Under the pieces are notes generated by a model that was not told where the DNA came from, did no database searches, and saw nothing but the letters and a program-made list of their open reading frames with translations. The translations under genes and the position numbers were made by a program. From positions 62,001-126,000 of the forward strand of contig NYWU01000034.1 of assembly GCA_002685255.1 (NCBI GenBank): a DNA stretch of 64,000 nt. Reading direction: 5' to 3'. Below are positions 1-64,000 of the stretch, in pieces. Each line of letters starts with the position of its first letter. Within the stretch, counting starts at the first letter, position 1. The stretch comes from Idiomarinaceae bacterium (GTDB lineage: Bacteria; Pseudomonadota; Gammaproteobacteria; Enterobacterales; Alteromonadaceae).

Positions 1-2038
1 CACCTTCATTCAGGTTGAGCGCAATAATACCGCCGTTACGTGGGCGTGAATATTCAGGTAATGGTGTTTTCTTCACCGTGCCGTGCTTAGTCGCCATGAT
101 GACGAACTTATCTTCTGGATAATCACGGGTTGGTAGAATCGCCGTAATACGCTCATCCGATTCAAGCGGTAATAGGTTGACAATAGGCTTACCGCGCGAA
201 GCGCGACTCGCCAACGGCAACTGGTAGACCTTCATCCAATAAATGCGACCACGGGTCGAGAAACATAAGATGGTGTCGTGCGTATTGGCAACCCACAGGC
301 GTTCAACGAAGTCGTCGTCTTTCATCTTCGTGGCTGCTTTACCTTTACCACCGCGGCGTTGTGCTTCGTACTCAGTTAATGGCTGATACTTCACATAGCC
401 TTCGTGAGACAGCGTTACCACAACGTCTTCTTCGTTGATCAAGTCTTCCATGCTGATATCGTGCGCAGCCGCGGTGATTTCCGTTTTACGTGCATCACCG
501 AAGTTGTCACGAATTTCAACCAACTCTTCGCGAATCACTTCCATCAAACGTTCAGTTGAGCGCAAGATATGCAGGAGTTCTTCGATCTGTTTCAACAGAC
601 CTTTATATTCGTCTAGGATCTTCTCGTGCTCTAAGCCGGTCAGCTTATGCAAGCGAAGATCCAAAATAGCCTGTGCTTGCTCTTCGGTCAGGTAGTAGCT
701 ACCGTCACGAATACCGTACTCTTCTGGTAAGTGTTCAGGACGTGCTGCATCCACACCCGCGGATTCGAGCATTGCCGCGACATTGCCTAACTGCCAGCCA
801 CGCGCGACCAAACCCTGCTTAGCTTCTGCTGGGGTTGGCGAGCGACGAATAAGCTCAATCACTTCATCGATATTCGCGAGTGAAATCGCCAAGCCTTCTA
901 AAATGTGAGCGCGTTCACGCGCTTTGCGTAATTCATATACCGAGCGACGTGTCACCACTTCACGGCGATGACGAACGAATGCGTCTAACACCTGATAAAG
1001 GTTGAACAGCTTAGGTTGACCTTTATCAAGCGCAACCATGTTAATACCGAACACGACTTGCATTTGCGTGTTGGCGTACAAGTGGTTGAGTACCACTTCG
1101 CCGACATCACCACGACGAATCTCGATAACGATACGCATACCGTCTTTGTCCGACTCATCGCGCAAGCCACTGATACCCTCAAGGCGTTTTTCTTTTACCA
1201 ACTCAGCGATTTTCTCGATCAAGCGCGCTTTGTTCACCTGATATGGAATTTCACTGACGATAATGCTTTCACGACCTGACTTTTCGTCAACTTCGACCTC
1301 GGCTTTAGCACGCAAATGAATGCGGCCGCGACCTGTTTTGTAGGCCTCGACTATGCCAGAACGGCCCGAGATTGACGCCGCCGTTGGGAAGTCAGGTCCT
1401 GGAATAAACTCCATCAGCTCTTCAATGCTGATTTCTGGATTATCAATCAGCGCTAAGGTGCCATTGATAACTTCGGTTAGGTTATGTGGAGGAATGTTGG
1501 TTGCCATGCCCACCGCTATACCCGACGAACCATTGACCATCAGGTTAGGCACTTTAGTTGGCAAAACGTCTGGAATGCGCTCGGTACCATCGTAGTTATC
1601 AACAAAATCGACCGTTTCTTTGTCGAGATCGGCTAACAACTGATGTGCAATTTTCTCCATCCGAATTTCGGTATAACGCATGGCTGCGGCTGAATCACCG
1701 TCAACTGAACCGAAGTTACCTTGACCATCAACCAAGGTGTAGCGCAGCGAGAACGGTTGTGCCATACGCACGATGGTGTCATAAACTGCGCTGTCGCCAT
1801 GAGGGTGATATTTACCGATAACGTCACCCACCACACGGGCAGACTTTTTATAGGGTTTGTTGAAGTCATTCCGCAATTCATTCATCGCGAAAAGTACGCG
1901 ACGATGCACGGGTTTCAAACCATCCCGAACATCTGGAAGCGCTCGACCCACAATCACGCTCATCGCGTAATCAAGATAAGAACTTTTTAATTCATCCTCG
2001 ATATTGATGGGTGAGACTTCTCTAGCCAGATCGCTCAT
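1..2038 (-). CDS. gyrA: DNA gyrase subunit A (3' end outside window)
   Basis: Encodes the DNA-cleaving subunit of gyrase, which with GyrB introduces negative supercoils. About 679 codons of the N-terminal part are present; the C-terminal beta-pinwheel runs off the left edge. The start ATG (2036-2038) gives a protein opening [20 protein letters not shown]. Numbering matches E. coli GyrA: the quinolone-resistance region has Ser83 and Asp87 in [10 protein letters not shown], and the catalytic tyrosine is Tyr122 in AMRYTE. The two common quinolone-resistance positions are therefore in the sensitive state. The gene diverges from ubiG across 150 bases, a typical gammaproteobacterial arrangement. 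Identity is certain; only the truncation limits the call. Confidence 0.98.
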
Positions 2039-2188
2039 ATATGTATCCCTAAACTCAAGCTATACTTAATCGTTGTTATAATTAATTAGGTATTGTACCC
2101 GTCACAGGGTGAACACGCACCCTCTTTTTCAAAAACGTCCGCTGATGTAAACTCTATAGAAGTTACGCCAATTTGGAACCTCTAACAC

Positions 2189-2923
2189 ATGTCAGAACGA
2201 GCCTCTTTAAGAGCCCTTAGCAATAACGTTGACGAAAAAGAAATCGAAAAATTCTCCGCCCTTGCTTCGCGGTGGTGGGACACCGAGGGCGAATTCAAAC
2301 CGCTACATCAAATTAATCCACTGCGATTAACCTTTATTGAACAGCAAGTAGGCGGGTTATTCAACAAGCATGTTGTTGATGTCGGTTGCGGTGGTGGTTT
2401 ATTAACCGAAGGTATGGCAAGTCGTGGTGCTCGAGTAACCGGTATTGATCTCGCTCACGACTCGTTAGAGGTCGCTCGGTTACATGCATTGGAATCGCAA
2501 CTCAGTATCGACTATCAACAAGTCAGCGCTGAAAACTTTGCTGCAGAAAATTCCGCACAGTTTGATGTCGTCACCTGTTTGGAAATGCTCGAACACGTTC
2601 CTGACCCTGCGGCCATTGTAAGTGCGGTATGTGAGATGGTTAAACCCGGCGGTTACGCTGTTTTCTCTACATTAAATCGCAACGTGAAATCCTGGCTACT
2701 AGGCATCGTGGCCGCTGAGCATGTGTTACGCTGGGTACCTAAAGGGACTCACCAGCATCAACGATTTATCAAGCCGTCTGAATTGCTGCGTATGACCGAC
2801 ACGCATGGATTGCAAGCTAAAAAGATGAGTGGCATCGTATATAAGCCTTTGCAGGGCTTTATGCTCGATGACCATGATGTTGACGTTAACTATATCGTTG
2901 TACTTCATAAACCCAACCGCTAA
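2189..2923 (+). CDS. ubiG: Ubiquinone biosynthesis O-methyltransferase UbiG
   Basis: SAM-dependent O-methyltransferase of 244 residues that carries out both O-methylations of ubiquinone biosynthesis. The N-terminal NNVDEKEIEKFSALASRWWD block is characteristic of UbiG, and SAM-binding motif I (VDVGCGGGLL) lies near residues 63-72. CLEMLEHVPDP matches the post-II motif. The gene diverges from gyrA and is followed after 16 bases by a HAD phosphatase, with which it probably forms an operon. Length fits the family (about 240). Confidence 0.96.
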   Translation: MSERASLRALSNNVDEKEIEKFSALASRWWDTEGEFKPLHQINPLRLTFIEQQVGGLFNKHVVDVGCGGGLLTEGMASRGARVTGIDLAHDSLEVARLHALESQLSIDYQQVSAENFAAENSAQFDVVTCLEMLEHVPDPAAIVSAVCEMVKPGGYAVFSTLNRNVKSWLLGIVAAEHVLRWVPKGTHQHQRFIKPSELLRMTDTHGLQAKKMSGIVYKPLQGFMLDDHDVDVNYIVVLHKPNR

Positions 2924-2939
2924 CTCAATAGGGACCCCC

Positions 2940-3602
2940 GTGAACAAGCATCCGGTAGCTGCAGTTTTGTTTGACCTCGATGGCACATTATTAGATTCAG
3001 CACCGGACTTGGGCTTTGCGCTCAATCAAGTCTGTCGTGAAAATGGATTGCCGGAGATACCTGCAGAGATATATACGCCTGTTGCTTCGCATGGTTCTCG
3101 CGGGTTACTGGGGTTAACGCGACTCGATGAGAACGCCCTGCTTGCGCTAAAACCAAGGTTTCTCGAGATTTATCGCAACAACTTAGCGCTTCATAGTCAG
3201 TTATTTGAAGGCATCGAGATGTTGCTCAGTTCACTTCGCCGAAATCAGATTAAAATAGGCATCGTTACCAATAAACCCGAATTTCTTACTCACCCGTTGA
3301 TAGCACAATTTGAAGCGTTACAAAGTATTTCGGTGGTCGTCTGCGGTGACACGTTAGAGGTTGCAAAACCATCGCCCAAGCCGCTTTATTACGCAGCCGA
3401 ACAACTTGCTGTCGATCCCAAAGATTGTGTGTATATTGGTGATGCGGAACGCGATATCGTGGCCGGCCGAAATGCAGGTATGGTGACAGTCCTTGCAGAG
3501 TATGGCTATATCGCGAGTACTGACCAACCCCAACAGTGGTTAGCAGATTACACTATCGCGCATCCCAATGCCTTGATAGAACTACTCGCTTTACCGAAAT
3601 AA
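2940..3602 (+). CDS. HAD phosphatase, Gph/MupP-like
   Basis: HAD-superfamily phosphatase of 220 residues. The catalytic motif FDLDGTLLDS puts the nucleophile and acid-base aspartates at Asp12 and Asp14. Motif II is IVTNKP, the motif III lysine lies in AKPSPKPLYY, and motif IV is YIGDAERDI. The frame is open further upstream into ubiG, but the GTG at 2940 lies just before the first conserved strand and behind ATAGGGA, so I chose it. Annotated homologs are usually called phosphoglycolate phosphatase. The position directly after ubiG is where Pseudomonas carries mupP, the N-acetylmuramate-6-phosphate phosphatase of peptidoglycan recycling. Sequence alone does not separate the two substrates. Confidence 0.85.
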   Translation: MNKHPVAAVLFDLDGTLLDSAPDLGFALNQVCRENGLPEIPAEIYTPVASHGSRGLLGLTRLDENALLALKPRFLEIYRNNLALHSQLFEGIEMLLSSLRRNQIKIGIVTNKPEFLTHPLIAQFEALQSISVVVCGDTLEVAKPSPKPLYYAAEQLAVDPKDCVYIGDAERDIVAGRNAGMVTVLAEYGYIASTDQPQQWLADYTIAHPNALIELLALPK

Positions 3603-3787
3603 GTGAGCTAAATCGTTCATTTTTTAATAGTTTTTATGACACCTATTTTGCATAGAACGCTTGTTTCTAAAGTCATGATTTTTTCAACTAAAAAATTATA
3701 AAATTTACACTTTCACGCAAGCCTATGCACGATAAGCGCTTGCAAAATTTCAAGCGGCTTTAAACGAATATTTACTACTAAATATAC

Positions 3788-3816
3788 TTGATCGATGTGC
3801 GGGTTGTATCTAGTAT
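3788..3816 (+). promoter_or_regulatory. Candidate sigma70 promoter of nrdAB
   Basis: TTGATC (3788-3793) and TAGTAT (3811-3816) are separated by exactly 17 bases, upstream of the two NrdR boxes and about 115 bases before the nrdA start. The rest of the 326-base gap between the HAD phosphatase and nrdA (from 3603) is AT-rich, and I see no gene in it. Prediction from pattern only. Confidence 0.5.
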
Positions 3817-3832
3817 GCCTGTAACACATCGA

Positions 3833-3889
3833 CTACTAGATATTGTGTTCATTTGGTATACAGACCGAAAATTACACAATATCTTGTGG
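3833..3889 (+). promoter_or_regulatory. Tandem NrdR boxes upstream of nrdA
   Basis: Two 16-base sites resemble the NrdR consensus acaCwAtATaTwGtgt: 3833-3848 (CTACTAGATATTGTGT) and 3874-3889 (ACACAATATCTTGTGG). Their starts are 41 bases apart, about four helical turns, which puts both on the same DNA face as expected for cooperative NrdR binding. They lie downstream of the predicted -10 element, where a bound repressor would block transcription. NrdR represses ribonucleotide reductase genes when dATP is plentiful. No nrdR gene is in the window. Confidence 0.75.
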
Positions 3890-3928
3890 CCACAAATCTA
3901 TAACAAACAGCTAAGAGTCGGCGCTAAA

Positions 3929-6262
3929 ATGAACGAGCAACTTTTCGTTACCAAACGCAGTGGTCAACGTGAACCACTGAATTTAGATAAGATTCATCGT
4001 GTCATCATGTGGGCTGCAGAAGGCCTCAATAATGTCTCTGCTTCTCAAGTCGAAATTAAGTCACATATTCAGTTCTATGATGGGATCAAAACCGAAGATA
4101 TTCATGAAACCATAATAAAAGCTGCTGCGGACCTAATTTCAGAAGAAGCGCCTGACTATCAGTACATGGCTGCACGACTGGCCATTTTCCATTTACGAAA
4201 GCGCGCGTATGGTAAGTTTGAGCCCCCTCGCCTCTACGACCATGTCAAGAAAATGGTTGATGAGAAACGCTACGACGCACACTTACTAGAAGATTTCAGT
4301 GAGCAAGAATTCGATCAGATGGACGAAATTATTGATCACTGGCGTGACATGAATTTCTCTTATGCTGCGGTTAAGCAGTTAGAGAACAAATACTTGGTAC
4401 AGAACCGAGTGACTGGTGATATCTACGAAAGCGCGCAGTTCCTTTATATTTTAGTGGCGGCTTGTTTGTTTGCTAATTATCCAAAGTCCACTCGTATGGA
4501 CTACATCAAGCGCTTCTATGATGCAACGTCAACGTTCAAGATCTCGTTGCCCACACCGATCATGTCGGGTGTTCGCACACCAACTCGCCAGTTCAGCTCC
4601 TGTGTATTGATTGAGACGGGTGATAGTCTTGACTCAATTAACGCGACAGCCAGTGCAATCGTTAAGTATGTCTCTCAGCGTGCGGGTATTGGTATCAACG
4701 CGGGTCGTATTCGCGCACTCGGTAGCCCTATCCGCAATGGTGAGGCATTCCACACTGGCTGTATTCCGTTTTATAAGTATTTCCAAACAGCAGTGAAGAG
4801 CTGTTCACAAGGCGGCGTGCGTGGTGGTGCAGCTACCCTGTTCTACCCGCTGTGGCATCTTGAGATCGAAAACCTGTTGGTGCTTAAAAACAACCGCGGC
4901 GTTGAAGAGAACCGTGTTCGTCACTTGGACTACGGCGTACAATTCAACCGATTAATGTATCAACGCCTCGTCAAAGATGATTTCATCACGCTGTTTAGCC
5001 CATCAGATGTACCTGGCTTATATGACGCATTCTTTGAAGACCAAGAAGAGTTCGAGCGTTTATACGTCCAATACGAAAACGATGAGAATATTCGTAAGAA
5101 GCGTATTAAAGCTATCGAGTTGTTTAGCTTGTTTATGCAAGAGCGTGCGAGCACCGGCCGAATTTATGTGCAAAACGTCGATCACTGTAATACTCACAGT
5201 CCGTTTGACTCAAAAGTTGCACCGGTTCGCCAGAGCAACCTGTGCTTAGAGATCGCGCTACCGACGAAGCCACTCAGTCACGTCAATGACGAAGAGGGTG
5301 AAATTGCACTATGTACTTTATCAGCGTTCAACTTAGGTAAAATTGAGTCGCTCAGCGATTTCGAAGAGCTCGCGGATCTTGCCGTGCGTGCGCTCGACAG
5401 TTTACTTGATTATCAAGAATACCCGGTACCTGCGGCTTATAACGCCACCATGAACCGTAGAACACTCGGTATCGGTGTCATTAACTTTGCGTACTACTTA
5501 GCTAAACATGGTGTGAAGTATTCCGATGGTTCAGCCAACGGTCTCGTACACCGTACCTTTGAAGCGATTCAGTTCTATTTGATGAAAGCGTCAATGGAAC
5601 TCGCTAAAGAGAAAGGCAAATGTCCTAAATTCAATGAAACCACCTACTCTCAAGGTATTTTACCGACAGATACCTACAAAAAAGATTTAGATGCGTTCTG
5701 CTCAGAGCCACTTCATCTCGACTGGGAGCAGCTCCGTAAGGACATTCAAGAGCACGGCATGCGCAACTCTACGTTGTCCGCCTTGATGCCTTCAGAGACG
5801 TCGTCGCAAATCTCTAACGCGACCAATGGTATCGAACCGCCGCGTGGGTTTGTTAGCGTCAAAGCATCTAAAGACGGTGTGACAAAGCAAGTGGTGCCCG
5901 ATTACGAAAACCTGAAAAACAATTACGAACTATTGTGGCAGATCCCTGACAACAAGGGTTATTTGCAACTGGTCGGCATTATGCAGAAGTTTGTCGATCA
6001 AACTATTTCGGCAAACACCAATTACGACCCGGGTAAGTTCAATGGTGCTAAGGTACCTATGAAACAGTTACTTCAGGATCTTTTAACAGCGTATAAGATG
6101 GGTGTGAAAACACTTTACTATCACAATACGCGCGACGGTGCAGCCGATAACCAATCCGATATTTCCGCTGAACAAAAGCGTCAACGTAAGCAAAGCGATC
6201 GCCCTGCCGAGGTGGTTATTGAAGAAGACGACGATTGCGCAGGCGGTGCGTGCAAGATTTAA
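3929..6262 (+). CDS. nrdA: Ribonucleoside-diphosphate reductase 1 alpha subunit NrdA
   Basis: Large, catalytic subunit of class Ia ribonucleotide reductase, 777 residues (E. coli 761), which makes deoxynucleotides from NDPs. An N-terminal ATP-cone (about residues 5-95) provides dATP/ATP activity control. The active-site cysteine and glutamate occur in NLCLEIALP, the first redox cysteine in RQFSSCVLIE, and the C-terminal shuttle pair in DDDCAGGACKI. The frame extends upstream to 3788, but the chosen ATG aligns with the E. coli start (MNEQLFVTKRSGQ) and lies after the NrdR boxes, so the longer form would put operators inside the gene. It is followed 15 bases later by nrdB. Confidence 0.97.
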   Translation: MNEQLFVTKRSGQREPLNLDKIHRVIMWAAEGLNNVSASQVEIKSHIQFYDGIKTEDIHETIIKAAADLISEEAPDYQYMAARLAIFHLRKRAYGKFEPPRLYDHVKKMVDEKRYDAHLLEDFSEQEFDQMDEIIDHWRDMNFSYAAVKQLENKYLVQNRVTGDIYESAQFLYILVAACLFANYPKSTRMDYIKRFYDATSTFKISLPTPIMSGVRTPTRQFSSCVLIETGDSLDSINATASAIVKYVSQRAGIGINAGRIRALGSPIRNGEAFHTGCIPFYKYFQTAVKSCSQGGVRGGAATLFYPLWHLEIENLLVLKNNRGVEENRVRHLDYGVQFNRLMYQRLVKDDFITLFSPSDVPGLYDAFFEDQEEFERLYVQYENDENIRKKRIKAIELFSLFMQERASTGRIYVQNVDHCNTHSPFDSKVAPVRQSNLCLEIALPTKPLSHVNDEEGEIALCTLSAFNLGKIESLSDFEELADLAVRALDSLLDYQEYPVPAAYNATMNRRTLGIGVINFAYYLAKHGVKYSDGSANGLVHRTFEAIQFYLMKASMELAKEKGKCPKFNETTYSQGILPTDTYKKDLDAFCSEPLHLDWEQLRKDIQEHGMRNSTLSALMPSETSSQISNATNGIEPPRGFVSVKASKDGVTKQVVPDYENLKNNYELLWQIPDNKGYLQLVGIMQKFVDQTISANTNYDPGKFNGAKVPMKQLLQDLLTAYKMGVKTLYYHNTRDGAADNQSDISAEQKRQRKQSDRPAEVVIEEDDDCAGGACKI

Positions 6263-6277
6263 TAAGGAGCGATTTGC

Positions 6278-7411
6278 GTGTCTTATTCAACGTTTAACCA
6301 AGAACAAACTAACCCGTTGGCCGAACCCATGTTTTTTGGGAACTCGGTCAATGTTGCACGTTATGACCAACAAAAGCACAGTATTTTTGAAAAGCTTATA
6401 GAAAAGCAAATAAGCTTTTTCTGGCGTCCAGAAGAAGTCGACGTGAGCCGAGATCGTGTCGACTTCAACAAACTAACTGCCAGTGAAAAGCATGTGTTTA
6501 TTTCAAATTTGAAATATCAAACATTGCTCGACTCGATCCAAGGTCGCAGCCCTAATATTGCGCTACTACCTATCGTTTCGCTGCCTGAGCTCGAGACTTG
6601 GATTGAAACTTGGTCTTTCTTTGAGACCATTCACTCGCGTTCGTATACACATATTCTGCGTAACCTGTTTAGCGATCCAAGTGAGATTTTCGAAGATATC
6701 GTCATTAATGACCAAATCAAACTGCGCGCTAACGACATCTCTCGTTACTACGACGATTTGATTTTCTACACGCAGCTGTGGCAAACCCATGGCGAAGGCA
6801 AGATCACCGTCGATGGTGAAGAGCATAACGTGACTCGCCGCGAGCTGAAGAAAAAACTGTTCTTGTGCATTAACTCAGTTAACGCGTTAGAAGCGATTCG
6901 TTTTTACGTAAGCTTTGCCTGTACCTTCGCATTTGCAGAGCGCGAGCTTATGGAAGGCAACGCAAAAATCATTCGTCTTATTGCGCGCGATGAGAACGTA
7001 CATCTAACCTCGACACAGCACATGATCAACCTGTGGCAAGACGGTGAGGACGATCCTGAAATGGCTGAGATCGCCGAAGAACTCGCCGACGAAGCCTATG
7101 AGATCTTCATGACAGCCGTTAAGCAAGAAAAACAATGGGCCCATTACCTGTTTAGAGATGGCTCCATGATTGGTCTTAATGAAAGTATGTTGTGTCAGTA
7201 CGTCGAATATATTGCCAACTTGCGTATGCAGGCGATCGGCTATGATGCGCCTTTCCCGGAGCAGCGCTCAAACCCATTGCCGTGGATGAATAAATACTTG
7301 GTATCCGATAACGTGCAGGTTGCACCACAAGAGGCTGAAATCAGTTCCTACTTGGTCGGTCAGATCGACAGCAGCGTGGATGCCTCGGACTTAGGCGATT
7401 TTGATCTTTAG
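6278..7411 (+). CDS. nrdB: Ribonucleoside-diphosphate reductase 1 beta subunit NrdB
   Basis: Radical-generating, diiron subunit of class Ia ribonucleotide reductase, 377 residues. The tyrosyl-radical residue is Tyr123 in [10 protein letters not shown], with metal ligands Asp85, Glu116 and His119, each one position later than in E. coli. Later ligands fall in [10 protein letters not shown]. The protein ends with the acidic tail that docks on NrdA ([13 protein letters not shown]). The start is GTG, 8 bases after a clear AAGGAG. The gene is co-directional with nrdA and yfaE and surely in the same transcript. Confidence 0.97.
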
Positions 7412-7419
7412 CGCGCCTG

Positions 7420-7683
7420 ATGACAGCGAAACTGTTTAAAGTCAAAGTCAACGGTCAGCATGAGCTGACCGTTGACGCTTCAGAAGGCACTTTACTCGAT
7501 GCGCTCGAAAAGCATCAGTTAGAGGTACATTATCACTGTAAAAGTGGCTTTTGCGGTGCCTGCCGTTCTAAACTCAAAAGTGGCTCAGTTCGCTATCTCA
7601 CCGATCCCCTCGCCTATGTTCGTAAAGGTGACTTTTTACCCTGTTGTTGTGTCCCAGAATCCGACCTTGATATCGAACATTAA
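7420..7683 (+). CDS. yfaE: 2Fe-2S ferredoxin YfaE (class Ia RNR cofactor maintenance)
   Basis: Plant-type [2Fe-2S] ferredoxin of 87 residues. Cluster ligands are Cys40, Cys45 and Cys48 in HCKSGFCGAC plus one cysteine of the LPCCCVP segment. In E. coli YfaE supplies electrons to regenerate the diferric-tyrosyl cofactor of NrdB, and it lies next to nrdB here too. It starts 8 bases after the nrdB stop with only a weak ribosome site, which suggests translational coupling. Confidence 0.92.
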   Translation: MTAKLFKVKVNGQHELTVDASEGTLLDALEKHQLEVHYHCKSGFCGACRSKLKSGSVRYLTDPLAYVRKGDFLPCCCVPESDLDIEH

Positions 7684-7787
7684 TCTCATCATTCGAAAAA
7701 AACGATAACCGCCATCGTTCGGATACATTGTAGAGCACCGGTTAAATATGGATAATAGAGTCAAATTCAAGGATTCGAGGATTATTC

Positions 7788-8054
7788 ATGTTTACAGTTA
7801 TTTTTGGTCGCCCAGGTTGTCCCTTTTGTGTTCGCGCTAAAGAAGTCGCTGAACAGCTAAAAGCAGACCGTGATGACTTCGATTATCGTTACGTTGATAT
7901 TCATGAAGAAGGCATCACCAAAGCTGATTTAGAAAAAACAGTTGGGAAACCAGTGCACACAGTGCCACAGATTTTCGTTGATGAAACACATGTTGGTGGC
8001 TTCACCGAATTTGAAGCCTATGCTAAAGAGCACCTAGGTTTATACGCAGCTTAA
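7788..8054 (+). CDS. grxA: Glutaredoxin 1 (GrxA)
   Basis: Glutaredoxin of 88 residues with the CPFC dithiol active site in GRPGCPFCVRAK, the cis-proline TVPQIFVDE motif and the GGFTEF glutathione-binding turn. The close match to E. coli GrxA over the whole length (including DDFDYRYVDIHEEGITK) supports the grxA name. GrxA reduces NrdA, so its location 104 bases after yfaE completes a ribonucleotide-reductase functional group. A GAGG ribosome site precedes the ATG. A strong terminator follows. Confidence 0.92.
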   Translation: MFTVIFGRPGCPFCVRAKEVAEQLKADRDDFDYRYVDIHEEGITKADLEKTVGKPVHTVPQIFVDETHVGGFTEFEAYAKEHLGLYAA

Positions 8055-8078
8055 TTCTTTTGATTAGGTGAGCAAACA

Positions 8079-8104
8079 ATAAAGGCACCTCAAGGTGCCT
8101 TTAT
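8079..8104. terminator. Bidirectional intrinsic terminator, grxA/hrpA
   Basis: A 12-base perfect inverted repeat (arms 8079-8090 and 8093-8104, core AAAGGCACCT) with an A-rich left and T-rich right side, between convergent grxA and hrpA. The hrpA stop codon (8090-8092) sits at the tip of the hairpin, so the gene end and terminator are merged. Confidence 0.85.
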
Positions 8105-11100
8105 TTCGTTTATAGCTTGCTTAATCCGCTTCTCGGACACAGGGTATTTAGTCCCTAGCGTCTGTGCAAAGAGCGATACGCGCAACTCTTGAATCATCCA
8201 ATAGATCTCACGAACCTCAGTTGGTACGATACGGCGATAGCGTTTAACCAACGCATTGTAGCTCTCAGTCAATTCATCAAGCATTAACGTTGCCAGCCTG
8301 TCCTTGTTCGGATTTTCAGGTAACTTTTGCAGACGACGCTGCAACGCGCTCAAGTAGCGTTCAATATCTTGCAACCGTTCGGCACCAACTTCAGATACAA
8401 AACCGCGATAAACAAGTGATTCAACCTGCTTCTGCACATCGCCACGCGATTGAATCTGGTCCAATGGGATTTTTCCTTTCAGTTGTTTCTTCAGATCGTT
8501 GGAGCGGATTAAACATTGCTCAACTTGCTGCGCGATACGTTCAACGCGCTCATTCAGCTCAGCACGGGTTTTTTCCACTAAAGCGTTGAACGCAGACTCC
8601 GTGCGAACCTCGTCTTGCTCCGCAACAAAATCTTGATACAGATTATCCACTGCCGCATCGATACAGTCCTTGATAAGTGCATCAACTTTACCCCAGGGGT
8701 TAAAGTACATCGCCAGCTTGGCTTTATTAGACAAGCTTTTCTGTAAGTATTTGATAGGGGAAGGCACTTGTTTAAGCACTAAGGCACGAATTCCTTGCGC
8801 ATGCGCCAGCTCCGCCTCTTTTTGATGATCGAACATCTGAACTTGTAATTGATCATCAGGCGTTACCGTTACCGCTGGGTATGCCCGCATTTCAAAACCG
8901 TGCTGCTTTTCGCTTACCACCTTGGGCAAATCGTTGATCGACCAGGTTTCCAATGGTTCACGTTCAACTTCCTGCCCCGCGGTCTTATCAAGACGCGCCT
9001 GTACGCGACCCGATAGCGCATTTTTAAGCACCGTGAGGTCACGGCCCTGACGTATTAGCTTCTTACCATCAAGAATTTTAAAATTCATTTGCAAGTGAGC
9101 ATCAATTTGTTCGGGCTTAAAGTCACTTGGCTCCACCCGTACGCCCGTCATACGCAGTAGCTTCTTGCACATGGCTTCCAGCATACTCAGCTCACCCGGC
9201 TCGATATCCGCAAATACGGCCTGAGCAAAGTTAGGTGCCGGCACAAAGTTTCTGCGAATCGGCTTGGGCAATGACTTAATCAACGCGGTTATACGTTCTT
9301 CACGCAGCGCAGGAATATGCCAGTCAAATCCTTCATTCTCGACTTGATTGAGAATTGCCAACTGAATATTCACCGAAACCCCATCATCTTCAGCGGAGGG
9401 TTCAAAGTGATAACTCAGCGGCAATTTAAGGTTACCTTGTCGCCAAAACTCAGGGTAACTTTGCTCGGTGATATGGCTGGTATCAGCATCAATCAAATCT
9501 TCACGATCAAAGAACAACAACTTCGGTTCAGACTTTGCGGCCTTATGCCACCAGCCCGCAAGTAGCTTCTCGTTGTAGATGCCTTCTGGAATATGGCGCT
9601 CGTACGCCTCGAACAACTCCTGCTCATCAACAAGAATATCCCGGCGGCGAGACTTTTCTTCCAGCTTTTGTACGCTCGCAATTAAATCCAGGTTGTGTTT
9701 TATAAAAGGCAACTGACGCTTAATTTGACCCTGCGCCAGCCCCTCACGGATAAAAATATGTCGCGCTAGGGCTGGATCGATAGGACCAAACTGCACACGT
9801 CGACGCGCCACCAATATCAGCCCAAGCAACGTTACTTGTTCATCAGCAACAACGCTGCCTTGTTTAGCTTCAAAGTGCGGTTCTAAATACTGCTTCTTAA
9901 CCAAATGCCCGGCAGCCTGCTCAATCCACTCAGGCTCGACCTTGCCGTTAACGCGTGCATAGAGCTTAGACGTTTCCACAAGTTCAGCACTAACAACCCA
10001 TTTGGGCGGGCGTCCAAATAAATGAGAGCCAGGAAAAATATGAAACCGAGTTTGACGGGCCCCTTGATACTCGTGTTTCGCATCCTTCAAGCCGACTTGA
10101 GACAGCAAACCTGCGAGCAGCGCTCGATGCACTTGTTCGTAAGTCGCCGGTTCCTCATTGATACGTAGTCCTAACTCACGTGCCGTTTGTCGGCTCTGGG
10201 TATAAACATCCTGCCACTCGCGCACACGTAAAAAATGTAGGTATTCTTTCTTTAGCTGCTTACGGAACTGATTACCCGAGAGCGTCTTCTGTTGCTCTCT
10301 TAAGTAATTCCATAAGTTGAGGTAACTCATAAAGTCTGAATTATCATCGGCAAACCGTGCATGTGCTTGGTCCGACTTTTCCTGTGCATCACTCGGACGT
10401 TCGCGCGGATCTTGTATACTGAGCGCCGAGGTAATAATCAGCATTTCGCGAACGCAGCCCTGCTCATGCCCCGCGAGCACCATACGCGCGAGTTTGGGAT
10501 CAAGCGGTAGACGTGCTAGTTGCCGGCCTGTATCTGTTAACCGTGGTTGCTGTTGTTTTCGATTCGGCGCAATCGCATTGAGTTCTTCCAACAGATTTAA
10601 ACCATCTTTGATAAACCGTTCATCAGGTTTTTGGACAAACGGAAAGCGCCGGATATCACCGAGCCGCATCGCTGACATCTGCAGTATAACCGCCGCCAGA
10701 TTGGTTCGCAGAATCTCGGGATCGGTATATTCAGGACGGCTGAGAAAGTCTTCTTCGCTATATAGACGAATACAAATGCCGGGCCCCACACGACCACAAC
10801 GACCTTTACGCTGATTGGCGCTGGCTTGCGAAATCGGTTCAATAGGAAGACGCTGTACTTTAGTTCGGTACGAATAACGACTCATGCGCACGGTACCCGG
10901 ATCGATCACGTAGCGTATGCCTGGCACCGTCAGCGATGTCTCCGCTACGTTGGTAGCAATCACTACGCGGCGTTGGCTGTGCGACTGAAAGACACGGTTC
11001 TGCTCGCTCGACGATAAGCGCGCATAGAGCGGCAACACTTCGGTATCGCGCAATTGCAGTTCTTGAATCGCCTCCGCGTAATCACGTATTTCACGTTCGC

Positions 11101-12034
11101 CGCTGGCGAAAATCAAAATATCACCGGGACCTTCGGCTTGCAGCTCTTGCACCGCATCTAATAAACTTGCCAGAACATCATTCTGAGCCTCAGGTTGCTC
11201 CGATGGGTCACGATAACGCACTTCGACAGGGTACGTGCGCCCGCTTACAGTGAGTACAGGCGCATTATCAAAATGCTTAGAGAAACGTTCGGTTTCTATC
11301 GTTGCCGACGTGATGATAATTTTGAGATCGGGGCGTTTGCGGCGCAGTTGATGTAACACGCCAAGCAAGAAATCGATATTTAAGCTGCGTTCATGCGCCT
11401 CATCGATGACAATTGCGTCATACTGTAGCAATAAAGGATCATTTTGCAGCTCCGATAACAACATACCATCGGTCATTAACTTAACTGCAGTGGTCGGTGC
11501 CGTTTCGTCTTGAAAACGGATCTTATAACCGACCTGCTGCTTTTGCGTATCACCGAGCTCTTCACCAATACGCGCGGCGACACTACGTGCCGCCAGTCGA
11601 CGAGGTTGCGTGTGTGCGATAGTGCCTTTACGCCCATACCCCAATTCGAGCAACATCTTGGGTAACTGAGTCGTTTTACCCGAACCCGTTTCACCCGCAA
11701 TAATGACCACCGGATGTTCGCGCATCGCGGTTAAAATACGCTCGCGTTCCTGCGCGACCGGCAGTTGTTCGGGGTAATCCAGTTTAAATTGTTGCTCTTG
11801 CCGCGCGAGCAAATGCAATTGCGCTGCCTCGATATCCTGCTCAATTTGGCTTTGCACGCGCGCGCGCCGCTCAGCATCTTTAATTTTGACACTGCCACGC
11901 AGCCGCCCTCTAAGAAGAGCGGCATCCGCTAACGTACATTCTGCCAGTGCATTGGCAAATTTATCGAGCACCTGTTTTTGCGCTTGTTTTTGCTCCGCAG
12001 ATAGCGGTTTAGTTTTTTGGGGGGTACGACTCAT
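8090..12034 (-). CDS. hrpA: ATP-dependent RNA helicase HrpA (DEAH-box)
   Basis: DEAH-box RNA helicase of 1314 residues (E. coli HrpA about 1300). Walker A GETGSGKT is at residues 114-121, followed by DEAH (VIDEAHERS), SAT (IITSATIET) and motif VI (NQRKGRCGRVGPG). Then come the helicase-associated and OB domains and the long DUF3418-type C-terminal extension typical of bacterial HrpA. HrpA acts on mRNA and on stalled or collided ribosomes. It starts 11 bases after the asparaginase stop, so the two minus-strand genes are probably co-transcribed. Confidence 0.96.
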   Translation of the reverse strand: MSRTPQKTKPLSAEQKQAQKQVLDKFANALAECTLADAALLRGRLRGSVKIKDAERRARVQSQIEQDIEAAQLHLLARQEQQFKLDYPEQLPVAQERERILTAMREHPVVIIAGETGSGKTTQLPKMLLELGYGRKGTIAHTQPRRLAARSVAARIGEELGDTQKQQVGYKIRFQDETAPTTAVKLMTDGMLLSELQNDPLLLQYDAIVIDEAHERSLNIDFLLGVLHQLRRKRPDLKIIITSATIETERFSKHFDNAPVLTVSGRTYPVEVRYRDPSEQPEAQNDVLASLLDAVQELQAEGPGDILIFASGEREIRDYAEAIQELQLRDTEVLPLYARLSSSEQNRVFQSHSQRRVVIATNVAETSLTVPGIRYVIDPGTVRMSRYSYRTKVQRLPIEPISQASANQRKGRCGRVGPGICIRLYSEEDFLSRPEYTDPEILRTNLAAVILQMSAMRLGDIRRFPFVQKPDERFIKDGLNLLEELNAIAPNRKQQQPRLTDTGRQLARLPLDPKLARMVLAGHEQGCVREMLIITSALSIQDPRERPSDAQEKSDQAHARFADDNSDFMSYLNLWNYLREQQKTLSGNQFRKQLKKEYLHFLRVREWQDVYTQSRQTARELGLRINEEPATYEQVHRALLAGLLSQVGLKDAKHEYQGARQTRFHIFPGSHLFGRPPKWVVSAELVETSKLYARVNGKVEPEWIEQAAGHLVKKQYLEPHFEAKQGSVVADEQVTLLGLILVARRRVQFGPIDPALARHIFIREGLAQGQIKRQLPFIKHNLDLIASVQKLEEKSRRRDILVDEQELFEAYERHIPEGIYNEKLLAGWWHKAAKSEPKLLFFDREDLIDADTSHITEQSYPEFWRQGNLKLPLSYHFEPSAEDDGVSVNIQLAILNQVENEGFDWHIPALREERITALIKSLPKPIRRNFVPAPNFAQAVFADIEPGELSMLEAMCKKLLRMTGVRVEPSDFKPEQIDAHLQMNFKILDGKKLIRQGRDLTVLKNALSGRVQARLDKTAGQEVEREPLETWSINDLPKVVSEKQHGFEMRAYPAVTVTPDDQLQVQMFDHQKEAELAHAQGIRALVLKQVPSPIKYLQKSLSNKAKLAMYFNPWGKVDALIKDCIDAAVDNLYQDFVAEQDEVRTESAFNALVEKTRAELNERVERIAQQVEQCLIRSNDLKKQLKGKIPLDQIQSRGDVQKQVESLVYRGFVSEVGAERLQDIERYLSALQRRLQKLPENPNKDRLATLMLDELTESYNALVKRYRRIVPTEVREIYWMIQELRVSLFAQTLGTKYPVSEKRIKQAINEIKAP

Positions 12035-12045
12035 AAACGCCCGCT

Positions 12046-13098
12046 TTAATCCTCATCTTTGTAAATCGCTGTATGAACGTTGCCATTGCGAATATAACCA
12101 CGGTACATACCTTCAGTGTTAAACGGTGTAGCAATATGCCCTTGCGCATCCATGATAATGACACCACCGGTGCCACCGGCTTGCTCTAACACACCATGAA
12201 TCACTGCATCACCGGCTTCTTCTACCGTTTGATTCTGGTACTTAACTCGTGCACAGATATCCGCTGCTACATGGTAACGAATAAAGTACTCGCCATGACC
12301 GGTTGCGGAGACACCACAACTACTATTGTCTGCCCAAGTTCCTGCGCCAATAATCGGTGAATCCCCTATTCTACCATAACGCTTAGCCGTCATCCCGCCG
12401 GTTGATGTACCAGCACTGAGGTTACCCGACTGATCCAGTGCAACAGCGCCCACGGTGCCGTATTTATAATCGAGATCGAGATAGCGCCAAGCTTGTTGTT
12501 CGGGCTGCTCACTTTTACGAATCGTTTCTTTCGCGTTAATGAGTTGCTGATAACGATGGTCAGTATCAAAGTAACTATTATCAACCTGCGCTAAACCTTG
12601 CTGCTGAGCAAATTGTGCTGCCCCATCGCCACTGAGCATCACATGCACCGACTTATCCATGATGGAGCGCGCCAGTGCTATCGGGCTTTTTACCGTCTTA
12701 ACCCCAGCAACAGCACCTGCATTGCCCGTTGCACCGTCCATAATAGACGCATCAAGTTCATGCTCACCATCCCAGGTATACACCGCGCCTTTGCCCGCAT
12801 TAAATAAGGGGGAATCCTCCATCACTTGAATCGCACTAATCACCGCATCAGTGCTACTGCCGCCTTGCTCAAGTATCGCGTATCCCGCCTGTAATGCCTG
12901 TTCGAGTTTCGCGTGGTACGTTGCCTCTTGTTCCTCGCTTAAATTAGCTCGGGTAATGGTGCCTGCGCCACCGTGAATAACCAGTGCAATGGGTTTTTCA
13001 CTGTCTGTTTGTTCGTGCGTTTCGGCATTCGCGGCCACTGTAGTGAACGTTCCCGCTAATGCGAGCGTAAGCATTGTGAGTGTTGTTTTTATTCTCAT
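12046..13098 (-). CDS. Isoaspartyl peptidase / L-asparaginase family protein, exported
   Basis: N-terminal-nucleophile (Ntn) hydrolase of the IaaA/plant-type asparaginase family, 350 residues. A signal peptide (about residues 1-25, ending AANA) predicts a periplasmic location. The family hallmark HGGAGT is at about 42-47. The autocleavage and nucleophile threonine is Thr215 in KYGTVGAVALD, followed by STGGMTAKRYGRIGDSPIIG, which lines the substrate pocket. Such enzymes self-cleave into alpha and beta chains and hydrolyse isoaspartyl dipeptides and asparagine. An AGGA ribosome site precedes the ATG. Which substrate is preferred cannot be told from sequence. Confidence 0.9.
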   Translation of the reverse strand: MRIKTTLTMLTLALAGTFTTVAANAETHEQTDSEKPIALVIHGGAGTITRANLSEEQEATYHAKLEQALQAGYAILEQGGSSTDAVISAIQVMEDSPLFNAGKGAVYTWDGEHELDASIMDGATGNAGAVAGVKTVKSPIALARSIMDKSVHVMLSGDGAAQFAQQQGLAQVDNSYFDTDHRYQQLINAKETIRKSEQPEQQAWRYLDLDYKYGTVGAVALDQSGNLSAGTSTGGMTAKRYGRIGDSPIIGAGTWADNSSCGVSATGHGEYFIRYHVAADICARVKYQNQTVEEAGDAVIHGVLEQAGGTGGVIIMDAQGHIATPFNTEGMYRGYIRNGNVHTAIYKDED

Positions 13099-13178
13099 CG
13101 TTCTATCCTGAGTAAGGGATTGAACTACACATTACAGGGTAATCGAAACCACAATGCAACGTTTTTGGAGGTAACAGT

Positions 13179-13418
13179 ATGCCCACTTATCGCGTTAACT
13201 ATGATCACCTCGGCGCACCCGAGCAGGTGCAACTAAATGTCCCCACGGCTGAACACTCGGATAGCGACCGCGCACTCCGCGACGAAATCGCCCGACGCCT
13301 AGCGGAACGGGTACTGCCACATGCCGAGCTAGCGATTAATCACGATGACCACCGTAATGTTGAAGAAAAGCTATACAAGGCATACGACTTGAAAATCACT
13401 CATATTGAGCGGCTATGA
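13179..13418 (+). CDS. Small conserved-looking protein of unknown function (79 aa)
   Basis: I do not recognise this family. It is a hydrophilic, His/Asp-rich 79-residue protein with no signal peptide, membrane segment or cysteine. The middle (about residues 28-50, SDSDRALRDEIARRLAERVL) should form an amphipathic helix. A strong GGAGG stands 7 bases before the ATG, so translation is likely. It lies between the divergent asparaginase and co-directional sbcB, with a 98-base gap before sbcB. Confidence 0.7.
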   Translation: MPTYRVNYDHLGAPEQVQLNVPTAEHSDSDRALRDEIARRLAERVLPHAELAINHDDHRNVEEKLYKAYDLKITHIERL

Positions 13419-13516
13419 TGGCCGCTCTTAGCGACTCCAGCATCAAAGTGCTAATATTGCAGGGCTAACAACAATGGTGTAGCCTCCAAGCCAACTAAAT
13501 TGAGTCGGTATGAAAC

Positions 13517-14980
13517 ATGCAATCCGTTCCAGAAAACAATAAAAACCAACCCACCTTCTACTGGCACGACTACGAAACGTGGGGTGCACGGCCACTGATT
13601 GATAGGCCTGCGCAATTTGCTGGGATGCGCACCACGTTGGACTTTCAACCAGTGGGACGCCCTCTAACGATCTATGCGCAACCCACGCCGGACTTTTTAC
13701 CCGACCCCGAAGCGGTCCTCATTACTGGGATTACTCCGCAATACGCGCTTAATCAAGGCGTTAATGAAGCCAACTTTGCGCAAGCCATTGTGCAAGAAAT
13801 GAGTCAACCTAATACGATTATTATTGGTTATAACAACATCCGGTTTGATGACGAGGTAACGAGGTCACTGTGTTATCGCAATTTTTATGACCCTTATGCC
13901 CACACTTGGCAGAATGGCAATTCGCGTTGGGATCTAATTGACGTAGTACGTGCCTGTTATGCGCTGCGTCCCGAAGGTATAAATTGGCCAGAAGATGCGG
14001 ATGGTCGAGTGACCTTACGACTTGAAAAGCTAACCCAAGCTAATCGTATTGATCACGGACAAGCGCATGATGCCATGTCCGATGTCCGAGCGACCATCGC
14101 GATGGCACAACTGATTGCCGAGAAGCAACCGAAACTGTGGCAGTTTGCCTTACAGCATCGCCATAAGAATGACCTGATGAACCTCATTAATTGGCAGCAG
14201 ATTAAGCCTTTGGTGCACGTCTCGGGTTTGTATGGCGCCGATAATTTCTTCGTATCGGCTGTGCTGCCGATTGGTTTTCACGCTCAACGTGCTAACGCAC
14301 TGATCGCTTGGGATCTACGTATTAATCCAGCAGATTTTGCGGATTATTCGACTGAGCAATTACGAGATTTACTCTTTGCCTCACGTCAGCAGCATGAGAC
14401 CAACGGAACCCAACGACCCGGCGCCACCCAGATTACGCTAAATCGTTGCCCGTTCTTAGCGCCGCTGGCAACGCTGACTGCGGAAGCGCAACAGCGTACC
14501 CAAATCGACTTGACTACGCTGAATGAACGAACCCAATGGCTAGTTCAAAATAGCGATTTCCGTGATCGTATTATGACGATATTTGATAATTCAGCGGAGG
14601 ACCGCAGCGAAAAACCGATGTTAGACGTTGACCAGCGCTTATACGATGGCTTTTTTGACGCGCAAGATAAGCAGAACTTGCAGATGATTCGTTCGATGAA
14701 GCCAGAGCAGTTAGCCGGTGTCGAACTCAACACGCAAGATAATCGCCTACCCGAGCTATTATTTCGTTACCGTGCACGTAATTATCCGGCGACATTGGAC
14801 CAAAATGAGCTCCAACGCTGGCAACAATTTTGTCGACAACGCCTCACCGAACCAAGTAATGGACAACTTTCCATTACTGAGTTTGCAGAAAAGCTTGAAG
14901 GTTTAGCGCAGCAGTATCAGGATAATAAACATCGCATGCAACTGCTGAAATCACTTTATGACTACGCGCAAGGGCTTTGA
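13517..14980 (+). CDS. sbcB: Exodeoxyribonuclease I
   Basis: Single-strand-specific 3'-5' exonuclease I, 487 residues (E. coli 475), acting in mismatch repair and recombination. The N-terminal DEDDh fold starts with FYWHDYETWG (first acidic pair). IGYNNIRFDDEVTR carries the next aspartate, and HDAMSDVRAT has the catalytic His-Asp motif III. SH3-like and helical extension domains follow, as in E. coli ExoI. The C-terminus overlaps the next gene by 23 bases. Confidence 0.96.
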   Translation: MQSVPENNKNQPTFYWHDYETWGARPLIDRPAQFAGMRTTLDFQPVGRPLTIYAQPTPDFLPDPEAVLITGITPQYALNQGVNEANFAQAIVQEMSQPNTIIIGYNNIRFDDEVTRSLCYRNFYDPYAHTWQNGNSRWDLIDVVRACYALRPEGINWPEDADGRVTLRLEKLTQANRIDHGQAHDAMSDVRATIAMAQLIAEKQPKLWQFALQHRHKNDLMNLINWQQIKPLVHVSGLYGADNFFVSAVLPIGFHAQRANALIAWDLRINPADFADYSTEQLRDLLFASRQQHETNGTQRPGATQITLNRCPFLAPLATLTAEAQQRTQIDLTTLNERTQWLVQNSDFRDRIMTIFDNSAEDRSEKPMLDVDQRLYDGFFDAQDKQNLQMIRSMKPEQLAGVELNTQDNRLPELLFRYRARNYPATLDQNELQRWQQFCRQRLTEPSNGQLSITEFAEKLEGLAQQYQDNKHRMQLLKSLYDYAQGL

Positions 14981-16580
14981 ACATAGTTTTGACTATATCG
15001 TCGTCGGTGGCGGTTCAGCGGGCTGTGTGCTCGCCAATCGACTGAGTGAAGACGGACGATTCCGCATTTTACTATTAGAAGCTGGGCGCAAGCGGCCCGG
15101 CTTTTTTTCTACCATGCCCTCTGGCTTTGCCCGCTTTATTCATAGCCCGACCTTTAATTGGCTTTACCGCGGCAAAAGCTTTGCTGAGCAAACAACCTAC
15201 ACACCGCGAGGCAAAGGGTTGGGTGGCTCAAGCGCCATCAATGCGATGATTTACTGTCGTGGTAGTCAGAGCGACTATCAACGTTGGGCTGATGCGGCGG
15301 GTAACGAGTGGAGTTACTCTGCATTACTCCCCTACTTTAAGAAGTCAGAAGCCAATCAACGTGGTGCTAACTATTACCATGGCGACAGCGGTCCGTTAAA
15401 AGTCAGTGATAAAGTACCCTATTACCCCGTCTGCCGTGCATTTGTGGAAGCCTGCCAAGAGCTCGGACTGCCATATAATCATGATTTTAATGGCGATACC
15501 TTAACAGGTGCAGGCCCATTTCAATTTACCATGGCGAATGGTGAGCGCTGTAGCACCTATAAAGCTTACTTAAAACCAGTGACAGAACGACGCAACCTGA
15601 CCATACTATCGGGCTACGAAGTGTATCGCGTTCTAATTGATGGTCACAACGCTCAAGGTGTGGAGGCGTTTTCTAAGGGACAAAAACACCATTTTTATGC
15701 GCGCCGCGAAGTCATTCTCGCCGCTGGAGCACTCGCATCACCTGTTATCTTGCAACGTTCGGGCGTTGGTGACAGCGAATCACTTAACTTGGCGCATGTG
15801 CCGGTGGTCTACCATGCGCCCGAAGTGGGTAACAATCTTGCCGAACACGCGGATATTTGTATCCATGTGAAAAATAAAAAGCGGAATGGACTGACACTCA
15901 CGCCTTGGGGTCTAGTGAAACTCTTACCCGCGCTTTTGTACTACCTTATCAATAAAAACGGACAATTAAGCCATTCATTGGCCGAGGTAGGTGCATTTTT
16001 CGATGTAAGCGATAACGATTGGGCGAATGATAATGAGCCTAGATTTCAGTGCCATGTGCTACCCGTGATGTTTAAAGATTCGGGTTATAACTGGTGGCCC
16101 ACGCTTCAGCATGGTTTCAGTATTCATGTCTGTTTGCTGCGACCTGAGTCACGCGGAAGCATTCAGGTTAACCCCGAGGACCCGTTTGGAAAGCCACTCA
16201 TCAATTATCGTTTTTTCGATAACCCCAATGATTTAGTCGCGTTGACAGCCGCGGTTAAAAAAGTGTGTAGCTTACTTGAGTCTAATGCGCTGAAGCCGTA
16301 CGTAGGCAAACGGTTGTTCCCTCGCCCCTATAATCGAGATAGCGAACTAGCCCAGCAAATTACCGAGGAAATCGGCCTGATCTATCACCCCGTCGGGACA
16401 TGTCGGATGGGTCAAGACCAACAATCCGTCGTCGATCCGCGATGTTGTGTGCGCGGAGTTAACAATTTGCGCATTATTGATGCATCGGTTATGCCAGCAC
16501 CTATCAGTGGTAATACCAACGCCCCGACCATCGCTATAGCTGAAAAAGGCGCCGACTTGATTAAAGCCGACGCCTTTTAA
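14958..16580 (+). CDS. GMC-family FAD oxidoreductase (choline dehydrogenase-like)
   Basis: Glucose-methanol-choline oxidoreductase of 540 residues. The dinucleotide-binding motif VVGGGSAGCVLANRL is at about 15-29. The GMC signature 1 region is GKGLGGSSAINAM and signature 2 is GALASPVILQRSGVG. The C-terminal catalytic histidine lies in YHPVGTCRMG, and PISGNTNAPTIAIAEKGADL closes the flavin fold. The family oxidises alcohols; the closest named type is choline/long-chain alcohol dehydrogenase. There is no betaine operon here, so choline is unlikely to be the true substrate. The start overlaps the sbcB end by 23 bases in another frame, suggesting translational coupling. The RND-YCF48 pair lies convergent downstream. 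Confidence 0.88.
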   Translation: MTTRKGFEHSFDYIVVGGGSAGCVLANRLSEDGRFRILLLEAGRKRPGFFSTMPSGFARFIHSPTFNWLYRGKSFAEQTTYTPRGKGLGGSSAINAMIYCRGSQSDYQRWADAAGNEWSYSALLPYFKKSEANQRGANYYHGDSGPLKVSDKVPYYPVCRAFVEACQELGLPYNHDFNGDTLTGAGPFQFTMANGERCSTYKAYLKPVTERRNLTILSGYEVYRVLIDGHNAQGVEAFSKGQKHHFYARREVILAAGALASPVILQRSGVGDSESLNLAHVPVVYHAPEVGNNLAEHADICIHVKNKKRNGLTLTPWGLVKLLPALLYYLINKNGQLSHSLAEVGAFFDVSDNDWANDNEPRFQCHVLPVMFKDSGYNWWPTLQHGFSIHVCLLRPESRGSIQVNPEDPFGKPLINYRFFDNPNDLVALTAAVKKVCSLLESNALKPYVGKRLFPRPYNRDSELAQQITEEIGLIYHPVGTCRMGQDQQSVVDPRCCVRGVNNLRIIDASVMPAPISGNTNAPTIAIAEKGADLIKADAF

Positions 16581-16586
16581 TTTTGC
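16544..16586 (+). terminator. Possible terminator overlapping the end of the GMC gene
   Basis: AAAAGGCG (16544-16551) pairs with CGCCTTTT (16571-16578) and is followed by AATTTT. The loop of 19 bases is long but contains further short pairing. It lies partly inside the coding end of the GMC gene and 20 bases before the convergent RND stop. Confidence 0.4.
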
Positions 16587-16604
16587 TTCGTGAATTACAC
16601 GCGT

Positions 16605-18938
16605 TTATTTTTGATGCAGCTTTCCGACCTTAAATAGACGCGCTAACGCAGGTATCAAGATCAGAGCGCCTAACATATTCCAGAGGAACATGAAGGTCAG
16701 CAAAATACCCATATCCGCTTGGAATTTAATCGGCGAAAAGATCCAAGTCGCCACACCAATCGCCAGAGTTAGCCCTGTAAAGCCCACGGCTTTGCCGGTG
16801 TTTTCCAACGCGTAGCGGTACGTATTAGGTAGATCCATACCCTGCTGTAAGCCCTCTTTCACCTTACTATAGATATAGATGCCGTAATCAACACCGATAC
16901 CCACACCAAGAGCAATCACTGGTAAAGTAGCCACTTTAACCCCAATACCAAGCACCGCCATCAAGCCCTGACTCATGACCGTTGTAAAGGCTAGCGGAAG
17001 GACAATACAAGCCACTGTGCGTAAGCTTCTAAAGGTGATTAAGCAAAGAAAAATCACTACACCATAGACCCACAACAGCATTTTGTTTTGCGCACTTTCA
17101 ATGACGGAGTTTGTTGCCGCTTCAATACCGGAGTTACCCGCTGCCATTAACAGATCAATACCTTCTTTTTGGTAGCTCTGTTTAAATGACTCGACCGAGG
17201 CGACCACGTTCTTCAATGTTTCCGCTTTATGATCATCGAGATAAATGATAATCGGCGCCATCGAGCAATCGTTATTAATTAAGCCATCTGGAATACGGCT
17301 CAACGATGCATTGGTAACAAACTGGTTACGGTTTAAGGTGAACCATTTTAAATTACCTTCGTTAATGGCAAACATACCCATCTTTGACACGTATACAATC
17401 GACTTGACGTCTTGTACGCCGTTGGTGTTTTGCATATGCCAACTAAAGCGGTCCATAAACTCGAGGTTATTGTACGCGATACATTGCTGCGGTTCGGTCG
17501 CAGCCATGACTACGAAAATATCGGTACTTGAGCTGTAGTTATCAACGATGTAGGCATTATCGAGGTTATAGCGACTATCAGGACGCAGTTCCGGCGAACC
17601 TTTATCTAAGTCACCAATTTGCATCTGCTGACCATAATAAAGACCCCATGCCAATAACACTACCGCGATACCCAAGGCACTGTAGGCCCACTTAGGCTGA
17701 GCAAACTTCTCAAAAGTGCGTACCACGATGTGCTTTTCACTTTCTGCTTTACGGTGATATTCGACACCTTTATCAGACACCCCGAAGTACGACATCAGAA
17801 TAGGCAACAAACCCAAGTTCGTGAGCACCACAACCGCGACACCAATACTCGCTGCAATCGCAAGCTCTTTTATCACAGCGATATCAATCACCATCAGCGT
17901 GGTAAAGCCAATCGCATCACTCGCCAATGCGGTTAGACCCGCAATGTATAAGCTCCGAAAAGCAAGCTTGGACGCTTCAAATTTGTCGAAACCATGCGTG
18001 CGATTATAACCAATGGCATTAATAATTTGCACACCGTGAGAGACGCCAATAGCAAACACCAAAAACGGTACTAGCATCGAGTATGGGTTTATCCCGCTAC
18101 CAATCAGGTCGATAATTCCCAGTTGCCAAATCACGGCAATGATTGAGCAGCCCAGTACGGTGAAGGTACTACGCCAGCAGCGACTGTACACATACAACAT
18201 AGCCAAAGTGATAAGGATCGCTAGCAAGAAGAACAAACCCACTTGCTCGGCGCCATCGATCAAATCACCAATCAACTTGGCAAAACCGGTAATGTGAATA
18301 CCAATTTCATCACTTTGATATTTGTCACGGACTAAGGTTTCTAAGCGCTCCGAAAATTCCCCATAATCCAGCTTTTCGCCCGTTTCGGGATTCACTTCGT
18401 CGAGAGGGACATAAATGATAGTTGACTCGAAGTTGTTCGCAACCAGGTTACCCACCTCACCGGAGCGAAGCACATTTTCCCTCAGTTGAGCGATGGACTC
18501 TTTGCCACCGTCGTAACCGTCTGGGATGACCGGGCCGCCCACAAAGCCTTCCTCAGTGACTTCCATCCAACGTACATTGGGTGTCCATAAACTTCGTAAA
18601 CCTGAGCGATTAACACCAGGGATGTAGAACACTTCGTCGGTAATTTGCTTGACCGTTTCTTGGAACTCAGGCTCAAAAATATCGCCTTGCTTATTTTCAA
18701 CGGCAATACGCACCACGTTGCCAAGACTCGATAGATCCTTTTGGTATTCAAAATAATTTTGAATAAACGGATGCTGAGTCGGAATCATTTTGGTGAAAGA
18801 AGCGTCTGGGCGCACTTGAACGGCGTTGTAGCCCAGCACAAGGGTGACCGCCGCAAATAACAGTAACCAACCTAAACGAAACTTGAATAATGCCCGCTCG
18901 AGTAAAGAGGGTTTTTTATTTTCGATATTATTATCCAC
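16605..18938 (-). CDS. RND-superfamily (MMPL-type) membrane transporter
   Basis: Large integral membrane protein of 777 residues with RND/MMPL architecture. One N-terminal membrane segment (LGWLLLFAAVTLVLGY) and a periplasmic loop come first, then five clustered segments (about 225-390). A second segment near residue 415, a second large loop and a terminal five-segment bundle (about 625-765) follow. The duplicated GVGIGVDYGIYIYS and AIGVSHGVQIINA segments are typical of this superfamily. The start is GTG, one base after the YCF48 stop, so the pair is translationally coupled. Homologs travel with YCF48-like, DUF1329 and DUF1302 genes. The cargo is unknown, though lipids or hydrophobic compounds are commonly suggested for MMPL proteins. 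Confidence 0.88.
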   Translation of the reverse strand: MDNNIENKKPSLLERALFKFRLGWLLLFAAVTLVLGYNAVQVRPDASFTKMIPTQHPFIQNYFEYQKDLSSLGNVVRIAVENKQGDIFEPEFQETVKQITDEVFYIPGVNRSGLRSLWTPNVRWMEVTEEGFVGGPVIPDGYDGGKESIAQLRENVLRSGEVGNLVANNFESTIIYVPLDEVNPETGEKLDYGEFSERLETLVRDKYQSDEIGIHITGFAKLIGDLIDGAEQVGLFFLLAILITLAMLYVYSRCWRSTFTVLGCSIIAVIWQLGIIDLIGSGINPYSMLVPFLVFAIGVSHGVQIINAIGYNRTHGFDKFEASKLAFRSLYIAGLTALASDAIGFTTLMVIDIAVIKELAIAASIGVAVVVLTNLGLLPILMSYFGVSDKGVEYHRKAESEKHIVVRTFEKFAQPKWAYSALGIAVVLLAWGLYYGQQMQIGDLDKGSPELRPDSRYNLDNAYIVDNYSSSTDIFVVMAATEPQQCIAYNNLEFMDRFSWHMQNTNGVQDVKSIVYVSKMGMFAINEGNLKWFTLNRNQFVTNASLSRIPDGLINNDCSMAPIIIYLDDHKAETLKNVVASVESFKQSYQKEGIDLLMAAGNSGIEAATNSVIESAQNKMLLWVYGVVIFLCLITFRSLRTVACIVLPLAFTTVMSQGLMAVLGIGVKVATLPVIALGVGIGVDYGIYIYSKVKEGLQQGMDLPNTYRYALENTGKAVGFTGLTLAIGVATWIFSPIKFQADMGILLTFMFLWNMLGALILIPALARLFKVGKLHQK

Positions 18939-18939
18939 G

Positions 18940-20112
18940 CTACTCTAGCCCCTTTTCCGCTGTGTCACTTTGGGTTGTTTTTGCTGGCCAATAGTAAATA
19001 CCAGAACGACTGGTCAGTACTTTTTTGCCGTTAAATTCAACCATATCGCCGAATACAGCACTACTTGGATGTGTGTGTTCAGTCACGTCGAGAGAGGGCG
19101 TAATTTCTAAAATGACACCTGAGTTACCCACGATCCATTGAGTACCTTTAGTATCCGCGTAGCCACTCATCAAGTTGGCATCCGCAGGGCTATCAATTGC
19201 GGTATAACGCTCACCTAAGTCGTCCGAGACAAACATATTGCCACGTAGTCCATAGGTCCATAACCGACCTTGGTTATCAAAGTGAGCACCAAACAATGAA
19301 CCATCGTACGGCGGTGCAACCGACGACCATGATGCGCCGCCATCTTGGCTCGCATACGCGGTACCCGCTTCACCGGCGATAAATACATTGTCGCCCTGCG
19401 TAGCGATGGCGTTTAAGTGAAAACCATTTGGGTTATCTAGACGACCACTAATAAGTTGCCAATTCGCCCCCTTATCTTGGCTGACCAACAAAGTGTTGTA
19501 AGCGCCTACCGCCAGCACATCGCCATTGGCTAGCGTTTTAATATCCAATATCGGTTTTGAAGGGCCTGTCTCTTGTTTTGCACGTTGTGCATTTTCTAAA
19601 TAGAACTTGGCATCATCAAGCGCCCACTGCAAATCACCCGACTCATCACCGTCTGCGGCTATTTTTTGTTCGAGTTCTGCAATGCGTTGCTGATAAAACG
19701 CAACTTCAAGATCGAGCAGATCAAAGCCATCAAAGATACGCTGCCAAGTATTGCCGCCATCGGTCGTTTTTAATATCACGCCATGGTGACCTGCGGCATA
19801 GCCTATCGAGTCAGATTCGAAGTCGACACTGGTCAGTAACACACTGGTCGGAACATTAGCCTGTTTCCATGTGTTACTATTGAGATCTCGAGTAATGATA
19901 TTGCCATGTGAGCCGACCGCAACAAGGCGGTTAGATAGCTTAGCGGTTGCAATAAGCGGGTTTTTTATAATTAGTTTGCTGCTTGCTTGCATTGCCGGCG
20001 CGTAAATCACATCAAATTCTTGCTGCGACGACACATCGGTTTCTTGTGCGAATGCAAAAGTGCTCAAAACCCCACTGAGCAACAACCCAATATGGGTTGG
20101 GGACAGACGCAT
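18940..20112 (-). CDS. Exported YCF48/BNR-repeat beta-propeller protein
   Basis: 390-residue secreted or periplasmic protein. A signal peptide (residues 1-22, ending FAFAQ) is followed by repeated propeller blades with the motifs GVILKTTDGGNTWQRI, LLVSQDKGANWQLI, AYASQDGGASWSSV and MFVSDDLGERY. These are the BNR-like blades found in YCF48/photosystem II assembly-factor relatives. A charged helical stretch (about 140-180) interrupts the blades. The gene has an AGGAGG ribosome site, sits directly upstream of the RND transporter, and diverges from the DUF1329 gene. It probably acts with the transporter in the envelope; its binding partner is unknown. Confidence 0.85.
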   Translation of the reverse strand: MRLSPTHIGLLLSGVLSTFAFAQETDVSSQQEFDVIYAPAMQASSKLIIKNPLIATAKLSNRLVAVGSHGNIITRDLNSNTWKQANVPTSVLLTSVDFESDSIGYAAGHHGVILKTTDGGNTWQRIFDGFDLLDLEVAFYQQRIAELEQKIAADGDESGDLQWALDDAKFYLENAQRAKQETGPSKPILDIKTLANGDVLAVGAYNTLLVSQDKGANWQLISGRLDNPNGFHLNAIATQGDNVFIAGEAGTAYASQDGGASWSSVAPPYDGSLFGAHFDNQGRLWTYGLRGNMFVSDDLGERYTAIDSPADANLMSGYADTKGTQWIVGNSGVILEITPSLDVTEHTHPSSAVFGDMVEFNGKKVLTSRSGIYYWPAKTTQSDTAEKGLE

Positions 20113-20274
20113 GGAACCTCCTAAACAAAAAAAATGTCTTAGAATTGTATAAGGTTATATTCATTTGAAAACCTTTTTCGCATATTTTCCTGCTTTTTTT
20201 AGTGAAACTATTGTCTTACAGGTCTAACCTCTGGCAAAGTGATGTACGAAAGTAGAACAACAAGGAAATTACCC

Positions 20275-21627
20275 ATGAATAAACTGATGCTAAAAGCGGG
20301 TGTATTCGCCCTATCAGTTATCTCCGCCAGCGTAATGGCTAAGGTCACGCCTGACCAAGCCGATCGTTTAGGCAAGGATTTAACACCGATTGGTGCTGAA
20401 AAAGCCGGTAATGCAGACGGTTCAATTCCAGCTTGGAATGGTGGTTATTCTGATGCAAGCGTTGAGATTGTGCGCGGCACGGACCCGTTCGCAAGTGACG
20501 AACCACTGTTCACGATTACTCACGATAACCTCGATCAATATAAAGACAACCTGACGCCAGGTCAGATTGCGATGTTTAATAAGTATGACGATTACAAAAT
20601 GATCGTTTATCCAACGCGTCGCTCTGCAACCTACCCTGACTCACTTTGGCCAAAAATTAAAAAGAATGCAGAAAATGCTGAGTTAGTAGCGGGTGGTAAC
20701 GGTATTCAAAACTTCGAAGTGACGACTATTCCATTCCCTATTCCGGAAACAGGTGTTGAAGCGGTTTGGAACCATATCACGCGTTTCCGCGGTGGTAAGG
20801 TGACTCGTAATGTGGCTCAATTCCCGGTATTGGCAAGCGGCGATTTCGTTCCTGTTGAACTGAAAGAAACCTTGGTATTCCCAGAATATCTGGAATCGGG
20901 TCGGGGTCCAGAAGATGACAATATCTTGTTCTATTTCTTGCAAGAAGTAGAAGCGCCTGCGCGTTTGACAGGTACAGTATTGCTCGTACATGAAACCATT
21001 AACCAGGTTAAAGAAGGTCGTCGTGCGTGGATCTATAACGCCGGTCAGCGTCGTGTCCGTCGCGCACCTAATGTAGCCTATGATGGTCCAGGTACAGCAG
21101 CTGATGGTTTACGTACCTCAGATAATCTCGATATGTATAACGGTGCGCCGGATAAATATAACTGGGATTTGAAGGGTAAAAAGGAAATTTACATTCCTTA
21201 TAATAACTTCAAAATCATGAACCCTGAGTTGGATTATGATGAGATTATCCAAGCAGGCCACATGAACCAAGACCTTATCCGTTATGAGAAACACCGTGTA
21301 TGGGTTGTTGAAGGCACCCTTAAAGACGGTGAGCGCCATATCTACTCTAAACGTACCATGTACTTAGATGAAGATACGTGGACAGCGTCTATCATTGACC
21401 ATTACGATGGTCGTGGTGAATTATGGCGTGTTGGCGAAGCGCTTAATACGCAGTTCTATAATCAGGACGTGCCTTGGATGGCGGCCGAAGCACTGTACGA
21501 CCTTAACTCAGGTCGCTACATTTCGTTAGGCTTAGGTAACGAAGAAAGTGATTACATGGACTGGGACATTGAACCAGACCGTAGTGACTTTACTACTAAC
21601 GCATTGCGTCGTACCGGTTTCCGTTAA
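20275..21627 (+). CDS. DUF1329 family exported protein
   Basis: 450-residue protein with a signal peptide (MNKLMLKAGVFALSVISASV, cleaved after VMA near residue 23). The mature start KVTPDQADRLGKDLTPIGAE is typical of DUF1329, as are IPAWNGG and the late RYISLGLGNEESDYMDWD. The frame opens 12 codons earlier, but this ATG follows AAGGAA and begins the signal peptide. DUF1329 proteins are predicted to have a LolA/LolB-like fold and are found with RND/MMPL transporters, YCF48 proteins and DUF1302 proteins. Here DUF1302 is absent. It diverges from YCF48 across about 160 bases and ends at a strong terminator. Confidence 0.88.
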   Translation: MNKLMLKAGVFALSVISASVMAKVTPDQADRLGKDLTPIGAEKAGNADGSIPAWNGGYSDASVEIVRGTDPFASDEPLFTITHDNLDQYKDNLTPGQIAMFNKYDDYKMIVYPTRRSATYPDSLWPKIKKNAENAELVAGGNGIQNFEVTTIPFPIPETGVEAVWNHITRFRGGKVTRNVAQFPVLASGDFVPVELKETLVFPEYLESGRGPEDDNILFYFLQEVEAPARLTGTVLLVHETINQVKEGRRAWIYNAGQRRVRRAPNVAYDGPGTAADGLRTSDNLDMYNGAPDKYNWDLKGKKEIYIPYNNFKIMNPELDYDEIIQAGHMNQDLIRYEKHRVWVVEGTLKDGERHIYSKRTMYLDEDTWTASIIDHYDGRGELWRVGEALNTQFYNQDVPWMAAEALYDLNSGRYISLGLGNEESDYMDWDIEPDRSDFTTNALRRTGFR

Positions 21628-21647
21628 GCCATTCGCTTTGCAAACAT

Positions 21648-21676
21648 AAAAAAGGAGGCATCAGCCTCCTTTTTTA
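21648..21676. terminator. Bidirectional intrinsic terminator
   Basis: AAAAAAGGAGGC / GCCTCCTTTTTT hairpin with a 4-base loop (21660-21663), between the convergent DUF1329 and dehydrogenase genes. The dehydrogenase stop codon (21674-21676) lies in its right arm. Confidence 0.85.
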
Positions 21677-22564
21677 TTTTTTCCAATCGCCTGCTAATTT
21701 GTCTAATCGAACCATCAAGCTTGAAGTATCCCAGCGCGAGCCACCTAGGCTCTGCACTTCAGCGTAATATTGGTCGATCATCGCAGTCGACGGCAGCGCC
21801 GCTCCATGCCGATTTGCCTCGGCAATCGCTATCCCCAGATCTTTGCGCATCCAGTCAACGGCAAAGCCGTGGTCATACTCTTGATCCCACATCGTTCTAT
21901 AGCGATTAACCAGTTGCCATGAGCCGGCAGCGCCTGCACCGATGGCATCGACCAACGCATCAGGATCCAACCCCACTTTCCGTGCCAAATGCAACCCTTC
22001 AGCAACGCCTTGAATGACATTAGCAATGCAAACCTGATTAACCATCTTAGCAAGCTGCCCTTTACCCGCTTCGCCCATACGCACGATTTTCTTCGCATAG
22101 CAGTTCAATACAGGCTGCGCTTTATCAAAGGTTGTTTGTCCACCACCGATCATCGTTGTAAGTATCCCTTTCTCTGCGCCTGCTTGACCGCCAGAAACCG
22201 GAGCATCTAAGAATTCCCCCCGATGTTGTCTAACTGCCGTGTCGAGCTCACGCGCGAGATCAGCTGATGCCGTCGTATGATCAATAACGATTGCGCCTGA
22301 CTTTAACTGCGCGAGTACGCCGTCATCGCCGTAGAAAACGCTACGTACATCATCATCGTTACCCACGCACACCATTACAAAGTCTGCATCAGCCGCCGCT
22401 TGAGCAGGGGTATCGGCGCGACGACCTTGGTACTCATTAACCCACTGTTCAGCTTTACTCGATGTTCGATTATAAACACACACATCAAAGCCCTGTTGCT
22501 GAAGGTGGCCCGCCATCGGGTATCCCATCACACCTAAGCCGATAAAACTGCAACGTTGTGCCAT
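21674..22564 (-). CDS. Beta-hydroxyacid dehydrogenase (3-hydroxyisobutyrate / tartronate semialdehyde reductase type)
   Basis: NAD(P)-dependent beta-hydroxyacid dehydrogenase of 296 residues. The Rossmann motif FIGLGVMGYPMAG lies at residues 6-18, the substrate motif DAPVSGGQAGAEKG about residue 120, and the catalytic lysine in KGQLAKMVNQ. An upstream in-frame extension exists, but this ATG follows AAGGAGAG and starts at the first beta strand. Family members reduce tartronate semialdehyde, oxidise 3-hydroxyisobutyrate or reduce succinate semialdehyde. No neighbouring pathway gene singles one out. It shares a direction with cmoM and is 17 bases after it. Confidence 0.85.
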   Translation of the reverse strand: MAQRCSFIGLGVMGYPMAGHLQQQGFDVCVYNRTSSKAEQWVNEYQGRRADTPAQAAADADFVMVCVGNDDDVRSVFYGDDGVLAQLKSGAIVIDHTTASADLARELDTAVRQHRGEFLDAPVSGGQAGAEKGILTTMIGGGQTTFDKAQPVLNCYAKKIVRMGEAGKGQLAKMVNQVCIANVIQGVAEGLHLARKVGLDPDALVDAIGAGAAGSWQLVNRYRTMWDQEYDHGFAVDWMRKDLGIAIAEANRHGAALPSTAMIDQYYAEVQSLGGSRWDTSSLMVRLDKLAGDWKK

Positions 22565-22581
22565 GACTCTCTCCTTAATAA

Positions 22582-23358
22582 TTATTCGCTGGCTTTGCGT
22601 ATCAACCAATGCTGATAGCGGCCTAACTCCCGGAAGGGAGATTGTTGGTTATACTCCATTTCTAGATCAAGCAGCTCATCATAACGTTGTTGATGCTCTA
22701 CCTCGCGTAGGTAATCATGAAAACAGCGGACACCGGTTTTTGACTCAATACAAAGCTTGGCTTCTGTAATCCACTGTTCGACATCCTGAGGGCGGCGTGG
22801 CTGCTGCGGACTCAATCGCACTGTTTTTTTGACCTGTAAACCACGTGCTATGTAGTCAAAGTTACCGTACACCGCATTCGCCATCAATTGCGCATCCCGA
22901 TTGTAAAACATGAGCGAGAGTGTGCCTCCTGGCTTCAGAAGCTTGGCAAGATGATGCAGCGCCGCTTTACCATCATCCACCCACTCCAGCACTGCATGAC
23001 ATAAAATCAAGCTGAATTGCTGGTCAGGCAGCTGTGTCGCTAATTCTTCGAGGGGGGTCACCATATATTGTGCCCGACGTGTTAACCCCAGTTGCTCGTG
23101 ATTTTGTTGAGCTTCCATCACCATATCCTGGGCAATATCGGTATGAATAACCGCGTGCCCCTTAGCTAGAAACCATTCATTCACTTGCCCGAGGCCAGCG
23201 CCTACATCCAAAACCGTTCGCTTAGGTCCATCAATGAATGGCGCCAAGTCACGTTTCAGCACGGCCATACGAAGTCGACCCTTGGTCGAGCCATAGATAT
23301 TGCGTGCGAACTTCTTGCTGATACCGGTAAAATTACCTCGCGACTGCTGTTTCTTCAT
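22582..23358 (-). CDS. cmoM: tRNA 5-carboxymethoxyuridine methyltransferase CmoM (SmtA)
   Basis: SAM-dependent methyltransferase of 258 residues. It matches E. coli CmoM in several diagnostic stretches: KFARNIYGSTKGRLR, LCHAVLEWVDD, GGTLSLMFYN, GNFDYI and KTGVRCFHDYLRE. CmoM methylates cmo5U34 to mcmo5U in certain tRNAs. SAM motif I is VLDVGAGLGQ (about 50-59). It overlaps the Nif3-family gene upstream by 4 bases, so they are coupled. Confidence 0.92.
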   Translation of the reverse strand: MKKQQSRGNFTGISKKFARNIYGSTKGRLRMAVLKRDLAPFIDGPKRTVLDVGAGLGQVNEWFLAKGHAVIHTDIAQDMVMEAQQNHEQLGLTRRAQYMVTPLEELATQLPDQQFSLILCHAVLEWVDDGKAALHHLAKLLKPGGTLSLMFYNRDAQLMANAVYGNFDYIARGLQVKKTVRLSPQQPRRPQDVEQWITEAKLCIESKTGVRCFHDYLREVEHQQRYDELLDLEMEYNQQSPFRELGRYQHWLIRKASE

Positions 23359-24116
23359 GCGGGGTTATCGATATCGACAAAACTAACGTCGAGGTCAAAT
23401 TGTTGTGCGAGATGCTCACCGAGCGCTTTTGCACCGTACCGCTCAGTGGCATGGTGTCCCGCTGCAAAAAAGGCAATCCCCTGCTCGCGCGCACTGTGCA
23501 CGGTTTGCTCGGATACCTCGCCGGTAATAAATGCATCAACACCGAGTGCGGCAGCTTCGTCAATAAACCCTTGTCCACCACCGGTGCACCACGCCAATCG
23601 GCGAATCGGTTGCTGACGAGGCACATAGCACGTCAATGGACGGTTTAGTTTCTCAACCAATACGTTGGCGAGCTGTTGACTGGTACAGGGCTGTTGAACG
23701 CGACCGAGCATCAGAACGTTGCCCGGATCATTGGGATTAGCCGTACCGTCGATTGACCAACTCATTAGCTTGGCCAATTGCGCGTTATTGCCCAATGAAG
23801 GGTGGGCATCGAGTGGTAAATGATAGGCAATCAAATTGATATCGGCTTCCAACAACGCCTTAATACGACGTTTTTTCATACCCACAATAGGTTGATGTTC
23901 GTTTTTCCAGAAGTAACCATGATGCACTAATAAGGCATCAACGTCGGCAGCAACGGCTGCATCGACCAATGCCTGACTCGCAGTAACACCTGTCATGATA
24001 CGCTTTACGTGCGACTTGCCTGCCACTTGCAAGCCATTGGGGCAAAAATCCTTTATTTGACGTGCTTTTAACAACTCATCTAAATAGTCAGTGAGCTGAC
24101 TTACTTCAATTGTCAT
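23355..24116 (-). CDS. Nif3-like dinuclear metal centre protein (YbgI family)
   Basis: 253-residue NIF3/YbgI-family protein, known to form hexameric rings with a dinuclear metal site. Metal-ligand motifs are visible: LLVHHGYFWK (about 63-72), AYHLPLDAHPSLG (about 97-109), and a late HHATERYG. Function of the family is unsettled; a GTP cyclohydrolase/metal-chaperone role has been proposed. It is the first gene of a coupled run with cmoM and the dehydrogenase. Confidence 0.9.
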   Translation of the reverse strand: MTIEVSQLTDYLDELLKARQIKDFCPNGLQVAGKSHVKRIMTGVTASQALVDAAVAADVDALLVHHGYFWKNEHQPIVGMKKRRIKALLEADINLIAYHLPLDAHPSLGNNAQLAKLMSWSIDGTANPNDPGNVLMLGRVQQPCTSQQLANVLVEKLNRPLTCYVPRQQPIRRLAWCTGGGQGFIDEAAALGVDAFITGEVSEQTVHSAREQGIAFFAAGHHATERYGAKALGEHLAQQFDLDVSFVDIDNPA

Positions 24117-24257
24117 TTATTCACCTACTTTTACGGCATGTTTGCCGATTATTTTACCTTAAATTAGACATAAATCCGAAAAAACGGTATAAACATATAG
24201 GTAGATTACTTTTTAATCGTTTCTGTTAAATTTTTATAATCGAATAGGGTTTGATTA

Positions 24258-24611
24258 ATGAGCAAACTGGATAAAGATAAAGTTCTCGCAGATTACACCG
24301 CAGCTTACAAAAAAGCACATGGTAAAGCCCCTTCAATTGAGGCGAAAAGCGGTTGGTACAGTGTTAACGGCGGTAAGAACGTTCGTTTAGCGCAGCTCGC
24401 AGAAGAAGCTGAAACACTGACTGCGGATCAAGGTGCAACACCGGCTAAAAAAGACAGCAAACCCAAAGCTCCAGCGAAACCCAAGTCTAAGCCGGCCGCT
24501 AAAAAAGCAACGGTTAAATCAGGCGGTAAAGGCGGACTTACTGCAAAAGAACTGTGGCAGCAAAAGTTAGCCGAGAAATCGGGCAACTGTCGTTTGCCGC
24601 GCGGCTCTTAA
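24258..24611 (+). CDS. Lys/Ala/Pro-rich small basic protein, unknown
   Basis: 117-residue protein I cannot name. Residues 1-50 form a compact part (KDKVLADYTAAYKKAHGKAP, then a tryptophan-containing SGWYSVNGGKNVRLAQL). About 60-95 is a low-complexity KPKAPAKPKSKPAAKK linker, and a short GLTAKELWQQKLAE tail follows. The linker resembles those of histone-like DNA- or RNA-binding proteins. It stands alone between a divergent Nif3 gene and a terminator, so it has its own promoter in the AT-rich 140 bases upstream. Confidence 0.75.
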   Translation: MSKLDKDKVLADYTAAYKKAHGKAPSIEAKSGWYSVNGGKNVRLAQLAEEAETLTADQGATPAKKDSKPKAPAKPKSKPAAKKATVKSGGKGGLTAKELWQQKLAEKSGNCRLPRGS

Positions 24612-24626
24612 TGCTATTTATTGAGC

Positions 24627-24657
24627 AAAAAAACCAACCTCAGCGGTTGGTTTTTTT
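24627..24657. terminator. Intrinsic terminator, probably bidirectional
   Basis: CCAACC (24634-24639) and GGTTGG (24645-24650) around a TCAGC loop, flanked by seven A and seven T. It ends the Lys-rich small gene and the convergent minus-strand gene. Confidence 0.88.
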
Positions 24658-24672
24658 ATATAAAACGATGAA

Positions 24673-24924
24673 TTACAAGACGTCTGGGTTACGCCCCGCT
24701 ACCCGTTCAATCGGCACTTTAATTTTGCGATAACGATAAACTATAAATTCTTCGCGTTTAAAGCTTATTAACTCAGCACCAAAGTCAGCTTGAGAGACTA
24801 AATACGAGCCATCTTCATTCTGTTGTTTTACAATACCGAGTTTGCCGCAATGTGGGCCTCGTTTAACAAAAATGGTCTGACCGTTAATGCGCGGATTGTT
24901 ATAGGAAAACGTCGGTCCTGCCAT
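24673..24924 (-). CDS. Small protein of unknown function (83 aa)
   Basis: I do not recognise the family. The 83-residue product has no membrane segment or signal peptide. It contains NGQTIFVKRGPHCGKLGIVK followed by a strand-rich stretch, which looks like a small beta-barrel (KOW/SH3-like) module. That is a guess from pattern. A TTG start nine codons upstream is possible; the ATG here has a weak GAG ribosome site. It lies 81 bases after the last gene of the large minus-strand operon and could be read from it. Confidence 0.6.
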   Translation of the reverse strand: MAGPTFSYNNPRINGQTIFVKRGPHCGKLGIVKQQNEDGSYLVSQADFGAELISFKREEFIVYRYRKIKVPIERVAGRNPDVL

Positions 24925-25005
24925 AAATGACTCAACTACCTTAAAATTCAAAGATAGCTATTATATCGACCATTGCGCCATTTTCTACAATCATTTCTTA
25001 GATAC

Positions 25006-25557
25006 TTACTGTTTGCCAATGTAAAGTGTAATCTCGCCAACGGGCAAACCATACTTGTACATCTGGGTACGGTTGATCATGTTGTTTTCGTCGACCAAGT
25101 ACATCCAATCATCCAGTGATAGTGACATCATCTCTCCATCAACCTCGACCTGCAGCACGTACTCCCAATTCAGCGCATTACCAGCCGTTGTGCCCACCGC
25201 TACGCCCTCTACATCCGAGGCGCGGCCTTCATAAGTGTTAGGACCTGTTTTAGTCAGCTTCCAAATACGCTCTTGAGTGCGACCATCAGCATAAGTAAAC
25301 TGTTCATCGAGCGTTCCTTCATTGCCTTCCCAAGTGCCTTGCATCTCAACCGTGAAACGCTGAATGACCTTACCCGCATAGTCTTGTACCACGCCGTGTG
25401 CAACCAAATCACCTTTAAAGAACTCCTCCAGCTTGAGTGTCGGTTGTTCACCCTGGTAATCTTCAATTGCCGTCGAGCACGCCGTTAAGGAAAGCAGCGT
25501 TAGTATCGCCAACGTCCACTGAGTAATGCGCTTTCTACTGTTTCCCAATAAGTTCAT
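25006..25557 (-). CDS. DUF3833 family lipoprotein
   Basis: 183-residue lipoprotein. The signal peptide ends in a lipobox LTAC (cysteine near residue 27), so an envelope location is expected. The remainder is beta-rich with an alternating pattern (GDLVAHGVVQDYAGKVIQRF, WMYLVDENNMINRTQMYKYG) typical of DUF3833. Function is unknown, but homologs recur beside CFA-synthase/DUF1365/SDR clusters. The ATG follows a very strong GAGGAGGAAAGAG site, and the gene overlaps the preceding gene by 23 bases. It is the last gene of the ten-gene run. Confidence 0.82.
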   Translation of the reverse strand: MNLLGNSRKRITQWTLAILTLLSLTACSTAIEDYQGEQPTLKLEEFFKGDLVAHGVVQDYAGKVIQRFTVEMQGTWEGNEGTLDEQFTYADGRTQERIWKLTKTGPNTYEGRASDVEGVAVGTTAGNALNWEYVLQVEVDGEMMSLSLDDWMYLVDENNMINRTQMYKYGLPVGEITLYIGKQ

Positions 25558-26077
25558 CTCTTTCCTCCTCAAATCGTGACTCTGGCGACAACCAAATCGC
25601 TAAAAACTGCTCTGTGAACTGAGCGGACTCAATGACACCCAGTTGCTTTTCGCCTTGATAAAAAGCTGCGTAACCTTGCTCGGTCTCTCTCAATAACAGG
25701 CAGTCATCTTCTTTGATATCAGGCCACATGGCGGTAAGTTGATCGAGCCACTGCGATTGTTGCTTAGTGTTAAAGCCCAGCTTTTCCCATTCTTCTGCGG
25801 TTGTCTCAACTAAATCTTTAGCTTCGATATCGCGTAAATAACGCAACAGTAATGCTTTTGGCGTCTGCTTTCGTTCGCTCCAATTAAACTGACCATTGGG
25901 TGTATATAGATAAGCGTCGTACACGTCCCAAAACAACACACTCAAGCGCGTCTGGCCAACCTCTTGATACCCTTCTGCAATCGGTTTTTTACATACTTCA
26001 AGCGGTTGTGCTTCGACCTTCGCACTGGTACCCAACGCCACCACGGCACCAACAATTGCTATTAGCTTCGCATTCAT
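25535..26077 (-). CDS. Chalcone-isomerase-like periplasmic protein
   Basis: 180-residue protein with a signal peptide (residues 1-23, ending KVEAQP). The mature part has the bacterial chalcone-isomerase-like pattern: EVGQTRLSVLFWDVYDAYLY, then KALLLRYLRDIEAKDLVETT and a late YQGEKQLG strand. Plant relatives include fatty-acid-binding proteins, so lipid binding is a reasonable idea but not shown here. It overlaps DUF2878 by ATGA and the DUF3833 gene by 23 bases, so all three are coupled. Confidence 0.78.
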   Translation of the reverse strand: MNAKLIAIVGAVVALGTSAKVEAQPLEVCKKPIAEGYQEVGQTRLSVLFWDVYDAYLYTPNGQFNWSERKQTPKALLLRYLRDIEAKDLVETTAEEWEKLGFNTKQQSQWLDQLTAMWPDIKEDDCLLLRETEQGYAAFYQGEKQLGVIESAQFTEQFLAIWLSPESRFEEERDELIGKQ

Positions 26078-26583
26078 AGGACTAACCTCTCGTTAGGGCT
26101 TGCAGTCATTGCTCGGCAAAAAAACAACATAAAGATACCCCACACCACGGCGTAGACCAGCAGAGTCCACAACAAAGAGTCCGCTGTGCCAGCACCAAAC
26201 CCAATACCGACGTAATAGGTAAAAGGCCCAGAAATCGCGCCTAACAACGCCGCCACTAACGGCATTTTTGCTAGCCAATCAAGCGCGACGGGCGCCATAG
26301 CCGCAAAGCCGACCCATAACAACACAAGCCATAATGGGAAAACAGCGCCAACAAAATCGATGGCACCAACGCTGATGGCAATAGCCTCAAGCAATAGACC
26401 CACCGCAAATAGCTGCGCCATTTTTTTGATAGTGACTTGTGCGACCCAATAACTATATCCGAGCTGTGCTACAGCCAATAAGACCGTTAACCACAGATAA
26501 TCGTCACGCCCTGCAACGGCACTTAACCACAGCACGTTAAATAATACGAAGCTTACGATTTTGTGTTGTAGCGAAGTAGACAT
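26074..26583 (-). CDS. DUF2878 family membrane protein
   Basis: 169-residue polytopic inner-membrane protein, almost wholly hydrophobic with about five to six membrane segments and few charges. Composition and position in a CFA-synthase/chalcone-isomerase-like/DUF3833 cluster fit DUF2878. Role unknown. It begins 19 bases after the methyltransferase stop and overlaps the next gene by 4 bases. Confidence 0.75.
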   Translation of the reverse strand: MSTSLQHKIVSFVLFNVLWLSAVAGRDDYLWLTVLLAVAQLGYSYWVAQVTIKKMAQLFAVGLLLEAIAISVGAIDFVGAVFPLWLVLLWVGFAAMAPVALDWLAKMPLVAALLGAISGPFTYYVGIGFGAGTADSLLWTLLVYAVVWGIFMLFFCRAMTASPNERLVL

Positions 26584-26602
26584 AGTTCTCCTCGGTAGCG
26601 CT

Positions 26603-27835
26603 TTATGAAGTCTTAGACGCAGTGACTTGCACTACGGATACGGTTTTTTCTAAAAATCCGCCTTCGCAATAGCCAAAATAATAATTCCACAAGCGCGAAA
26701 ATCGCTCGTCGTAACCAAACTGTTCTAGCTCACCGGCACGAGCATTAAAACGATCACGCCAAGAGGCTAAGGTCTTGGCATAACTCTCGCCAAAGTCTCG
26801 CACATCGCGTACCACCAACGATGTTTCTTTCTTAAATAAATCGGTCATGAGAGAGAGCGACGGTAAAAAGCCGCCAGGGAAAATATGTTTCTGAATAAAG
26901 TCGACCGAGCGCGAGTAGCTATCATAGCGTTGGTCAGCAATTGTAATCGCCTGAATGCTCATTAAACCATTGGGCTTTAAACGATCATTACAAACTTGGA
27001 AAAAGCCTGGCAGATAACGCTTACCGACCGCCTCAATCATTTCAACTGATACTAATTTATCGTATTGACCCGTGAGATCTCGATAGTCTTCTTTCAGCAG
27101 CGTAATACGGTCTTCTAGTCCAAGTGATTTGATACGCTCCGCCACGTACTGATATTGTTCTTCCGAAATCGTTGTCGTCGTCACTTGGCAGCCATAGTTC
27201 TGCGCGGCAAAAATTGCTAAGCCGCCCCAGCCCGTACCGATCTCTAAAAGATGATCCGCGGGCTTTAACTCCAACTTCCGACACAGGCGATCCATCTTAT
27301 TGAGTTGAGCTTGTTCAAGTGTCTCATTGCCTTGTATAAATAAAGCACTCGAATACTGCATATTGGTGTCTAAAAAACGTGTGTATAGCTCATTGCCTAA
27401 GTCATAGTGCGCTGAAATATTCTTCTTGGCTTGCGCTTTATGATTTCGATTAGCCCAGTGACGGTATTTATTGATTGGGAATGTAAGCCAAGCCACTTTT
27501 CGCTCCAGCTTATCGAGCGCATCCATATTACGTGCGAACACTTGGATTACAGCGGTTAAGTTTGGCGTTTCCCACGCTTTATCAATAAATAATTCCGCGG
27601 CGCCAATGCTCCCACCGGTCAACAAGCGCACATAAAATTTAGCATCTAGTACATTAATTTCAGCACTTAAATCTGAAGACTTGTCGCCATAATGACCCAC
27701 CAGTTTACCTTGCTCTTTAACAACCAACTGGCCTTCGCCTAAGTGCGCAAGCAGTGCCTGTGTCATACGTTTCGCTGCTTTATCTATCCAGCCATAGGTC
27801 AGCGGTGCTTGCATTACAGTTTCGCCTTGAGACAT
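26603..27835 (-). CDS. Cyclopropane-fatty-acid-phospholipid synthase family methyltransferase
   Basis: SAM-dependent methyltransferase of 410 residues acting on unsaturated acyl chains of membrane phospholipids. An N-terminal lipid-binding domain (about 1-120) precedes the catalytic domain, with SAM motif I LEIGTGWGGLAIFAA and the family marker QKHIFPGGFLPS. HYDLGNELYTRFLDTNMQYS is the classic CFA-synthase signature. E. coli Cfa is 382 residues, so length is normal. Its place between DUF1365 and DUF2878 in an ECF-ChrR-linked locus resembles the methyltransferases (CfaA/UfaM types) of singlet-oxygen regulons, so the product may be a methylated or furan fatty acid rather than a cyclopropane. 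Confidence 0.88.
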   Translation of the reverse strand: MSQGETVMQAPLTYGWIDKAAKRMTQALLAHLGEGQLVVKEQGKLVGHYGDKSSDLSAEINVLDAKFYVRLLTGGSIGAAELFIDKAWETPNLTAVIQVFARNMDALDKLERKVAWLTFPINKYRHWANRNHKAQAKKNISAHYDLGNELYTRFLDTNMQYSSALFIQGNETLEQAQLNKMDRLCRKLELKPADHLLEIGTGWGGLAIFAAQNYGCQVTTTTISEEQYQYVAERIKSLGLEDRITLLKEDYRDLTGQYDKLVSVEMIEAVGKRYLPGFFQVCNDRLKPNGLMSIQAITIADQRYDSYSRSVDFIQKHIFPGGFLPSLSLMTDLFKKETSLVVRDVRDFGESYAKTLASWRDRFNARAGELEQFGYDERFSRLWNYYFGYCEGGFLEKTVSVVQVTASKTS

Positions 27836-27847
27836 CGATCGTACCCT

Positions 27848-28585
27848 TTATCTGGTCTTACTTTTTTTTGTTTTAGGGTGGTCATATATCGGAATACGTT
27901 TGATAAATAACTTCAACGCTTGCCAATAGATTCCACCGATTATTCGTAGCGCCATAAACGGCATTGTCTTCATTACGTGTTTTATCGACTTACGGTTTAA
28001 TTCACTCCTAGACAACTTCATGCCCGCTATAAACTCAGCCTTTTCACGACAGGCTTTTATCGTTACCGACAAGTTGTCATTCGGAGGTTCAATATACCAC
28101 CGATATCGCATGTCCATTGGATTAAATGGTGAGACATGAAACGCCTTGTCATGCTCAGGTATAGCATCACTCAAATCGATGAGATAATAGTGTCGTTCTA
28201 ACCAAGGCGTGTTGCTAACTTCTGCAAGAACATGAGTAAACTGGCTACCCTGTTGTAGAAAGTACAAATTGAGTGGCGAAAAATAAATTCCAAAGCTGCG
28301 CAGATTACCAACAAACCAGATTCGACCGCTAAGCGCTCGCGAGTTGAGCTGGTTCATTTTTTCGAGCACCGCCGTTTTTAAGTCGCCTGTTGAGCCCTTT
28401 AGGTAATCATTACGCCTAAACCACAGCGGCGCAAAGCCCCGGGTACTGAGCAAACGGCTTTGATGGTGTATATCATCTAACTCATCAAGGCACAGGCACC
28501 ATTGCATAAAACGGTAGTTAAATTGGTGATGTTTAGGGGTACGGCGCTCATGAAACACTTCCCCCCAATAAATACCACTATCCAT
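27848..28585 (-). CDS. DUF1365 domain protein
   Basis: 245-residue DUF1365 protein. Family features include IYWGEVFHERRTPKHHQFNY at the start, LRSFGIYFSPLNLYF and the FHVSPFNPMDMRYRW block. No enzyme activity is firmly established for the family. It is nearly always next to an FAD oxidoreductase and a CFA-synthase-like gene, as here. The first codons overlap the FAD gene by 8 bases, and the methyltransferase follows after 12 bases. Confidence 0.88.
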   Translation of the reverse strand: MDSGIYWGEVFHERRTPKHHQFNYRFMQWCLCLDELDDIHHQSRLLSTRGFAPLWFRRNDYLKGSTGDLKTAVLEKMNQLNSRALSGRIWFVGNLRSFGIYFSPLNLYFLQQGSQFTHVLAEVSNTPWLERHYYLIDLSDAIPEHDKAFHVSPFNPMDMRYRWYIEPPNDNLSVTIKACREKAEFIAGMKLSRSELNRKSIKHVMKTMPFMALRIIGGIYWQALKLFIKRIPIYDHPKTKKSKTR

Positions 28586-29852
28586 TATCTATATTTAGCT
28601 CCGGTGCAATCATATTAACTACGTCAATGGCGCTATGTACGCCGTCTTCATGGAAGCCGCTATACCAGTACGCACCACAAAAATAAGTATTGCGATGACC
28701 ATTGATCTGGTCTCTATCTTTACGAGCCGCCATTGACGTTGTGCTATATTGCGGATGTGCGTAGAACAGCTTTTTAATCACCTTGTCCGGATCAATAGCC
28801 TCGCTATTATTGAGCGTAACAAGGTAGTGCGCATGCGTCTTTAATCCTTGCAGTATATTCATGCTGTAAGTGACTGAACTGGGCTCGCGCTGCGCCGATT
28901 CACCGACTCTTAAACGATAGTTCCAACTCGCCCAGGCGGCTTTTCGCAGCGGCAATAACGCTCGATCGGTGTGCAATACAACTTCATTCAGCTTATATGG
29001 GATGCTACCCAAAATACGCTTTTCCTCATCGCTGGCATCTACCATTAGCGCCAACGCTTGGTCGCTGTGGCAAGCAAATACGACACGATCGAATTGTTCA
29101 ACATGACCATCGATGAAGGTCAATGATACGCCTTTTTCCGTGCGTCGAACCTCGGTAATATCTTCCGATAAACGTATACGGTGACTAAACTTTTCAGTTA
29201 GTTTAGGGATATAGGCACTCGAACCACCTTCGATCGTATGCCACTGCGGCCGGTTACTAATATCCAACAGACCATGGTTTAAGAAAAAACGTAAGAAAAA
29301 GCCCAACGGGAACTGGTAAGCATCTTTTATGCTTGAAGACCAAATCGCAGAGATCATCGGCAACAAATAAAAGTGGGCGACTTGCTCATCTAAATTCAGT
29401 GAATCAATAAACTCACCCAAGGTTACTTGGTCATTATCGCTGTTCTCTTGTGCAGCTTTTTTTGCCGCTTCGTTAAACGTGACAATGCCCTTTAATAACT
29501 TGTAAAACTTGGGTCGGAACACATTACGCTTTTGAGCAAACAAGGTGAGTAAGGTATGCCCGTTATACTCAAGACCTGACTCCGGATCTTGCACGCTAAA
29601 ACTCATTTCAGTATCGCGCCACGGCACGCCCACTTCAGTCATTAGACGTTTGAAACGCGGGTAGGTTCTGTCATTAAAGACGATAAAGCCCGTATCAACA
29701 CCCACGGGACCTGTTTTATCATCCACCTTAACGGTATTGGTGTGGCCGCCGATATAATCGTTTTTTTCGAATACCGTCACCTCATGATGGTCAGTTAAGT
29801 AATATGCCGTTGTTAAGCCTGCAATACCACTTCCTACAACTGCTATTTTCAT
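28578..29852 (-). CDS. FAD-dependent oxidoreductase (amine-oxidase/desaturase-like)
   Basis: 424-residue flavoprotein. FAD motif VVGSGIAGLTTAYYL is at residues 5-19, followed by VFEKNDYIGGHTNT. The family-specific GVDTGFIVFNDRTYPRF comes next, and the C-terminal flavin motif ends in FCGAYWYSGFHEDGVHSAI. It resembles the oxidoreductase of the Rhodobacter sphaeroides RpoE-ChrR regulon (RSP_1091 type), which takes part in fatty-acid modification. The start overlaps the SDR stop by one base (TAATG). Confidence 0.88.
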   Translation of the reverse strand: MKIAVVGSGIAGLTTAYYLTDHHEVTVFEKNDYIGGHTNTVKVDDKTGPVGVDTGFIVFNDRTYPRFKRLMTEVGVPWRDTEMSFSVQDPESGLEYNGHTLLTLFAQKRNVFRPKFYKLLKGIVTFNEAAKKAAQENSDNDQVTLGEFIDSLNLDEQVAHFYLLPMISAIWSSSIKDAYQFPLGFFLRFFLNHGLLDISNRPQWHTIEGGSSAYIPKLTEKFSHRIRLSEDITEVRRTEKGVSLTFIDGHVEQFDRVVFACHSDQALALMVDASDEEKRILGSIPYKLNEVVLHTDRALLPLRKAAWASWNYRLRVGESAQREPSSVTYSMNILQGLKTHAHYLVTLNNSEAIDPDKVIKKLFYAHPQYSTTSMAARKDRDQINGHRNTYFCGAYWYSGFHEDGVHSAIDVVNMIAPELNIDNG

Positions 29853-30577
29853 TAATTTCCTTTCGACATACGTTTACTGAGCGCTACTTGCCACGCTTGA
29901 GGCAGAATAGACATGGTTTTTAACATCAATGTAAAAATGGTAGGAAAACCGATATCCCGCTTGTTCTTCTCGATACCTTTACGAATACATTGAGAGGCAT
30001 AATCGACAGAAACTCGCATCGGCATTTCAAAATCGTTAGCATCAGTCATCGGCGTTTTAACAAACCCCGGTGAAATTGACAGTACCCGAATACCTTTAGG
30101 TGCAAGGTCCACTTCGAGTGAGCGCGTTATATAATGAATGGCTGCCTTCGAGCCACCATAAGCCTGCGCACGGGTGAACGGCAGGAGTCTCGCGAGACTA
30201 CCAACCAACACTAATTTTGAGCCTGGCTGCAATGTACGAAGCAATCCTTGCACGCAATTCATTGTGCCTTGCACGTTAACCGTAAATACCCGTTCAAATA
30301 ACTCCGCATCAAATGACTCGATGTCCAAGTATTCGCAAACACCCGCACTTAAAATCGCGACGTCGATTTGGTTGATAGAACCTAAAAGCTCAATCGTCTT
30401 TTCACGGTCAACCGTGTCAAATTGTAATGTTTCGACATAGTCAGGAAACTCGTCAGCCAACTTCTTCAGCGCATCGGCATTACGCCCACAAGCGATCACG
30501 TTGTGACCCTCACAGGCATAATCCGCTACTAATTGTTGACCGATCCCGCTGGTGGCACCGGTGATGAGCACTTTCAT
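29852..30577 (-). CDS. Short-chain dehydrogenase/reductase
   Basis: Classical SDR of 241 residues: cofactor motif ITGATSGIGQQ at 5-15, catalytic Ser in VLVGSLARLL and Tyr-x3-Lys in AYGGSKAAIHY. The substrate is unknown. The operon suggests a lipid or an oxidised lipid product. It overlaps the upstream SnoaL-like gene by 4 bases (ATGA) and the downstream FAD gene by one. Confidence 0.9.
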   Translation of the reverse strand: MKVLITGATSGIGQQLVADYACEGHNVIACGRNADALKKLADEFPDYVETLQFDTVDREKTIELLGSINQIDVAILSAGVCEYLDIESFDAELFERVFTVNVQGTMNCVQGLLRTLQPGSKLVLVGSLARLLPFTRAQAYGGSKAAIHYITRSLEVDLAPKGIRVLSISPGFVKTPMTDANDFEMPMRVSVDYASQCIRKGIEKNKRDIGFPTIFTLMLKTMSILPQAWQVALSKRMSKGN

Positions 30578-31008
30578 GATGACACCAGCCTTTGTTTAAT
30601 CTTATCAATAACGAACCCGACCAACGGCACATGCTCATATAGCATGGCGCCGAGATCGTAGTGATCTTCTTGCAGTCTTATTTTTTCGTCCTCAAACTGC
30701 ACATGTGATACGCCAGGTAGAATAATTTCGCGACCATTTGCCAACTTCGGATGCGAAAACCGCATTTGCCAACTCAAATAAGCTTGCTTGTCGCCAACAA
30801 CCTCGTCTTCAAACGTAAAATGACAGTATTCTACGTTTTCCATGGTGTGCTCAAAATATTTGCGCAAGTCGTCACGGCCCACGACTTGGTGAATAGGATC
30901 ATTAAAAGCAACATCATCATGATATATGGAGTCTAAATCATCGAGTTGATCAGTCGAAAATTCCTCGTAAAAGCTCTTTAGCTTTTCTACTAACTCTTTG
31001 TTATCCAT
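30574..31008 (-). CDS. SnoaL/NTF2-like small protein
   Basis: 144-residue cone-fold protein of the NTF2/SnoaL superfamily. It opens with a helix and then YHDDVAFNDPIHQVVGRDDL, with later strands such as HFTFEDEVVGDKQAYLSWQM. The superfamily includes isomerases, cyclases and binding proteins, so no reaction can be assigned. It is translationally coupled to the photolyase (8-base overlap) and the SDR (ATGA). Similar genes occur at this position in other CFA/DUF1365 clusters. Confidence 0.85.
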   Translation of the reverse strand: MDNKELVEKLKSFYEEFSTDQLDDLDSIYHDDVAFNDPIHQVVGRDDLRKYFEHTMENVEYCHFTFEDEVVGDKQAYLSWQMRFSHPKLANGREIILPGVSHVQFEDEKIRLQEDHYDLGAMLYEHVPLVGFVIDKIKQRLVSS

Positions 31009-32407
31009 TTTTCACCTGCTTAAACGTCGATAAGAATCGCTCACGTGCCTCGCTATGGTCGACTATCGGAGACACGTACCCCGTTTTGTGCTGTTTCAAA
31101 TACGAATGTGGCCAGTGAATATGTTTACTCGGTACATCCGCTAATTCTTTAACCCAAGTACGGATGTAGGTTCCGTCGGGATCAAACTTCTCACTCTGGC
31201 GAACAGGATTAAACACACGGAAATACGGCACCGCATCAGTGCCGACCGATGCACTCCACTGCCAGCCACCGTTGTTAGCCGGAAAGCTGCCATCTACCAA
31301 GTTACGCATAAAGTATTGCTCGCCTTTGCGCCAGTCGATCAGTAGATCTTTGACTAAAAAATTGGCGACAATCATGCGCAAGCGGTTATGCATCCACCCC
31401 GTCTCATTAAGCTGTCGCATGCCCGCATCGACGATAGGAAAGCCTGTGCGCCCGTCACACCAAGCTCGAAAATCCTCTTCAGCCTCTCGCCAAGGTAAAC
31501 CTTGAGTTTCGGTTTGATAATTTTCACCTCGGCTTAACCGCGGTTCATGAAACATAAGATGTTGGTAAAACTCACGCCACGCCACCTCCGTAAGCCAGGT
31601 ATCTGCGCCGGGCTCAAGTCCGTGTGGAAATTCGGGTGAAAAAGACGACAATGCACGCGCAACCGTTTTCGGTGCAATCGCTCCCATTTCGAAGTACGCG
31701 GACATCATCGATGTTCCGTCAACGGATGGCTTGTCGCGGCGCGCTTTATAGTCGTCAACCTGATGTTCAATAAATTGACCCAGTTTGCCCATGATGGCTT
31801 GTCGCCCGACGGGATAGTCTTGACTATTTTTACGTTCTAACGGACACGGCGGTAGCTCGTTGCTGATCGCTACGGTATTTTGGACGCTCCAAGACTGAGG
31901 GCTCCAATCACTGATTTTCGCAACCTCTTTACGCCAAGCTCGGTTGAATGGTGTGAACACTTTGTAGTAGCCGCCCTGCTTTGTTTCTACGTGTTCTGGC
32001 GCGACCAACAGGTTGCCGTCAAATAGCGTTAAGTCGATATCGCGTTGTTTAAAGCATGCATCTGCTTGCTTGTCTCGTTTAACCTCGTCTAGCGGATATT
32101 CGCGATTAGCGTATACCGCATGTACACCGTTTTCTTCGCAAAAGTCAGCGATTATTGCACCGCTTTGACTGAACCGTTCGATAACAAAGACAGAAAAACC
32201 GATGCCTTTATCTGCAAGTTCCTCTTTAAACGCCGCCAAATGGCGCCACCATAAATCAACTTTAATTGGCGCCCAATCATGCGCTTGCCAAGTTTGCTGA
32301 GGCACTAGAAATACAGCATATACTTGCTCATGATTTGCACATGCAGCCTCTAAAGCTGGATTATCAACGGTTCTTAAATCACTCCTAAACCAAACAACGC
32401 CGGCCAT
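31001..32407 (-). CDS. phrB: Deoxyribodipyrimidine photolyase
   Basis: 468-residue class I CPD photolyase that repairs UV-induced pyrimidine dimers using blue light. The N-terminal antenna domain begins VVWFRSDLRTVDNPAL. The FAD-binding domain carries DGTSMMSAYFEMGAIAPKTV, the DNA-binding NETGWMHNRLRMIVANFLVK block, and NNGGWQWSASVGTDAVPYFR. The last of these is the bacterial CPD photolyase signature. It starts 2 bases after the TudS-YbgA gene, so the two are co-transcribed. Confidence 0.95.
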   Translation of the reverse strand: MAGVVWFRSDLRTVDNPALEAACANHEQVYAVFLVPQQTWQAHDWAPIKVDLWWRHLAAFKEELADKGIGFSVFVIERFSQSGAIIADFCEENGVHAVYANREYPLDEVKRDKQADACFKQRDIDLTLFDGNLLVAPEHVETKQGGYYKVFTPFNRAWRKEVAKISDWSPQSWSVQNTVAISNELPPCPLERKNSQDYPVGRQAIMGKLGQFIEHQVDDYKARRDKPSVDGTSMMSAYFEMGAIAPKTVARALSSFSPEFPHGLEPGADTWLTEVAWREFYQHLMFHEPRLSRGENYQTETQGLPWREAEEDFRAWCDGRTGFPIVDAGMRQLNETGWMHNRLRMIVANFLVKDLLIDWRKGEQYFMRNLVDGSFPANNGGWQWSASVGTDAVPYFRVFNPVRQSEKFDPDGTYIRTWVKELADVPSKHIHWPHSYLKQHKTGYVSPIVDHSEARERFLSTFKQVKNG

Positions 32408-32409
32408 AA

Positions 32410-33345
32410 TTACAACCCATATCTCAGTTTTAAATCTTCAGGGTATGGTGTGACATACCACTGTTCAGCTAAATATTCGTTAGGGAACTCTCGCAGATAA
32501 TGGCGAATCAGCGTCAGTGGCGCCATCAGAGGTAACGTGCCATCATGGTAATCGAGTATCAACTGACTCAATTCCTGTTTCTGCTGTTTATCTAAGTACT
32601 GTTTAAAATAACCTTGAATATGCTGCAGAACATTCGTGTGATTACGTCTTGAGGCCGGTTTACTTAATGCACCCATCACGCGCAAAATATAGTGTTGGCA
32701 GAAAGCTTCATCAATTGATTTTGCCTCACCCACGTCACGTCCCAAGGCGCGGTATTCGGCCTGATTATGCGCCATGAGGATAAGCTTTGCTTGAGTATGG
32801 AACTTAAGCAATGCGGCTTTGTTTAACGGGTGCGCTAACGACTTCCAACGACCATATAAAAACACACGTAAAACAAAATTTTCGCGCAGATGTGGATCAT
32901 TGAGACGCCCGTCCTCTTCTAATGGGAGTGCAGGCTCTAGCTGATGCAAGCGTTCAGCAAATAATCCCATTGCTTCTTTACGTGCGCTACCTGTCTTAGG
33001 GTCATATAATTTTACACGCTCCATGCCACAACTAGGCGATTTAGCACATAAGACATAACCTGATAGATCCGCTAACTTGGGTTTTACTTTGTCCGCGAAA
33101 TACTTGAGCGATTCAGTAACGTCTTCGCCGGTTTTAGGGATGACTGCGCGAACTTGCTCATCCTTATACTCTAAACGAATGGTTGGACGCGGTACTGGCA
33201 ACCCGATACCGACTTCCGGGCAAAATTTAACAAACTCGACATGCTTAGCCAGCTCATTTTCGCAAAAGGGTGAACGCTTGTGACCCCCATCGAAACGTAC
33301 TTCATCGCCTAGTAAACAGGCGCTTATTCCAATTTTTAGGCGCAT
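32410..33345 (-). CDS. DUF523 (TudS-like) and DUF1722 (YbgA) fusion protein
   Basis: 311-residue two-domain protein. The DUF523 part (about 1-150) has the conserved cysteines in IGISACLLG, VKFCPEVGIG and CAKSPSCGM. In TudS these hold an iron-sulfur cluster used for 2-thiouracil desulfuration. The DUF1722/YbgA part (about 185-305) follows, with LMAHNQAEYRALG and EQWYVTPYPEDLKLR. The ATG one codon after the open frame begins is preceded by TGGAG. Fusions of these domains are common beside photolyase genes, but the link to photorepair is unexplained. First gene of the ten-gene run. Confidence 0.85.
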   Translation of the reverse strand: MRLKIGISACLLGDEVRFDGGHKRSPFCENELAKHVEFVKFCPEVGIGLPVPRPTIRLEYKDEQVRAVIPKTGEDVTESLKYFADKVKPKLADLSGYVLCAKSPSCGMERVKLYDPKTGSARKEAMGLFAERLHQLEPALPLEEDGRLNDPHLRENFVLRVFLYGRWKSLAHPLNKAALLKFHTQAKLILMAHNQAEYRALGRDVGEAKSIDEAFCQHYILRVMGALSKPASRRNHTNVLQHIQGYFKQYLDKQQKQELSQLILDYHDGTLPLMAPLTLIRHYLREFPNEYLAEQWYVTPYPEDLKLRYGL

Positions 33346-33377
33346 CAAAACTCCATTTATTTACAAGCTTATAATAC

Positions 33378-33383
33378 ATTATA
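33378..33383 (-). promoter_or_regulatory. Candidate -10 element for the TudS-photolyase operon
   Basis: On the minus strand TATAAT lies at 33383-33378, 33 bases before the start codon. The expected -35 position has only a weak AGCAAC. No GATCC-type ECF -35 is present on this strand in the intergenic region, so the head of the operon may use the housekeeping sigma factor. Confidence 0.35.
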
Positions 33384-33459
33384 GATATTGTTGCATGGGT
33401 GTTGCTATCTAACATAACGGACTTATAGCGAAAAAGGTTTGATTAAGTTATACAAATTT

Positions 33460-33485
33460 AGATCCAAGCCGAATAGACATGCGTA
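33460..33485 (+). promoter_or_regulatory. Candidate ECF-type promoter of the LON-domain gene
   Basis: AGATCC (33460-33465), a 16-base spacer, then CGTA (33482-33485). This resembles the site upstream of the ECF sigma gene: both share GATCCAA and a CGTA -10 core. TGATCC-like -35 elements are known for RpoE-ChrR-type sigma factors. Confidence 0.45.
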
Positions 33486-33527
33486 AAGCATGTTAAATCA
33501 ACCCAATATTCAGGATAGTTGTATCGT

Positions 33528-34106
33528 ATGGATAAAGTGCAGCGTTTACCTCTATTTCCGTTAACGGCGCATGTGATGCCGAACGGAAAGCTCAAATTGC
33601 GCATTTTCGAACAACGCTACACACGGTTAGTGAAACAATGCATGGCAAATCAAAGCGAATTTGTGGTGTGCATGTTTGATCCCGGTATCGACAAATATGA
33701 TTCTGAATACATTCTGCCTTTTGGCACTGCGGTCACTATTATTGACTTTGAAATGCTTAACGATGGCTTCTTAGGCATCACTGTGCAAGGTGAACGCCGA
33801 GTTCAAATAAAACATCATGAATTCGAGGAGGATGGTCTTCGAGTCGGTGACGTTGAAGTACTCCCTTTTTGGCAGCACACACCAATTACGGATGAGGTTG
33901 CCGTGCTTAAAGAACGCCTTGAAGAAATTTATGGTGTTTACCCAGAACTCGGTGATTTGTATGATGAAAAACCGTTTGAACAACTCGATTGGGTGTGCCA
34001 GCGTTGGCTCGAAATTTTGCCACTCGACGTTCACACAAAACAAGAGTTAATTAAATCGCAATCAAGTGAGCAAGTTGCTGATTATCTGCTAAACTTGGTT
34101 ACGTAA
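33528..34106 (+). CDS. LON substrate-binding-domain protein
   Basis: 192-residue stand-alone LON N-terminal domain protein without the ATPase or protease part. The family start LPLFPLTAHVMPNGKLKLRI and FEQRYTRLV are clear, as is a later VQGERRVQI. Such proteins may bind unfolded or oxidised proteins, but their function is not settled. An in-frame TTG three codons upstream is possible; the ATG was chosen for its fit with the family. It is co-directional with the sigma factor and diverges from the photolyase operon. Confidence 0.85.
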   Translation: MDKVQRLPLFPLTAHVMPNGKLKLRIFEQRYTRLVKQCMANQSEFVVCMFDPGIDKYDSEYILPFGTAVTIIDFEMLNDGFLGITVQGERRVQIKHHEFEEDGLRVGDVEVLPFWQHTPITDEVAVLKERLEEIYGVYPELGDLYDEKPFEQLDWVCQRWLEILPLDVHTKQELIKSQSSEQVADYLLNLVT

Positions 34107-34122
34107 CTTTTTTGAGATCGAC

Positions 34123-34151
34123 TGATCCAAACTTAAACTTGTTCTCGTAGT
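34123..34151 (+). promoter_or_regulatory. Candidate autoregulated ECF promoter of the sigma factor gene
   Basis: TGATCC (34123-34128), a 17-base spacer and CGTAGT (34146-34151), followed by the sigma factor start about 75 bases on. TGATCC is the -35 core used by RpoE of Rhodobacter sphaeroides and relatives, which autoregulate with ChrR. Confidence 0.6.
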
Positions 34152-34226
34152 TAGATATACGAACTAACAACAATAGCAGGTCTAGTTATGCAAACGGTGA
34201 CATCTCATACTTCACAACGGGGAGTT

Positions 34227-34808
34227 ATGACCACATCCCAGCAGGACACTGCAGAAAAAGCTGCGCAACTTTTGGCTCAAATTGCTGAAACGCGTAGCCG
34301 TCAAGCGTTCAGTGAATTGTTCTCACATTTTGCGCCCAAGCTTCAGGCTTACGGTACGCGTCAGTTTGGTAACGAACAAACCGCGATGGATCTTGTGCAA
34401 GAAACAATGACTAACGTATGGCACAAGGCTCATCTATTTAAGGCCGATAAGGGCTCACCCTCAACGTGGATCTTCACAATCGCGCGTAATATTCGATTCG
34501 ACTTATTAAGAAAGAATAAAAAGCGCAAAGATGATATAAGTGCAGATGAACTTTGGCCGATTTTGGCTGAACAGAATGATAACCTAGATGACGATTACGC
34601 GTTGGATCAAGACATTCTGTTGCAAGAGATTTCTCACTATTACGGTCAGTTGCCGGATGCGCAACGTATCGTGGTAGAAAAAATTTATGTCGAGGGTAAG
34701 TCGCAGCAAGAAGTTTCCGACTCTCTTGGAATTCCATTAGGCACGGTTAAGTCTCGTACGCGCCTTGCATTAAAGAAATTGAAAGAGTTAATAGTTGAGC
34801 ATGATTAA
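34227..34808 (+). CDS. ECF RNA polymerase sigma factor, RpoE-ChrR (ECF11-like) type
   Basis: 193-residue ECF sigma factor. Region 2 is visible as MDLVQETMTNVWHKAHLF and TWIFTIARNIRFDLLRK. Region 4 carries the helix-turn-helix SQQEVSDSLGIPLGTVKSR. The frame opens 13 codons upstream, but this ATG has GGGGAG 4 bases before it. The gene overlaps chrR by 8 bases. The pair matches the group in which ChrR holds the sigma factor inactive until singlet oxygen or organic hydroperoxides release it. Likely targets are its own promoter and neighbouring genes. Confidence 0.9.
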   Translation: MTTSQQDTAEKAAQLLAQIAETRSRQAFSELFSHFAPKLQAYGTRQFGNEQTAMDLVQETMTNVWHKAHLFKADKGSPSTWIFTIARNIRFDLLRKNKKRKDDISADELWPILAEQNDNLDDDYALDQDILLQEISHYYGQLPDAQRIVVEKIYVEGKSQQEVSDSLGIPLGTVKSRTRLALKKLKELIVEHD

Positions 34809-35481
34809 GTCACATCCATCTGAAGCAATTTTGTATCAGTACGCTTCAGGCGACCTTAGTGCGTCAATGACATTAGTTGTTGGTACACATATTGATATGT
34901 GCCCTATTTGCAAACGAACAGTTTGTGAAATAGAGGAGGATTTATGTAACAAGCATTTGGATAGCCTTGTTGAAACGATTTGCGCCCCTTCTAAAGGTGC
35001 CATGTCTAAGACCCAGTGCGACCAAATGTTAGAAGCGATTTTTAACTCTCAGGCCAAGCCTGCCGCTCAACGCGAAGATTTGATTAGTCTTGAGGGTCGT
35101 CGCTTTAATTTGCCTACAACGTTGGCGCATAACGCTCATCGTATCGGGGAGTGGACGCATTTAGTGGGTAAGCTATGGAGAGCACCGGTTGATTTGTCGG
35201 ATGATGGACAGACCAATTTAATTTATATGGAGCCTGGTGCTCAAGTACCGGAACATACTCACAAAGGGCAAGAAGCGACACTGGTCATCGATGGCGTATT
35301 TAATGATGAGCACGATGCTTATTATGACGGTGATTTCATCTTGTTGGATGCGGATCGTAAGCATACGCCTCGCACTGCGACGGAAGACTGTTTAACGCTT
35401 GCGACACTCGATGCGCCGTTATTCTTTACGTCGGGTATTAGTCGCCTGCTCAATCCATTTAGTAGTTTATTTTTTCGCTAA
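34801..35481 (+). CDS. chrR: ChrR-type zinc anti-sigma factor with cupin domain
   Basis: 226-residue anti-sigma factor. The N-terminal zinc anti-sigma domain has His5 and His30-x3-Cys34-x2-Cys37 (HIDMCPICK). The C-terminal cupin (about 105-215) carries metal-ligand histidines and glutamate in PEHTHKGQEATLV and a later DADRKHTPR. This two-domain layout is that of R. sphaeroides ChrR, whose cupin domain is needed for the response to singlet oxygen. The start ATG overlaps the sigma factor stop, giving coupled synthesis. Confidence 0.9.
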   Translation: MIKSHPSEAILYQYASGDLSASMTLVVGTHIDMCPICKRTVCEIEEDLCNKHLDSLVETICAPSKGAMSKTQCDQMLEAIFNSQAKPAAQREDLISLEGRRFNLPTTLAHNAHRIGEWTHLVGKLWRAPVDLSDDGQTNLIYMEPGAQVPEHTHKGQEATLVIDGVFNDEHDAYYDGDFILLDADRKHTPRTATEDCLTLATLDAPLFFTSGISRLLNPFSSLFFR

Positions 35482-35504
35482 CGTTTTAAGCGTAACGTGA
35501 CAGA

Positions 35505-35530
35505 AAAGCCCGAGCTATTGCTCGGGCTTT
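35505..35530. terminator. Bidirectional intrinsic terminator, chrR/ihfA
   Basis: A 10-base perfect stem (AAAGCCCGAG / CTCGGGCTTT) with a 6-base loop. The ihfA stop codon (35515-35517) falls in the loop, so the convergent genes share one compact terminator. Confidence 0.88.
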
Positions 35531-35811
35531 GTGTTTTCTACGCGGCTTTTGAATTTTTGCCCGGGTTTAAAGCTCACCACTCGGCGAGCTGAAATAGGAA
35601 TATCCTCACCCGTTTTCGGATTACGGCCTGGGCGCTGATTTTTTGTTCGAAGTTCAAAGTTACCAAAGCCTGATAACTTGACCATTTCCCCCGACTCTAA
35701 AACAGAACGTATTTCTTCAAAAAACGCCTCTACTAAATCCTTAGCGTCTTGCTTACTTACACCGTACTTGTCAAAAAGTACCTCAGCGAGTTCTGCTTTA
35801 GTCAGCGCCAT
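35515..35811 (-). CDS. ihfA: Integration host factor subunit alpha
   Basis: 98-residue DNA-bending protein that pairs with IhfB. Nearly colinear with E. coli IhfA: start [15 protein letters not shown], core [11 protein letters not shown], and the beta-arm [20 protein letters not shown] including the intercalating proline. Located right after pheT (3-base gap), as in E. coli. Confidence 0.97.
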
Positions 35812-35814
35812 ATC

Positions 35815-38199
35815 CTAATCCCTCAAGGTTGCATCAAACTCCGACTGTAACGTCGATACTAGCTTTTTCATAATGCCGTTTATTTCGGTTTCTTCAAGCG
35901 TCTTTTCATTATCTTGAAGTGTGACAGAAAGAGCTAAACTACGTTTACCCTCTGGCAGGTTATCACCTTGGTAAACGTCAAATAAGTTTAGGTCAATCAA
36001 CTGATTAACGCCAATGTTCTTCAACGTGGTTAACACCTCACCCGCCGCGATGCGTTCATCTAAAACAATCGCTAAGTCTCGGCGGATACTAGGAAACCGT
36101 GATACAGGTTGAGCTGATGGAATGCTATGTTGGTTAATCGCATCAAGTTGCAATTCGAACACGAAAGCACGTTGATTGAGACCGAATGTTTTCTCAAACT
36201 TGGGGTGTAAGGCGCCCATATAGCCAATGCACCGCTCACCACGGTATATCGCAGCCGATTGCCCTGGATGAAGCGCGCTATGCTCGCTAGCGACAAAACG
36301 AACATCACTGATGTCAGATTTTTTCAACAAGGCTTCAACATCGCCTTTTACATCAAAGAAATCAACTTGACGCTCCTCCGCAGACCAATGTTCACCATAG
36401 GCTTTACCCGAACGCACACCAGCAAACATCGGTTGCTGAATCACACCATTTTCAGCCGCTTCATCAGGAATAAAGCGTAACCCTGTTTCGACAAAGGCTA
36501 AAACTGATTGCTGACGCTTTTGGTTATGCGCTAGCGCATTCAAAAGCCCCGGCCACAAACTTAACCGCATTGATGACATTTCCACCGAAATAGGATGAGG
36601 TAATGTTAACGATGCACTTTCATCAAATAACGCCGCCTGATGTTTGGGATCGACGAAGCTATAAGTGATTGCTTCTTGATAACCCCGTTCGATCATTGCA
36701 TCAACTAAACGATGTGTGCTGACTAACGATTCCTGTTGTGGGCGCATGCGTAATTGTGCGGCAGGCGCAGCAGCTTGAATATTGTTGTATCCAAATACAC
36801 GTGCAACTTCTTCGATAAGATCTTCTTCAATAGCAATATCAAAACGATAAGTCGGCACTTTGACCAGCCATTTCCCAGCTCCTACTTTTACCTCAAAACC
36901 AAGACGCTCGAGAATTTCAGTCACGCGGGCAGCTTCTATATCAATTCCTAACACACTCGCGAGCCGTGCTGCACGTAGCGTCACCTCAGCTGGCTTAGGT
37001 AGATGCTCGTCTGACTTCGCTTCGACGATAGGACCCGCCTCGCCACCACAAATTTCAATCAATAACTGTGTTGCGCGCTCCATGGCTTGGCGTTGCAATT
37101 CTGGATCAACACCGCGCTCATAACGATGAGACGCATCCGTGTGTAAACCAAAACGGCGTGCTTTACCTAAAATCGCATCAGGTGCAAAAAACGCGCTTTC
37201 GAGGAAGATATGTTGACTTTCTCGTGTTACACCACTTTCGAGCCCCCCGTAAACGCCCGCCATAGCCAATGCCTGCGTGTCATCAGCAATAACTAGCACA
37301 TCGTCATCGAGTTTCACTTCTTGTTCATCCAATAAAGTTAAGGTCTCACCTTTATTGGCATAACGCACATGCACATCGCCTTGAACGCGGTCAAGATCAA
37401 ATGCGTGCATCGGGTGGCCGAGCTCCAACAATACATAGTTGGTGATATCAACCACAGGATCAATGCTACGAATACCACTACGACGCAGTTTCTCGCTCAT
37501 CCATAATGGTGTCTGCTGCTTAACGTCGACATTTTTTACTACGCGTCCCAAGTAGCGAGGACATCCAACCGGCGCATCAAGGTGAATCGCTTTAGTGTCT
37601 TCGAGGGAGGTTGCAACCGCGTCTACTGTCGGCTCATTCACATCCAGGTTATTCAGGACACCCACCTCACGCGCAATGCCACGAATACTCAGGCAGTCAC
37701 TGCGGTTGGGTGTTAAATCAATATCAATACTTAAGTCATCCAGACCCAAATATTCGCGGTAATCTTTGCCGATGGGTGCGTCTGAAGGTAGCTCAATGAT
37801 ACCGTCGTGATCATCAATCAGACCCAGCTCTTTAAACGAGCACAACATACCATGCGATGGATGCCCGCGCAGCTTTGCCTTCTTAATTTTGAAGTCACCC
37901 GGTAATACCGCGCCAACCTTAGCGACCACAACCATTAAATTCTTACGGCAGTTTGGGGCACCGCAAACGATATCAAGCAATTCATCGTCACCTACATCGA
38001 CTTTAGTGACCTGCAACTTATCGGCATCTGGATGAGGACCGCATTCAACGACTTTACCAACGACAACAGTATGAAAGTCTGCTGCAACCGGTTCTAAACC
38101 ATCAACCTCAAGGCCAGCCATGCTGAGTTGCTCACTCAGCACTTCACTAGAAATGTCTGGATTGACCCAACTTCTTAGCCAATTTTCACTAAATTTCAT
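35815..38199 (-). CDS. pheT: Phenylalanyl-tRNA synthetase beta subunit
   Basis: 794-residue beta subunit of the alpha2-beta2 enzyme that charges tRNA-Phe (E. coli 795). Domains in order: tRNA-binding OB fold (about 40-150), B3/B4 editing region with the PRYLGRVV and NYVLLELGHPMHAFD motifs (about 215-370), B5, the catalytic-like core, and a C-terminal ferredoxin-fold anticodon-binding domain with FPSIRRDLAIV. Follows pheS by 13 bases. Confidence 0.97.
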   Translation of the reverse strand: MKFSENWLRSWVNPDISSEVLSEQLSMAGLEVDGLEPVAADFHTVVVGKVVECGPHPDADKLQVTKVDVGDDELLDIVCGAPNCRKNLMVVVAKVGAVLPGDFKIKKAKLRGHPSHGMLCSFKELGLIDDHDGIIELPSDAPIGKDYREYLGLDDLSIDIDLTPNRSDCLSIRGIAREVGVLNNLDVNEPTVDAVATSLEDTKAIHLDAPVGCPRYLGRVVKNVDVKQQTPLWMSEKLRRSGIRSIDPVVDITNYVLLELGHPMHAFDLDRVQGDVHVRYANKGETLTLLDEQEVKLDDDVLVIADDTQALAMAGVYGGLESGVTRESQHIFLESAFFAPDAILGKARRFGLHTDASHRYERGVDPELQRQAMERATQLLIEICGGEAGPIVEAKSDEHLPKPAEVTLRAARLASVLGIDIEAARVTEILERLGFEVKVGAGKWLVKVPTYRFDIAIEEDLIEEVARVFGYNNIQAAAPAAQLRMRPQQESLVSTHRLVDAMIERGYQEAITYSFVDPKHQAALFDESASLTLPHPISVEMSSMRLSLWPGLLNALAHNQKRQQSVLAFVETGLRFIPDEAAENGVIQQPMFAGVRSGKAYGEHWSAEERQVDFFDVKGDVEALLKKSDISDVRFVASEHSALHPGQSAAIYRGERCIGYMGALHPKFEKTFGLNQRAFVFELQLDAINQHSIPSAQPVSRFPSIRRDLAIVLDERIAAGEVLTTLKNIGVNQLIDLNLFDVYQGDNLPEGKRSLALSVTLQDNEKTLEETEINGIMKKLVSTLQSEFDATLRD

Positions 38200-38212
38200 G
38201 TTCGCCGCCCTC

Positions 38213-39229
<1,017 letters not shown>

Positions 39230-39250
39230 CTATTCTAACGAAAAAGCCAT

Positions 39251-39279
39251 AAAAAAGGGAGCCAAATTGGCTCCCTTTT
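39251..39279 (-). terminator. Intrinsic terminator between rplT and pheS
   Basis: On the minus strand: AAAAGGGAGCC, loop of five, GGCTCCCTTTT, then further T. It separates rplT from pheST, so pheST must use read-through or a promoter in the following 60 bases. A possible -10 is TAGAAT just upstream of the pheS leader. Confidence 0.85.
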
Positions 39280-39319
39280 AAATCTGTTTATCGGTTTTTG
39301 GCAAAGCCTTTATTGCCGA

Positions 39320-39673
39320 TTACAGTGCACCTTTCGCCTTTTCAACCAAGGCTGCAAAACCGCTTTGGTCATGTACAGCGATGTCGGCAAGGATTTTGCG
39401 ATCGATTTCTACCGATGCTTTCTTCAGACCGTTGATAAAGCGGCTGTATGACAAACCGTTTTGACGCGCTGCCGCATTGATACGAACAATCCACAATTGA
39501 CGGAATTGACGTTTCTTGTTGCGACGGTCACGGTATGCGTATTGACCTGCTTTAGTAACTGCCTGCACCGCAACGCGATATACGCGACTACGAGCACCAT
39601 AATAACCTTTCGCCTGCTTTAGGACTTTCTTGTGACGCGCACGCGCGATCACACCACGTTTAACTCGTGCCAT
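39320..39673 (-). CDS. rplT: 50S ribosomal protein L20
   Basis: 117-residue L20 (E. coli 118), highly conserved: [19 protein letters not shown] at the start and [20 protein letters not shown] in the middle. In E. coli L20 also represses translation of rpmI-rplT through a pseudoknot in the mRNA; I could not verify that structure here. Starts 14 bases after rpmI. Confidence 0.98.
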
Positions 39674-39687
39674 TTGCTAATCCCTCC

Positions 39688-39885
39688 TTACGCGTATGGT
39701 AACATACGATCGACTAATTTGACGTCGGCCTCGTGGACCATGCTCTTCGCGCGAAGCTGACGCTTACGCTTAGGTGTCTTCTTAGTCAGAATGTGACGCA
39801 AGTGAGATTGCTTGCACTTGTAACCGCCTGAAGCAGTCTTTTTAAAGCGCTTTGACGCGCCCTTGTTTGATTTCATTTTTGGCAT
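39688..39885 (-). CDS. rpmI: 50S ribosomal protein L35
   Basis: 65-residue L35, start [20 protein letters not shown] and the conserved [18 protein letters not shown]. Separated from infC by 77 bases, which in E. coli contributes to L20 autoregulation. Confidence 0.98.
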
Positions 39886-39962
39886 GAAATAAAACTCCGC
39901 ATTGTTGATTAAAAGTGTGACAGGGTGAGTTCAACCGAAGCTGAACTACTTGTGTACCACAA

Positions 39963-40505
39963 TCACTTCTTAGCCGGTGCCAGAACCATTATCATCTGGC
40001 GACCTTCGGCCCTTCTAGGGAACGACTCAACAGTTGAGATTTCGTCTAAATCGTCTTTAATACGAGTTAGCAACTCAATACCCAACTCTTGGTGTGCCAT
40101 TTCCCGGCCACGGAAACGGATAGTGACTTTAGTTTTGTCACCTCCCTCGAGGAAGCGACGCAGGTTGCGCAGTTTTACCTGGTAGTCGCCCTCATCTGTG
40201 CCAGGTCGGAATTTGACTTCCTTAACCTGAATCTGTTTCTGCTTTTTCTTCTGCTCTTTCTGGTCTTTACTCTTTTCGTAGAGAAACTTACCGTAATCCA
40301 TAAGGCGGCAGACAGGTGGCTCAGCATTTGGACTCATTTCGACCAAATCAACACCAGCATCTTCTGCTGCTTCAAGAGCTTCATTGATACTTACAATACC
40401 GATCTGTTCACCTTCCGTGCCAATTAAGCGAACTTCATTAACACGAATTTCGTCATTGATACGATTTTTGTCAGCGCTTTTCTGAGTTCTTTTTCCGCCT
40501 TTAAT
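39963..40505 (-). CDS. infC: Translation initiation factor IF-3 (AUU start)
   Basis: 180-residue IF-3, exactly the E. coli length when translation begins at ATT (40505-40503). Reading from there gives (M)[20 protein letters not shown], which matches the E. coli N-terminus. The first in-frame ATG would delete about 53 residues, including most of the N-terminal domain. The C-terminal domain has [20 protein letters not shown]. The rare AUU start is the basis of IF-3 autoregulation, because the factor rejects non-canonical start codons. Located between thrS and rpmI as in most gammaproteobacteria. Confidence 0.96.
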
Positions 40506-40518
40506 GGTTTATTCCTCC
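40503..40518 (-). promoter_or_regulatory. Ribosome binding site and AUU start of infC
   Basis: GGAGG (40518-40514) lies 8 bases before the ATT codon (40505-40503). No other start in this frame is near a Shine-Dalgarno sequence. The strong site combined with the weak start codon is the arrangement of the IF-3 feedback control described in E. coli. Confidence 0.9.
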
Positions 40519-40526
40519 AAACTAAT

Positions 40527-42443
40527 TTAATTGATTTTGCGTGTTCGCACTTCTGCTTGTAACTGCTCAACAAACTGCTCGAGCGGGAACTTACCTAAGT
40601 CTTCGCCGCTACGAGTACGAACCGCAACCTCGCCAGCCTCGACTTCTTTGTCGCCGACAACTAGCAAATAGGGAACACGTTTTAAAGTGTGTTCTCGGAT
40701 TTTAAAGCCTATCTTCTCATTTCTCAAGTCGGCTGATGCACGAATTCCCTTTTCATTCAGGGATTTCACTACTTTATTGACGTAATCGCGTTGATTATCG
40801 GTAATATTCATCAACACGACTTGCGTCGGTGCGAGCCACAACGGGAAATTCCCCGCATACTCTTCAATAAGAATGCCCATAAAACGTTCAAGTGAGCCGA
40901 GAATGGCTCGGTGAATCATCACAGGCGTATGGCGTTCGTTGTCTTCACCTACATAAGTCGCATTTAAACGACCTGTTAAGGCGAAATCTAACTGTATTGT
41001 ACCACACTGCCACGCACGACCTAAGCAATCGAACAAAGTAAATTCAATTTTAGGACCGTAGAAGGCACCTTCACCAGGTAAATAGGTGAAGTCGATATCA
41101 TGCGCTTTCAAGGCATCCGCTAAAGCTTTTTCACTGCGATCCCAAGTTGCATCATCACCGAGGCGTTTCTCAGGGCGTGTTGAAAGCTTCACATCGATCT
41201 TATCGAAACCAAAGGTTTCGTATGTTTCGTAGACCATTTTGATACACGCAGCGACTTCGTCTTGCACCTGATCTTCTGTACAAAAAACGTGCGCATCGTC
41301 TTGTGTAAAGCCACGTACACGCATTAGTCCGTGCAACGCACCTGAAGGTTCATTCCGGTGACACGATCCAAACTCGGCCATACGTAATGGCAGATCACGG
41401 TAAGACTTAAGGCCTTGGTTAAAGATCTGTACGTGACCTGGGCAGTTCATTGGTTTTACCGCGTACTCGCGGTTTTCCGATGATGTCGTAAACATCAGGT
41501 CTGAGAACTTCTCCCAATGACCTGACTTTTCCCACAATACTCGGTCCATCATCATCGGACCTTTCACTTCTTGGTATTGGTATTCACGAAGCTTTTCGCG
41601 CACGAAATCTTCGAGTTCGCGGAAAATGGTCCAGCCATTGTGATGCCAAAATACCATGCCTGGCGCTTCTTCCTGCCAGTGGAACAAATCTTGTGCCTTA
41701 CCAATCTTACGATGGTCTCGTTTTTCTGCCTCTTCTAAACGTTGCAGATACGCTTTTAACTGTTTTTTATCCGCCCACGCAGTACCGTAAACACGTTGCA
41801 ACATCTTGTTATCGGAGTTACCACGCCAGTATGCGCCCGCCATTTTCATCACTTTAAAGTGTTGGCAGAATTTCATCGTTGGCACGTGTGGTCCACGGCA
41901 CATATCAATGTATTCTTCGTGGTGGTAAAGACCCGGGTTGGCATCGGTTGGAATATCTTCGTCGAGAATTTCGACTTTGTATGGTTCATGGCGCTCTACA
42001 AAGGTTTCACGCGCTTCTTGCCAGCTGACTTTCTTTTTGATGACCTGATACTCGGTTTTCGCGAGCTCTTTCATGCGTTGTTCAAGTTTATCGAGATCGT
42101 CCTGCGTCAGTGTGTGATCAACGTCAACATCGTAATAGAAGCCATTATCGATGACTGGACCTATCGCCATTTTTGCGTCTGGCCATAATTGCTTAAACGC
42201 GTGACCTAATAAGTGAGCACAAGAGTGACGAATAATATGGACACCGTCGTCATCTTTTGGTGTTACGATCTCAATACGCGCATCGTGTTCAATCATTTCA
42301 CAGGCATCGACGAGCTCGCCGTCAATACGACCTGCGACGGTGGCTTTAGCTAAGCCAGCACCAATATCTTGAGCCACATCCATAATGGATACAGGTTGAT
42401 CAAATTCGCGTTGACTACCGTCAGGGAGAGTGATTACAGGCAT
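40527..42443 (-). CDS. thrS: Threonyl-tRNA synthetase
   Basis: 638-residue class II synthetase (E. coli 642). Domains: N-terminal TGS (1-62), the zinc-independent editing domain with the [11 protein letters not shown] motif (about 73-83) and its cysteine in MCRGPHVP, the catalytic core with [12 protein letters not shown] and motif 2 [20 protein letters not shown], and the anticodon-binding domain (about 540-635). It heads the infC-rpmI-rplT cluster. The 151-base divergent region upstream holds its promoter; an E. coli-like tRNA-mimicking operator could not be recognised by eye. Confidence 0.97.
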
Positions 42444-42594
42444 GAAACTTCCTTTCTACAGTGGTGACACCTACCAAGTGCCACGTGCGCTAACATTGAT
42501 TCATTGTCGAACCATACGAAATTGTTTACGTTCGGTACCATCGAACGTAAACGCACACTATAATGCACGCTTTTTGTTAGAGCAAGGGTAACAC

Positions 42595-43479
42595 ATGGAT
42601 CTAGCGAGCGTTTTGGGGCAGCTAGCAGCGTTAACAGCAGCCGCTTTTTGGGCAGTGGCTTCGATACTTTATCATCGCGCCGGCGCACACTTCTCAGCGT
42701 TACAAATGAATCTCATCAAAGGCGCAATTGCCAGCCCGTTGCTACTCGGCATGAGCGCCCTGTTTGGCACACCGTTGGTATTCAGTGCAGGCCTCTGGTT
42801 ACTCGCCCTCAGCGGAATGATTGGAATTACCGTGGGCGACAGTTGCCATTTTGCCGCGTTGCGCCGTCTGGGTCCCTGGCACGCGATGCTACTCGAATAC
42901 TTAGCACCACCTCTAGCTGCATTTATGGCTTGGTTGTTTTTAAACGACGGCCTGTCAGGTATCGAAATTATCGGTGCGCTAGTGACTTTGTTGGGTGTTT
43001 TATTGGTCGTCACTGAACGTGCGCCTAATCAGCAGCCGTCGCTGTCCATCAGCGGTATCCTGTTTGGCTGTGGTGCTGCCATCTGTCAAGCAACTGGGCT
43101 GGTGATGGCTTTTTCGGTATTACAAACGGATGCTATTGAGCCGATCAATGCGGCATTTATTCGGCTTGCCGCCGGTTCTATTCTATTGGCGCTGATTGTT
43201 GGATTATCGCAACGCCACGCTTTCCAAGCGATTTTTCGCCAGTGCCGCACCATTAACCCGACGCCACTGCTGGGTGCTATCTTTTTTGGTACCTTTTTAG
43301 CGATTTGGTTACAGCAACTATCTATTGCACATATTAATCCGGGTTTGACGCAGACACTCCTATCGACTGCACCACTTTTTTTAATTCCAATTTCTTTATT
43401 GAAAAAACAAAAGATTACCCTACGTTCTCTGTTTGGCGCACTGGTTTCATTAGGTGGTATTGCGATTCTATTTCTATAA
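42595..43479 (+). CDS. EamA/DMT-family transporter
   Basis: 294-residue inner-membrane protein with about ten membrane segments arranged as two EamA repeats (about 8-140 and 155-290). The first contains GMIGITVGDSCHFAALRRLG and the second ends LFGALVSLGGIAILFL. Substrates of such exporters are varied (amino acids, metabolites), and none can be predicted. Diverges from thrS and is followed by a small zinc-ribbon gene 35 bases on. Confidence 0.88.
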   Translation: MDLASVLGQLAALTAAAFWAVASILYHRAGAHFSALQMNLIKGAIASPLLLGMSALFGTPLVFSAGLWLLALSGMIGITVGDSCHFAALRRLGPWHAMLLEYLAPPLAAFMAWLFLNDGLSGIEIIGALVTLLGVLLVVTERAPNQQPSLSISGILFGCGAAICQATGLVMAFSVLQTDAIEPINAAFIRLAAGSILLALIVGLSQRHAFQAIFRQCRTINPTPLLGAIFFGTFLAIWLQQLSIAHINPGLTQTLLSTAPLFLIPISLLKKQKITLRSLFGALVSLGGIAILFL

Positions 43480-43514
43480 TTAAGGCTACCCTAAAGAACC
43501 AAACGGTGACCGTT

Positions 43515-43724
43515 ATGCACGAGGAAGACCTGACCCATGCAATCGTCCGTTGCCCCCACTGCGGGCATACGACGCAACTCGGTGTAGATAGCAGTAATGG
43601 CGATCAGGATTACCAAGAAGAATGTTCAGCCTGCGGTGACCTGATTCATATCCAACTCACCGTCGACCCCATTAACGCACAAACTCGTTTAAAGGTCGAC
43701 GGCAATGATGAACAATTCTATTGA
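43515..43724 (+). CDS. CPXCG-motif small zinc-ribbon protein
   Basis: 69-residue cysteine-rich protein. CPHCG and a second pair in CSACGD form a four-cysteine zinc ribbon, followed by the IHIQLTVDP strand. A GTG three codons upstream is an alternative start. Function unknown in the family. The end overlaps the convergent riboflavin synthase stop by 7 bases. Confidence 0.82.
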   Translation: MHEEDLTHAIVRCPHCGHTTQLGVDSSNGDQDYQEECSACGDLIHIQLTVDPINAQTRLKVDGNDEQFY

Positions 43725-44329
43725 CCGCGTGCAGCGAGGACGCGCTCCACCGTTGTGACAGTCGTGATAGTTTGTTGGTCCATCTCAATGTTCACATTAT
43801 CGCCTGGCTTCAGTGCAGCCAAGTTCGTCAAGCGCAATGTTTCGGGTATAAGATGCAAACTAAATTTATTATCCTGTACCTGTCCCACCGTCAAACTCGC
43901 ACCATTCACGGCAATAAAGCCCTTAGCAAATAAGTAAGGCACTTGAGTCTGCGGTAACGACAACCAAGCCGACCAATTATGCTCACTGACTTCAATATCG
44001 ATAATAGATGCGGTGCAATGAATGTGACCCGAGACATAATGACCACCTATTTCATCACCAACGCGCAACGAACGTTCAAAGTTGACCTCTGAACCCACTG
44101 TCAGCTCACCCAGATTAGTCAATCTTAGCGTTTCATCAATCACATCAAATGAAACCTTATCTTGTTTAAAGTGAACCACTGTTAAGCAAACACCGTTTAT
44201 CGCTATACTAGCCCCCAGTTGAACGCCATCAAGATGATGTGGCTCGACTGAGACGGTCAAATGACGAAAGTTGCCTTTATCAGTAAGCGATTCCACTTTG
44301 GCTTTGGTTTGAACAATACCTGTGAACAT
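43718..44329 (-). CDS. ribE: Riboflavin synthase alpha chain
   Basis: 203-residue riboflavin synthase, which dismutates two 6,7-dimethyl-8-ribityllumazine molecules. The N-terminus MFTGIVQTKAKVESL is universal, and two internally duplicated lumazine-binding barrels (about 1-96 and 97-190) carry SIAINGVCLTVV and FIAVNGASLTVG. It stands alone rather than in a rib operon, and no FMN riboswitch is possible because only 7 bases separate its start from the divergent gene. Also named ribC in some species. Confidence 0.95.
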   Translation of the reverse strand: MFTGIVQTKAKVESLTDKGNFRHLTVSVEPHHLDGVQLGASIAINGVCLTVVHFKQDKVSFDVIDETLRLTNLGELTVGSEVNFERSLRVGDEIGGHYVSGHIHCTASIIDIEVSEHNWSAWLSLPQTQVPYLFAKGFIAVNGASLTVGQVQDNKFSLHLIPETLRLTNLAALKPGDNVNIEMDQQTITTVTTVERVLAARGQ

Positions 44330-44336
44330 TTAACTT

Positions 44337-45398
44337 ATGTCCTTAGCTAACAACACAATGCTGACAAGTTTAAAGCTTTTAGTTACGCGACTCCAGCCAA
44401 AGCGTTGTGTTAACGCATGGACAGTGGCAATTTTGTTAGTTTCGTTAGTAAGTTGTTCGCAACCATCGACGATATCGAGTTTGCACGCTCTACACGAGCG
44501 CGTAGCCTTTACCTTAGATATTGAATTAACGCCGCTCACATTCGAGCCCCGACCGCCGCAGTTACCTGACGTTCGCGTCCTCAAGCCGACGGCATCAACA
44601 CCCACTATGCGCTTTTTAACAGCGCTACAACTGAATCATTGTCGCGCGGGTCAACTGATTGCTGAACGCAATAGTGCATTAGGTCGCCTTGATGATGGAT
44701 TCTCTCGTTTTCAAGATGATCAAAGCCTCATTAAAGCGCTCAGACAATGTGCTAAGTCACCGCAGTCAGAAGCTTTTGCTACTGAGCTCATCACCGCTGC
44801 GCAGCAACTGAGCGACGAAACGTCTACCCGTCTAGCACGCGCGTTCGCAACGGACAAAGGACTCAGACATGCGCTAACGATGGCTACAACGCCATTAGTA
44901 ACAATTTCCGATACTGAGTTTAGTCACAGTATAAATGCGTTGAATGCGGTCACTTCATGGCTTGAATCACCGAATTCAGCCGTTGACCTTAATGAGCCGT
45001 TAAAAGTTTTGGCGCAAGAAAACTACTTGCCCCAACTGATGCGAAGCATCGCTGAGTACTCTGTTTTACTCACGCAATTTTCCGAGCAGCTGGATAATCT
45101 TGCTCAGCCTGCCGGTTGCTTATCGAAAGGTATACCCGAGCGCGCTCACCGTTTACATAGCGCCTTTATTTCAGTTTTTATCAAACAAACACAAGGCGAC
45201 TTAGCGGATATACAACGCCAGTACCAACGTTTTAGCGAGGCATTAAACACGCTTGCAATGACAGCGCCACAACCTGAGCTTAAACACTATTTAAATCAAT
45301 GGGCCCTTTACGACGCACGGTTAACGCAGGCAACTAAGTCGTTCGTCCAGCCCTGGCAACAGTTTTTTGAAGCATGTGGATTTAAGGCTGGACGCTAA
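44337..45398 (+). CDS. DUF3080 family lipoprotein
   Basis: 353-residue protein, mostly helical, with a signal peptide and lipobox LVSC (cysteine near residue 41 from this start). A start seven codons later (MLTSLKLLV) would shorten the unusually long positively charged region. The mature segment LPDVRVLKPTASTPTMRFLT resembles DUF3080. Function unknown. Neither candidate ATG has a clear ribosome site, and the divergent start of riboflavin synthase is only 7 bases away. Confidence 0.78.
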   Translation: MSLANNTMLTSLKLLVTRLQPKRCVNAWTVAILLVSLVSCSQPSTISSLHALHERVAFTLDIELTPLTFEPRPPQLPDVRVLKPTASTPTMRFLTALQLNHCRAGQLIAERNSALGRLDDGFSRFQDDQSLIKALRQCAKSPQSEAFATELITAAQQLSDETSTRLARAFATDKGLRHALTMATTPLVTISDTEFSHSINALNAVTSWLESPNSAVDLNEPLKVLAQENYLPQLMRSIAEYSVLLTQFSEQLDNLAQPAGCLSKGIPERAHRLHSAFISVFIKQTQGDLADIQRQYQRFSEALNTLAMTAPQPELKHYLNQWALYDARLTQATKSFVQPWQQFFEACGFKAGR

Positions 45399-45515
45399 AT
45401 TTCGTACACTTTGGTGATTTAACAAGCAAACACACGCTATCCGATAAAAAAGTACTTGCATGCTTAACTTCAAATCAATAATATAGCGCCCGTCTTCACG
45501 ACAACCCCAAACAGT

Positions 45516-45592
<77 letters not shown>

Positions 45593-45713
45593 CTTCCTTA
45601 AATTTAACAATTTTTATTTTTATACCCTCTGATCCGCTCAAGTTGCTCTATTCGTAAGTTTCGCACATAGTTAATCTGCATCGTCAGTACACTTACCTGT
45701 AGCGAGGAGCTTC

Positions 45714-46712
45714 ATGAGCCAATATAAAGCAATTAAACTAGTCAAACGTCCTCAGCCTGGTCCTGTCTCCAAGGATATTTTCGAGATCGTTGAACTCGAT
45801 CGTCCCAGCGTCGACGACGGTCAAATACTGATTAAACAAACCCACATGTCATTGGATCCCGCCATGTTTGGCTGGATGAGCCCAGACAAAGAAAGTTATA
45901 TTCCACCGGTTGAACTCGGCTCTGTGATGCGCAGTTCAGGTGTCGGTGAAGTCGTTGCAAGTAAACACCCTGATTTTGCCGAAGGCGATCGCGTCATGGG
46001 AATGATGGGCTGGCAGGAGTATGCGCTCAGCGATGGTCAAGGAATTAATAAAGTGCAAACAGATGCGCCCGATGAAATGGTGCTTTCGGTGTTTGCTCTT
46101 CCCGGCCTTACCGCAACACAAGGTCTATTAAACGTGGGGAAACCCAAACAAGGTGAAACGTTGGTAGTCACAGGCGCGGCTGGTTCCGTCGGCTCGATTG
46201 TCGGTCAAATGGCTAAAGCCGATGGCCTCTCGGTTATTGGCGTGGTCGGTTCAGACGAAAAAGCAGAGTGGATTGTTAACGAACTGGGGTTTGACGGCGC
46301 AGTTAACTACAAGACTGATGACATTCCCACCAAGTTAGCTGAATTAACGCCAAATGGCATTGACCTCTATTTTGAGAATACCGGCGGTCCGATTCAACAT
46401 GCGGTCATGGGACGCATGAATGCACATGGACGCATTGTTGTCTGTGGCATGATTGCGGATTACGATAAAGAGCAGCCAAGCCCTGGACCGAGCTGGATTC
46501 CAATCATTAAGAAGCGACTGACAATTCAGGGCTTCACGATGCCGGATCATTTTGATCAAATCCCCACCTTACTGAAACAATTAACGCCTTACGTGACAAA
46601 TGGCGATATCAAATATCGGGCTCACGTGCTTGAAGGCTTAGAGTCTGCGATTGAAGGACTTAACATGTTTCTCAGTGGTGAGAACCAAGGTAAATTATTG
46701 GTCAAACTCTAA
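45714..46712 (+). CDS. NADP-dependent oxidoreductase, CurA/leukotriene B4 dehydrogenase-like
   Basis: 332-residue zinc-independent medium-chain dehydrogenase/reductase. N-terminal GroES-like domain; the cofactor loop is VTGAAGSVGSIVGQMAK, followed by GVVGSDEKAEWIVNELGFDG. DLYFENTGGPIQHAVMGRM is family-typical. Relatives reduce alkenal/one and curcumin double bonds. GCGAGGAG precedes the ATG. Single-gene unit ending at a strong hairpin. Confidence 0.9.
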   Translation: MSQYKAIKLVKRPQPGPVSKDIFEIVELDRPSVDDGQILIKQTHMSLDPAMFGWMSPDKESYIPPVELGSVMRSSGVGEVVASKHPDFAEGDRVMGMMGWQEYALSDGQGINKVQTDAPDEMVLSVFALPGLTATQGLLNVGKPKQGETLVVTGAAGSVGSIVGQMAKADGLSVIGVVGSDEKAEWIVNELGFDGAVNYKTDDIPTKLAELTPNGIDLYFENTGGPIQHAVMGRMNAHGRIVVCGMIADYDKEQPSPGPSWIPIIKKRLTIQGFTMPDHFDQIPTLLKQLTPYVTNGDIKYRAHVLEGLESAIEGLNMFLSGENQGKLLVKL

Positions 46713-46720
46713 TAACTGAG

Positions 46721-46752
46721 CCACTTGCGTTGTATACGCAAGTGGCATTTTA
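46721..46752. terminator. Intrinsic terminator after the CurA-like gene
   Basis: An 11-base perfect stem (GCCACTTGCGT / ACGCAAGTGGC) around TGTAT, followed by ATTTTA; lies just before the convergent XRE gene stop. Confidence 0.8.
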
Positions 46753-46756
46753 CCCA

Positions 46757-46948
46757 CTAGTCGTCAGAAAAAACGTCTTCAATAGTGCATTGGAATACCT
46801 TGGCAATTTTAAATGCTAGCGGTAAGCTCGGATCAAACTTTCCTGTTTCAATCGCATTGATTGTTTGACGTGAAACCGACAATGCCTGCGCAAGATCATT
46901 CTGAGTCCAGTTTCTCTCAGCTCTTAACACTTTGAGTCGGTTTTTCAT
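46757..46948 (-). CDS. Small XRE-family transcriptional regulator
   Basis: 63-residue stand-alone helix-turn-helix protein: LRAERNWTQNDLAQALSVSR then QTINAIETGKFDPSLPLAFK, the canonical Cro/CI fold with nothing else. Related regulators (YozG-like) are paired with small membrane proteins, as here: it overlaps the preceding gene by 4 bases (ATGA). It could autoregulate the pair. No toxin-like gene is adjacent. Confidence 0.88.
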   Translation of the reverse strand: MKNRLKVLRAERNWTQNDLAQALSVSRQTINAIETGKFDPSLPLAFKIAKVFQCTIEDVFSDD

Positions 46949-47352
46949 CGGTATTTCCTCATCCCTAATAAAAGCGCAACAATATAAGTGACGCCGAGTA
47001 CCATCATCAAGTGTGAAATCTCAAAATCAAAGCCCAACAAGCTATTTTGCGTTAGCGATGTCGCCGCAAGGCCTAAAACCACACTGATGCCAAGCGCTAA
47101 ACTCATCGCCTCTAGCTGAACCTTTCGTTGCAGTTCGTCTTGATGGTCTAAGTGACGTTTGTTCGCCCATATCATGGCAGCACCCATAATGATGTTTACT
47201 ACGCTAGCTACATAAGTCATTGTCGAACTGTCCCACCATTGCTTAGGTCCGAAGCTCGCCAGCGCCAACGTAAGTACCCATAACCCTGTCCAAACCGCCA
47301 GTAATTTATTCGATCGGCACTGCTGTTGCTGCCACTCGTTAAGTTCAGTCAT
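46945..47352 (-). CDS. Small four-helix membrane protein
   Basis: 135-residue inner-membrane protein with about four hydrophobic segments (near 17-33, 43-59, 80-100 and 107-130) and a charged middle loop NKRHLDHQDELQRKVQLEAM. The frame opens 13 codons earlier, but this ATG follows GGAGA. It is translationally coupled to the XRE regulator downstream. Not recognised as a named family; membrane partners of such regulators are usually of unknown function. Confidence 0.8.
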   Translation of the reverse strand: MTELNEWQQQQCRSNKLLAVWTGLWVLTLALASFGPKQWWDSSTMTYVASVVNIIMGAAMIWANKRHLDHQDELQRKVQLEAMSLALGISVVLGLAATSLTQNSLLGFDFEISHLMMVLGVTYIVALLLGMRKYR

Positions 47353-47480
47353 TTTTGTTCTCCATTTAATAAAGTAAATAAAACACGTCATAATGTAAAA
47401 TAGACTTTACCATAATAGACGCACAAAGAATTAAGTCAAGTTTATTTGACATGGCTAATGAGTAATCGCTGGTGAGTCCC

Positions 47481-48666
47481 TTAGCGCGCTAGCTCGACTC
47501 GGTTCCGTCCGTTTCGTTTTCCTTTATAAAGCATCTCATCAGCACGCTGAATGAGCAGATCCAAACTGCGCTCATTGCTTTTCAGTGCGATACCCACGGT
47601 GATACTGACCGAAACTTGATTTAAGGGGGATGGTAACTCGATTGTGTTAACATTGGCGGTTAATCGCTGAGCTAACGTGACCGCTTCTTTATGATGCGTG
47701 TTCGGCATCGCCACGATAAACTCTTCACCACCAAAACGACCCACCACATCGACACGTCGAAGCGATTGACGAATGGTTTTAGCAACCTGCTTAAGTACCT
47801 CATCACCCCGTGTATGGCCCCAAGTATCATTAATTTGTTTGAAGTGATCGACATCTATCATAAGTAAGCAAAATGCCGAATTTTCGCGTAAAGCTCTTTC
47901 TAATAAGGCCTCAGCTCGCTTAATGAAATGACTGCGCGTATCAAGTTCCGTTAAGGTATCCCGCTCGGCTAACCTTCTTAACTGTGCTTCGAGAGACTTT
48001 CGGTGTTCTACTTCTTGTTGCAAGGCTAAATTCTGCTCGCGCTCTTCATTTAATAGCGAAAACTGCTTACGTTGGAGAATTTCAAGTCTTAACAACGCGC
48101 AATAACCGACAATATTCGCCATGATAAAAAGAAGAACGAGACGCGTGGCAGTAGGTGCGGAGACGTCGGCATAGGCCACTGAAGCTACTATAAACCCAAT
48201 ACTGAGAAATCCGCTCGCCCAACTGGCAATGGTTAATAAACTTGGAATGAGTAGGTAAAACGCCATGATGGCGACAACAACAGCCGTTATTTGCGTGTAA
48301 AGGCTTTCGGGCCTTAAAGGCACGATCGAGATAATACCCGCGGCAAGAACCCATAACGGCAAGGCATGAAGAAGTGGTTTTCGAGAAAAGCTACCGACCC
48401 GGCCAATAATCAGCGCAAAAATAACGCATGTTGAAACCACTATAACCCGCATCGAGATTAATATGTAAAATTTCAGTCGAGTCACCAAGCAAGTTGTAAT
48501 CTGTGATCGCAAACATTGCAAATATAAAAGAGACAAGTACCAACGCTAATCGAGACTCACGTCTAACTCTGAGCTGAATAGACTCTCGGTAACTTAATTC
48601 CTGCTGTATCTCTTTAAACTGCCCTGTTAGCCAATGTATGTCGCATTGTTTTTGTTTTAATGACAA
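47481..48666 (-). CDS. Membrane diguanylate cyclase (GGDEF), with an apparent frameshift near the N-terminus
   Basis: The C-terminal part is a GGDEF domain with active site RFGGEEFIVAMP and the substrate-binding DVDHFKQINDTWGH, so c-di-GMP synthesis is expected. About six membrane segments and a short coiled coil precede it. The N-terminal part (from 48666, TTG start after AGGA; RRESRLALVLVSFIFAMFAI) is in another frame from the rest, which is open from 48536 and has its first ATG at 48452. Removing one base near 48467-48473 joins them into 394 residues with a continuous membrane region. If the shift is real, a shortened protein from 48452 might still be made. Confidence 0.75.
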
Positions 48667-48888
48667 ACGGAAAAATCCTATAAATGAGTTATATCGATAC
48701 GCATTCTAATCGTAAACTAAGGCTAAATGCTTAACAAATGAATACAGTTTAAGTTAAAGAGAAATACGACAGGCTTCAAAATCTTGAGTTAAGAAGAGCA
48801 TAGGCTTATGATAATAAAATAATGTTACAAAAAAGCGTTGAGCGTTTTTCGTAAAATTAAGAAAGCTTCATATACCCAAGGAAGGAAC

Positions 48889-49612
48889 ATGGCGCGTAGA
48901 AGTAAATCATTAGTCGAGAGCCTCCTCGATCTTTTTGCAAGTTGGCCTTGGTACATCAGTCTTATTCTTGCCCCTATTATCTCTATTACAATTTGCACTC
49001 CCGGCGCTTCTCGTCATAGCCAGTATCGTTTCATTAATAAAATCTTTATCGAGCCAACAACGCTATGAACGTGTTATTCAGTCGTCCGAGCCTGCCGTAT
49101 TAAAAACCGTGGATTGGGAACATTTTGAGCAACTCGTTGGCGAATTTTTTAACCGCGACGGCTATCATGTGAAGCCAACGCCCGCTGGACCCGATGGTGG
49201 AATTGATTTAAGGATTGAACGTGACGGTCGCTTATATTTGGTGCAGTGTAAGCAGTGGAAATATCGTAAAGTACCTGTTTCAGTCGTAAGGGAACTATTT
49301 GGTGTTGTCATAGCAGAAGGCGCCGCTGGTGGCTTTATCGTAACGTCTGGCGAGCTGACGCATGACGCGCACATTTTCGCAAAGGGAAAACCCATACATA
49401 TTATCAATGGCGAAACCTTCCATCGATTTGTGCGACAACGCGAAAAAGCCGCTGTTAGATTTCCCCCAAGCCCAAACACACGTCCAACCACACAGGTTTG
49501 CCCCAAGTGTGAAGGGCCTATGGTAAAACGCGTAGCCGGTCGTGGCCCCAATAGAGGCGAATCTTTTTGGGGTTGCAAGCGGTTTCCAAAATGTAATGGC
49601 ACGCGCCCATAG
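48889..49612 (+). CDS. Mrr-type restriction endonuclease-like protein with zinc finger, frameshifted near the N-terminus
   Basis: An ATG at 48889 with a strong AAGGAAGG site starts MARRSKSLVESLLDLFASWP, then a membrane segment. The frame then ends, and the rest is in the +1 frame, open from 48935 to 49612 without a good start codon of its own. Removing one C of the CCCC run at 48971-48974 gives a continuous 240-residue protein. It has one or two membrane segments, an Mrr-cat PD-(D/E)xK domain with GPDGGIDLRIERDGRLYLVQ followed by CKQWK, and a C-terminal topoisomerase-type C4 zinc finger (CPKCEGPMV with a later GCKRFPKCNG). DNA cleavage is expected for Mrr domains, but membrane-bound members have unknown roles. 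Confidence 0.72.
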
Positions 49613-49622
49613 TGTTAGGTTA

Positions 49623-49641
49623 GTCGCGCATGATGCGCGAC
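49623..49641. terminator. Hairpin between convergent genes
   Basis: GTCGCGCA / TGCGCGAC, an 8-base GC-rich stem with a 3-base loop, directly before the dUTPase stop. There is no T-run on either side, so factor-independent termination is uncertain. Confidence 0.4.
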
Positions 49642-50343
49642 CTACGCAACATGGGTGTCATAGTAATTGAGTAAAAGGGATATTGCATCGTCAAGCGGCG
49701 AGTCACTCTTCAGGATGTCAGCACTGTCGAGTAGCAAACGCATCATCACTTGGTTATCCTCTTCCTCTCGCCACATCTTAATGTAACTGCCCTCTTTATA
49801 GCCCCGTTGTTGGCGCACATGATTCAGCGCATTTTTCCCGACGTAACTAATATAAACGGCTTCCGCACTGCCGTAGGCTTGATACAACATGCTAAATAGC
49901 TGCGTCAATGATTCATTACCAAAGCACAAGGGACGGTTTAAGTCGGGGCGCCCTTCTAACGCAGTATGACGCAACAACCATCGGGCATCACGGGCTTCGT
50001 CGGCACTGGCACGAATGCTCGCTTCAGCCAGCTTAAGCGCAGCGGTCTCGACGGGGCTTGCACTGCCGTCTTCTACCAAAATTTCGATAACGTCAGACAC
50101 CGCGAAGTGCAGCACATCGATCAACTCCATATTCGCTTGAGCATGGTCGACGGTTTGCTTTTTCCACCACTTGTAGCCGAGGTGTTCATAGCGCTCTCCA
50201 AGCTCCACAATAACCGCCGCAAAATCATCACGCGTCAATTTGGGCGCCATCGGCCAATGCGCATCAAGGCCCTGGTTAAATTGAGTTTGTAAATTAGCAA
50301 TTTGTTGGGCTTGTTTGACCGTTAATTGAGTGTCGACGGGCAT
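49642..50343 (-). CDS. Dimeric (all-alpha) dUTP diphosphatase family protein
   Basis: 233-residue helical protein of the all-alpha NTP pyrophosphatase/dimeric dUTPase type. Magnesium-binding acidic motifs are visible in VELGERYEHLGYKWWKK and ANMELIDVLHFAVSD, with a later AYGSAEAVYISYVGKNALN motif. It would convert dUTP to dUMP and keep uracil out of DNA. This type is common in phages, protozoa and some bacteria, whereas many gammaproteobacteria use trimeric Dut. The ATG with GAGGAT before it was chosen over a longer open frame. Confidence 0.8.
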   Translation of the reverse strand: MPVDTQLTVKQAQQIANLQTQFNQGLDAHWPMAPKLTRDDFAAVIVELGERYEHLGYKWWKKQTVDHAQANMELIDVLHFAVSDVIEILVEDGSASPVETAALKLAEASIRASADEARDARWLLRHTALEGRPDLNRPLCFGNESLTQLFSMLYQAYGSAEAVYISYVGKNALNHVRQQRGYKEGSYIKMWREEEDNQVMMRLLLDSADILKSDSPLDDAISLLLNYYDTHVA

Positions 50344-50433
50344 GGATACATCCTCGGTTGAGTAATTAGGCGAAAACTCAGTATATAGTAGCGGCTCGCA
50401 CTTAACCCATGCAACAGGGAGGGACAATAGATG

Positions 50434-50460
50434 TGGGTTACCTGAAATACAGATAACCCA
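50434..50460 (-). terminator. Hairpin after eda
   Basis: TGGGTTA / TAACCCA with an inner CTG/CAG pairing, 10 bases after the eda stop codon on the minus strand. There is no clear T-run, so it is only a candidate for the end of the zwf-to-eda operon. Confidence 0.4.
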
Positions 50461-50469
50461 GTTGCAACA

Positions 50470-51030
50470 TTACTTAGGCATGATCCATGAGCCACCCACG
50501 CAACTTACGTTCGGTAACGCGAGGTAGTCTTGGTAGTTGCTCTCGTTGATACCGCCTGTGGGACAAAAGCGAATATCAGGGAACGGTCCATGAATCGATT
50601 TCAATAATTTTACGCCGCCAACGGCTTCAGCCGGGAACAACTTAAACCGATCATAGCCGTACTCGATCCCCATCATTAATTCGGATACGGTTGCAATGCC
50701 GGGAATCAATGGAATATCAGCGCCCTTGCCGGCCTCTAATAAAGCGGGCGTGGCACCTGGACTTATCGCAAATTGTGCACCGGCCGTTTGCACTTGGGTC
50801 AGCTGAGTGATGTTTGTAACGGTACCCGCGCCAACAATAGCATCGGGGAGCTCGCGGCGCATTTCCTCAATCGCGTGTAACGCAGCGGGCGTCCTTAAGG
50901 TTACTTCCAACACTTTAAAACCTTGCTTACAGAGTGTTCTTCCGAGCGGCACAGCCTGTTGAATGTCATCAATGACAATCACAGGTATAACGCTCGACGC
51001 ATTAAGAATATCGTTAGCAGAATAGTTCAT
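50470..51030 (-). CDS. eda: KDPG aldolase (Eda), short C-terminus
   Basis: 2-keto-3-deoxy-6-phosphogluconate aldolase, the last Entner-Doudoroff step, giving pyruvate and glyceraldehyde 3-phosphate. Motifs: VIPVIVIDD start, catalytic Glu in LEVTLRTPAAL, GAGTVTN, and the Schiff-base lysine in YDRFKLFPAEAVGG, with phosphate-binding CPTGGI. At 186 residues it lacks roughly the last 20 residues of E. coli Eda, ending CVGGSWIMPK. All catalytic parts are present. The ATG follows GAGGA, 8 bases after the glk stop. Confidence 0.93.
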   Translation of the reverse strand: MNYSANDILNASSVIPVIVIDDIQQAVPLGRTLCKQGFKVLEVTLRTPAALHAIEEMRRELPDAIVGAGTVTNITQLTQVQTAGAQFAISPGATPALLEAGKGADIPLIPGIATVSELMMGIEYGYDRFKLFPAEAVGGVKLLKSIHGPFPDIRFCPTGGINESNYQDYLALPNVSCVGGSWIMPK

Positions 51031-51038
51031 CAGAGTCC

Positions 51039-52055
51039 TCAATCGATATCAGCTGTCGCTGGTGCTTTACGTAATGTTTGTTTTAAGTACTGTGCTACGC
51101 CACGCATGCCAGCATGTTCGGCGGTTATCACATAACAGGGAATCGACTCGGCTAAATTACAGAAACGACCCTTTTGTTCAAATCGTGTTCTAAATTCGGA
51201 AGCGGCCATGAGTGGCAGTAGTTTGGGTACTACACCTCCTGCAATATACACACCGCCGCGAGTGTTAAGTGTCAGCGCAAGGTTGCCGGCAAAACTGCCC
51301 AGGCTGGCAAAAAACTGATTGACCGTCTCTGTCGCTATCGCATCGCAGTTCGTTAAAGCACGCGCTCCAATAGTCTTTGCGCGTAATGGCGGTACTGCTC
51401 TGTCGTGGTAGTGCGCGATAGCTTGATAAAGGTTTTCAATGCCGGGACCGGAAAGGAGCCGTTCTGCTGATACCCGGCCATCAAAACGACGTGCCAGAAA
51501 TTCGTGAATCGCCCATTCCTTTTCGTTAAGTGGCGCCCAATCCGCATGACCCCCTTCACCTGGCAGCGGCATTACATCGCCGTTAGGCAAATGAACTAAA
51601 TGTCCAACACCTAGGCCCGTACCTGCGCCAAGTACGGCACAGGGAGCGGTTTCGACCTTTTTACCACCGCCGATTTTCTTTGTTTCGCTTTTATCAAGCG
51701 TCAACAAGCTCATTGCAGCGGCAGCGAAATCGTTCAATACGATAAAACTAGTTAACCCCAGCGCTTCACGCGTACCACGTACGGAGAATTGCCAGTGATG
51801 GTTAGTCATTTGAATCGAGTCACCCTCCGCCGGACAGGCTATAGCAATCGCTACGTGCTCTAATGCAACGCCTTGCTGATCACGATATGCAATCAAAGCA
51901 TCGGTTAGATTTAAATAGTCCGCACAAGGAAACACTTGTATGCGATCGAGTTCAAAGGTTTTTAAGTTGATGCGACCGAAACGCGCATTGGTGCCACCAA
52001 TATCTGCGACCACGGCAAATTCCGTGCTTAGGTCGAGCTGTGAGTCGTTTACCAT
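51039..52055 (-). CDS. glk: Glucokinase
   Basis: 338-residue ATP-dependent glucokinase of the Glk family. Phosphate-binding VVADIGGTNARFGRI is at the N-terminus, FIVLNDFAAAA carries the catalytic Asp, with GAGTGLGVGHL and the glucose-binding EGGHADWAP. It feeds free glucose into zwf. Starts 3 bases after the edd stop, within the operon. Confidence 0.95.
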   Translation of the reverse strand: MVNDSQLDLSTEFAVVADIGGTNARFGRINLKTFELDRIQVFPCADYLNLTDALIAYRDQQGVALEHVAIAIACPAEGDSIQMTNHHWQFSVRGTREALGLTSFIVLNDFAAAAMSLLTLDKSETKKIGGGKKVETAPCAVLGAGTGLGVGHLVHLPNGDVMPLPGEGGHADWAPLNEKEWAIHEFLARRFDGRVSAERLLSGPGIENLYQAIAHYHDRAVPPLRAKTIGARALTNCDAIATETVNQFFASLGSFAGNLALTLNTRGGVYIAGGVVPKLLPLMAASEFRTRFEQKGRFCNLAESIPCYVITAEHAGMRGVAQYLKQTLRKAPATADID

Positions 52056-52058
52056 TTA

Positions 52059-53879
52059 CTAATCTTCCCTAAAGAGCACGGATGCGCCTGACTCAGCGCC
52101 ACTCAAACTATCTCGAAAGTTGCCAAACAACTCTCGTCCCATGCCAAATTGATATTCTGATAAATCTGGCGCGACTATATCACGCGCGTTTAATTCATTC
52201 TCGTCAACAAGCACCTCTAAACGGGCATTTTCAAAGTCAACGCTGACCAGATCACCATCCTTGATCTTCGCGATCACCCCGCCGTCGACCGCTTCGGGCG
52301 TTACGTGGATGGCGGCTGGAACCGTGCCTGATGCCCCCGACATACGTCCGTCGGTGACTAACGCGACATGATAACCGCGCTTTTGCAAAACACTCAGTGA
52401 TGGTGTGAGTTTGTGTAATTCCGGCATACCATTCGCTTTGGGGCCTTGGTAACGCACGACGACTACACAATCTTTGTTTAGTTTGTCTGCTTTGAACGCG
52501 TCTACCAATTCATGTTGACTGGTGAACACCACAGCCGGTGCAGTGATTGGTTGAATACCCTCTGGCAGGGAGGATGTTTTGATGACCGCACGCCCCAAGT
52601 TACCAGACAGGACCTCTAAGCCTCCATGCTTATTGAATGCTTGGGTGTGCGGTCGTAAAACGTCTTCGTCGAGCGATTCTTCAGCAATATCGACCCAGGT
52701 CAGCTGCCCTTCTTCGGTGAGCGTTGGGCGCTGCTGATATTTGTCGAGCCCGTGGCCGACAACCGTCTCAACGTCGTTGTGTAATAAATCGGCTCGCAAT
52801 AATTCACGAATTAAGAACGGCATCCCGCCGGCGCGTTGAAAGTGATTAATATCCGCTTGTCCGTTTGGATATATTCGGGTCAATAACGGCGTAACGGAGG
52901 ATAATTCAGCAAAATCATTCCAATCGACTTGATAACCCGCTGCTTTCGCTACAGCGACAAGGTGCATGGTGTGGTTGGTCGAGCCGCCTGTTGCCAACAG
53001 CCCAATGATGCCGTTTACAATCGTTTTAGCCGTCACAATCTCGCCAATAGGACGGTAATCGGCACCCAGATCGGTTATACGTGTGACGTGCTGCGCAGCG
53101 GCACGAGTCAATTGCTCACGCAGTTCACTGCCAGGGTTCACGAACGACGCGCCGGGCAGGTGCAAACCCATCATCTCAATGACCAACTGATTAGAGTTGG
53201 CAGTGCCATAGAACGTGCACGTACCGGCTGAGTGATAAGATGCAGATTCAGCGTCAAGTAACTGCTCTTTATCAACTTTACCTTCCGCATACAGCTCGCG
53301 GATACGCGCCTTCTCTTTATTAGAGATGCCCGACGGCATGGGGCCTGCAGGTACGAAAATAAATGGCATATGGCCAAAGCTCAATGCTGCGATCAAAAGA
53401 CCCGGTACGATTTTGTCGCATATGCCGAGCATCAAGCCGCCATCAAACATGTTGTGAGACAAACTCACTGCCGTTGCCATGGCAATGACGTCACGGCTCA
53501 GTAGACTCAACTCCATACCCGGTTGCCCTTGAGTGACCCCGTCACACATGGCAGGTACGCCACCAGCGACTTGTGCGACGCTGCCAACATCGCGAATCGC
53601 CCTTTTAAGCTTTTCCGGATAATCATGATAAGGCTGATGGGCCGACAACATATCGTTATACGCAGTCACGATACCAATATTGGCTTTCGTCAAACTGCGC
53701 AGTTCGCTTTTATCTGATTGCCCACAGGCGGCAAAGCCATGCGCTAGATTGCCGCAAGACAACGCACTGCGGTGTGGACCTTTACGGCGTGCATGTTCCA
53801 TGCGTTCTTGATAGGCCTGGCGTGTTGCTTTGCTGCGCGCTTCAATACGTTGCGTGACACGTTCTACTATCGGATTCAT
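52059..53879 (-). CDS. edd: 6-phosphogluconate dehydratase
   Basis: 606-residue IlvD/Edd-family [4Fe-4S] dehydratase (E. coli Edd 603) converting 6-phosphogluconate to KDPG. Visible motifs: [20 protein letters not shown], the cluster cysteines in [13 protein letters not shown] and [14 protein letters not shown], and the late [20 protein letters not shown]. The ATG at 53879 follows AAGAGG; a GTG two codons earlier is possible. 9 bases after the pgl stop. Confidence 0.96.
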
Positions 53880-53888
53880 AAACACCTC

Positions 53889-54593
53889 TTACGCAGCTGA
53901 GTAGTAAACATCAATGGGCGTTGTTCCGGCATGAACAAAATCACTAATGGGGTATTTCTTTGCATCAGGTTGCTCGATAGCGGTTTGCAATACCGACCAT
54001 TTATCGTCGCCCGTAATGTGGAAAAACACATTATGGCTGTTCAGTAAGCGCTGTTTGGTTAAGCTAAGTCGCGTGTAGGGTGCCGTCGTTGGCTGTGTCG
54101 CTATAAGCGCCTGCGGTTGGGTTAGTCCAGCCTCAAGTTGCTGGCAACACGGAAAGAGTGATGCGGTATGTCCGTCATTACCCATTCCTAACACGACCAC
54201 ATCGAACTTCGGTAAATTCGCAACTATGGATTCTAAGGCAGTCGCTGCATTTTCCGCGTGCTCATGACCGGTAAAAAGACTAACGTACTTAGCAGCAGCC
54301 GCTTTATTTTTTAATAAGCAAGTTTTTATCAGTTTATCGTTGCTATCATCTGAATCGGGCAATACCCAGCGTTCATCGGCTAACAGAATAGTCACCTTTG
54401 ACCAATCGAGTGGTTTTTGATTTAGCTCAGCAAACAAGGGCTTAGGAGTGCGTCCACCCGACACGACAAGCGTCGCGGCGCCTTTCTGTTCAATGGCGCT
54501 CGCAAGAATGTTTGCGATACGATCGCTTAATGAACTGGATAATGCTTGGTTACTATCAAAAGTATTCACGTTGATTCCCTCTATTTTATTCAT
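53889..54593 (-). CDS. pgl: 6-phosphogluconolactonase
   Basis: 234-residue NagB/SugI-fold lactonase (DevB type). SGGRTPKPLFAELN near residue 43, LADERWVLPDSDDSN, and GMGNDGHTASLFP are the family motifs. Its ATG overlaps the zwf stop (ATGAATAA); a start six codons earlier is possible but has a weaker ribosome site. Hydrolyses the product of Zwf. Confidence 0.93.
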   Translation of the reverse strand: MNKIEGINVNTFDSNQALSSSLSDRIANILASAIEQKGAATLVVSGGRTPKPLFAELNQKPLDWSKVTILLADERWVLPDSDDSNDKLIKTCLLKNKAAAAKYVSLFTGHEHAENAATALESIVANLPKFDVVVLGMGNDGHTASLFPCCQQLEAGLTQPQALIATQPTTAPYTRLSLTKQRLLNSHNVFFHITGDDKWSVLQTAIEQPDAKKYPISDFVHAGTTPIDVYYSAA

Positions 54594-56049
54594 CCCACTG
54601 CCTTCCGTCATGCGCTAATAAAGAAACGGCTGATACAGGCCCCCAGGTGCCGGCGTGATAAGGTTTGGGTGGTTGTTCGTTTTGTTCCCATGCAGCGAGA
54701 ATGCCATCGACCCAGCGCCATGCATACTCGACCTCGTCACGGTGCACAAATAAGTATTGGTTACCCTGCATTGCCTCGAGCATGAGTCGCTCATACGCAT
54801 CGGCAATACGTTTTTTCTCAAACGTCTCGTCGAAACTTAAGTCCAATGTCGTGGCTTTAAGATGCATCTGTTTACCCAACCCTGGAATTTTGTTAAGCAT
54901 CTGAACTTCGACGCCCTCATCCGGTTGTAGTCGAATAACGAGTTTGTTGGGCTGTAACTCAGCGGTTGTATCGCTGAAAATATTGTGGGGTTGTTTCTTG
55001 AAAGTAATAACGACTTCACTGCGCTTTTCTGGCATTCGTTTGCCAGTGCGCAAATAAAATGGAACGCCTGACCAACGCCAGTTATCAATATTGACTTTGA
55101 GGGCAACAAAGGTTTCTGTATCGCTGTTCTCGCGAGCGCCCTCTTCCTGCAAATATCCCGGCACTTTCGTCTCACCGATAAAGCCACCTTGATACTGACC
55201 TCGTACCGAGACATCTTTGCAGTTTGACGTATCAATCGGTCGTAAAGCTTTCAACACCTTTAATTTCTCTTCACGGATGCTCTCTGCATCCAGTCGTGAA
55301 GGCGGTTCCATTGCGATTAACGACAGCACTTGAAGTAAATGATTTTGCACCATGTCGCGCAACTGACCTGCGTCGTCGTAATAGCTCCAACGCCCTTCAA
55401 CCCCAACTTTTTCGGCAGCCGTAATCTGAATATGGTCGATAGCCGAGTTGTCCCAGTTGGATGCAAACAATGCATTGGCAAAACGCAACGCCAATAAATT
55501 TAGTACGGTTTCTTTACCGAGGTAATGGTCGATTCGATAGATTTGACTCTCTTGAAAGTACTGCGCCACCGCTTGATTAATCGTTTGTGAAGAAGCCAAA
55601 TTGTGGCCGATCGGTTTTTCCAGAATCACCCGCGTACTTGCTTGAATCAGAGATTGACCGCTCAATCCCGCGCAAATTGTTGCGTATAAACTCGGTGGCG
55701 TGGCGAGGTAGAACACGCGATCGACGTCTTTAGCGATCACCGCTTTAAGCGTTTCGTAGGCTTCAGCTTGCGAAAAATCCATTTCAACATAATGAAAGCG
55801 CTTACAAAACCGCTTCAACACATCATCAACCAATTCATCATTAGACACAAACGTTTGCAGCGTATCCTTAACGCGCTCTTCAAACTGACTGGCACTTAAT
55901 TCCTCTCTGGCGACACCAATAATTTTACTCTCTTGATGCAATAACCCACTGCGATCTAATTGAAAAAGCGCAGGAATTAACTTGCGCCGTGACAGGTCAC
56001 CCAGCACCCCAAATAACACTAAATCACTGCGTTGCAAACTGTCTGTCAT
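54586..56049 (-). CDS. zwf: Glucose-6-phosphate 1-dehydrogenase
   Basis: 487-residue NADP enzyme that starts the oxidative branch of glucose metabolism. The coenzyme fingerprint is LVLFGVLGDLSRRKLIPALF (the usual Ala-Ser/Lys pair is Val-Leu here). The substrate motif with catalytic His is RIDHYLGKET, and EKPIGHNLASS binds coenzyme. First gene of the zwf-pgl-edd-glk-eda operon, whose overlaps and short gaps show co-transcription. The promoter shares the 128-base region with hexR and its two HexR-like boxes. Confidence 0.96.
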   Translation of the reverse strand: MTDSLQRSDLVLFGVLGDLSRRKLIPALFQLDRSGLLHQESKIIGVAREELSASQFEERVKDTLQTFVSNDELVDDVLKRFCKRFHYVEMDFSQAEAYETLKAVIAKDVDRVFYLATPPSLYATICAGLSGQSLIQASTRVILEKPIGHNLASSQTINQAVAQYFQESQIYRIDHYLGKETVLNLLALRFANALFASNWDNSAIDHIQITAAEKVGVEGRWSYYDDAGQLRDMVQNHLLQVLSLIAMEPPSRLDAESIREEKLKVLKALRPIDTSNCKDVSVRGQYQGGFIGETKVPGYLQEEGARENSDTETFVALKVNIDNWRWSGVPFYLRTGKRMPEKRSEVVITFKKQPHNIFSDTTAELQPNKLVIRLQPDEGVEVQMLNKIPGLGKQMHLKATTLDLSFDETFEKKRIADAYERLMLEAMQGNQYLFVHRDEVEYAWRWVDGILAAWEQNEQPPKPYHAGTWGPVSAVSLLAHDGRQWDE

Positions 56050-56081
56050 GCATGCCTCGATTAATTTTAGCTGCTTGTTTT

Positions 56082-56096
56082 TGTAACTTTACTACA
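56082..56096. promoter_or_regulatory. HexR-like operator, zwf-proximal
   Basis: TGTAACTTTACTACA, an imperfect palindrome close to the published HexR consensus TGTAATTAAATTACA, 33 bases upstream of the zwf start. Confidence 0.65.
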
Positions 56097-56144
56097 TTTA
56101 GACTAGTGTAAAGGTGATAAGTTTGTCAATATAACAAATAATTT

Positions 56145-56159
56145 CGTAACTAAATTACA
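56145..56159. promoter_or_regulatory. HexR-like operator, hexR-proximal
   Basis: CGTAACTAAATTACA, differing from the HexR consensus at two positions; lies 18 bases before the hexR start and would allow autoregulation. Confidence 0.7.
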
Positions 56160-56177
56160 TAATGAGCCGTGAAACAG

Positions 56178-57035
56178 ATGGATTTAATTAACCGTATCTC
56201 GTCAGAGCAAAATCAGTTCAGCAAATCTGAACGTAAAGTAGCCGCATTGATTTTGCATGAGCCCGAACAGGCCATTCACCGAAGCATTGCCAGTTTGGCG
56301 GCTCTGGCGGAGGTCAGTGAACCGACCGTGAATCGGTTTTGTCGACGCTTGGGCTGCAAAGGCTATCCTGACTTTAAGCTGCAGTTGGCACAAAGCCTCG
56401 CACAGGGTACGCCATTCGTGAACCGAGATATCGAAGAAGACGACAATGTTGATCAAATCACACAAAAGATTTTTGACTCGACATTAAATGCGTTGAGTAT
56501 TGCGCGGCAGTCGCTGGATAGCCGCCCTATTGCTGCCACCGTTGAAGCCTTGGTGGGTGCTCGAAAAATCGCATTTTTTGGTTTCGGGGCGTCGGCCTCT
56601 GTGGCCCACGACGCACAGAATAAATTTGCCCGATTTGATACGCCATCGGTGTTTTCAGATGACCCACTTGTCCAACGTATGTGGGCTATAAATAGTGAAC
56701 CTCATGATGTCCTTGTTTGCATTAGTCACACAGGTCGCACAAAAGCACTTTGCGAAATAGCAGCCATTGCACACGACAATAAGGCAACGGTCATCGGTAT
56801 AACGGCACCGAATAGCCCGCTATCCGAAAACTGTCAATTGACCGTGTCGACAAACGTGCCCGAAGATACCGACCAATATATGCCAATGGCTTCTCGTATT
56901 GCTCAGCTAGTACTGATCGACGCAATTATTGCCGGTTACACATTGCAACGAGGACCAAAATTTAGAGAAAAACTCGCGCGTGTAAAAGAGGGTCTTAAGG
57001 GCTCCCGTTACAGCAAACAAGCCACAACAAAATAA
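56178..57035 (+). CDS. hexR: HexR, RpiR-family regulator of central carbon metabolism
   Basis: 285-residue regulator. The N-terminal RpiR helix-turn-helix contains LAALAEVSEPTVNRFCRRLG and KGYPDFKLQLAQSLAQGTP. The SIS domain, which senses KDPG in studied HexR proteins, has FFGFGASASVAHDAQNKFAR and CISHTGRTKALCE. Long stretches match E. coli HexR. A GTG three codons earlier is possible. It diverges from zwf and is followed 15 bases later by gapA, so it controls both flanking units in the usual arrangement. Confidence 0.95.
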   Translation: MDLINRISSEQNQFSKSERKVAALILHEPEQAIHRSIASLAALAEVSEPTVNRFCRRLGCKGYPDFKLQLAQSLAQGTPFVNRDIEEDDNVDQITQKIFDSTLNALSIARQSLDSRPIAATVEALVGARKIAFFGFGASASVAHDAQNKFARFDTPSVFSDDPLVQRMWAINSEPHDVLVCISHTGRTKALCEIAAIAHDNKATVIGITAPNSPLSENCQLTVSTNVPEDTDQYMPMASRIAQLVLIDAIIAGYTLQRGPKFREKLARVKEGLKGSRYSKQATTK

Positions 57036-57050
57036 TAGTTAGGAGTAGTT

Positions 57051-58109
57051 ATGCCCATCCGTATAGCAATAAATGGTTTTGGACGAATCGGAAAAAACAT
57101 TGTACGCGCTCTTTATGAACGCGATTTGACTGACCGTATCGAGCTCGTCGCGATTAATGACCTTGGCTCACCCGATGTGCTTGCACATCTGCTTCAATTT
57201 GACACGGTACACGGTCGATTTGCCGCACAAGTGGAAGCTGGCACAAATAGCTTGTCGATAGATAATCACACTGTCAGTGTTTACGCTGAGCGTGACCCAA
57301 GCCAGCTGCCCTGGCAGGCGCTAAACATTGATGTTGTACTCGAATGTACCGGCTTATTCACAGAACGCGATAAAGCTAAAGCACACATTGATGCCGGCGC
57401 GAAAAAAGTGATTATCTCTGCCCCGGGAAAAAACGTTGATGCCACTGTTGTCTTCGGTGTGAATGATGAAATTCTAACAGCGGACATGGATATTATTTCG
57501 AACGCCTCCTGTACAACTAACTGTTTGGCACCGGTGGCGAAAATACTGCACGAATCCCTGGGTATTGAGTCCGGGTTGATGACCACCGTGCATGCATACA
57601 CTAACGATCAGCGCTTAACTGACTCCTATCACAGCGACTTACAACGTGCCCGAGCGGCTGCACAAAACATGATTCCATCAAAAACAGGCGCAGCTGCCGC
57701 GGTTGGACTCGTGATTCCCGAGTTACAGGGTCGTTTTGATGGTTTGGCTGTGCGTGTCCCGACCCCGAATGTGTCTTTAGTGGACCTCAACTTTATCGCA
57801 GCACGTGATACAACCGTAGAAGAGGTGAACGCTATCGTTAAAGCCGCTACAAACCAAGCGCCTATGAGCCAGGTCTTGGCGATCAACGAGTTACCTTTGG
57901 TCTCCTCTGACTACAATCATAATGATCATTCGAGTATTTTTGATGCGCGCCAAACTCGGGTCAATGGACGGTTAGTTAAAGTGATGGCGTGGTACGACAA
58001 TGAGTGGGGCTTTAGTAATCGTATGCTTGATAATACAATAGCTCTGATGAATGCGGCGTCCAAAAAGGTTGTCACAAATTCGAAACAAGAAGTTAATACC
58101 ACACATTGA
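57051..58109 (+). CDS. gapA: Glyceraldehyde-3-phosphate dehydrogenase (type I)
   Basis: 352-residue GAPDH (E. coli 331; the extra length is a C-terminal tail). NAD-binding [15 protein letters not shown] is at the start, and [20 protein letters not shown] keeps the NAD-favouring aspartate. The active-site cysteine is in [12 protein letters not shown], then [10 protein letters not shown] with the catalytic His. A TTAGGAG site precedes the ATG and the gene follows hexR directly. Placed here it takes the triose product of Eda, so a HexR-controlled catabolic role is likely. Other Gap paralogs probably exist elsewhere. Confidence 0.93.
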
Positions 58110-58133
58110 CGTTGTTAATTTTTTGTTCTAGTT

Positions 58134-58149
58134 TGTGAAAGCGCTTACA
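58134..58149. promoter_or_regulatory. LacI-family-type operator upstream of the laminarinase
   Basis: TGTGAAAGCGCTTACA, centred on the palindrome AAGCGCTT, 48 bases before the laminarinase start. Alteromonadales sugar regulators of the LacI family bind sites with this centre. No LacI-type gene lies in the window. Confidence 0.55.
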
Positions 58150-58196
58150 TTTTCAACGCAGCCGTACAACAAGAACGATGAATCAGGAATTCAATT

Positions 58197-60830
58197 ATGA
58201 ACCCGATAACAACAAAAATACGCCCTATTGCCGCAGCGCTAGTTGCGCTCGGCCTCGTAGGGTGTGGTGGCGACAGTGTCGAAACCAACACTGACTACAC
58301 CCAAATTGATACCACTGCTCCCGTTGAGGACTGGGAACTTGTTTGGAGTGACGAGTTCGACGGTGACAGTATTGACGAACGTAAATGGAACTTTGAAGTC
58401 AACTGCCAGGGTGGCGGCAATAATGAGCAACAATGCTACACCGACAGTCCTGACAATGCGTATGTTTCAGATGATACTTTGAAAATAGTTGCCCTTCCGG
58501 CTGAAGAAGGTGCTGAGAAGCCTTATACATCAGCACGTTTAAACAGCAAAATGAAAGGTGACTTTAAGTACGGCCGTATCGAAGTGCGCGCAAAAATGCC
58601 ATCAGGACAAGGTAGTTGGCCCGCAGTTTGGATGATGCCAACCGATTCAGTTTATGGTACTTGGCCGAAATCCGGCGAAATTGATATTGTCGAAGCCGTT
58701 AATCTTAAAACGACCGACGAAGAAGGTAATGTTGAGAACAACATTCACGGCACCCTACACTACGGTAGCGAATGGCCTGATAACGATTCTTCGGGCAAGT
58801 CATACGCTGTAGAGGGCAATCCAGCAGACGAATTCCACACCTATGCTATCGAGTGGCAGCAAGGTGAAATTCGTTGGTACGTGGACGACTACCTCTACGC
58901 AACCCAAATGGAGTCCACCGTTCGCTACAACAGCAAAGGCGAAGCCATTGGTCTAAACCACCAAGGTTGGTATACCGAATTTTATAACCAAAGCACTGGT
59001 GAGCTTGAAGTTGCATACGGTCCTGAGCCTTTCGACCAGCGCTTTTATCTCATCATGAACCTTGCAGTAGGCGGTGATTGGCCTGAAAACGTCAATAACT
59101 TGGGTATCGATGAAAGCGCTTTCTCAGAAGGTCAAACGTTAGAAATCGATTATGTTCGCGTTTTCCAGTGTTCACAAAACCCTGATACGGGCAAAGGTTG
59201 TGAAACCGTTCGTGCAGGTTATAAAGACGAAGAAACTCTTGTAACCGGTAAAGCCCCTATTCCAGTACCCCCGAGTACAACTATCCCCGACACACTCACC
59301 ATTTTTGACGGCACGCCTAACCCCGCCTGGCCTGCGTGGGATTGCTGTGGTGGTTCAACACCTGAACTAGTCAGTGATGCAGATAAAGGTGATGTGTATA
59401 AGTTTGTGGTTAACGAAACACCTACCGTGAATGGCTTTGTCAGTCGCGAAGCATTCATCGAAGACGAAACCGTTTCTCCACAACCTTACGATGCAACGCA
59501 AATTATTGAGTCAGGTTACTTCACTTTCGATTTAAAAGTGGTCACCCCACCAAGCAATGGCAGTGCAGAATGGCTATTTAAAGTTGAAAGTAACGACGCT
59601 CAAACCGCAGGGCAGGTACCATTAACAGCGAGTGAAGAAGGTGTTGCGCCCACTGTAGGCGAATGGCAAACCTATACCTTTCCAATCCAAACACTGGTTG
59701 ACGCTGGCTTAGAGCCTACTGCAATCGATGTGTTAATGATCTTCCCGACATGGGATATGGGTAATGGCGCCGAATACCTCGTTACCAACGCTGAGATCGT
59801 GTCACCAGAAGCAGCCTCACCTGAACTGGTTTTATTTGGTGACAGCGAAAATCCTGACTGGCCGATGTGGGACTGTTGTGGTGGCACAACGCCCGTTGTT
59901 GTTACTGATGAAGAACGTGGTAATGTCGCGGAGTTTTCTGTCGGTGCTGAACCCGCAGTATTGGGCTTTAAGCCCCCCGAAGATTCAGGCATCAAATTTG
60001 ATGCGAGCGCTCTAATGGTCGAAGGTGTCGTTCAGTTCGATTTAAAAGTCGTTGAGTCACCGTCCAATCCTGACGCTGTCTGGAAATTCAAAATTGAATC
60101 CAATAATGCTGAGTCAGCGCTTGAACTCGACCTCACTGCGGGCAGTGGTGGCGCAGAGCCGGTCGTCGGTGAATGGCAAACCTATACCTTTAGTTTGCAA
60201 GAAATCGCCAATCAAGACTTTGACCTCTCGGCAATCGACGTTGTCATGATTTACCCTGCTTGGGGTACTGGTGAAGGCGCTGTCTACCGTGTTGATGAGG
60301 CACGCATTTATAACCCGAGTGCTGGGCAGGAAGGCTTGGCTATATTCGAAGAGTCTTTGAATGAGGACTGGAATCTGTTTGACTGCTGTGCCGGCTCAAC
60401 GCCTGGTGTCGTTGATAGTGGCGATGACCATGGACAAGTCACTGAGTTTGTTATTCAAAGCAACCCAGAGACGGTGCTCGGCTTCCAAGCTAAAGAAGAC
60501 GTTTCATTTGATGCTTCGGCCATGCTAGCTAACGGTGCAATCAGTTTCGACATGCGAGTTTTAAGTCAGCCCGAAGGCGCTGACGCACAATGGTTGTTTA
60601 AAGTTGAATCAAGCGATAGCAGTGTTTTCGTAGAAGTTCCTTTGGCGAGTGGCAACTATGGCGAAGAGCCCGTTGCAGGCGAATGGGCAACATACAACTT
60701 TACACTACAGTCACTGTTTGACGCCGGTTTAGACATCAGCGATATCAAAACCATTATGATTTTCCCAACCTGGGGTCAGTCGCTCGGTGCTGAGTATCAA
60801 TTGGATAACTTAGTCATCGATAACTTCTAA
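58197..60830 (+). CDS. GH16 beta-glucanase (laminarinase-like) lipoprotein with three C-terminal repeats
   Basis: 877-residue surface or periplasmic lipoprotein: lipobox LVGC with Cys23, followed by Gly-Gly-Asp, consistent with outer-membrane sorting. The GH16 catalytic domain spans about 45-325, with the nucleophile and acid-base pair Glu161 and Glu166 in GEIDIVE and upstream GSWPAVWMMP. VRVFQCSQNPDTGKGCE ends the domain. Then come three repeats of about 170 residues, each with a D-C-C-[GA]-G-[ST]-T-P block at residues 382, 559 and 729. They look like beta-sandwich carbohydrate-binding modules but I cannot name the family. A TonB receptor follows 30 bases later. Confidence 0.9.
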   Translation: MNPITTKIRPIAAALVALGLVGCGGDSVETNTDYTQIDTTAPVEDWELVWSDEFDGDSIDERKWNFEVNCQGGGNNEQQCYTDSPDNAYVSDDTLKIVALPAEEGAEKPYTSARLNSKMKGDFKYGRIEVRAKMPSGQGSWPAVWMMPTDSVYGTWPKSGEIDIVEAVNLKTTDEEGNVENNIHGTLHYGSEWPDNDSSGKSYAVEGNPADEFHTYAIEWQQGEIRWYVDDYLYATQMESTVRYNSKGEAIGLNHQGWYTEFYNQSTGELEVAYGPEPFDQRFYLIMNLAVGGDWPENVNNLGIDESAFSEGQTLEIDYVRVFQCSQNPDTGKGCETVRAGYKDEETLVTGKAPIPVPPSTTIPDTLTIFDGTPNPAWPAWDCCGGSTPELVSDADKGDVYKFVVNETPTVNGFVSREAFIEDETVSPQPYDATQIIESGYFTFDLKVVTPPSNGSAEWLFKVESNDAQTAGQVPLTASEEGVAPTVGEWQTYTFPIQTLVDAGLEPTAIDVLMIFPTWDMGNGAEYLVTNAEIVSPEAASPELVLFGDSENPDWPMWDCCGGTTPVVVTDEERGNVAEFSVGAEPAVLGFKPPEDSGIKFDASALMVEGVVQFDLKVVESPSNPDAVWKFKIESNNAESALELDLTAGSGGAEPVVGEWQTYTFSLQEIANQDFDLSAIDVVMIYPAWGTGEGAVYRVDEARIYNPSAGQEGLAIFEESLNEDWNLFDCCAGSTPGVVDSGDDHGQVTEFVIQSNPETVLGFQAKEDVSFDASAMLANGAISFDMRVLSQPEGADAQWLFKVESSDSSVFVEVPLASGNYGEEPVAGEWATYNFTLQSLFDAGLDISDIKTIMIFPTWGQSLGAEYQLDNLVIDNF

Positions 60831-60860
60831 GCAGTACGACAAACAGAAATGGATAGAACA

Positions 60861-63824
60861 ATGAAAAAACCAATGACGTTTAGCATAAGTCCTGTTGCAA
60901 CGGCAGTGTCACTCGTACTGACCGCAGGTCTCGCGTTTCCTGTATACGCACAAGATCAAGGACAAGATAACGAAGAGAAAGCCAAAGAAGAGTCCATTGA
61001 AGTCATTAATGTCAGTGGTATTCGCGGCAGTTTAGCACGCTCAACTGACTTTAAACGTCAGTCGAGCGGTGTCGTGGATGCCATTTCGGCAGAAGAAATG
61101 GGTAAATTCCCTGATACCAATTTGGCAGAATCACTGCAGCGTATTACCGGTGTATCGGTAAGTCGAAACGACGGCGAAGGCAGCCAGATTACAGTGCGTG
61201 GATTTGGTCCAGAGTTTAACTTAATTACGTTAAATAACCGCCAGATGCCAGGCACAGGTTTTACTCGCTCATATAGTCTAGAAGCCCTCTCTTCTGAAGG
61301 TGTAACAGCTCTGGAAGTGTATAAAACAGCTCGAGCAGACACGCCGAGTGGCGGTTTAGGCGCAACAGTGAATATTGTCACCACGCGTCCGTTCCAGCAC
61401 TCTGGGCAGAAGTTCGTAGTCATGGGTAAGGCGCTACACGATAGTTCAGTCGAGAAAGGCGATAGCGTGACGCCAGAACTGGCTGCGGTATACAGTAATA
61501 CGTTTGCCGACGACATGTTTGGTGTGTCAGTCTCGGTATCTCAACAACGCCGCGATTTTCGTCAACAGTATGCCAATATTCAAGGTTGGCAGGCGAACGT
61601 AGGTTTACCGGATCTTGACGAGGGGGACTACGTTGACCCCCGCCCGATTGGCGAGGATGGTGAACGTATTGGCAACCACTTCTTCCCGAAAGATATGAAC
61701 TATGGCTTTACCGACGTTCAAAACGAACGCACCAATGGCCAAGTAACATTTCAATTTGCGCCCACCGACACCATGGTGTTCACCGCTGATTACACGGGTT
61801 CACGTCGAACCTCGGGTCGTGTCGGATTCGGCTGGGGCATTTGGAACGAATTTGGTGGCAACATCAACTCGTATATCTTAGATGAGAACGGCACGGCCGT
61901 TTACGCCGATATCGCGGGCAATGACGCCTCATTTACTGCAAACTGGGATACCACTGAAATCGAAGCGGACTCAGTCGGTTTGAACCTGACATGGGACATT
62001 ACCCCCGACTTCCGGCTTTGGGTCGATGCACATGACTCAAGCAACAGCATCGACAACGGTGCTGATCCAGGTCTTGGTTCCAATGGTCAAATCATTATGG
62101 GCTCTGACCAGCTGCAAACCAAAATCTACGACTATCGTAACGGCGAAATCCCTCAAGCAAGCGTACTTTGGAACAATGGGACTTCGGTGCTAGCGCCAAA
62201 CGAAATTGGCTCTAACTTTGGTCAATTCATTCACTCCCCAGGTGAGTCAAACGTAAAACAGTATCAGGTTGAAGGTACTTGGTATAACTCTGTGCTGGAT
62301 ATCCCTCTGGTTTCTGTGAAAGCGGGTATCTCACGTACCGACCAAGATATGGGTGGTTACGAAGCGTGGAGTGGTTTACGCGGTGGACCCGGCTTCAGCC
62401 CGAGCTTCGCCGAAATATTCCCTGACGGCATGTTCGAGTACCATGATACCAGTGGCTTTTTAGACGAATTTGAAGGCGGTGGTTCTGATTTAGCACAGAA
62501 CTACTATTACACCTACGATTATAACGAAGCGCTGGCGCGCCATGTCGCTTATCTAACCGAAGATCTGATGGGTGCCGATGAATTCGTCGCTGATGCGTAT
62601 TATGATGGTATCGATAGTCAAAGTTACGTGCGCGAACAAACCGACGCTATCTTCCTGCAATCAGAGTGGGAGTTTATGATCGGTTCGTTCTTAACCGAGC
62701 TCAATGTTGGTGTTCGCTACGAGACCACGGATGTTACTAGTACTGTACGTCAACGTGTTGAACAACAAGTCAATTGGGTGAGCGCTTCAGAGTGGATCAT
62801 GCAATACGAGCAAGGTGATGCAACCTTCTTAACGCAAACCGGCGAACACGATGTGTTCTTGCCGATGCTCGACTTGAAGGTTAACTTCACCGATCAATTG
62901 ATTGGTCGCTTCTCTACGGGTAAAACCATCTCTCGTGCTCCGTTAGGCGCACTGGCAGGCGGTCGTAGCTTATCAGCGAGTCCAAAACCTGGCGCACGCA
63001 CAGGTAGCTCAGGTAACCCTAACCTGTTGCCATTTGAGTCAACCAACCTCGACTTAGCCATCGAATATTATTATGGCGAAGGTAGCTACGCATCGGTTGG
63101 TTACTTTAAAAAGGATGTTGATAACTTTGTTCAAACCACCATCACCGAAACGACCGTAGAAGGTTTGCGTGACATCTTTGAAGGGCCTCGCTATCAGCAG
63201 GCTGTCGCTGATGTTGAGGCACGCGGTGATCAAGCCACCAGTACGGCAATCTTTGAGCAAATGATAGCCAACGGCTACGGTAATGCAGATGGTGCTATTG
63301 AACCGAATGCAGATGACCCTTTAATTGTTTGGAGCATTAGTCGTCCGAGCAACACCGATAGTAAGAGCGTAGACGGCTTTGAAATTGCAGCTCAGCACCT
63401 CTTTGGTCGGTCGGGTTTTGGTTTAGCTGCCAACGCAACATTCGTCGATGGCGATGTACGTTTTGATGTGACTAGCCTCGAGCAGCAAGCACCGCTTACA
63501 GGATTAAGTGACTCAGCCAACTTTCAAGCATTCTATGAGAAAGATGGTTGGTCTGTCCGCGCTACATACGCTTGGCGCGATAGCTACCTGATTGGTGTTG
63601 GTCAAGCACAAGGTTCTTCAGATGCGCCACCACAGTTCGCTAAGTCATATGGACAATGGGACTTAAGTGTTAACTATGACGTGACTGAAAAGCTAACGGT
63701 ATTCTTTGAAGGTATTAACCTCAACAACGAAACCGAAGAAGGTTACGGGCGTTACGAAGAGCAGTTTTTATTCGCACGTCAATACGGTCCGCGTTACGCA
63801 GTCGGTGCACGTTACACCTTCTAA
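60861..63824 (+). CDS. TonB-dependent receptor, probable oligosaccharide (laminarin) importer
   Basis: 987-residue outer-membrane TonB-dependent transporter of the large carbohydrate type. Signal peptide 1-31 (ending VYAQD), then a TonB-box-like IEVINVSGIRGSLARS. The plug has DTNLAESLQRITGVSVSR and ITVRGFGPEFNLITLNNRQM. The beta barrel ends with the C-terminal phenylalanine (YAVGARYTF). A start four codons earlier is possible. Its position straight after the GH16 laminarinase and under the same likely operator suggests uptake of beta-glucan oligosaccharides. Confidence 0.92.
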   Translation: MKKPMTFSISPVATAVSLVLTAGLAFPVYAQDQGQDNEEKAKEESIEVINVSGIRGSLARSTDFKRQSSGVVDAISAEEMGKFPDTNLAESLQRITGVSVSRNDGEGSQITVRGFGPEFNLITLNNRQMPGTGFTRSYSLEALSSEGVTALEVYKTARADTPSGGLGATVNIVTTRPFQHSGQKFVVMGKALHDSSVEKGDSVTPELAAVYSNTFADDMFGVSVSVSQQRRDFRQQYANIQGWQANVGLPDLDEGDYVDPRPIGEDGERIGNHFFPKDMNYGFTDVQNERTNGQVTFQFAPTDTMVFTADYTGSRRTSGRVGFGWGIWNEFGGNINSYILDENGTAVYADIAGNDASFTANWDTTEIEADSVGLNLTWDITPDFRLWVDAHDSSNSIDNGADPGLGSNGQIIMGSDQLQTKIYDYRNGEIPQASVLWNNGTSVLAPNEIGSNFGQFIHSPGESNVKQYQVEGTWYNSVLDIPLVSVKAGISRTDQDMGGYEAWSGLRGGPGFSPSFAEIFPDGMFEYHDTSGFLDEFEGGGSDLAQNYYYTYDYNEALARHVAYLTEDLMGADEFVADAYYDGIDSQSYVREQTDAIFLQSEWEFMIGSFLTELNVGVRYETTDVTSTVRQRVEQQVNWVSASEWIMQYEQGDATFLTQTGEHDVFLPMLDLKVNFTDQLIGRFSTGKTISRAPLGALAGGRSLSASPKPGARTGSSGNPNLLPFESTNLDLAIEYYYGEGSYASVGYFKKDVDNFVQTTITETTVEGLRDIFEGPRYQQAVADVEARGDQATSTAIFEQMIANGYGNADGAIEPNADDPLIVWSISRPSNTDSKSVDGFEIAAQHLFGRSGFGLAANATFVDGDVRFDVTSLEQQAPLTGLSDSANFQAFYEKDGWSVRATYAWRDSYLIGVGQAQGSSDAPPQFAKSYGQWDLSVNYDVTEKLTVFFEGINLNNETEEGYGRYEEQFLFARQYGPRYAVGARYTF

Positions 63825-63838
63825 GCTTGCGTAACTCA

Positions 63839-63872
63839 GTTGCTTGTTGTCTTCCCTGGACCAACAAGCAAC
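63839..63872. repeat. Perfect 11-base hairpin after the TonB receptor
   Basis: GTTGCTTGTTG and CAACAAGCAAC separated by 12 bases. It lies 14 bases after the receptor stop and just before the terminator, and may protect the mRNA 3' end. Confidence 0.6.
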
Positions 63873-63880
63873 ACCCATTA

Positions 63881-63912
63881 AAAAGGCCAGCTAAATTATT
63901 AGCTGGCTTTTT
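63881..63912 (+). terminator. Intrinsic terminator of the laminarinase-receptor unit
   Basis: GCCAGCTAA / TTAGCTGGC, a 9-base perfect stem with a 4-base loop, followed by TTTTT. The last 88 bases of the window hold no gene I can support. Confidence 0.88.
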
Positions 63913-64000
63913 CTTTTGCCTTATCAGCGTTCAACGAGCGAATTAATTTTTACCGCTCGACAAACATAGTGCTTCAGCGTTTATGTTTTTGGTTACTTGC

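Follow-up and report, generated by a model that had tools for sequence, protein, structure and literature searches.

A predicted ECF11 promoter inside the photolyase gene of an RpoE-ChrR photooxidative-stress locus

Described systems and the layout of the locus

In Rhodobacter sphaeroides, the ECF-ChrR pair is found beside a UfaD-UfaO-...-lipoprotein-SDR row (RSP1091-1087), furan fatty acids are synthesized and furan lipids are required for the turnover of ChrR, whereas the photolyase and UfaM (RSP2143-2144) are encoded at a separate locus (PMC7380195 and PMC6852236, in the text available of each). The available part of PMC7380195 assigns the making of furan fatty acids to UfaD, UfaO and UfaM and reports that furan lipids are still made without RSP1087-1089. 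Shewanella oneidensis possesses rpoE2-chrR, the LON-domain gene SO_1987 and an RpoE2-induced operon running from SO_3386 (ybgA) through SO_3384 (phrB) to SO_3379 (cfa), with TGATCC...CGTAAT promoters; this operon lies, by its locus tags, apart from rpoE2-chrR, and its promoter is ahead of ybgA (PMC4336711, as far as its text was available, in which neither "internal promoter" nor "coding" appears).

Related gene rows have also been described in Pseudomonas and elsewhere, here according to the accessible portions of each paper. The ECF-ChrR pair PSPTO_1043/1042 of P. syringae responds to singlet oxygen and is accompanied by a phrB-to-cfa row and core-regulon orthologues, but the binding upstream of phrB was located within the neighbour PSPTO_1122 and not inside phrB (PMC5507510). 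The Pseudomonas operon under PplR/PmlR (class II LitR) contains phrB, an SDR, an FAD oxidoreductase, UfaM and hypothetical genes, with phrB and ufaM induced by light under LitR/PplR control; its regulator is, however, of the MerR-family B12 type (PMC9758184). RudS, a TudS-DUF1722 fusion, occurs in light-responsive operons together with photolyase, although the operon example is controlled by LitR and not by ECF-ChrR (PMC11417400). A gammaproteobacterial UfaM, that of Halomonas sp. YLGW01, yielded a furan fatty acid intermediate in E. coli, but was studied by itself, without an operon (PMC12089945).

The locus compared here lies within a 64-kb stretch of DNA, analysed as a whole and called the window (Table 1). 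A sequence-only reading had described ten minus-strand genes with gaps of at most 19 bases and six overlaps, diverging from a LON-domain gene and a coupled ECF sigma/ChrR pair, and the open reading frames and Pfam matches agree: the run occupies 25006-33348, with gaps of 19, 12 and 2 bases and overlaps of 38, 4, 8, 1, 4 and 8 bases (computed from the longest ORF starts), and the ECF sigma gene and chrR overlap on the opposite strand. Each gene family that it named scores above its Pfam cut-off, i.e., DUF3833, Chalcone_3, DUF2878, CMAS, DUF1365, Amino_oxidase, adh_short, SnoaL_2, photolyase (two domains) and 2-thiouracil desulfurase with DUF1722 on the minus strand, and LON substrate-binding, ECF sigma regions 2 and 4 and ChrR cupin on the plus strand. 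The two domains of rudS score 140.6 (TudS) and 138.1 bits (DUF1722), and the photolyase is closest to E. coli PhrB, reaching 502.3 bits in PRK10674, slightly below the cut-off of 506. Three further genomes (L190, L193 and L199) carry these 13 genes in a single row and all in one direction, so the arrangement is beyond chance. In relatives, the operon genes were labelled by profiles grown from the window proteins, and the MerR-B12, two-component (RR/HK), MFS, DUF1295, DUF3108, Blc, desaturase and glutathione peroxidase labels were given by eye on protein clusters, without Pfam.

Table 1. Genes and predicted sigma sites of the locus (positions in the window; papers cited by accession were available in part)
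Feature	Position	Strand	Basis
DUF3833 beta-barrel protein (RSP1088 place)	25006..25572	-	Model pLDDT 94, ten strands; barrel matches; 33% to L204
Chalcone-isomerase-like protein	25535..26077	-	Model pLDDT 91; top match AtFAP1 4doo
DUF2878 protein	26074..26583	-	Pfam
UfaM-type SAM methyltransferase, probably not cyclopropane synthase	26603..27835	-	Residue signature
UfaO-like DUF1365 protein (furan oxygen insertion)	27848..28585	-	DUF1365 237.7 bits; 27% over 232 aa to L204
UfaD-like FAD desaturase	28578..29852	-	38% over 417 aa to protein at UfaD position, Cereibacter johrii L204
Short-chain dehydrogenase (SDR), RSP1087-like place in regulon	29852..30577	-	Pfam adh_short; 25% to L204 SDR
SnoaL-like protein, first gene 3' of phrB-internal site	30574..31008	-	Pfam SnoaL_2
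phrB, class I CPD photolyase	31001..32407	-	Pfam; E. coli photolyase 1dnp E 7e-114
Predicted ECF11-type promoter inside phrB (TGATCC-N15-CCGTACT)	31157..31184	-	PWM 15.6 bits; overlaps codons F408-T417; 176 bases upstream of SnoaL start
rudS, TudS desulfidase fused to DUF1722 (YbgA), tRNA 4-thiouridine removal	32410..33348	-	Pfam both domains; TudS structure 6z92 match; RudS paper PMC11417400
ECF11-like site inside rudS, could drive phrB	32977..33004	-	14.9 bits; without counterpart in relatives
Predicted ECF11 promoter of LON-ECF-ChrR unit	33460..33487	+	14.9 bits; S. oneidensis counterpart SO_1987 has one (PMC4336711)
Stand-alone LON substrate-binding-domain protein	33519..34106	+	Pfam
Predicted ECF11 promoter of ECF-chrR (autoregulation)	34123..34151	+	14.6 bits; spacing one base above usual
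ECF11 (RpoE-type) sigma factor	34188..34808	+	Best solved relative R. sphaeroides RpoE 2q1z, E 5.2e-31
ChrR anti-sigma factor	34795..35481	+	TIGR02451 over cut-off; invariant residues

Putative furan-lipid genes and their link to ECF-ChrR

The ChrR protein scores 174.7 bits against the TIGR02451 cut-off of 124.5, and H7, H32, C36, C39, H154, H156, E160 and H190 are invariant in nine sequences including that of R. sphaeroides. We take H7, H32, C36 and C39 and H154, H156, E160 and H190 to be the putative zinc ligands of the ZAS and the cupin, respectively. The locus is the RpoE-ChrR (ECF11) core-regulon module described for Rhodobacter and S. oneidensis and is largely known, its genes being members of an established stress regulon. 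The designation "incompletely described system" was too strong, as the available parts of two papers show: PMC4336711 describes the S. oneidensis regulon with its ybgA(rudS)-phrB-cfa operon and LON gene, and PMC7380195 the enzymes UfaD, UfaO and UfaM.

Five of the ten genes have characterised relatives, namely RudS, photolyase, UfaD, UfaO and UfaM. None was found for the SnoaL, SDR, DUF2878, chalcone-isomerase-like and DUF3833 proteins, so that the number of five uncharacterised proteins given earlier was right. Homologues of UfaD, UfaO and UfaM are present in one unit, the first two at 38% and a low 27% identity to Cereibacter johrii proteins beside chrR and the third by its residue signature. 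The earlier suggestion that the uncharacterised proteins act on oxidised lipids is better read as furan-lipid synthesis by three of the genes. Among 64 loci of the module in the class, UfaD adjoins DUF1365 in 59, and UfaD and the CMAS gene both do so in 49.

The CMAS gene was set aside as a cyclopropane fatty acid synthase because its active-site letters differ: Q replaces the active-site histidine 266 of the E. coli Cfa LLHTIG motif. Q stands at this column in 78/78 sequences beside DUF1365, compared with H in 27 of 31 others, and the A after the conserved E in the window protein is shared by 76/78 of the sequences beside DUF1365. The cysteine column (S in the window) does not discriminate, with C in 8/78 and 12/31, respectively. 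In addition, the protein reaches 286.9 bits in NF008686, under the cut-off of 400. The gene thus probably encodes a UfaM-type methyltransferase rather than a cyclopropane synthase. Among the proteins without characterised relatives, the model of the chalcone-isomerase-like protein (pLDDT 91) has the plant fatty-acid-binding protein AtFAP1 (4doo) as its nearest fold, and that of DUF3833 (pLDDT 94) has ten strands and matches beta-barrel structures.

The assignment of the locus to an ECF-ChrR photooxidative module was supported by co-occurrence: across 229 genomes of the class, DUF1365 lies within about 6.3 kb of chrR on the same contig in all eight genomes with ChrR over the cut-off, against a base rate of 68/229. 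UfaD and UfaO are each present in 61 of the 64 named ChrR loci of at least 14 kb among the best 80 from a search with a single R. sphaeroides ChrR, nearly all of which bear Rhodobacter-type titles (one is Exiguobacterium profundum). R. sphaeroides itself is absent from these 80, and its sibling C. johrii (L204; 95% in ChrR) served as a stand-in; none of the 345 genomes searched from the family of G318 came nearer than 70%. L204 differs from the window in having an MFS-like gene in the row and in that SnoaL, rudS, LON and DUF2878 are not labelled there.

The module was also called self-contained, but this does not hold in general. A MerR-type gene lies within 6 kb in 9 of the 64 class loci and a two-component gene in 16, whereas 34 have none of chrR, MerR-type or two-component genes within this distance, a group into which the window falls on account of its chrR lying 6.2 kb away. 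These neighbourhoods, together with the LitR/PplR control published for Pseudomonas (PMC9758184, in its available text), would fit an operon that responds to light through another regulator, with ECF-ChrR as a bystander. However, no MerR-type or two-component gene is labelled at 20001-40000 of the window, and DUF1365 accompanies chrR in all eight ChrR genomes, so we regard the bystander reading as very improbable.

A predicted sigma site within the photolyase gene

The best match to the ECF11 promoter matrix in the whole 64 kb (15.6 bits) lies inside phrB, and the four best matches of the window all fall within this locus; the matrix was built from five published sites plus 17 chosen by eye among exact matches. 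In the 2.77-Mb assembly, searched for regulon sites by exact patterns only, the phrB site is one of three exact TGATCC-N16-CGTA matches, compared with one for the reversed-pattern control. The predicted promoter is written in codons for FDPxGxxIR, a peptide conserved among photolyases, and this stretch would therefore carry two codes. On the plus strand, sequence matches of the TGATCC/CGTA type at 33460 and 34123 (14.9 and 14.6 bits) are candidate autoregulatory promoters.

A matrix scan of the minus strand of the divergent intergenic region revealed no ECF11 site before rudS, the first minus-strand gene (best 0.2 bits), and the window contains no conserved sigma site of rudS itself; a reading of all ten genes by ECF11 from this region was rejected on this basis. 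The site inside rudS (33004) was likewise rejected as a second conserved promoter, because the other rudS genes in the comparison show nothing equivalent there. Both the lack of an ECF11-type site before the first minus-strand gene and the predicted lipid-gene promoter inside phrB had been missed by the sequence-only reading. The regulation looks like the new part, with the sigma site inside phrB and not ahead of the first minus-strand gene. No description of a phrB-internal promoter was found in the literature searched, which did not cover Dufour et al. 2008, who reportedly predicted the core regulon and may list the site.

It is likely that the locus is a gammaproteobacterial RpoE-ChrR (ECF11) photooxidative-stress module in which the sigma factor would drive the eight genes from SnoaL to DUF3833 from the predicted promoter within phrB. 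Singlet oxygen or a related oxidant would free the sigma factor from ChrR, a zinc protein, as is known in R. sphaeroides and as we infer here. On the plus strand, the sigma factor would then read the promoters of its own gene and of the LON gene, and it would read the phrB-embedded promoter into SnoaL-SDR-UfaD-UfaO-UfaM-DUF2878-chalcone-isomerase-like-DUF3833 on the minus strand. Furan fatty acids may be formed in phospholipid through methylation by UfaM, desaturation by UfaD and oxygen addition by UfaO, as shown in R. sphaeroides and R. palustris, while RudS would strip the near-UV target 4-thiouridine from tRNA and PhrB would repair pyrimidine dimers. The gene layout, its conservation, the motif and the codon constraint are direct observations; promoter activity, the signal and the lipid product are predictions.

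Several genomes with ChrR in which phrB and SnoaL are not adjacent carry an intergenic site before SnoaL (L341 17.5, L340 15.8, L203 15.3, L188 15.0, and L335 and L336 13.6 bits), and other ChrR genomes without an adjacent phrB score low there (L187 12.2, L184 11.8, L189 10.0, L365 9.7, L186 7.0 and L111 3.7). L128, with a MerR gene and no ChrR, has 13.5 bits upstream of SnoaL.

Conservation and codon constraint of the phrB motif

Where phrB directly adjoins SnoaL and the genome has ChrR, the motif is present in 45/47 phrB genes, vs. 1/46 otherwise (0/6, 0/20 and 1/20 by class), counted over 93 genomes. This count leaves out photolyase matches below 450 bits, repeat copies of one genome and class-sample photolyase loci outside the genome table, including L131, L079, L112, L140, L129, L148 (without the peptide) and L143 (8.7 bits); 87 of the 210 genomes with a match were examined. 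The two exceptions among the 47 are G344 (12.7 bits, at a different place in the gene end) and G990 (4.7), whereas G1141 has a motif of 19.7 bits despite having neither ChrR nor an adjacent SnoaL. G883, without ChrR, retains an 11.7-bit site, and G162 has a MerR-phrB-SnoaL row with neither ChrR nor motif; the family of G454, to which G162 also belongs, has ChrR in 0/109 genomes and is thus of no use as an outside test of the motif.

The motif might instead be a by-product of the conserved peptide FDPxGxFIRK and codon usage, with all ten genes read from a single promoter before rudS. The motif does lie exactly on the conserved peptide, and rudS genes away from chrR often have their own intergenic site (L352 19.0, L351 18.7 and L334 18.0 bits). 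Synonymous recoding, in which chance is the share of synonymous codings reaching 13 bits, gives an expectation of 11.1/47 and 2.2/46, but 45 and 1 were observed. The three motif codons, F TTT, D GAT and R CGT, are nearly fixed, and no other of the 135 conserved columns has a codon entropy as low, i.e., they are the most conserved in phrB, while adjacent codons of the peptide vary. The codon after R starts with A in 44/45 motif-bearing genes (K34 N3 I2 M2 T2 S1; the remaining gene has F), compared with R15 K10 H7 Q7 and others at this position in 48 compared phrB. Given also the missing minus-strand site before rudS, the by-product reading is unlikely. A further alternative, that the ECF sigma factor binds the motif but does not start the SnoaL transcript there (a silent or pausing site), draws on P. 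syringae, where many PSPTO_1043 ChIP sites lie in coding regions or antisense with promoter function unproven (PMC5507510, in the text available). This seems hardly probable, as the motif is in sense orientation in 45/47 phrB genes and antisense in 1/47, and its presence depends on SnoaL as the next gene.

A sigma promoter embedded under selection in the codons of the conserved photolyase peptide is the likely reading for several gammaproteobacterial families, and it would link DNA repair to the furan-lipid operon and constrain both codon choice and the residue after FDPxGxxIR. On the tree, 45 rows require 10 changes, at least 6 of them on starred branches, and in five supported independent pairs the motif tracks SnoaL plus ChrR in 4.7 on average and the opposite in none (sign test p 0.06 on 5 well-supported independent pairs, the genomes being related). 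The window photolyase forms a long branch on this tree.

If true, phrB would offer a clear natural example of double coding, in which a catalytic gene retains a regulatory signal where it is followed by the lipid operon and the genome has the sigma factor, and almost never carries it elsewhere. The five genes for which no characterised relative was found would share a promoter with the furan-fatty-acid enzymes, which offers a handle on them, and three synonymous codon changes would be a direct test of lipid-gene switching. Sense sites of at least 13 bits are also present in 20/34 DUF1365 genes of the group (four DUF1365 places, G024, G176, G189:C19 and G209, are not included), showing that phrB is not the sole gene with internal sites.

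Locus anatomy and protein identities

The ten minus-strand genes (in operon order rudS, phrB, SnoaL, SDR, UfaD, UfaO, UfaM, DUF2878, Chalcone_3 and DUF3833), the LON-domain gene and the ECF-ChrR pair on the opposite strand were found at the positions that the sequence-only reading had assigned to them, and Pfam bore out each of the families it had named. The tight spacing it described was likewise recovered, with three gaps (19, 12 and 2 bases) and six overlapping junctions, and ChrR exceeded its curated family cut-off. Two further genes near the end of the operon are listed in the table; the DUF3912 gene lies immediately downstream, and the Lys/Ala-rich ORF (117 aa) has no Pfam match.

The nearest solved relative of the ECF sigma factor is R. 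sphaeroides RpoE. Eight ChrR residues, which we take to be the zinc ligands, are unchanged across nine aligned sequences. The photolyase belongs to class I, E. coli type, and RudS is described in PMC11417400. By sequence, the FAD enzyme, the DUF1365 protein and the CMAS gene are counterparts of UfaD, UfaO and UfaM, which in R. sphaeroides and R. palustris are reported to produce furan fatty acids (PMC7380195); Halomonas UfaM in E. coli reportedly yields a furan fatty acid intermediate (PMC12089945). The CMAS gene is of the UfaM type as judged from its residues: where E. coli Cfa has the histidine of LLHTIG, the window's gene and 78/78 CMAS genes beside DUF1365 carry Q, and 27 of the 31 not beside it carry H; the position following the conserved E is occupied by A in the window's gene and in 76/78 genes beside DUF1365. 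The E. coli Cfa cysteine column does not separate DUF1365-linked from other CMAS genes. The DUF3833 protein is predicted to fold as a ten-stranded barrel (pLDDT 94) with barrel-type matches in the PDB, e.g., BFA1 and phycobiliprotein lyase, and weaker ones to lipocalins; the Chalcone_3 model (pLDDT 91) has matches to AtFAP1, a fatty-acid-binding protein of plants, and to chalcone isomerases. From these models, we infer that both proteins may bind lipids.

An ECF-ChrR photooxidative module is largely already known. The S. oneidensis RpoE2 regulon is reported to include rpoE2-chrR, a LON gene and a ybgA-phrB-cfa operon (PMC4336711), all with counterparts in the window. A blue-light response of Vibrio cholerae has been reported as mediated by ChrR (PMC5241685, PMC11976125), and a core regulon across bacteria was predicted by Dufour et al. 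(2008), as cited in PMC5507510 and PMC6852236. Among the papers listed, none paired DUF2878 with DUF3833; nor, among the matches listed in searches confined to open-access literature, did any paper describe a promoter within the gene of a photolyase.

A predicted promoter inside phrB

On the most likely reading, the ECF sigma factor would recognise a predicted promoter embedded in phrB and transcribe from it the eight genes SnoaL through DUF3833. A weight matrix was built that combines five S. oneidensis sites from the literature with 17 picked from other loci, none of them in phrB or from the window, and both strands of all 64 kb were scanned. The four top-scoring matches all fall within this locus.

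Predicted ECF11-type sites and genes downstream of the operon
Feature	Position	Strand	Score (bits)
Predicted site inside phrB	31184	minus	15.6
Predicted site inside rudS	33004	minus	14.9
Predicted site before LON	33460	plus	14.9
Predicted site before ECF	34123	plus	14.6
DUF3912 protein gene	24673-24951	minus	
Lys/Ala-rich ORF	24258-24611	plus	

The phrB site, TGATCCCGACGGAACCTACATCCGTACT, codes for part of the peptide FDPDGTYIRTW, 176 bases upstream of the SnoaL start. The exact pattern TGATCC-N16-CGTA occurs three times in the 2.77-Mb assembly, this site included, vs. once for the reversed-pattern control. The matrix scan found no ECF11 site on the minus strand of the divergent intergenic region (best 0.2 bits). 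For rudS and phrB, transcription may start at the window-specific candidate site within rudS or at some other promoter.

In ChrR genomes where SnoaL does not adjoin phrB, an intergenic site often precedes SnoaL instead, with scores of 17.5 (locus L341), 15.8 (L340), 15.3 (L203), 15.0 (L188) and 13.6 bits (L335 and L336), and weaker ones of 12.2 (L187), 11.8 (L184), 10.0 (L189), 9.7 (L365), 7.0 (L186) and 3.7 (L111). Among loci without ChrR, the site before SnoaL reaches 13.5 in L128 and 11.0 in L122, and stays below 10 in the rest. Where rudS is distant from chrR, it often has a strong site of its own (e.g., 19.0 bits in L352, 18.7 in L351 and 18.0 in L334); the window's rudS has no such site (3.4).

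The phrB-internal motif across related genomes

The phrB genes of 93 genomes, 87 from the order (of 210 with a match) and six from the class, were compared, counting the motif as present at 13 bits or more in the 3′ part of the gene. It is found in 45/47 genes that have SnoaL next and ChrR in the genome, in 0/6 with SnoaL next but no ChrR, in 0/20 with ChrR but no SnoaL next, and in 1/20 with neither (Fisher value 6e-23, not corrected for kinship). Within family f245, both ChrR genomes carry the motif and the six without ChrR lack it (one of the six without SnoaL next); in family f170, the ten phrB genes not followed by SnoaL are all motif-free despite ChrR in the genome.

When each gene's peptide was randomly rewritten in synonymous codons drawn from that gene, 11.1/47 motifs were expected vs. 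45 observed in the SnoaL-and-ChrR group, and 2.2/46 vs. 1 among the others, the tail not being kinship-corrected; for the window's phrB (L284), 2% of recodings reach its score. When 135 conserved columns of the 47 genes are ranked by codon entropy, the motif codons CGT, TTT and GAT come out as the three lowest. Fourth comes a CCA codon, which lies 12-14 bases beyond the C of CGTA and adjoins a position one base earlier that is A in 81% of 52 intergenic sites; its proline is absent from the window's phrB. IR is followed by K, N, I, M, T or S in 44/45 motif-bearing genes, which supplies the A of CGTA, vs. commonly R, H or Q in the 48 others. As controls, other genes of these 47 loci were scored against the 13-bit threshold; sense sites that reach it occur in phrB in 45/47, UfaD 0/47, SnoaL 0/47, SDR 2/45, CMAS 1/34, DUF2878 2/26, rudS 2/47 and LON 1/19, and antisense sites in phrB in 1/47.

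A quick tree was made from the 93 photolyases with the motif columns left out; on it, the 45 motif rows need ten changes, at least six of them on starred branches. Among five well-supported independent pairs, the motif goes with SnoaL and ChrR in 4.7 on average, with 0 opposed and 0.3 showing no difference; a sign test gives p 0.06, a value constrained by how few pairs there are. When SnoaL alone is taken as the trait, the motif goes with it in 3.4 pairs. The window's photolyase was flagged as a long branch.

DUF1365 genes of the SnoaL-and-ChrR group also bear sense sites of at least 13 bits in 20/34 cases (antisense 0). This second ECF11-like motif (L324, L316, L343, L371, L196, L318 and others) lies in many at about base 200-300, on a peptide like EP...L.QRI; no such site is present in the window (best 9.5 bits).

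Co-occurrence with ChrR and the Rhodobacter-type locus

Among 229 genomes spread over the class, DUF1365 occurs in 68, DUF2878 in 41 (40 above cut-off) and ChrR above cut-off in eight. In all eight ChrR genomes, DUF1365 lies on the contig that carries ChrR, about 6.3 kb away at most; the chance of drawing eight DUF1365 genomes is about 4e-5, computed without kinship correction. In the window's order, L190, L193 and L199 hold the same 13 genes in a single row, and L192, L110 and L196 hold most of them. L185, L191, L195 and L198 are further ChrR loci of this order; in the stretches covered there, only ECF-ChrR was labelled, sometimes together with LON. The proposed co-occurrence with ECF-ChrR is upheld by the eight genomes; conversely, the module also stands without ChrR nearby and does not require it. 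Of 64 class loci with DUF1365, nine have a MerR-type gene and 16 have two-component genes within 6 kb, and 34 have neither of these nor ChrR within that distance; the window is one of the 34, since its chrR sits 6.2 kb off.

The two-component genes, labelled by eye (L069, L073, L074, L134, L141, L144 and others), are a third kind of neighbouring regulator besides ChrR and MerR-type. DUF2878 often lies beside a second CMAS-family methyltransferase in L040-L059 and other loci of the class sample, with DUF1295, DUF3108-like and Blc-type lipocalin genes (labelled by eye) as neighbours; this set is either separate from the UfaD-UfaO-UfaM row or joined to it.

In Cereibacter johrii (L204), with a ChrR 95% identical to the R. 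sphaeroides protein, the row beside chrR is FAD enzyme, DUF1365, MFS-like, DUF3833 and SDR. The MFS-like, DUF3833 and SDR proteins measure 401, 186 and 245 aa in L204 and L205, and the DUF1365 ORF of L205 249 aa; these fit the published 402, 186, 245 and 250 aa of RSP1089, RSP1088, RSP1087 and RSP1090 (PMC7380195), which puts DUF3833 in the place of RSP1088. Identities between the window and L204 are 38% for UfaD, 27% for UfaO, 33% for DUF3833 and 25% for SDR. Of the named ChrR loci that span 14 kb or more (64, nearly all of Rhodobacter type), 61 contain UfaD and 61 contain UfaO. One Rhodobacter-type chrR locus (L241, 66% to R. sphaeroides ChrR) lies in CP059262.1, a MAG titled Exiguobacterium profundum, a title that looks wrong.
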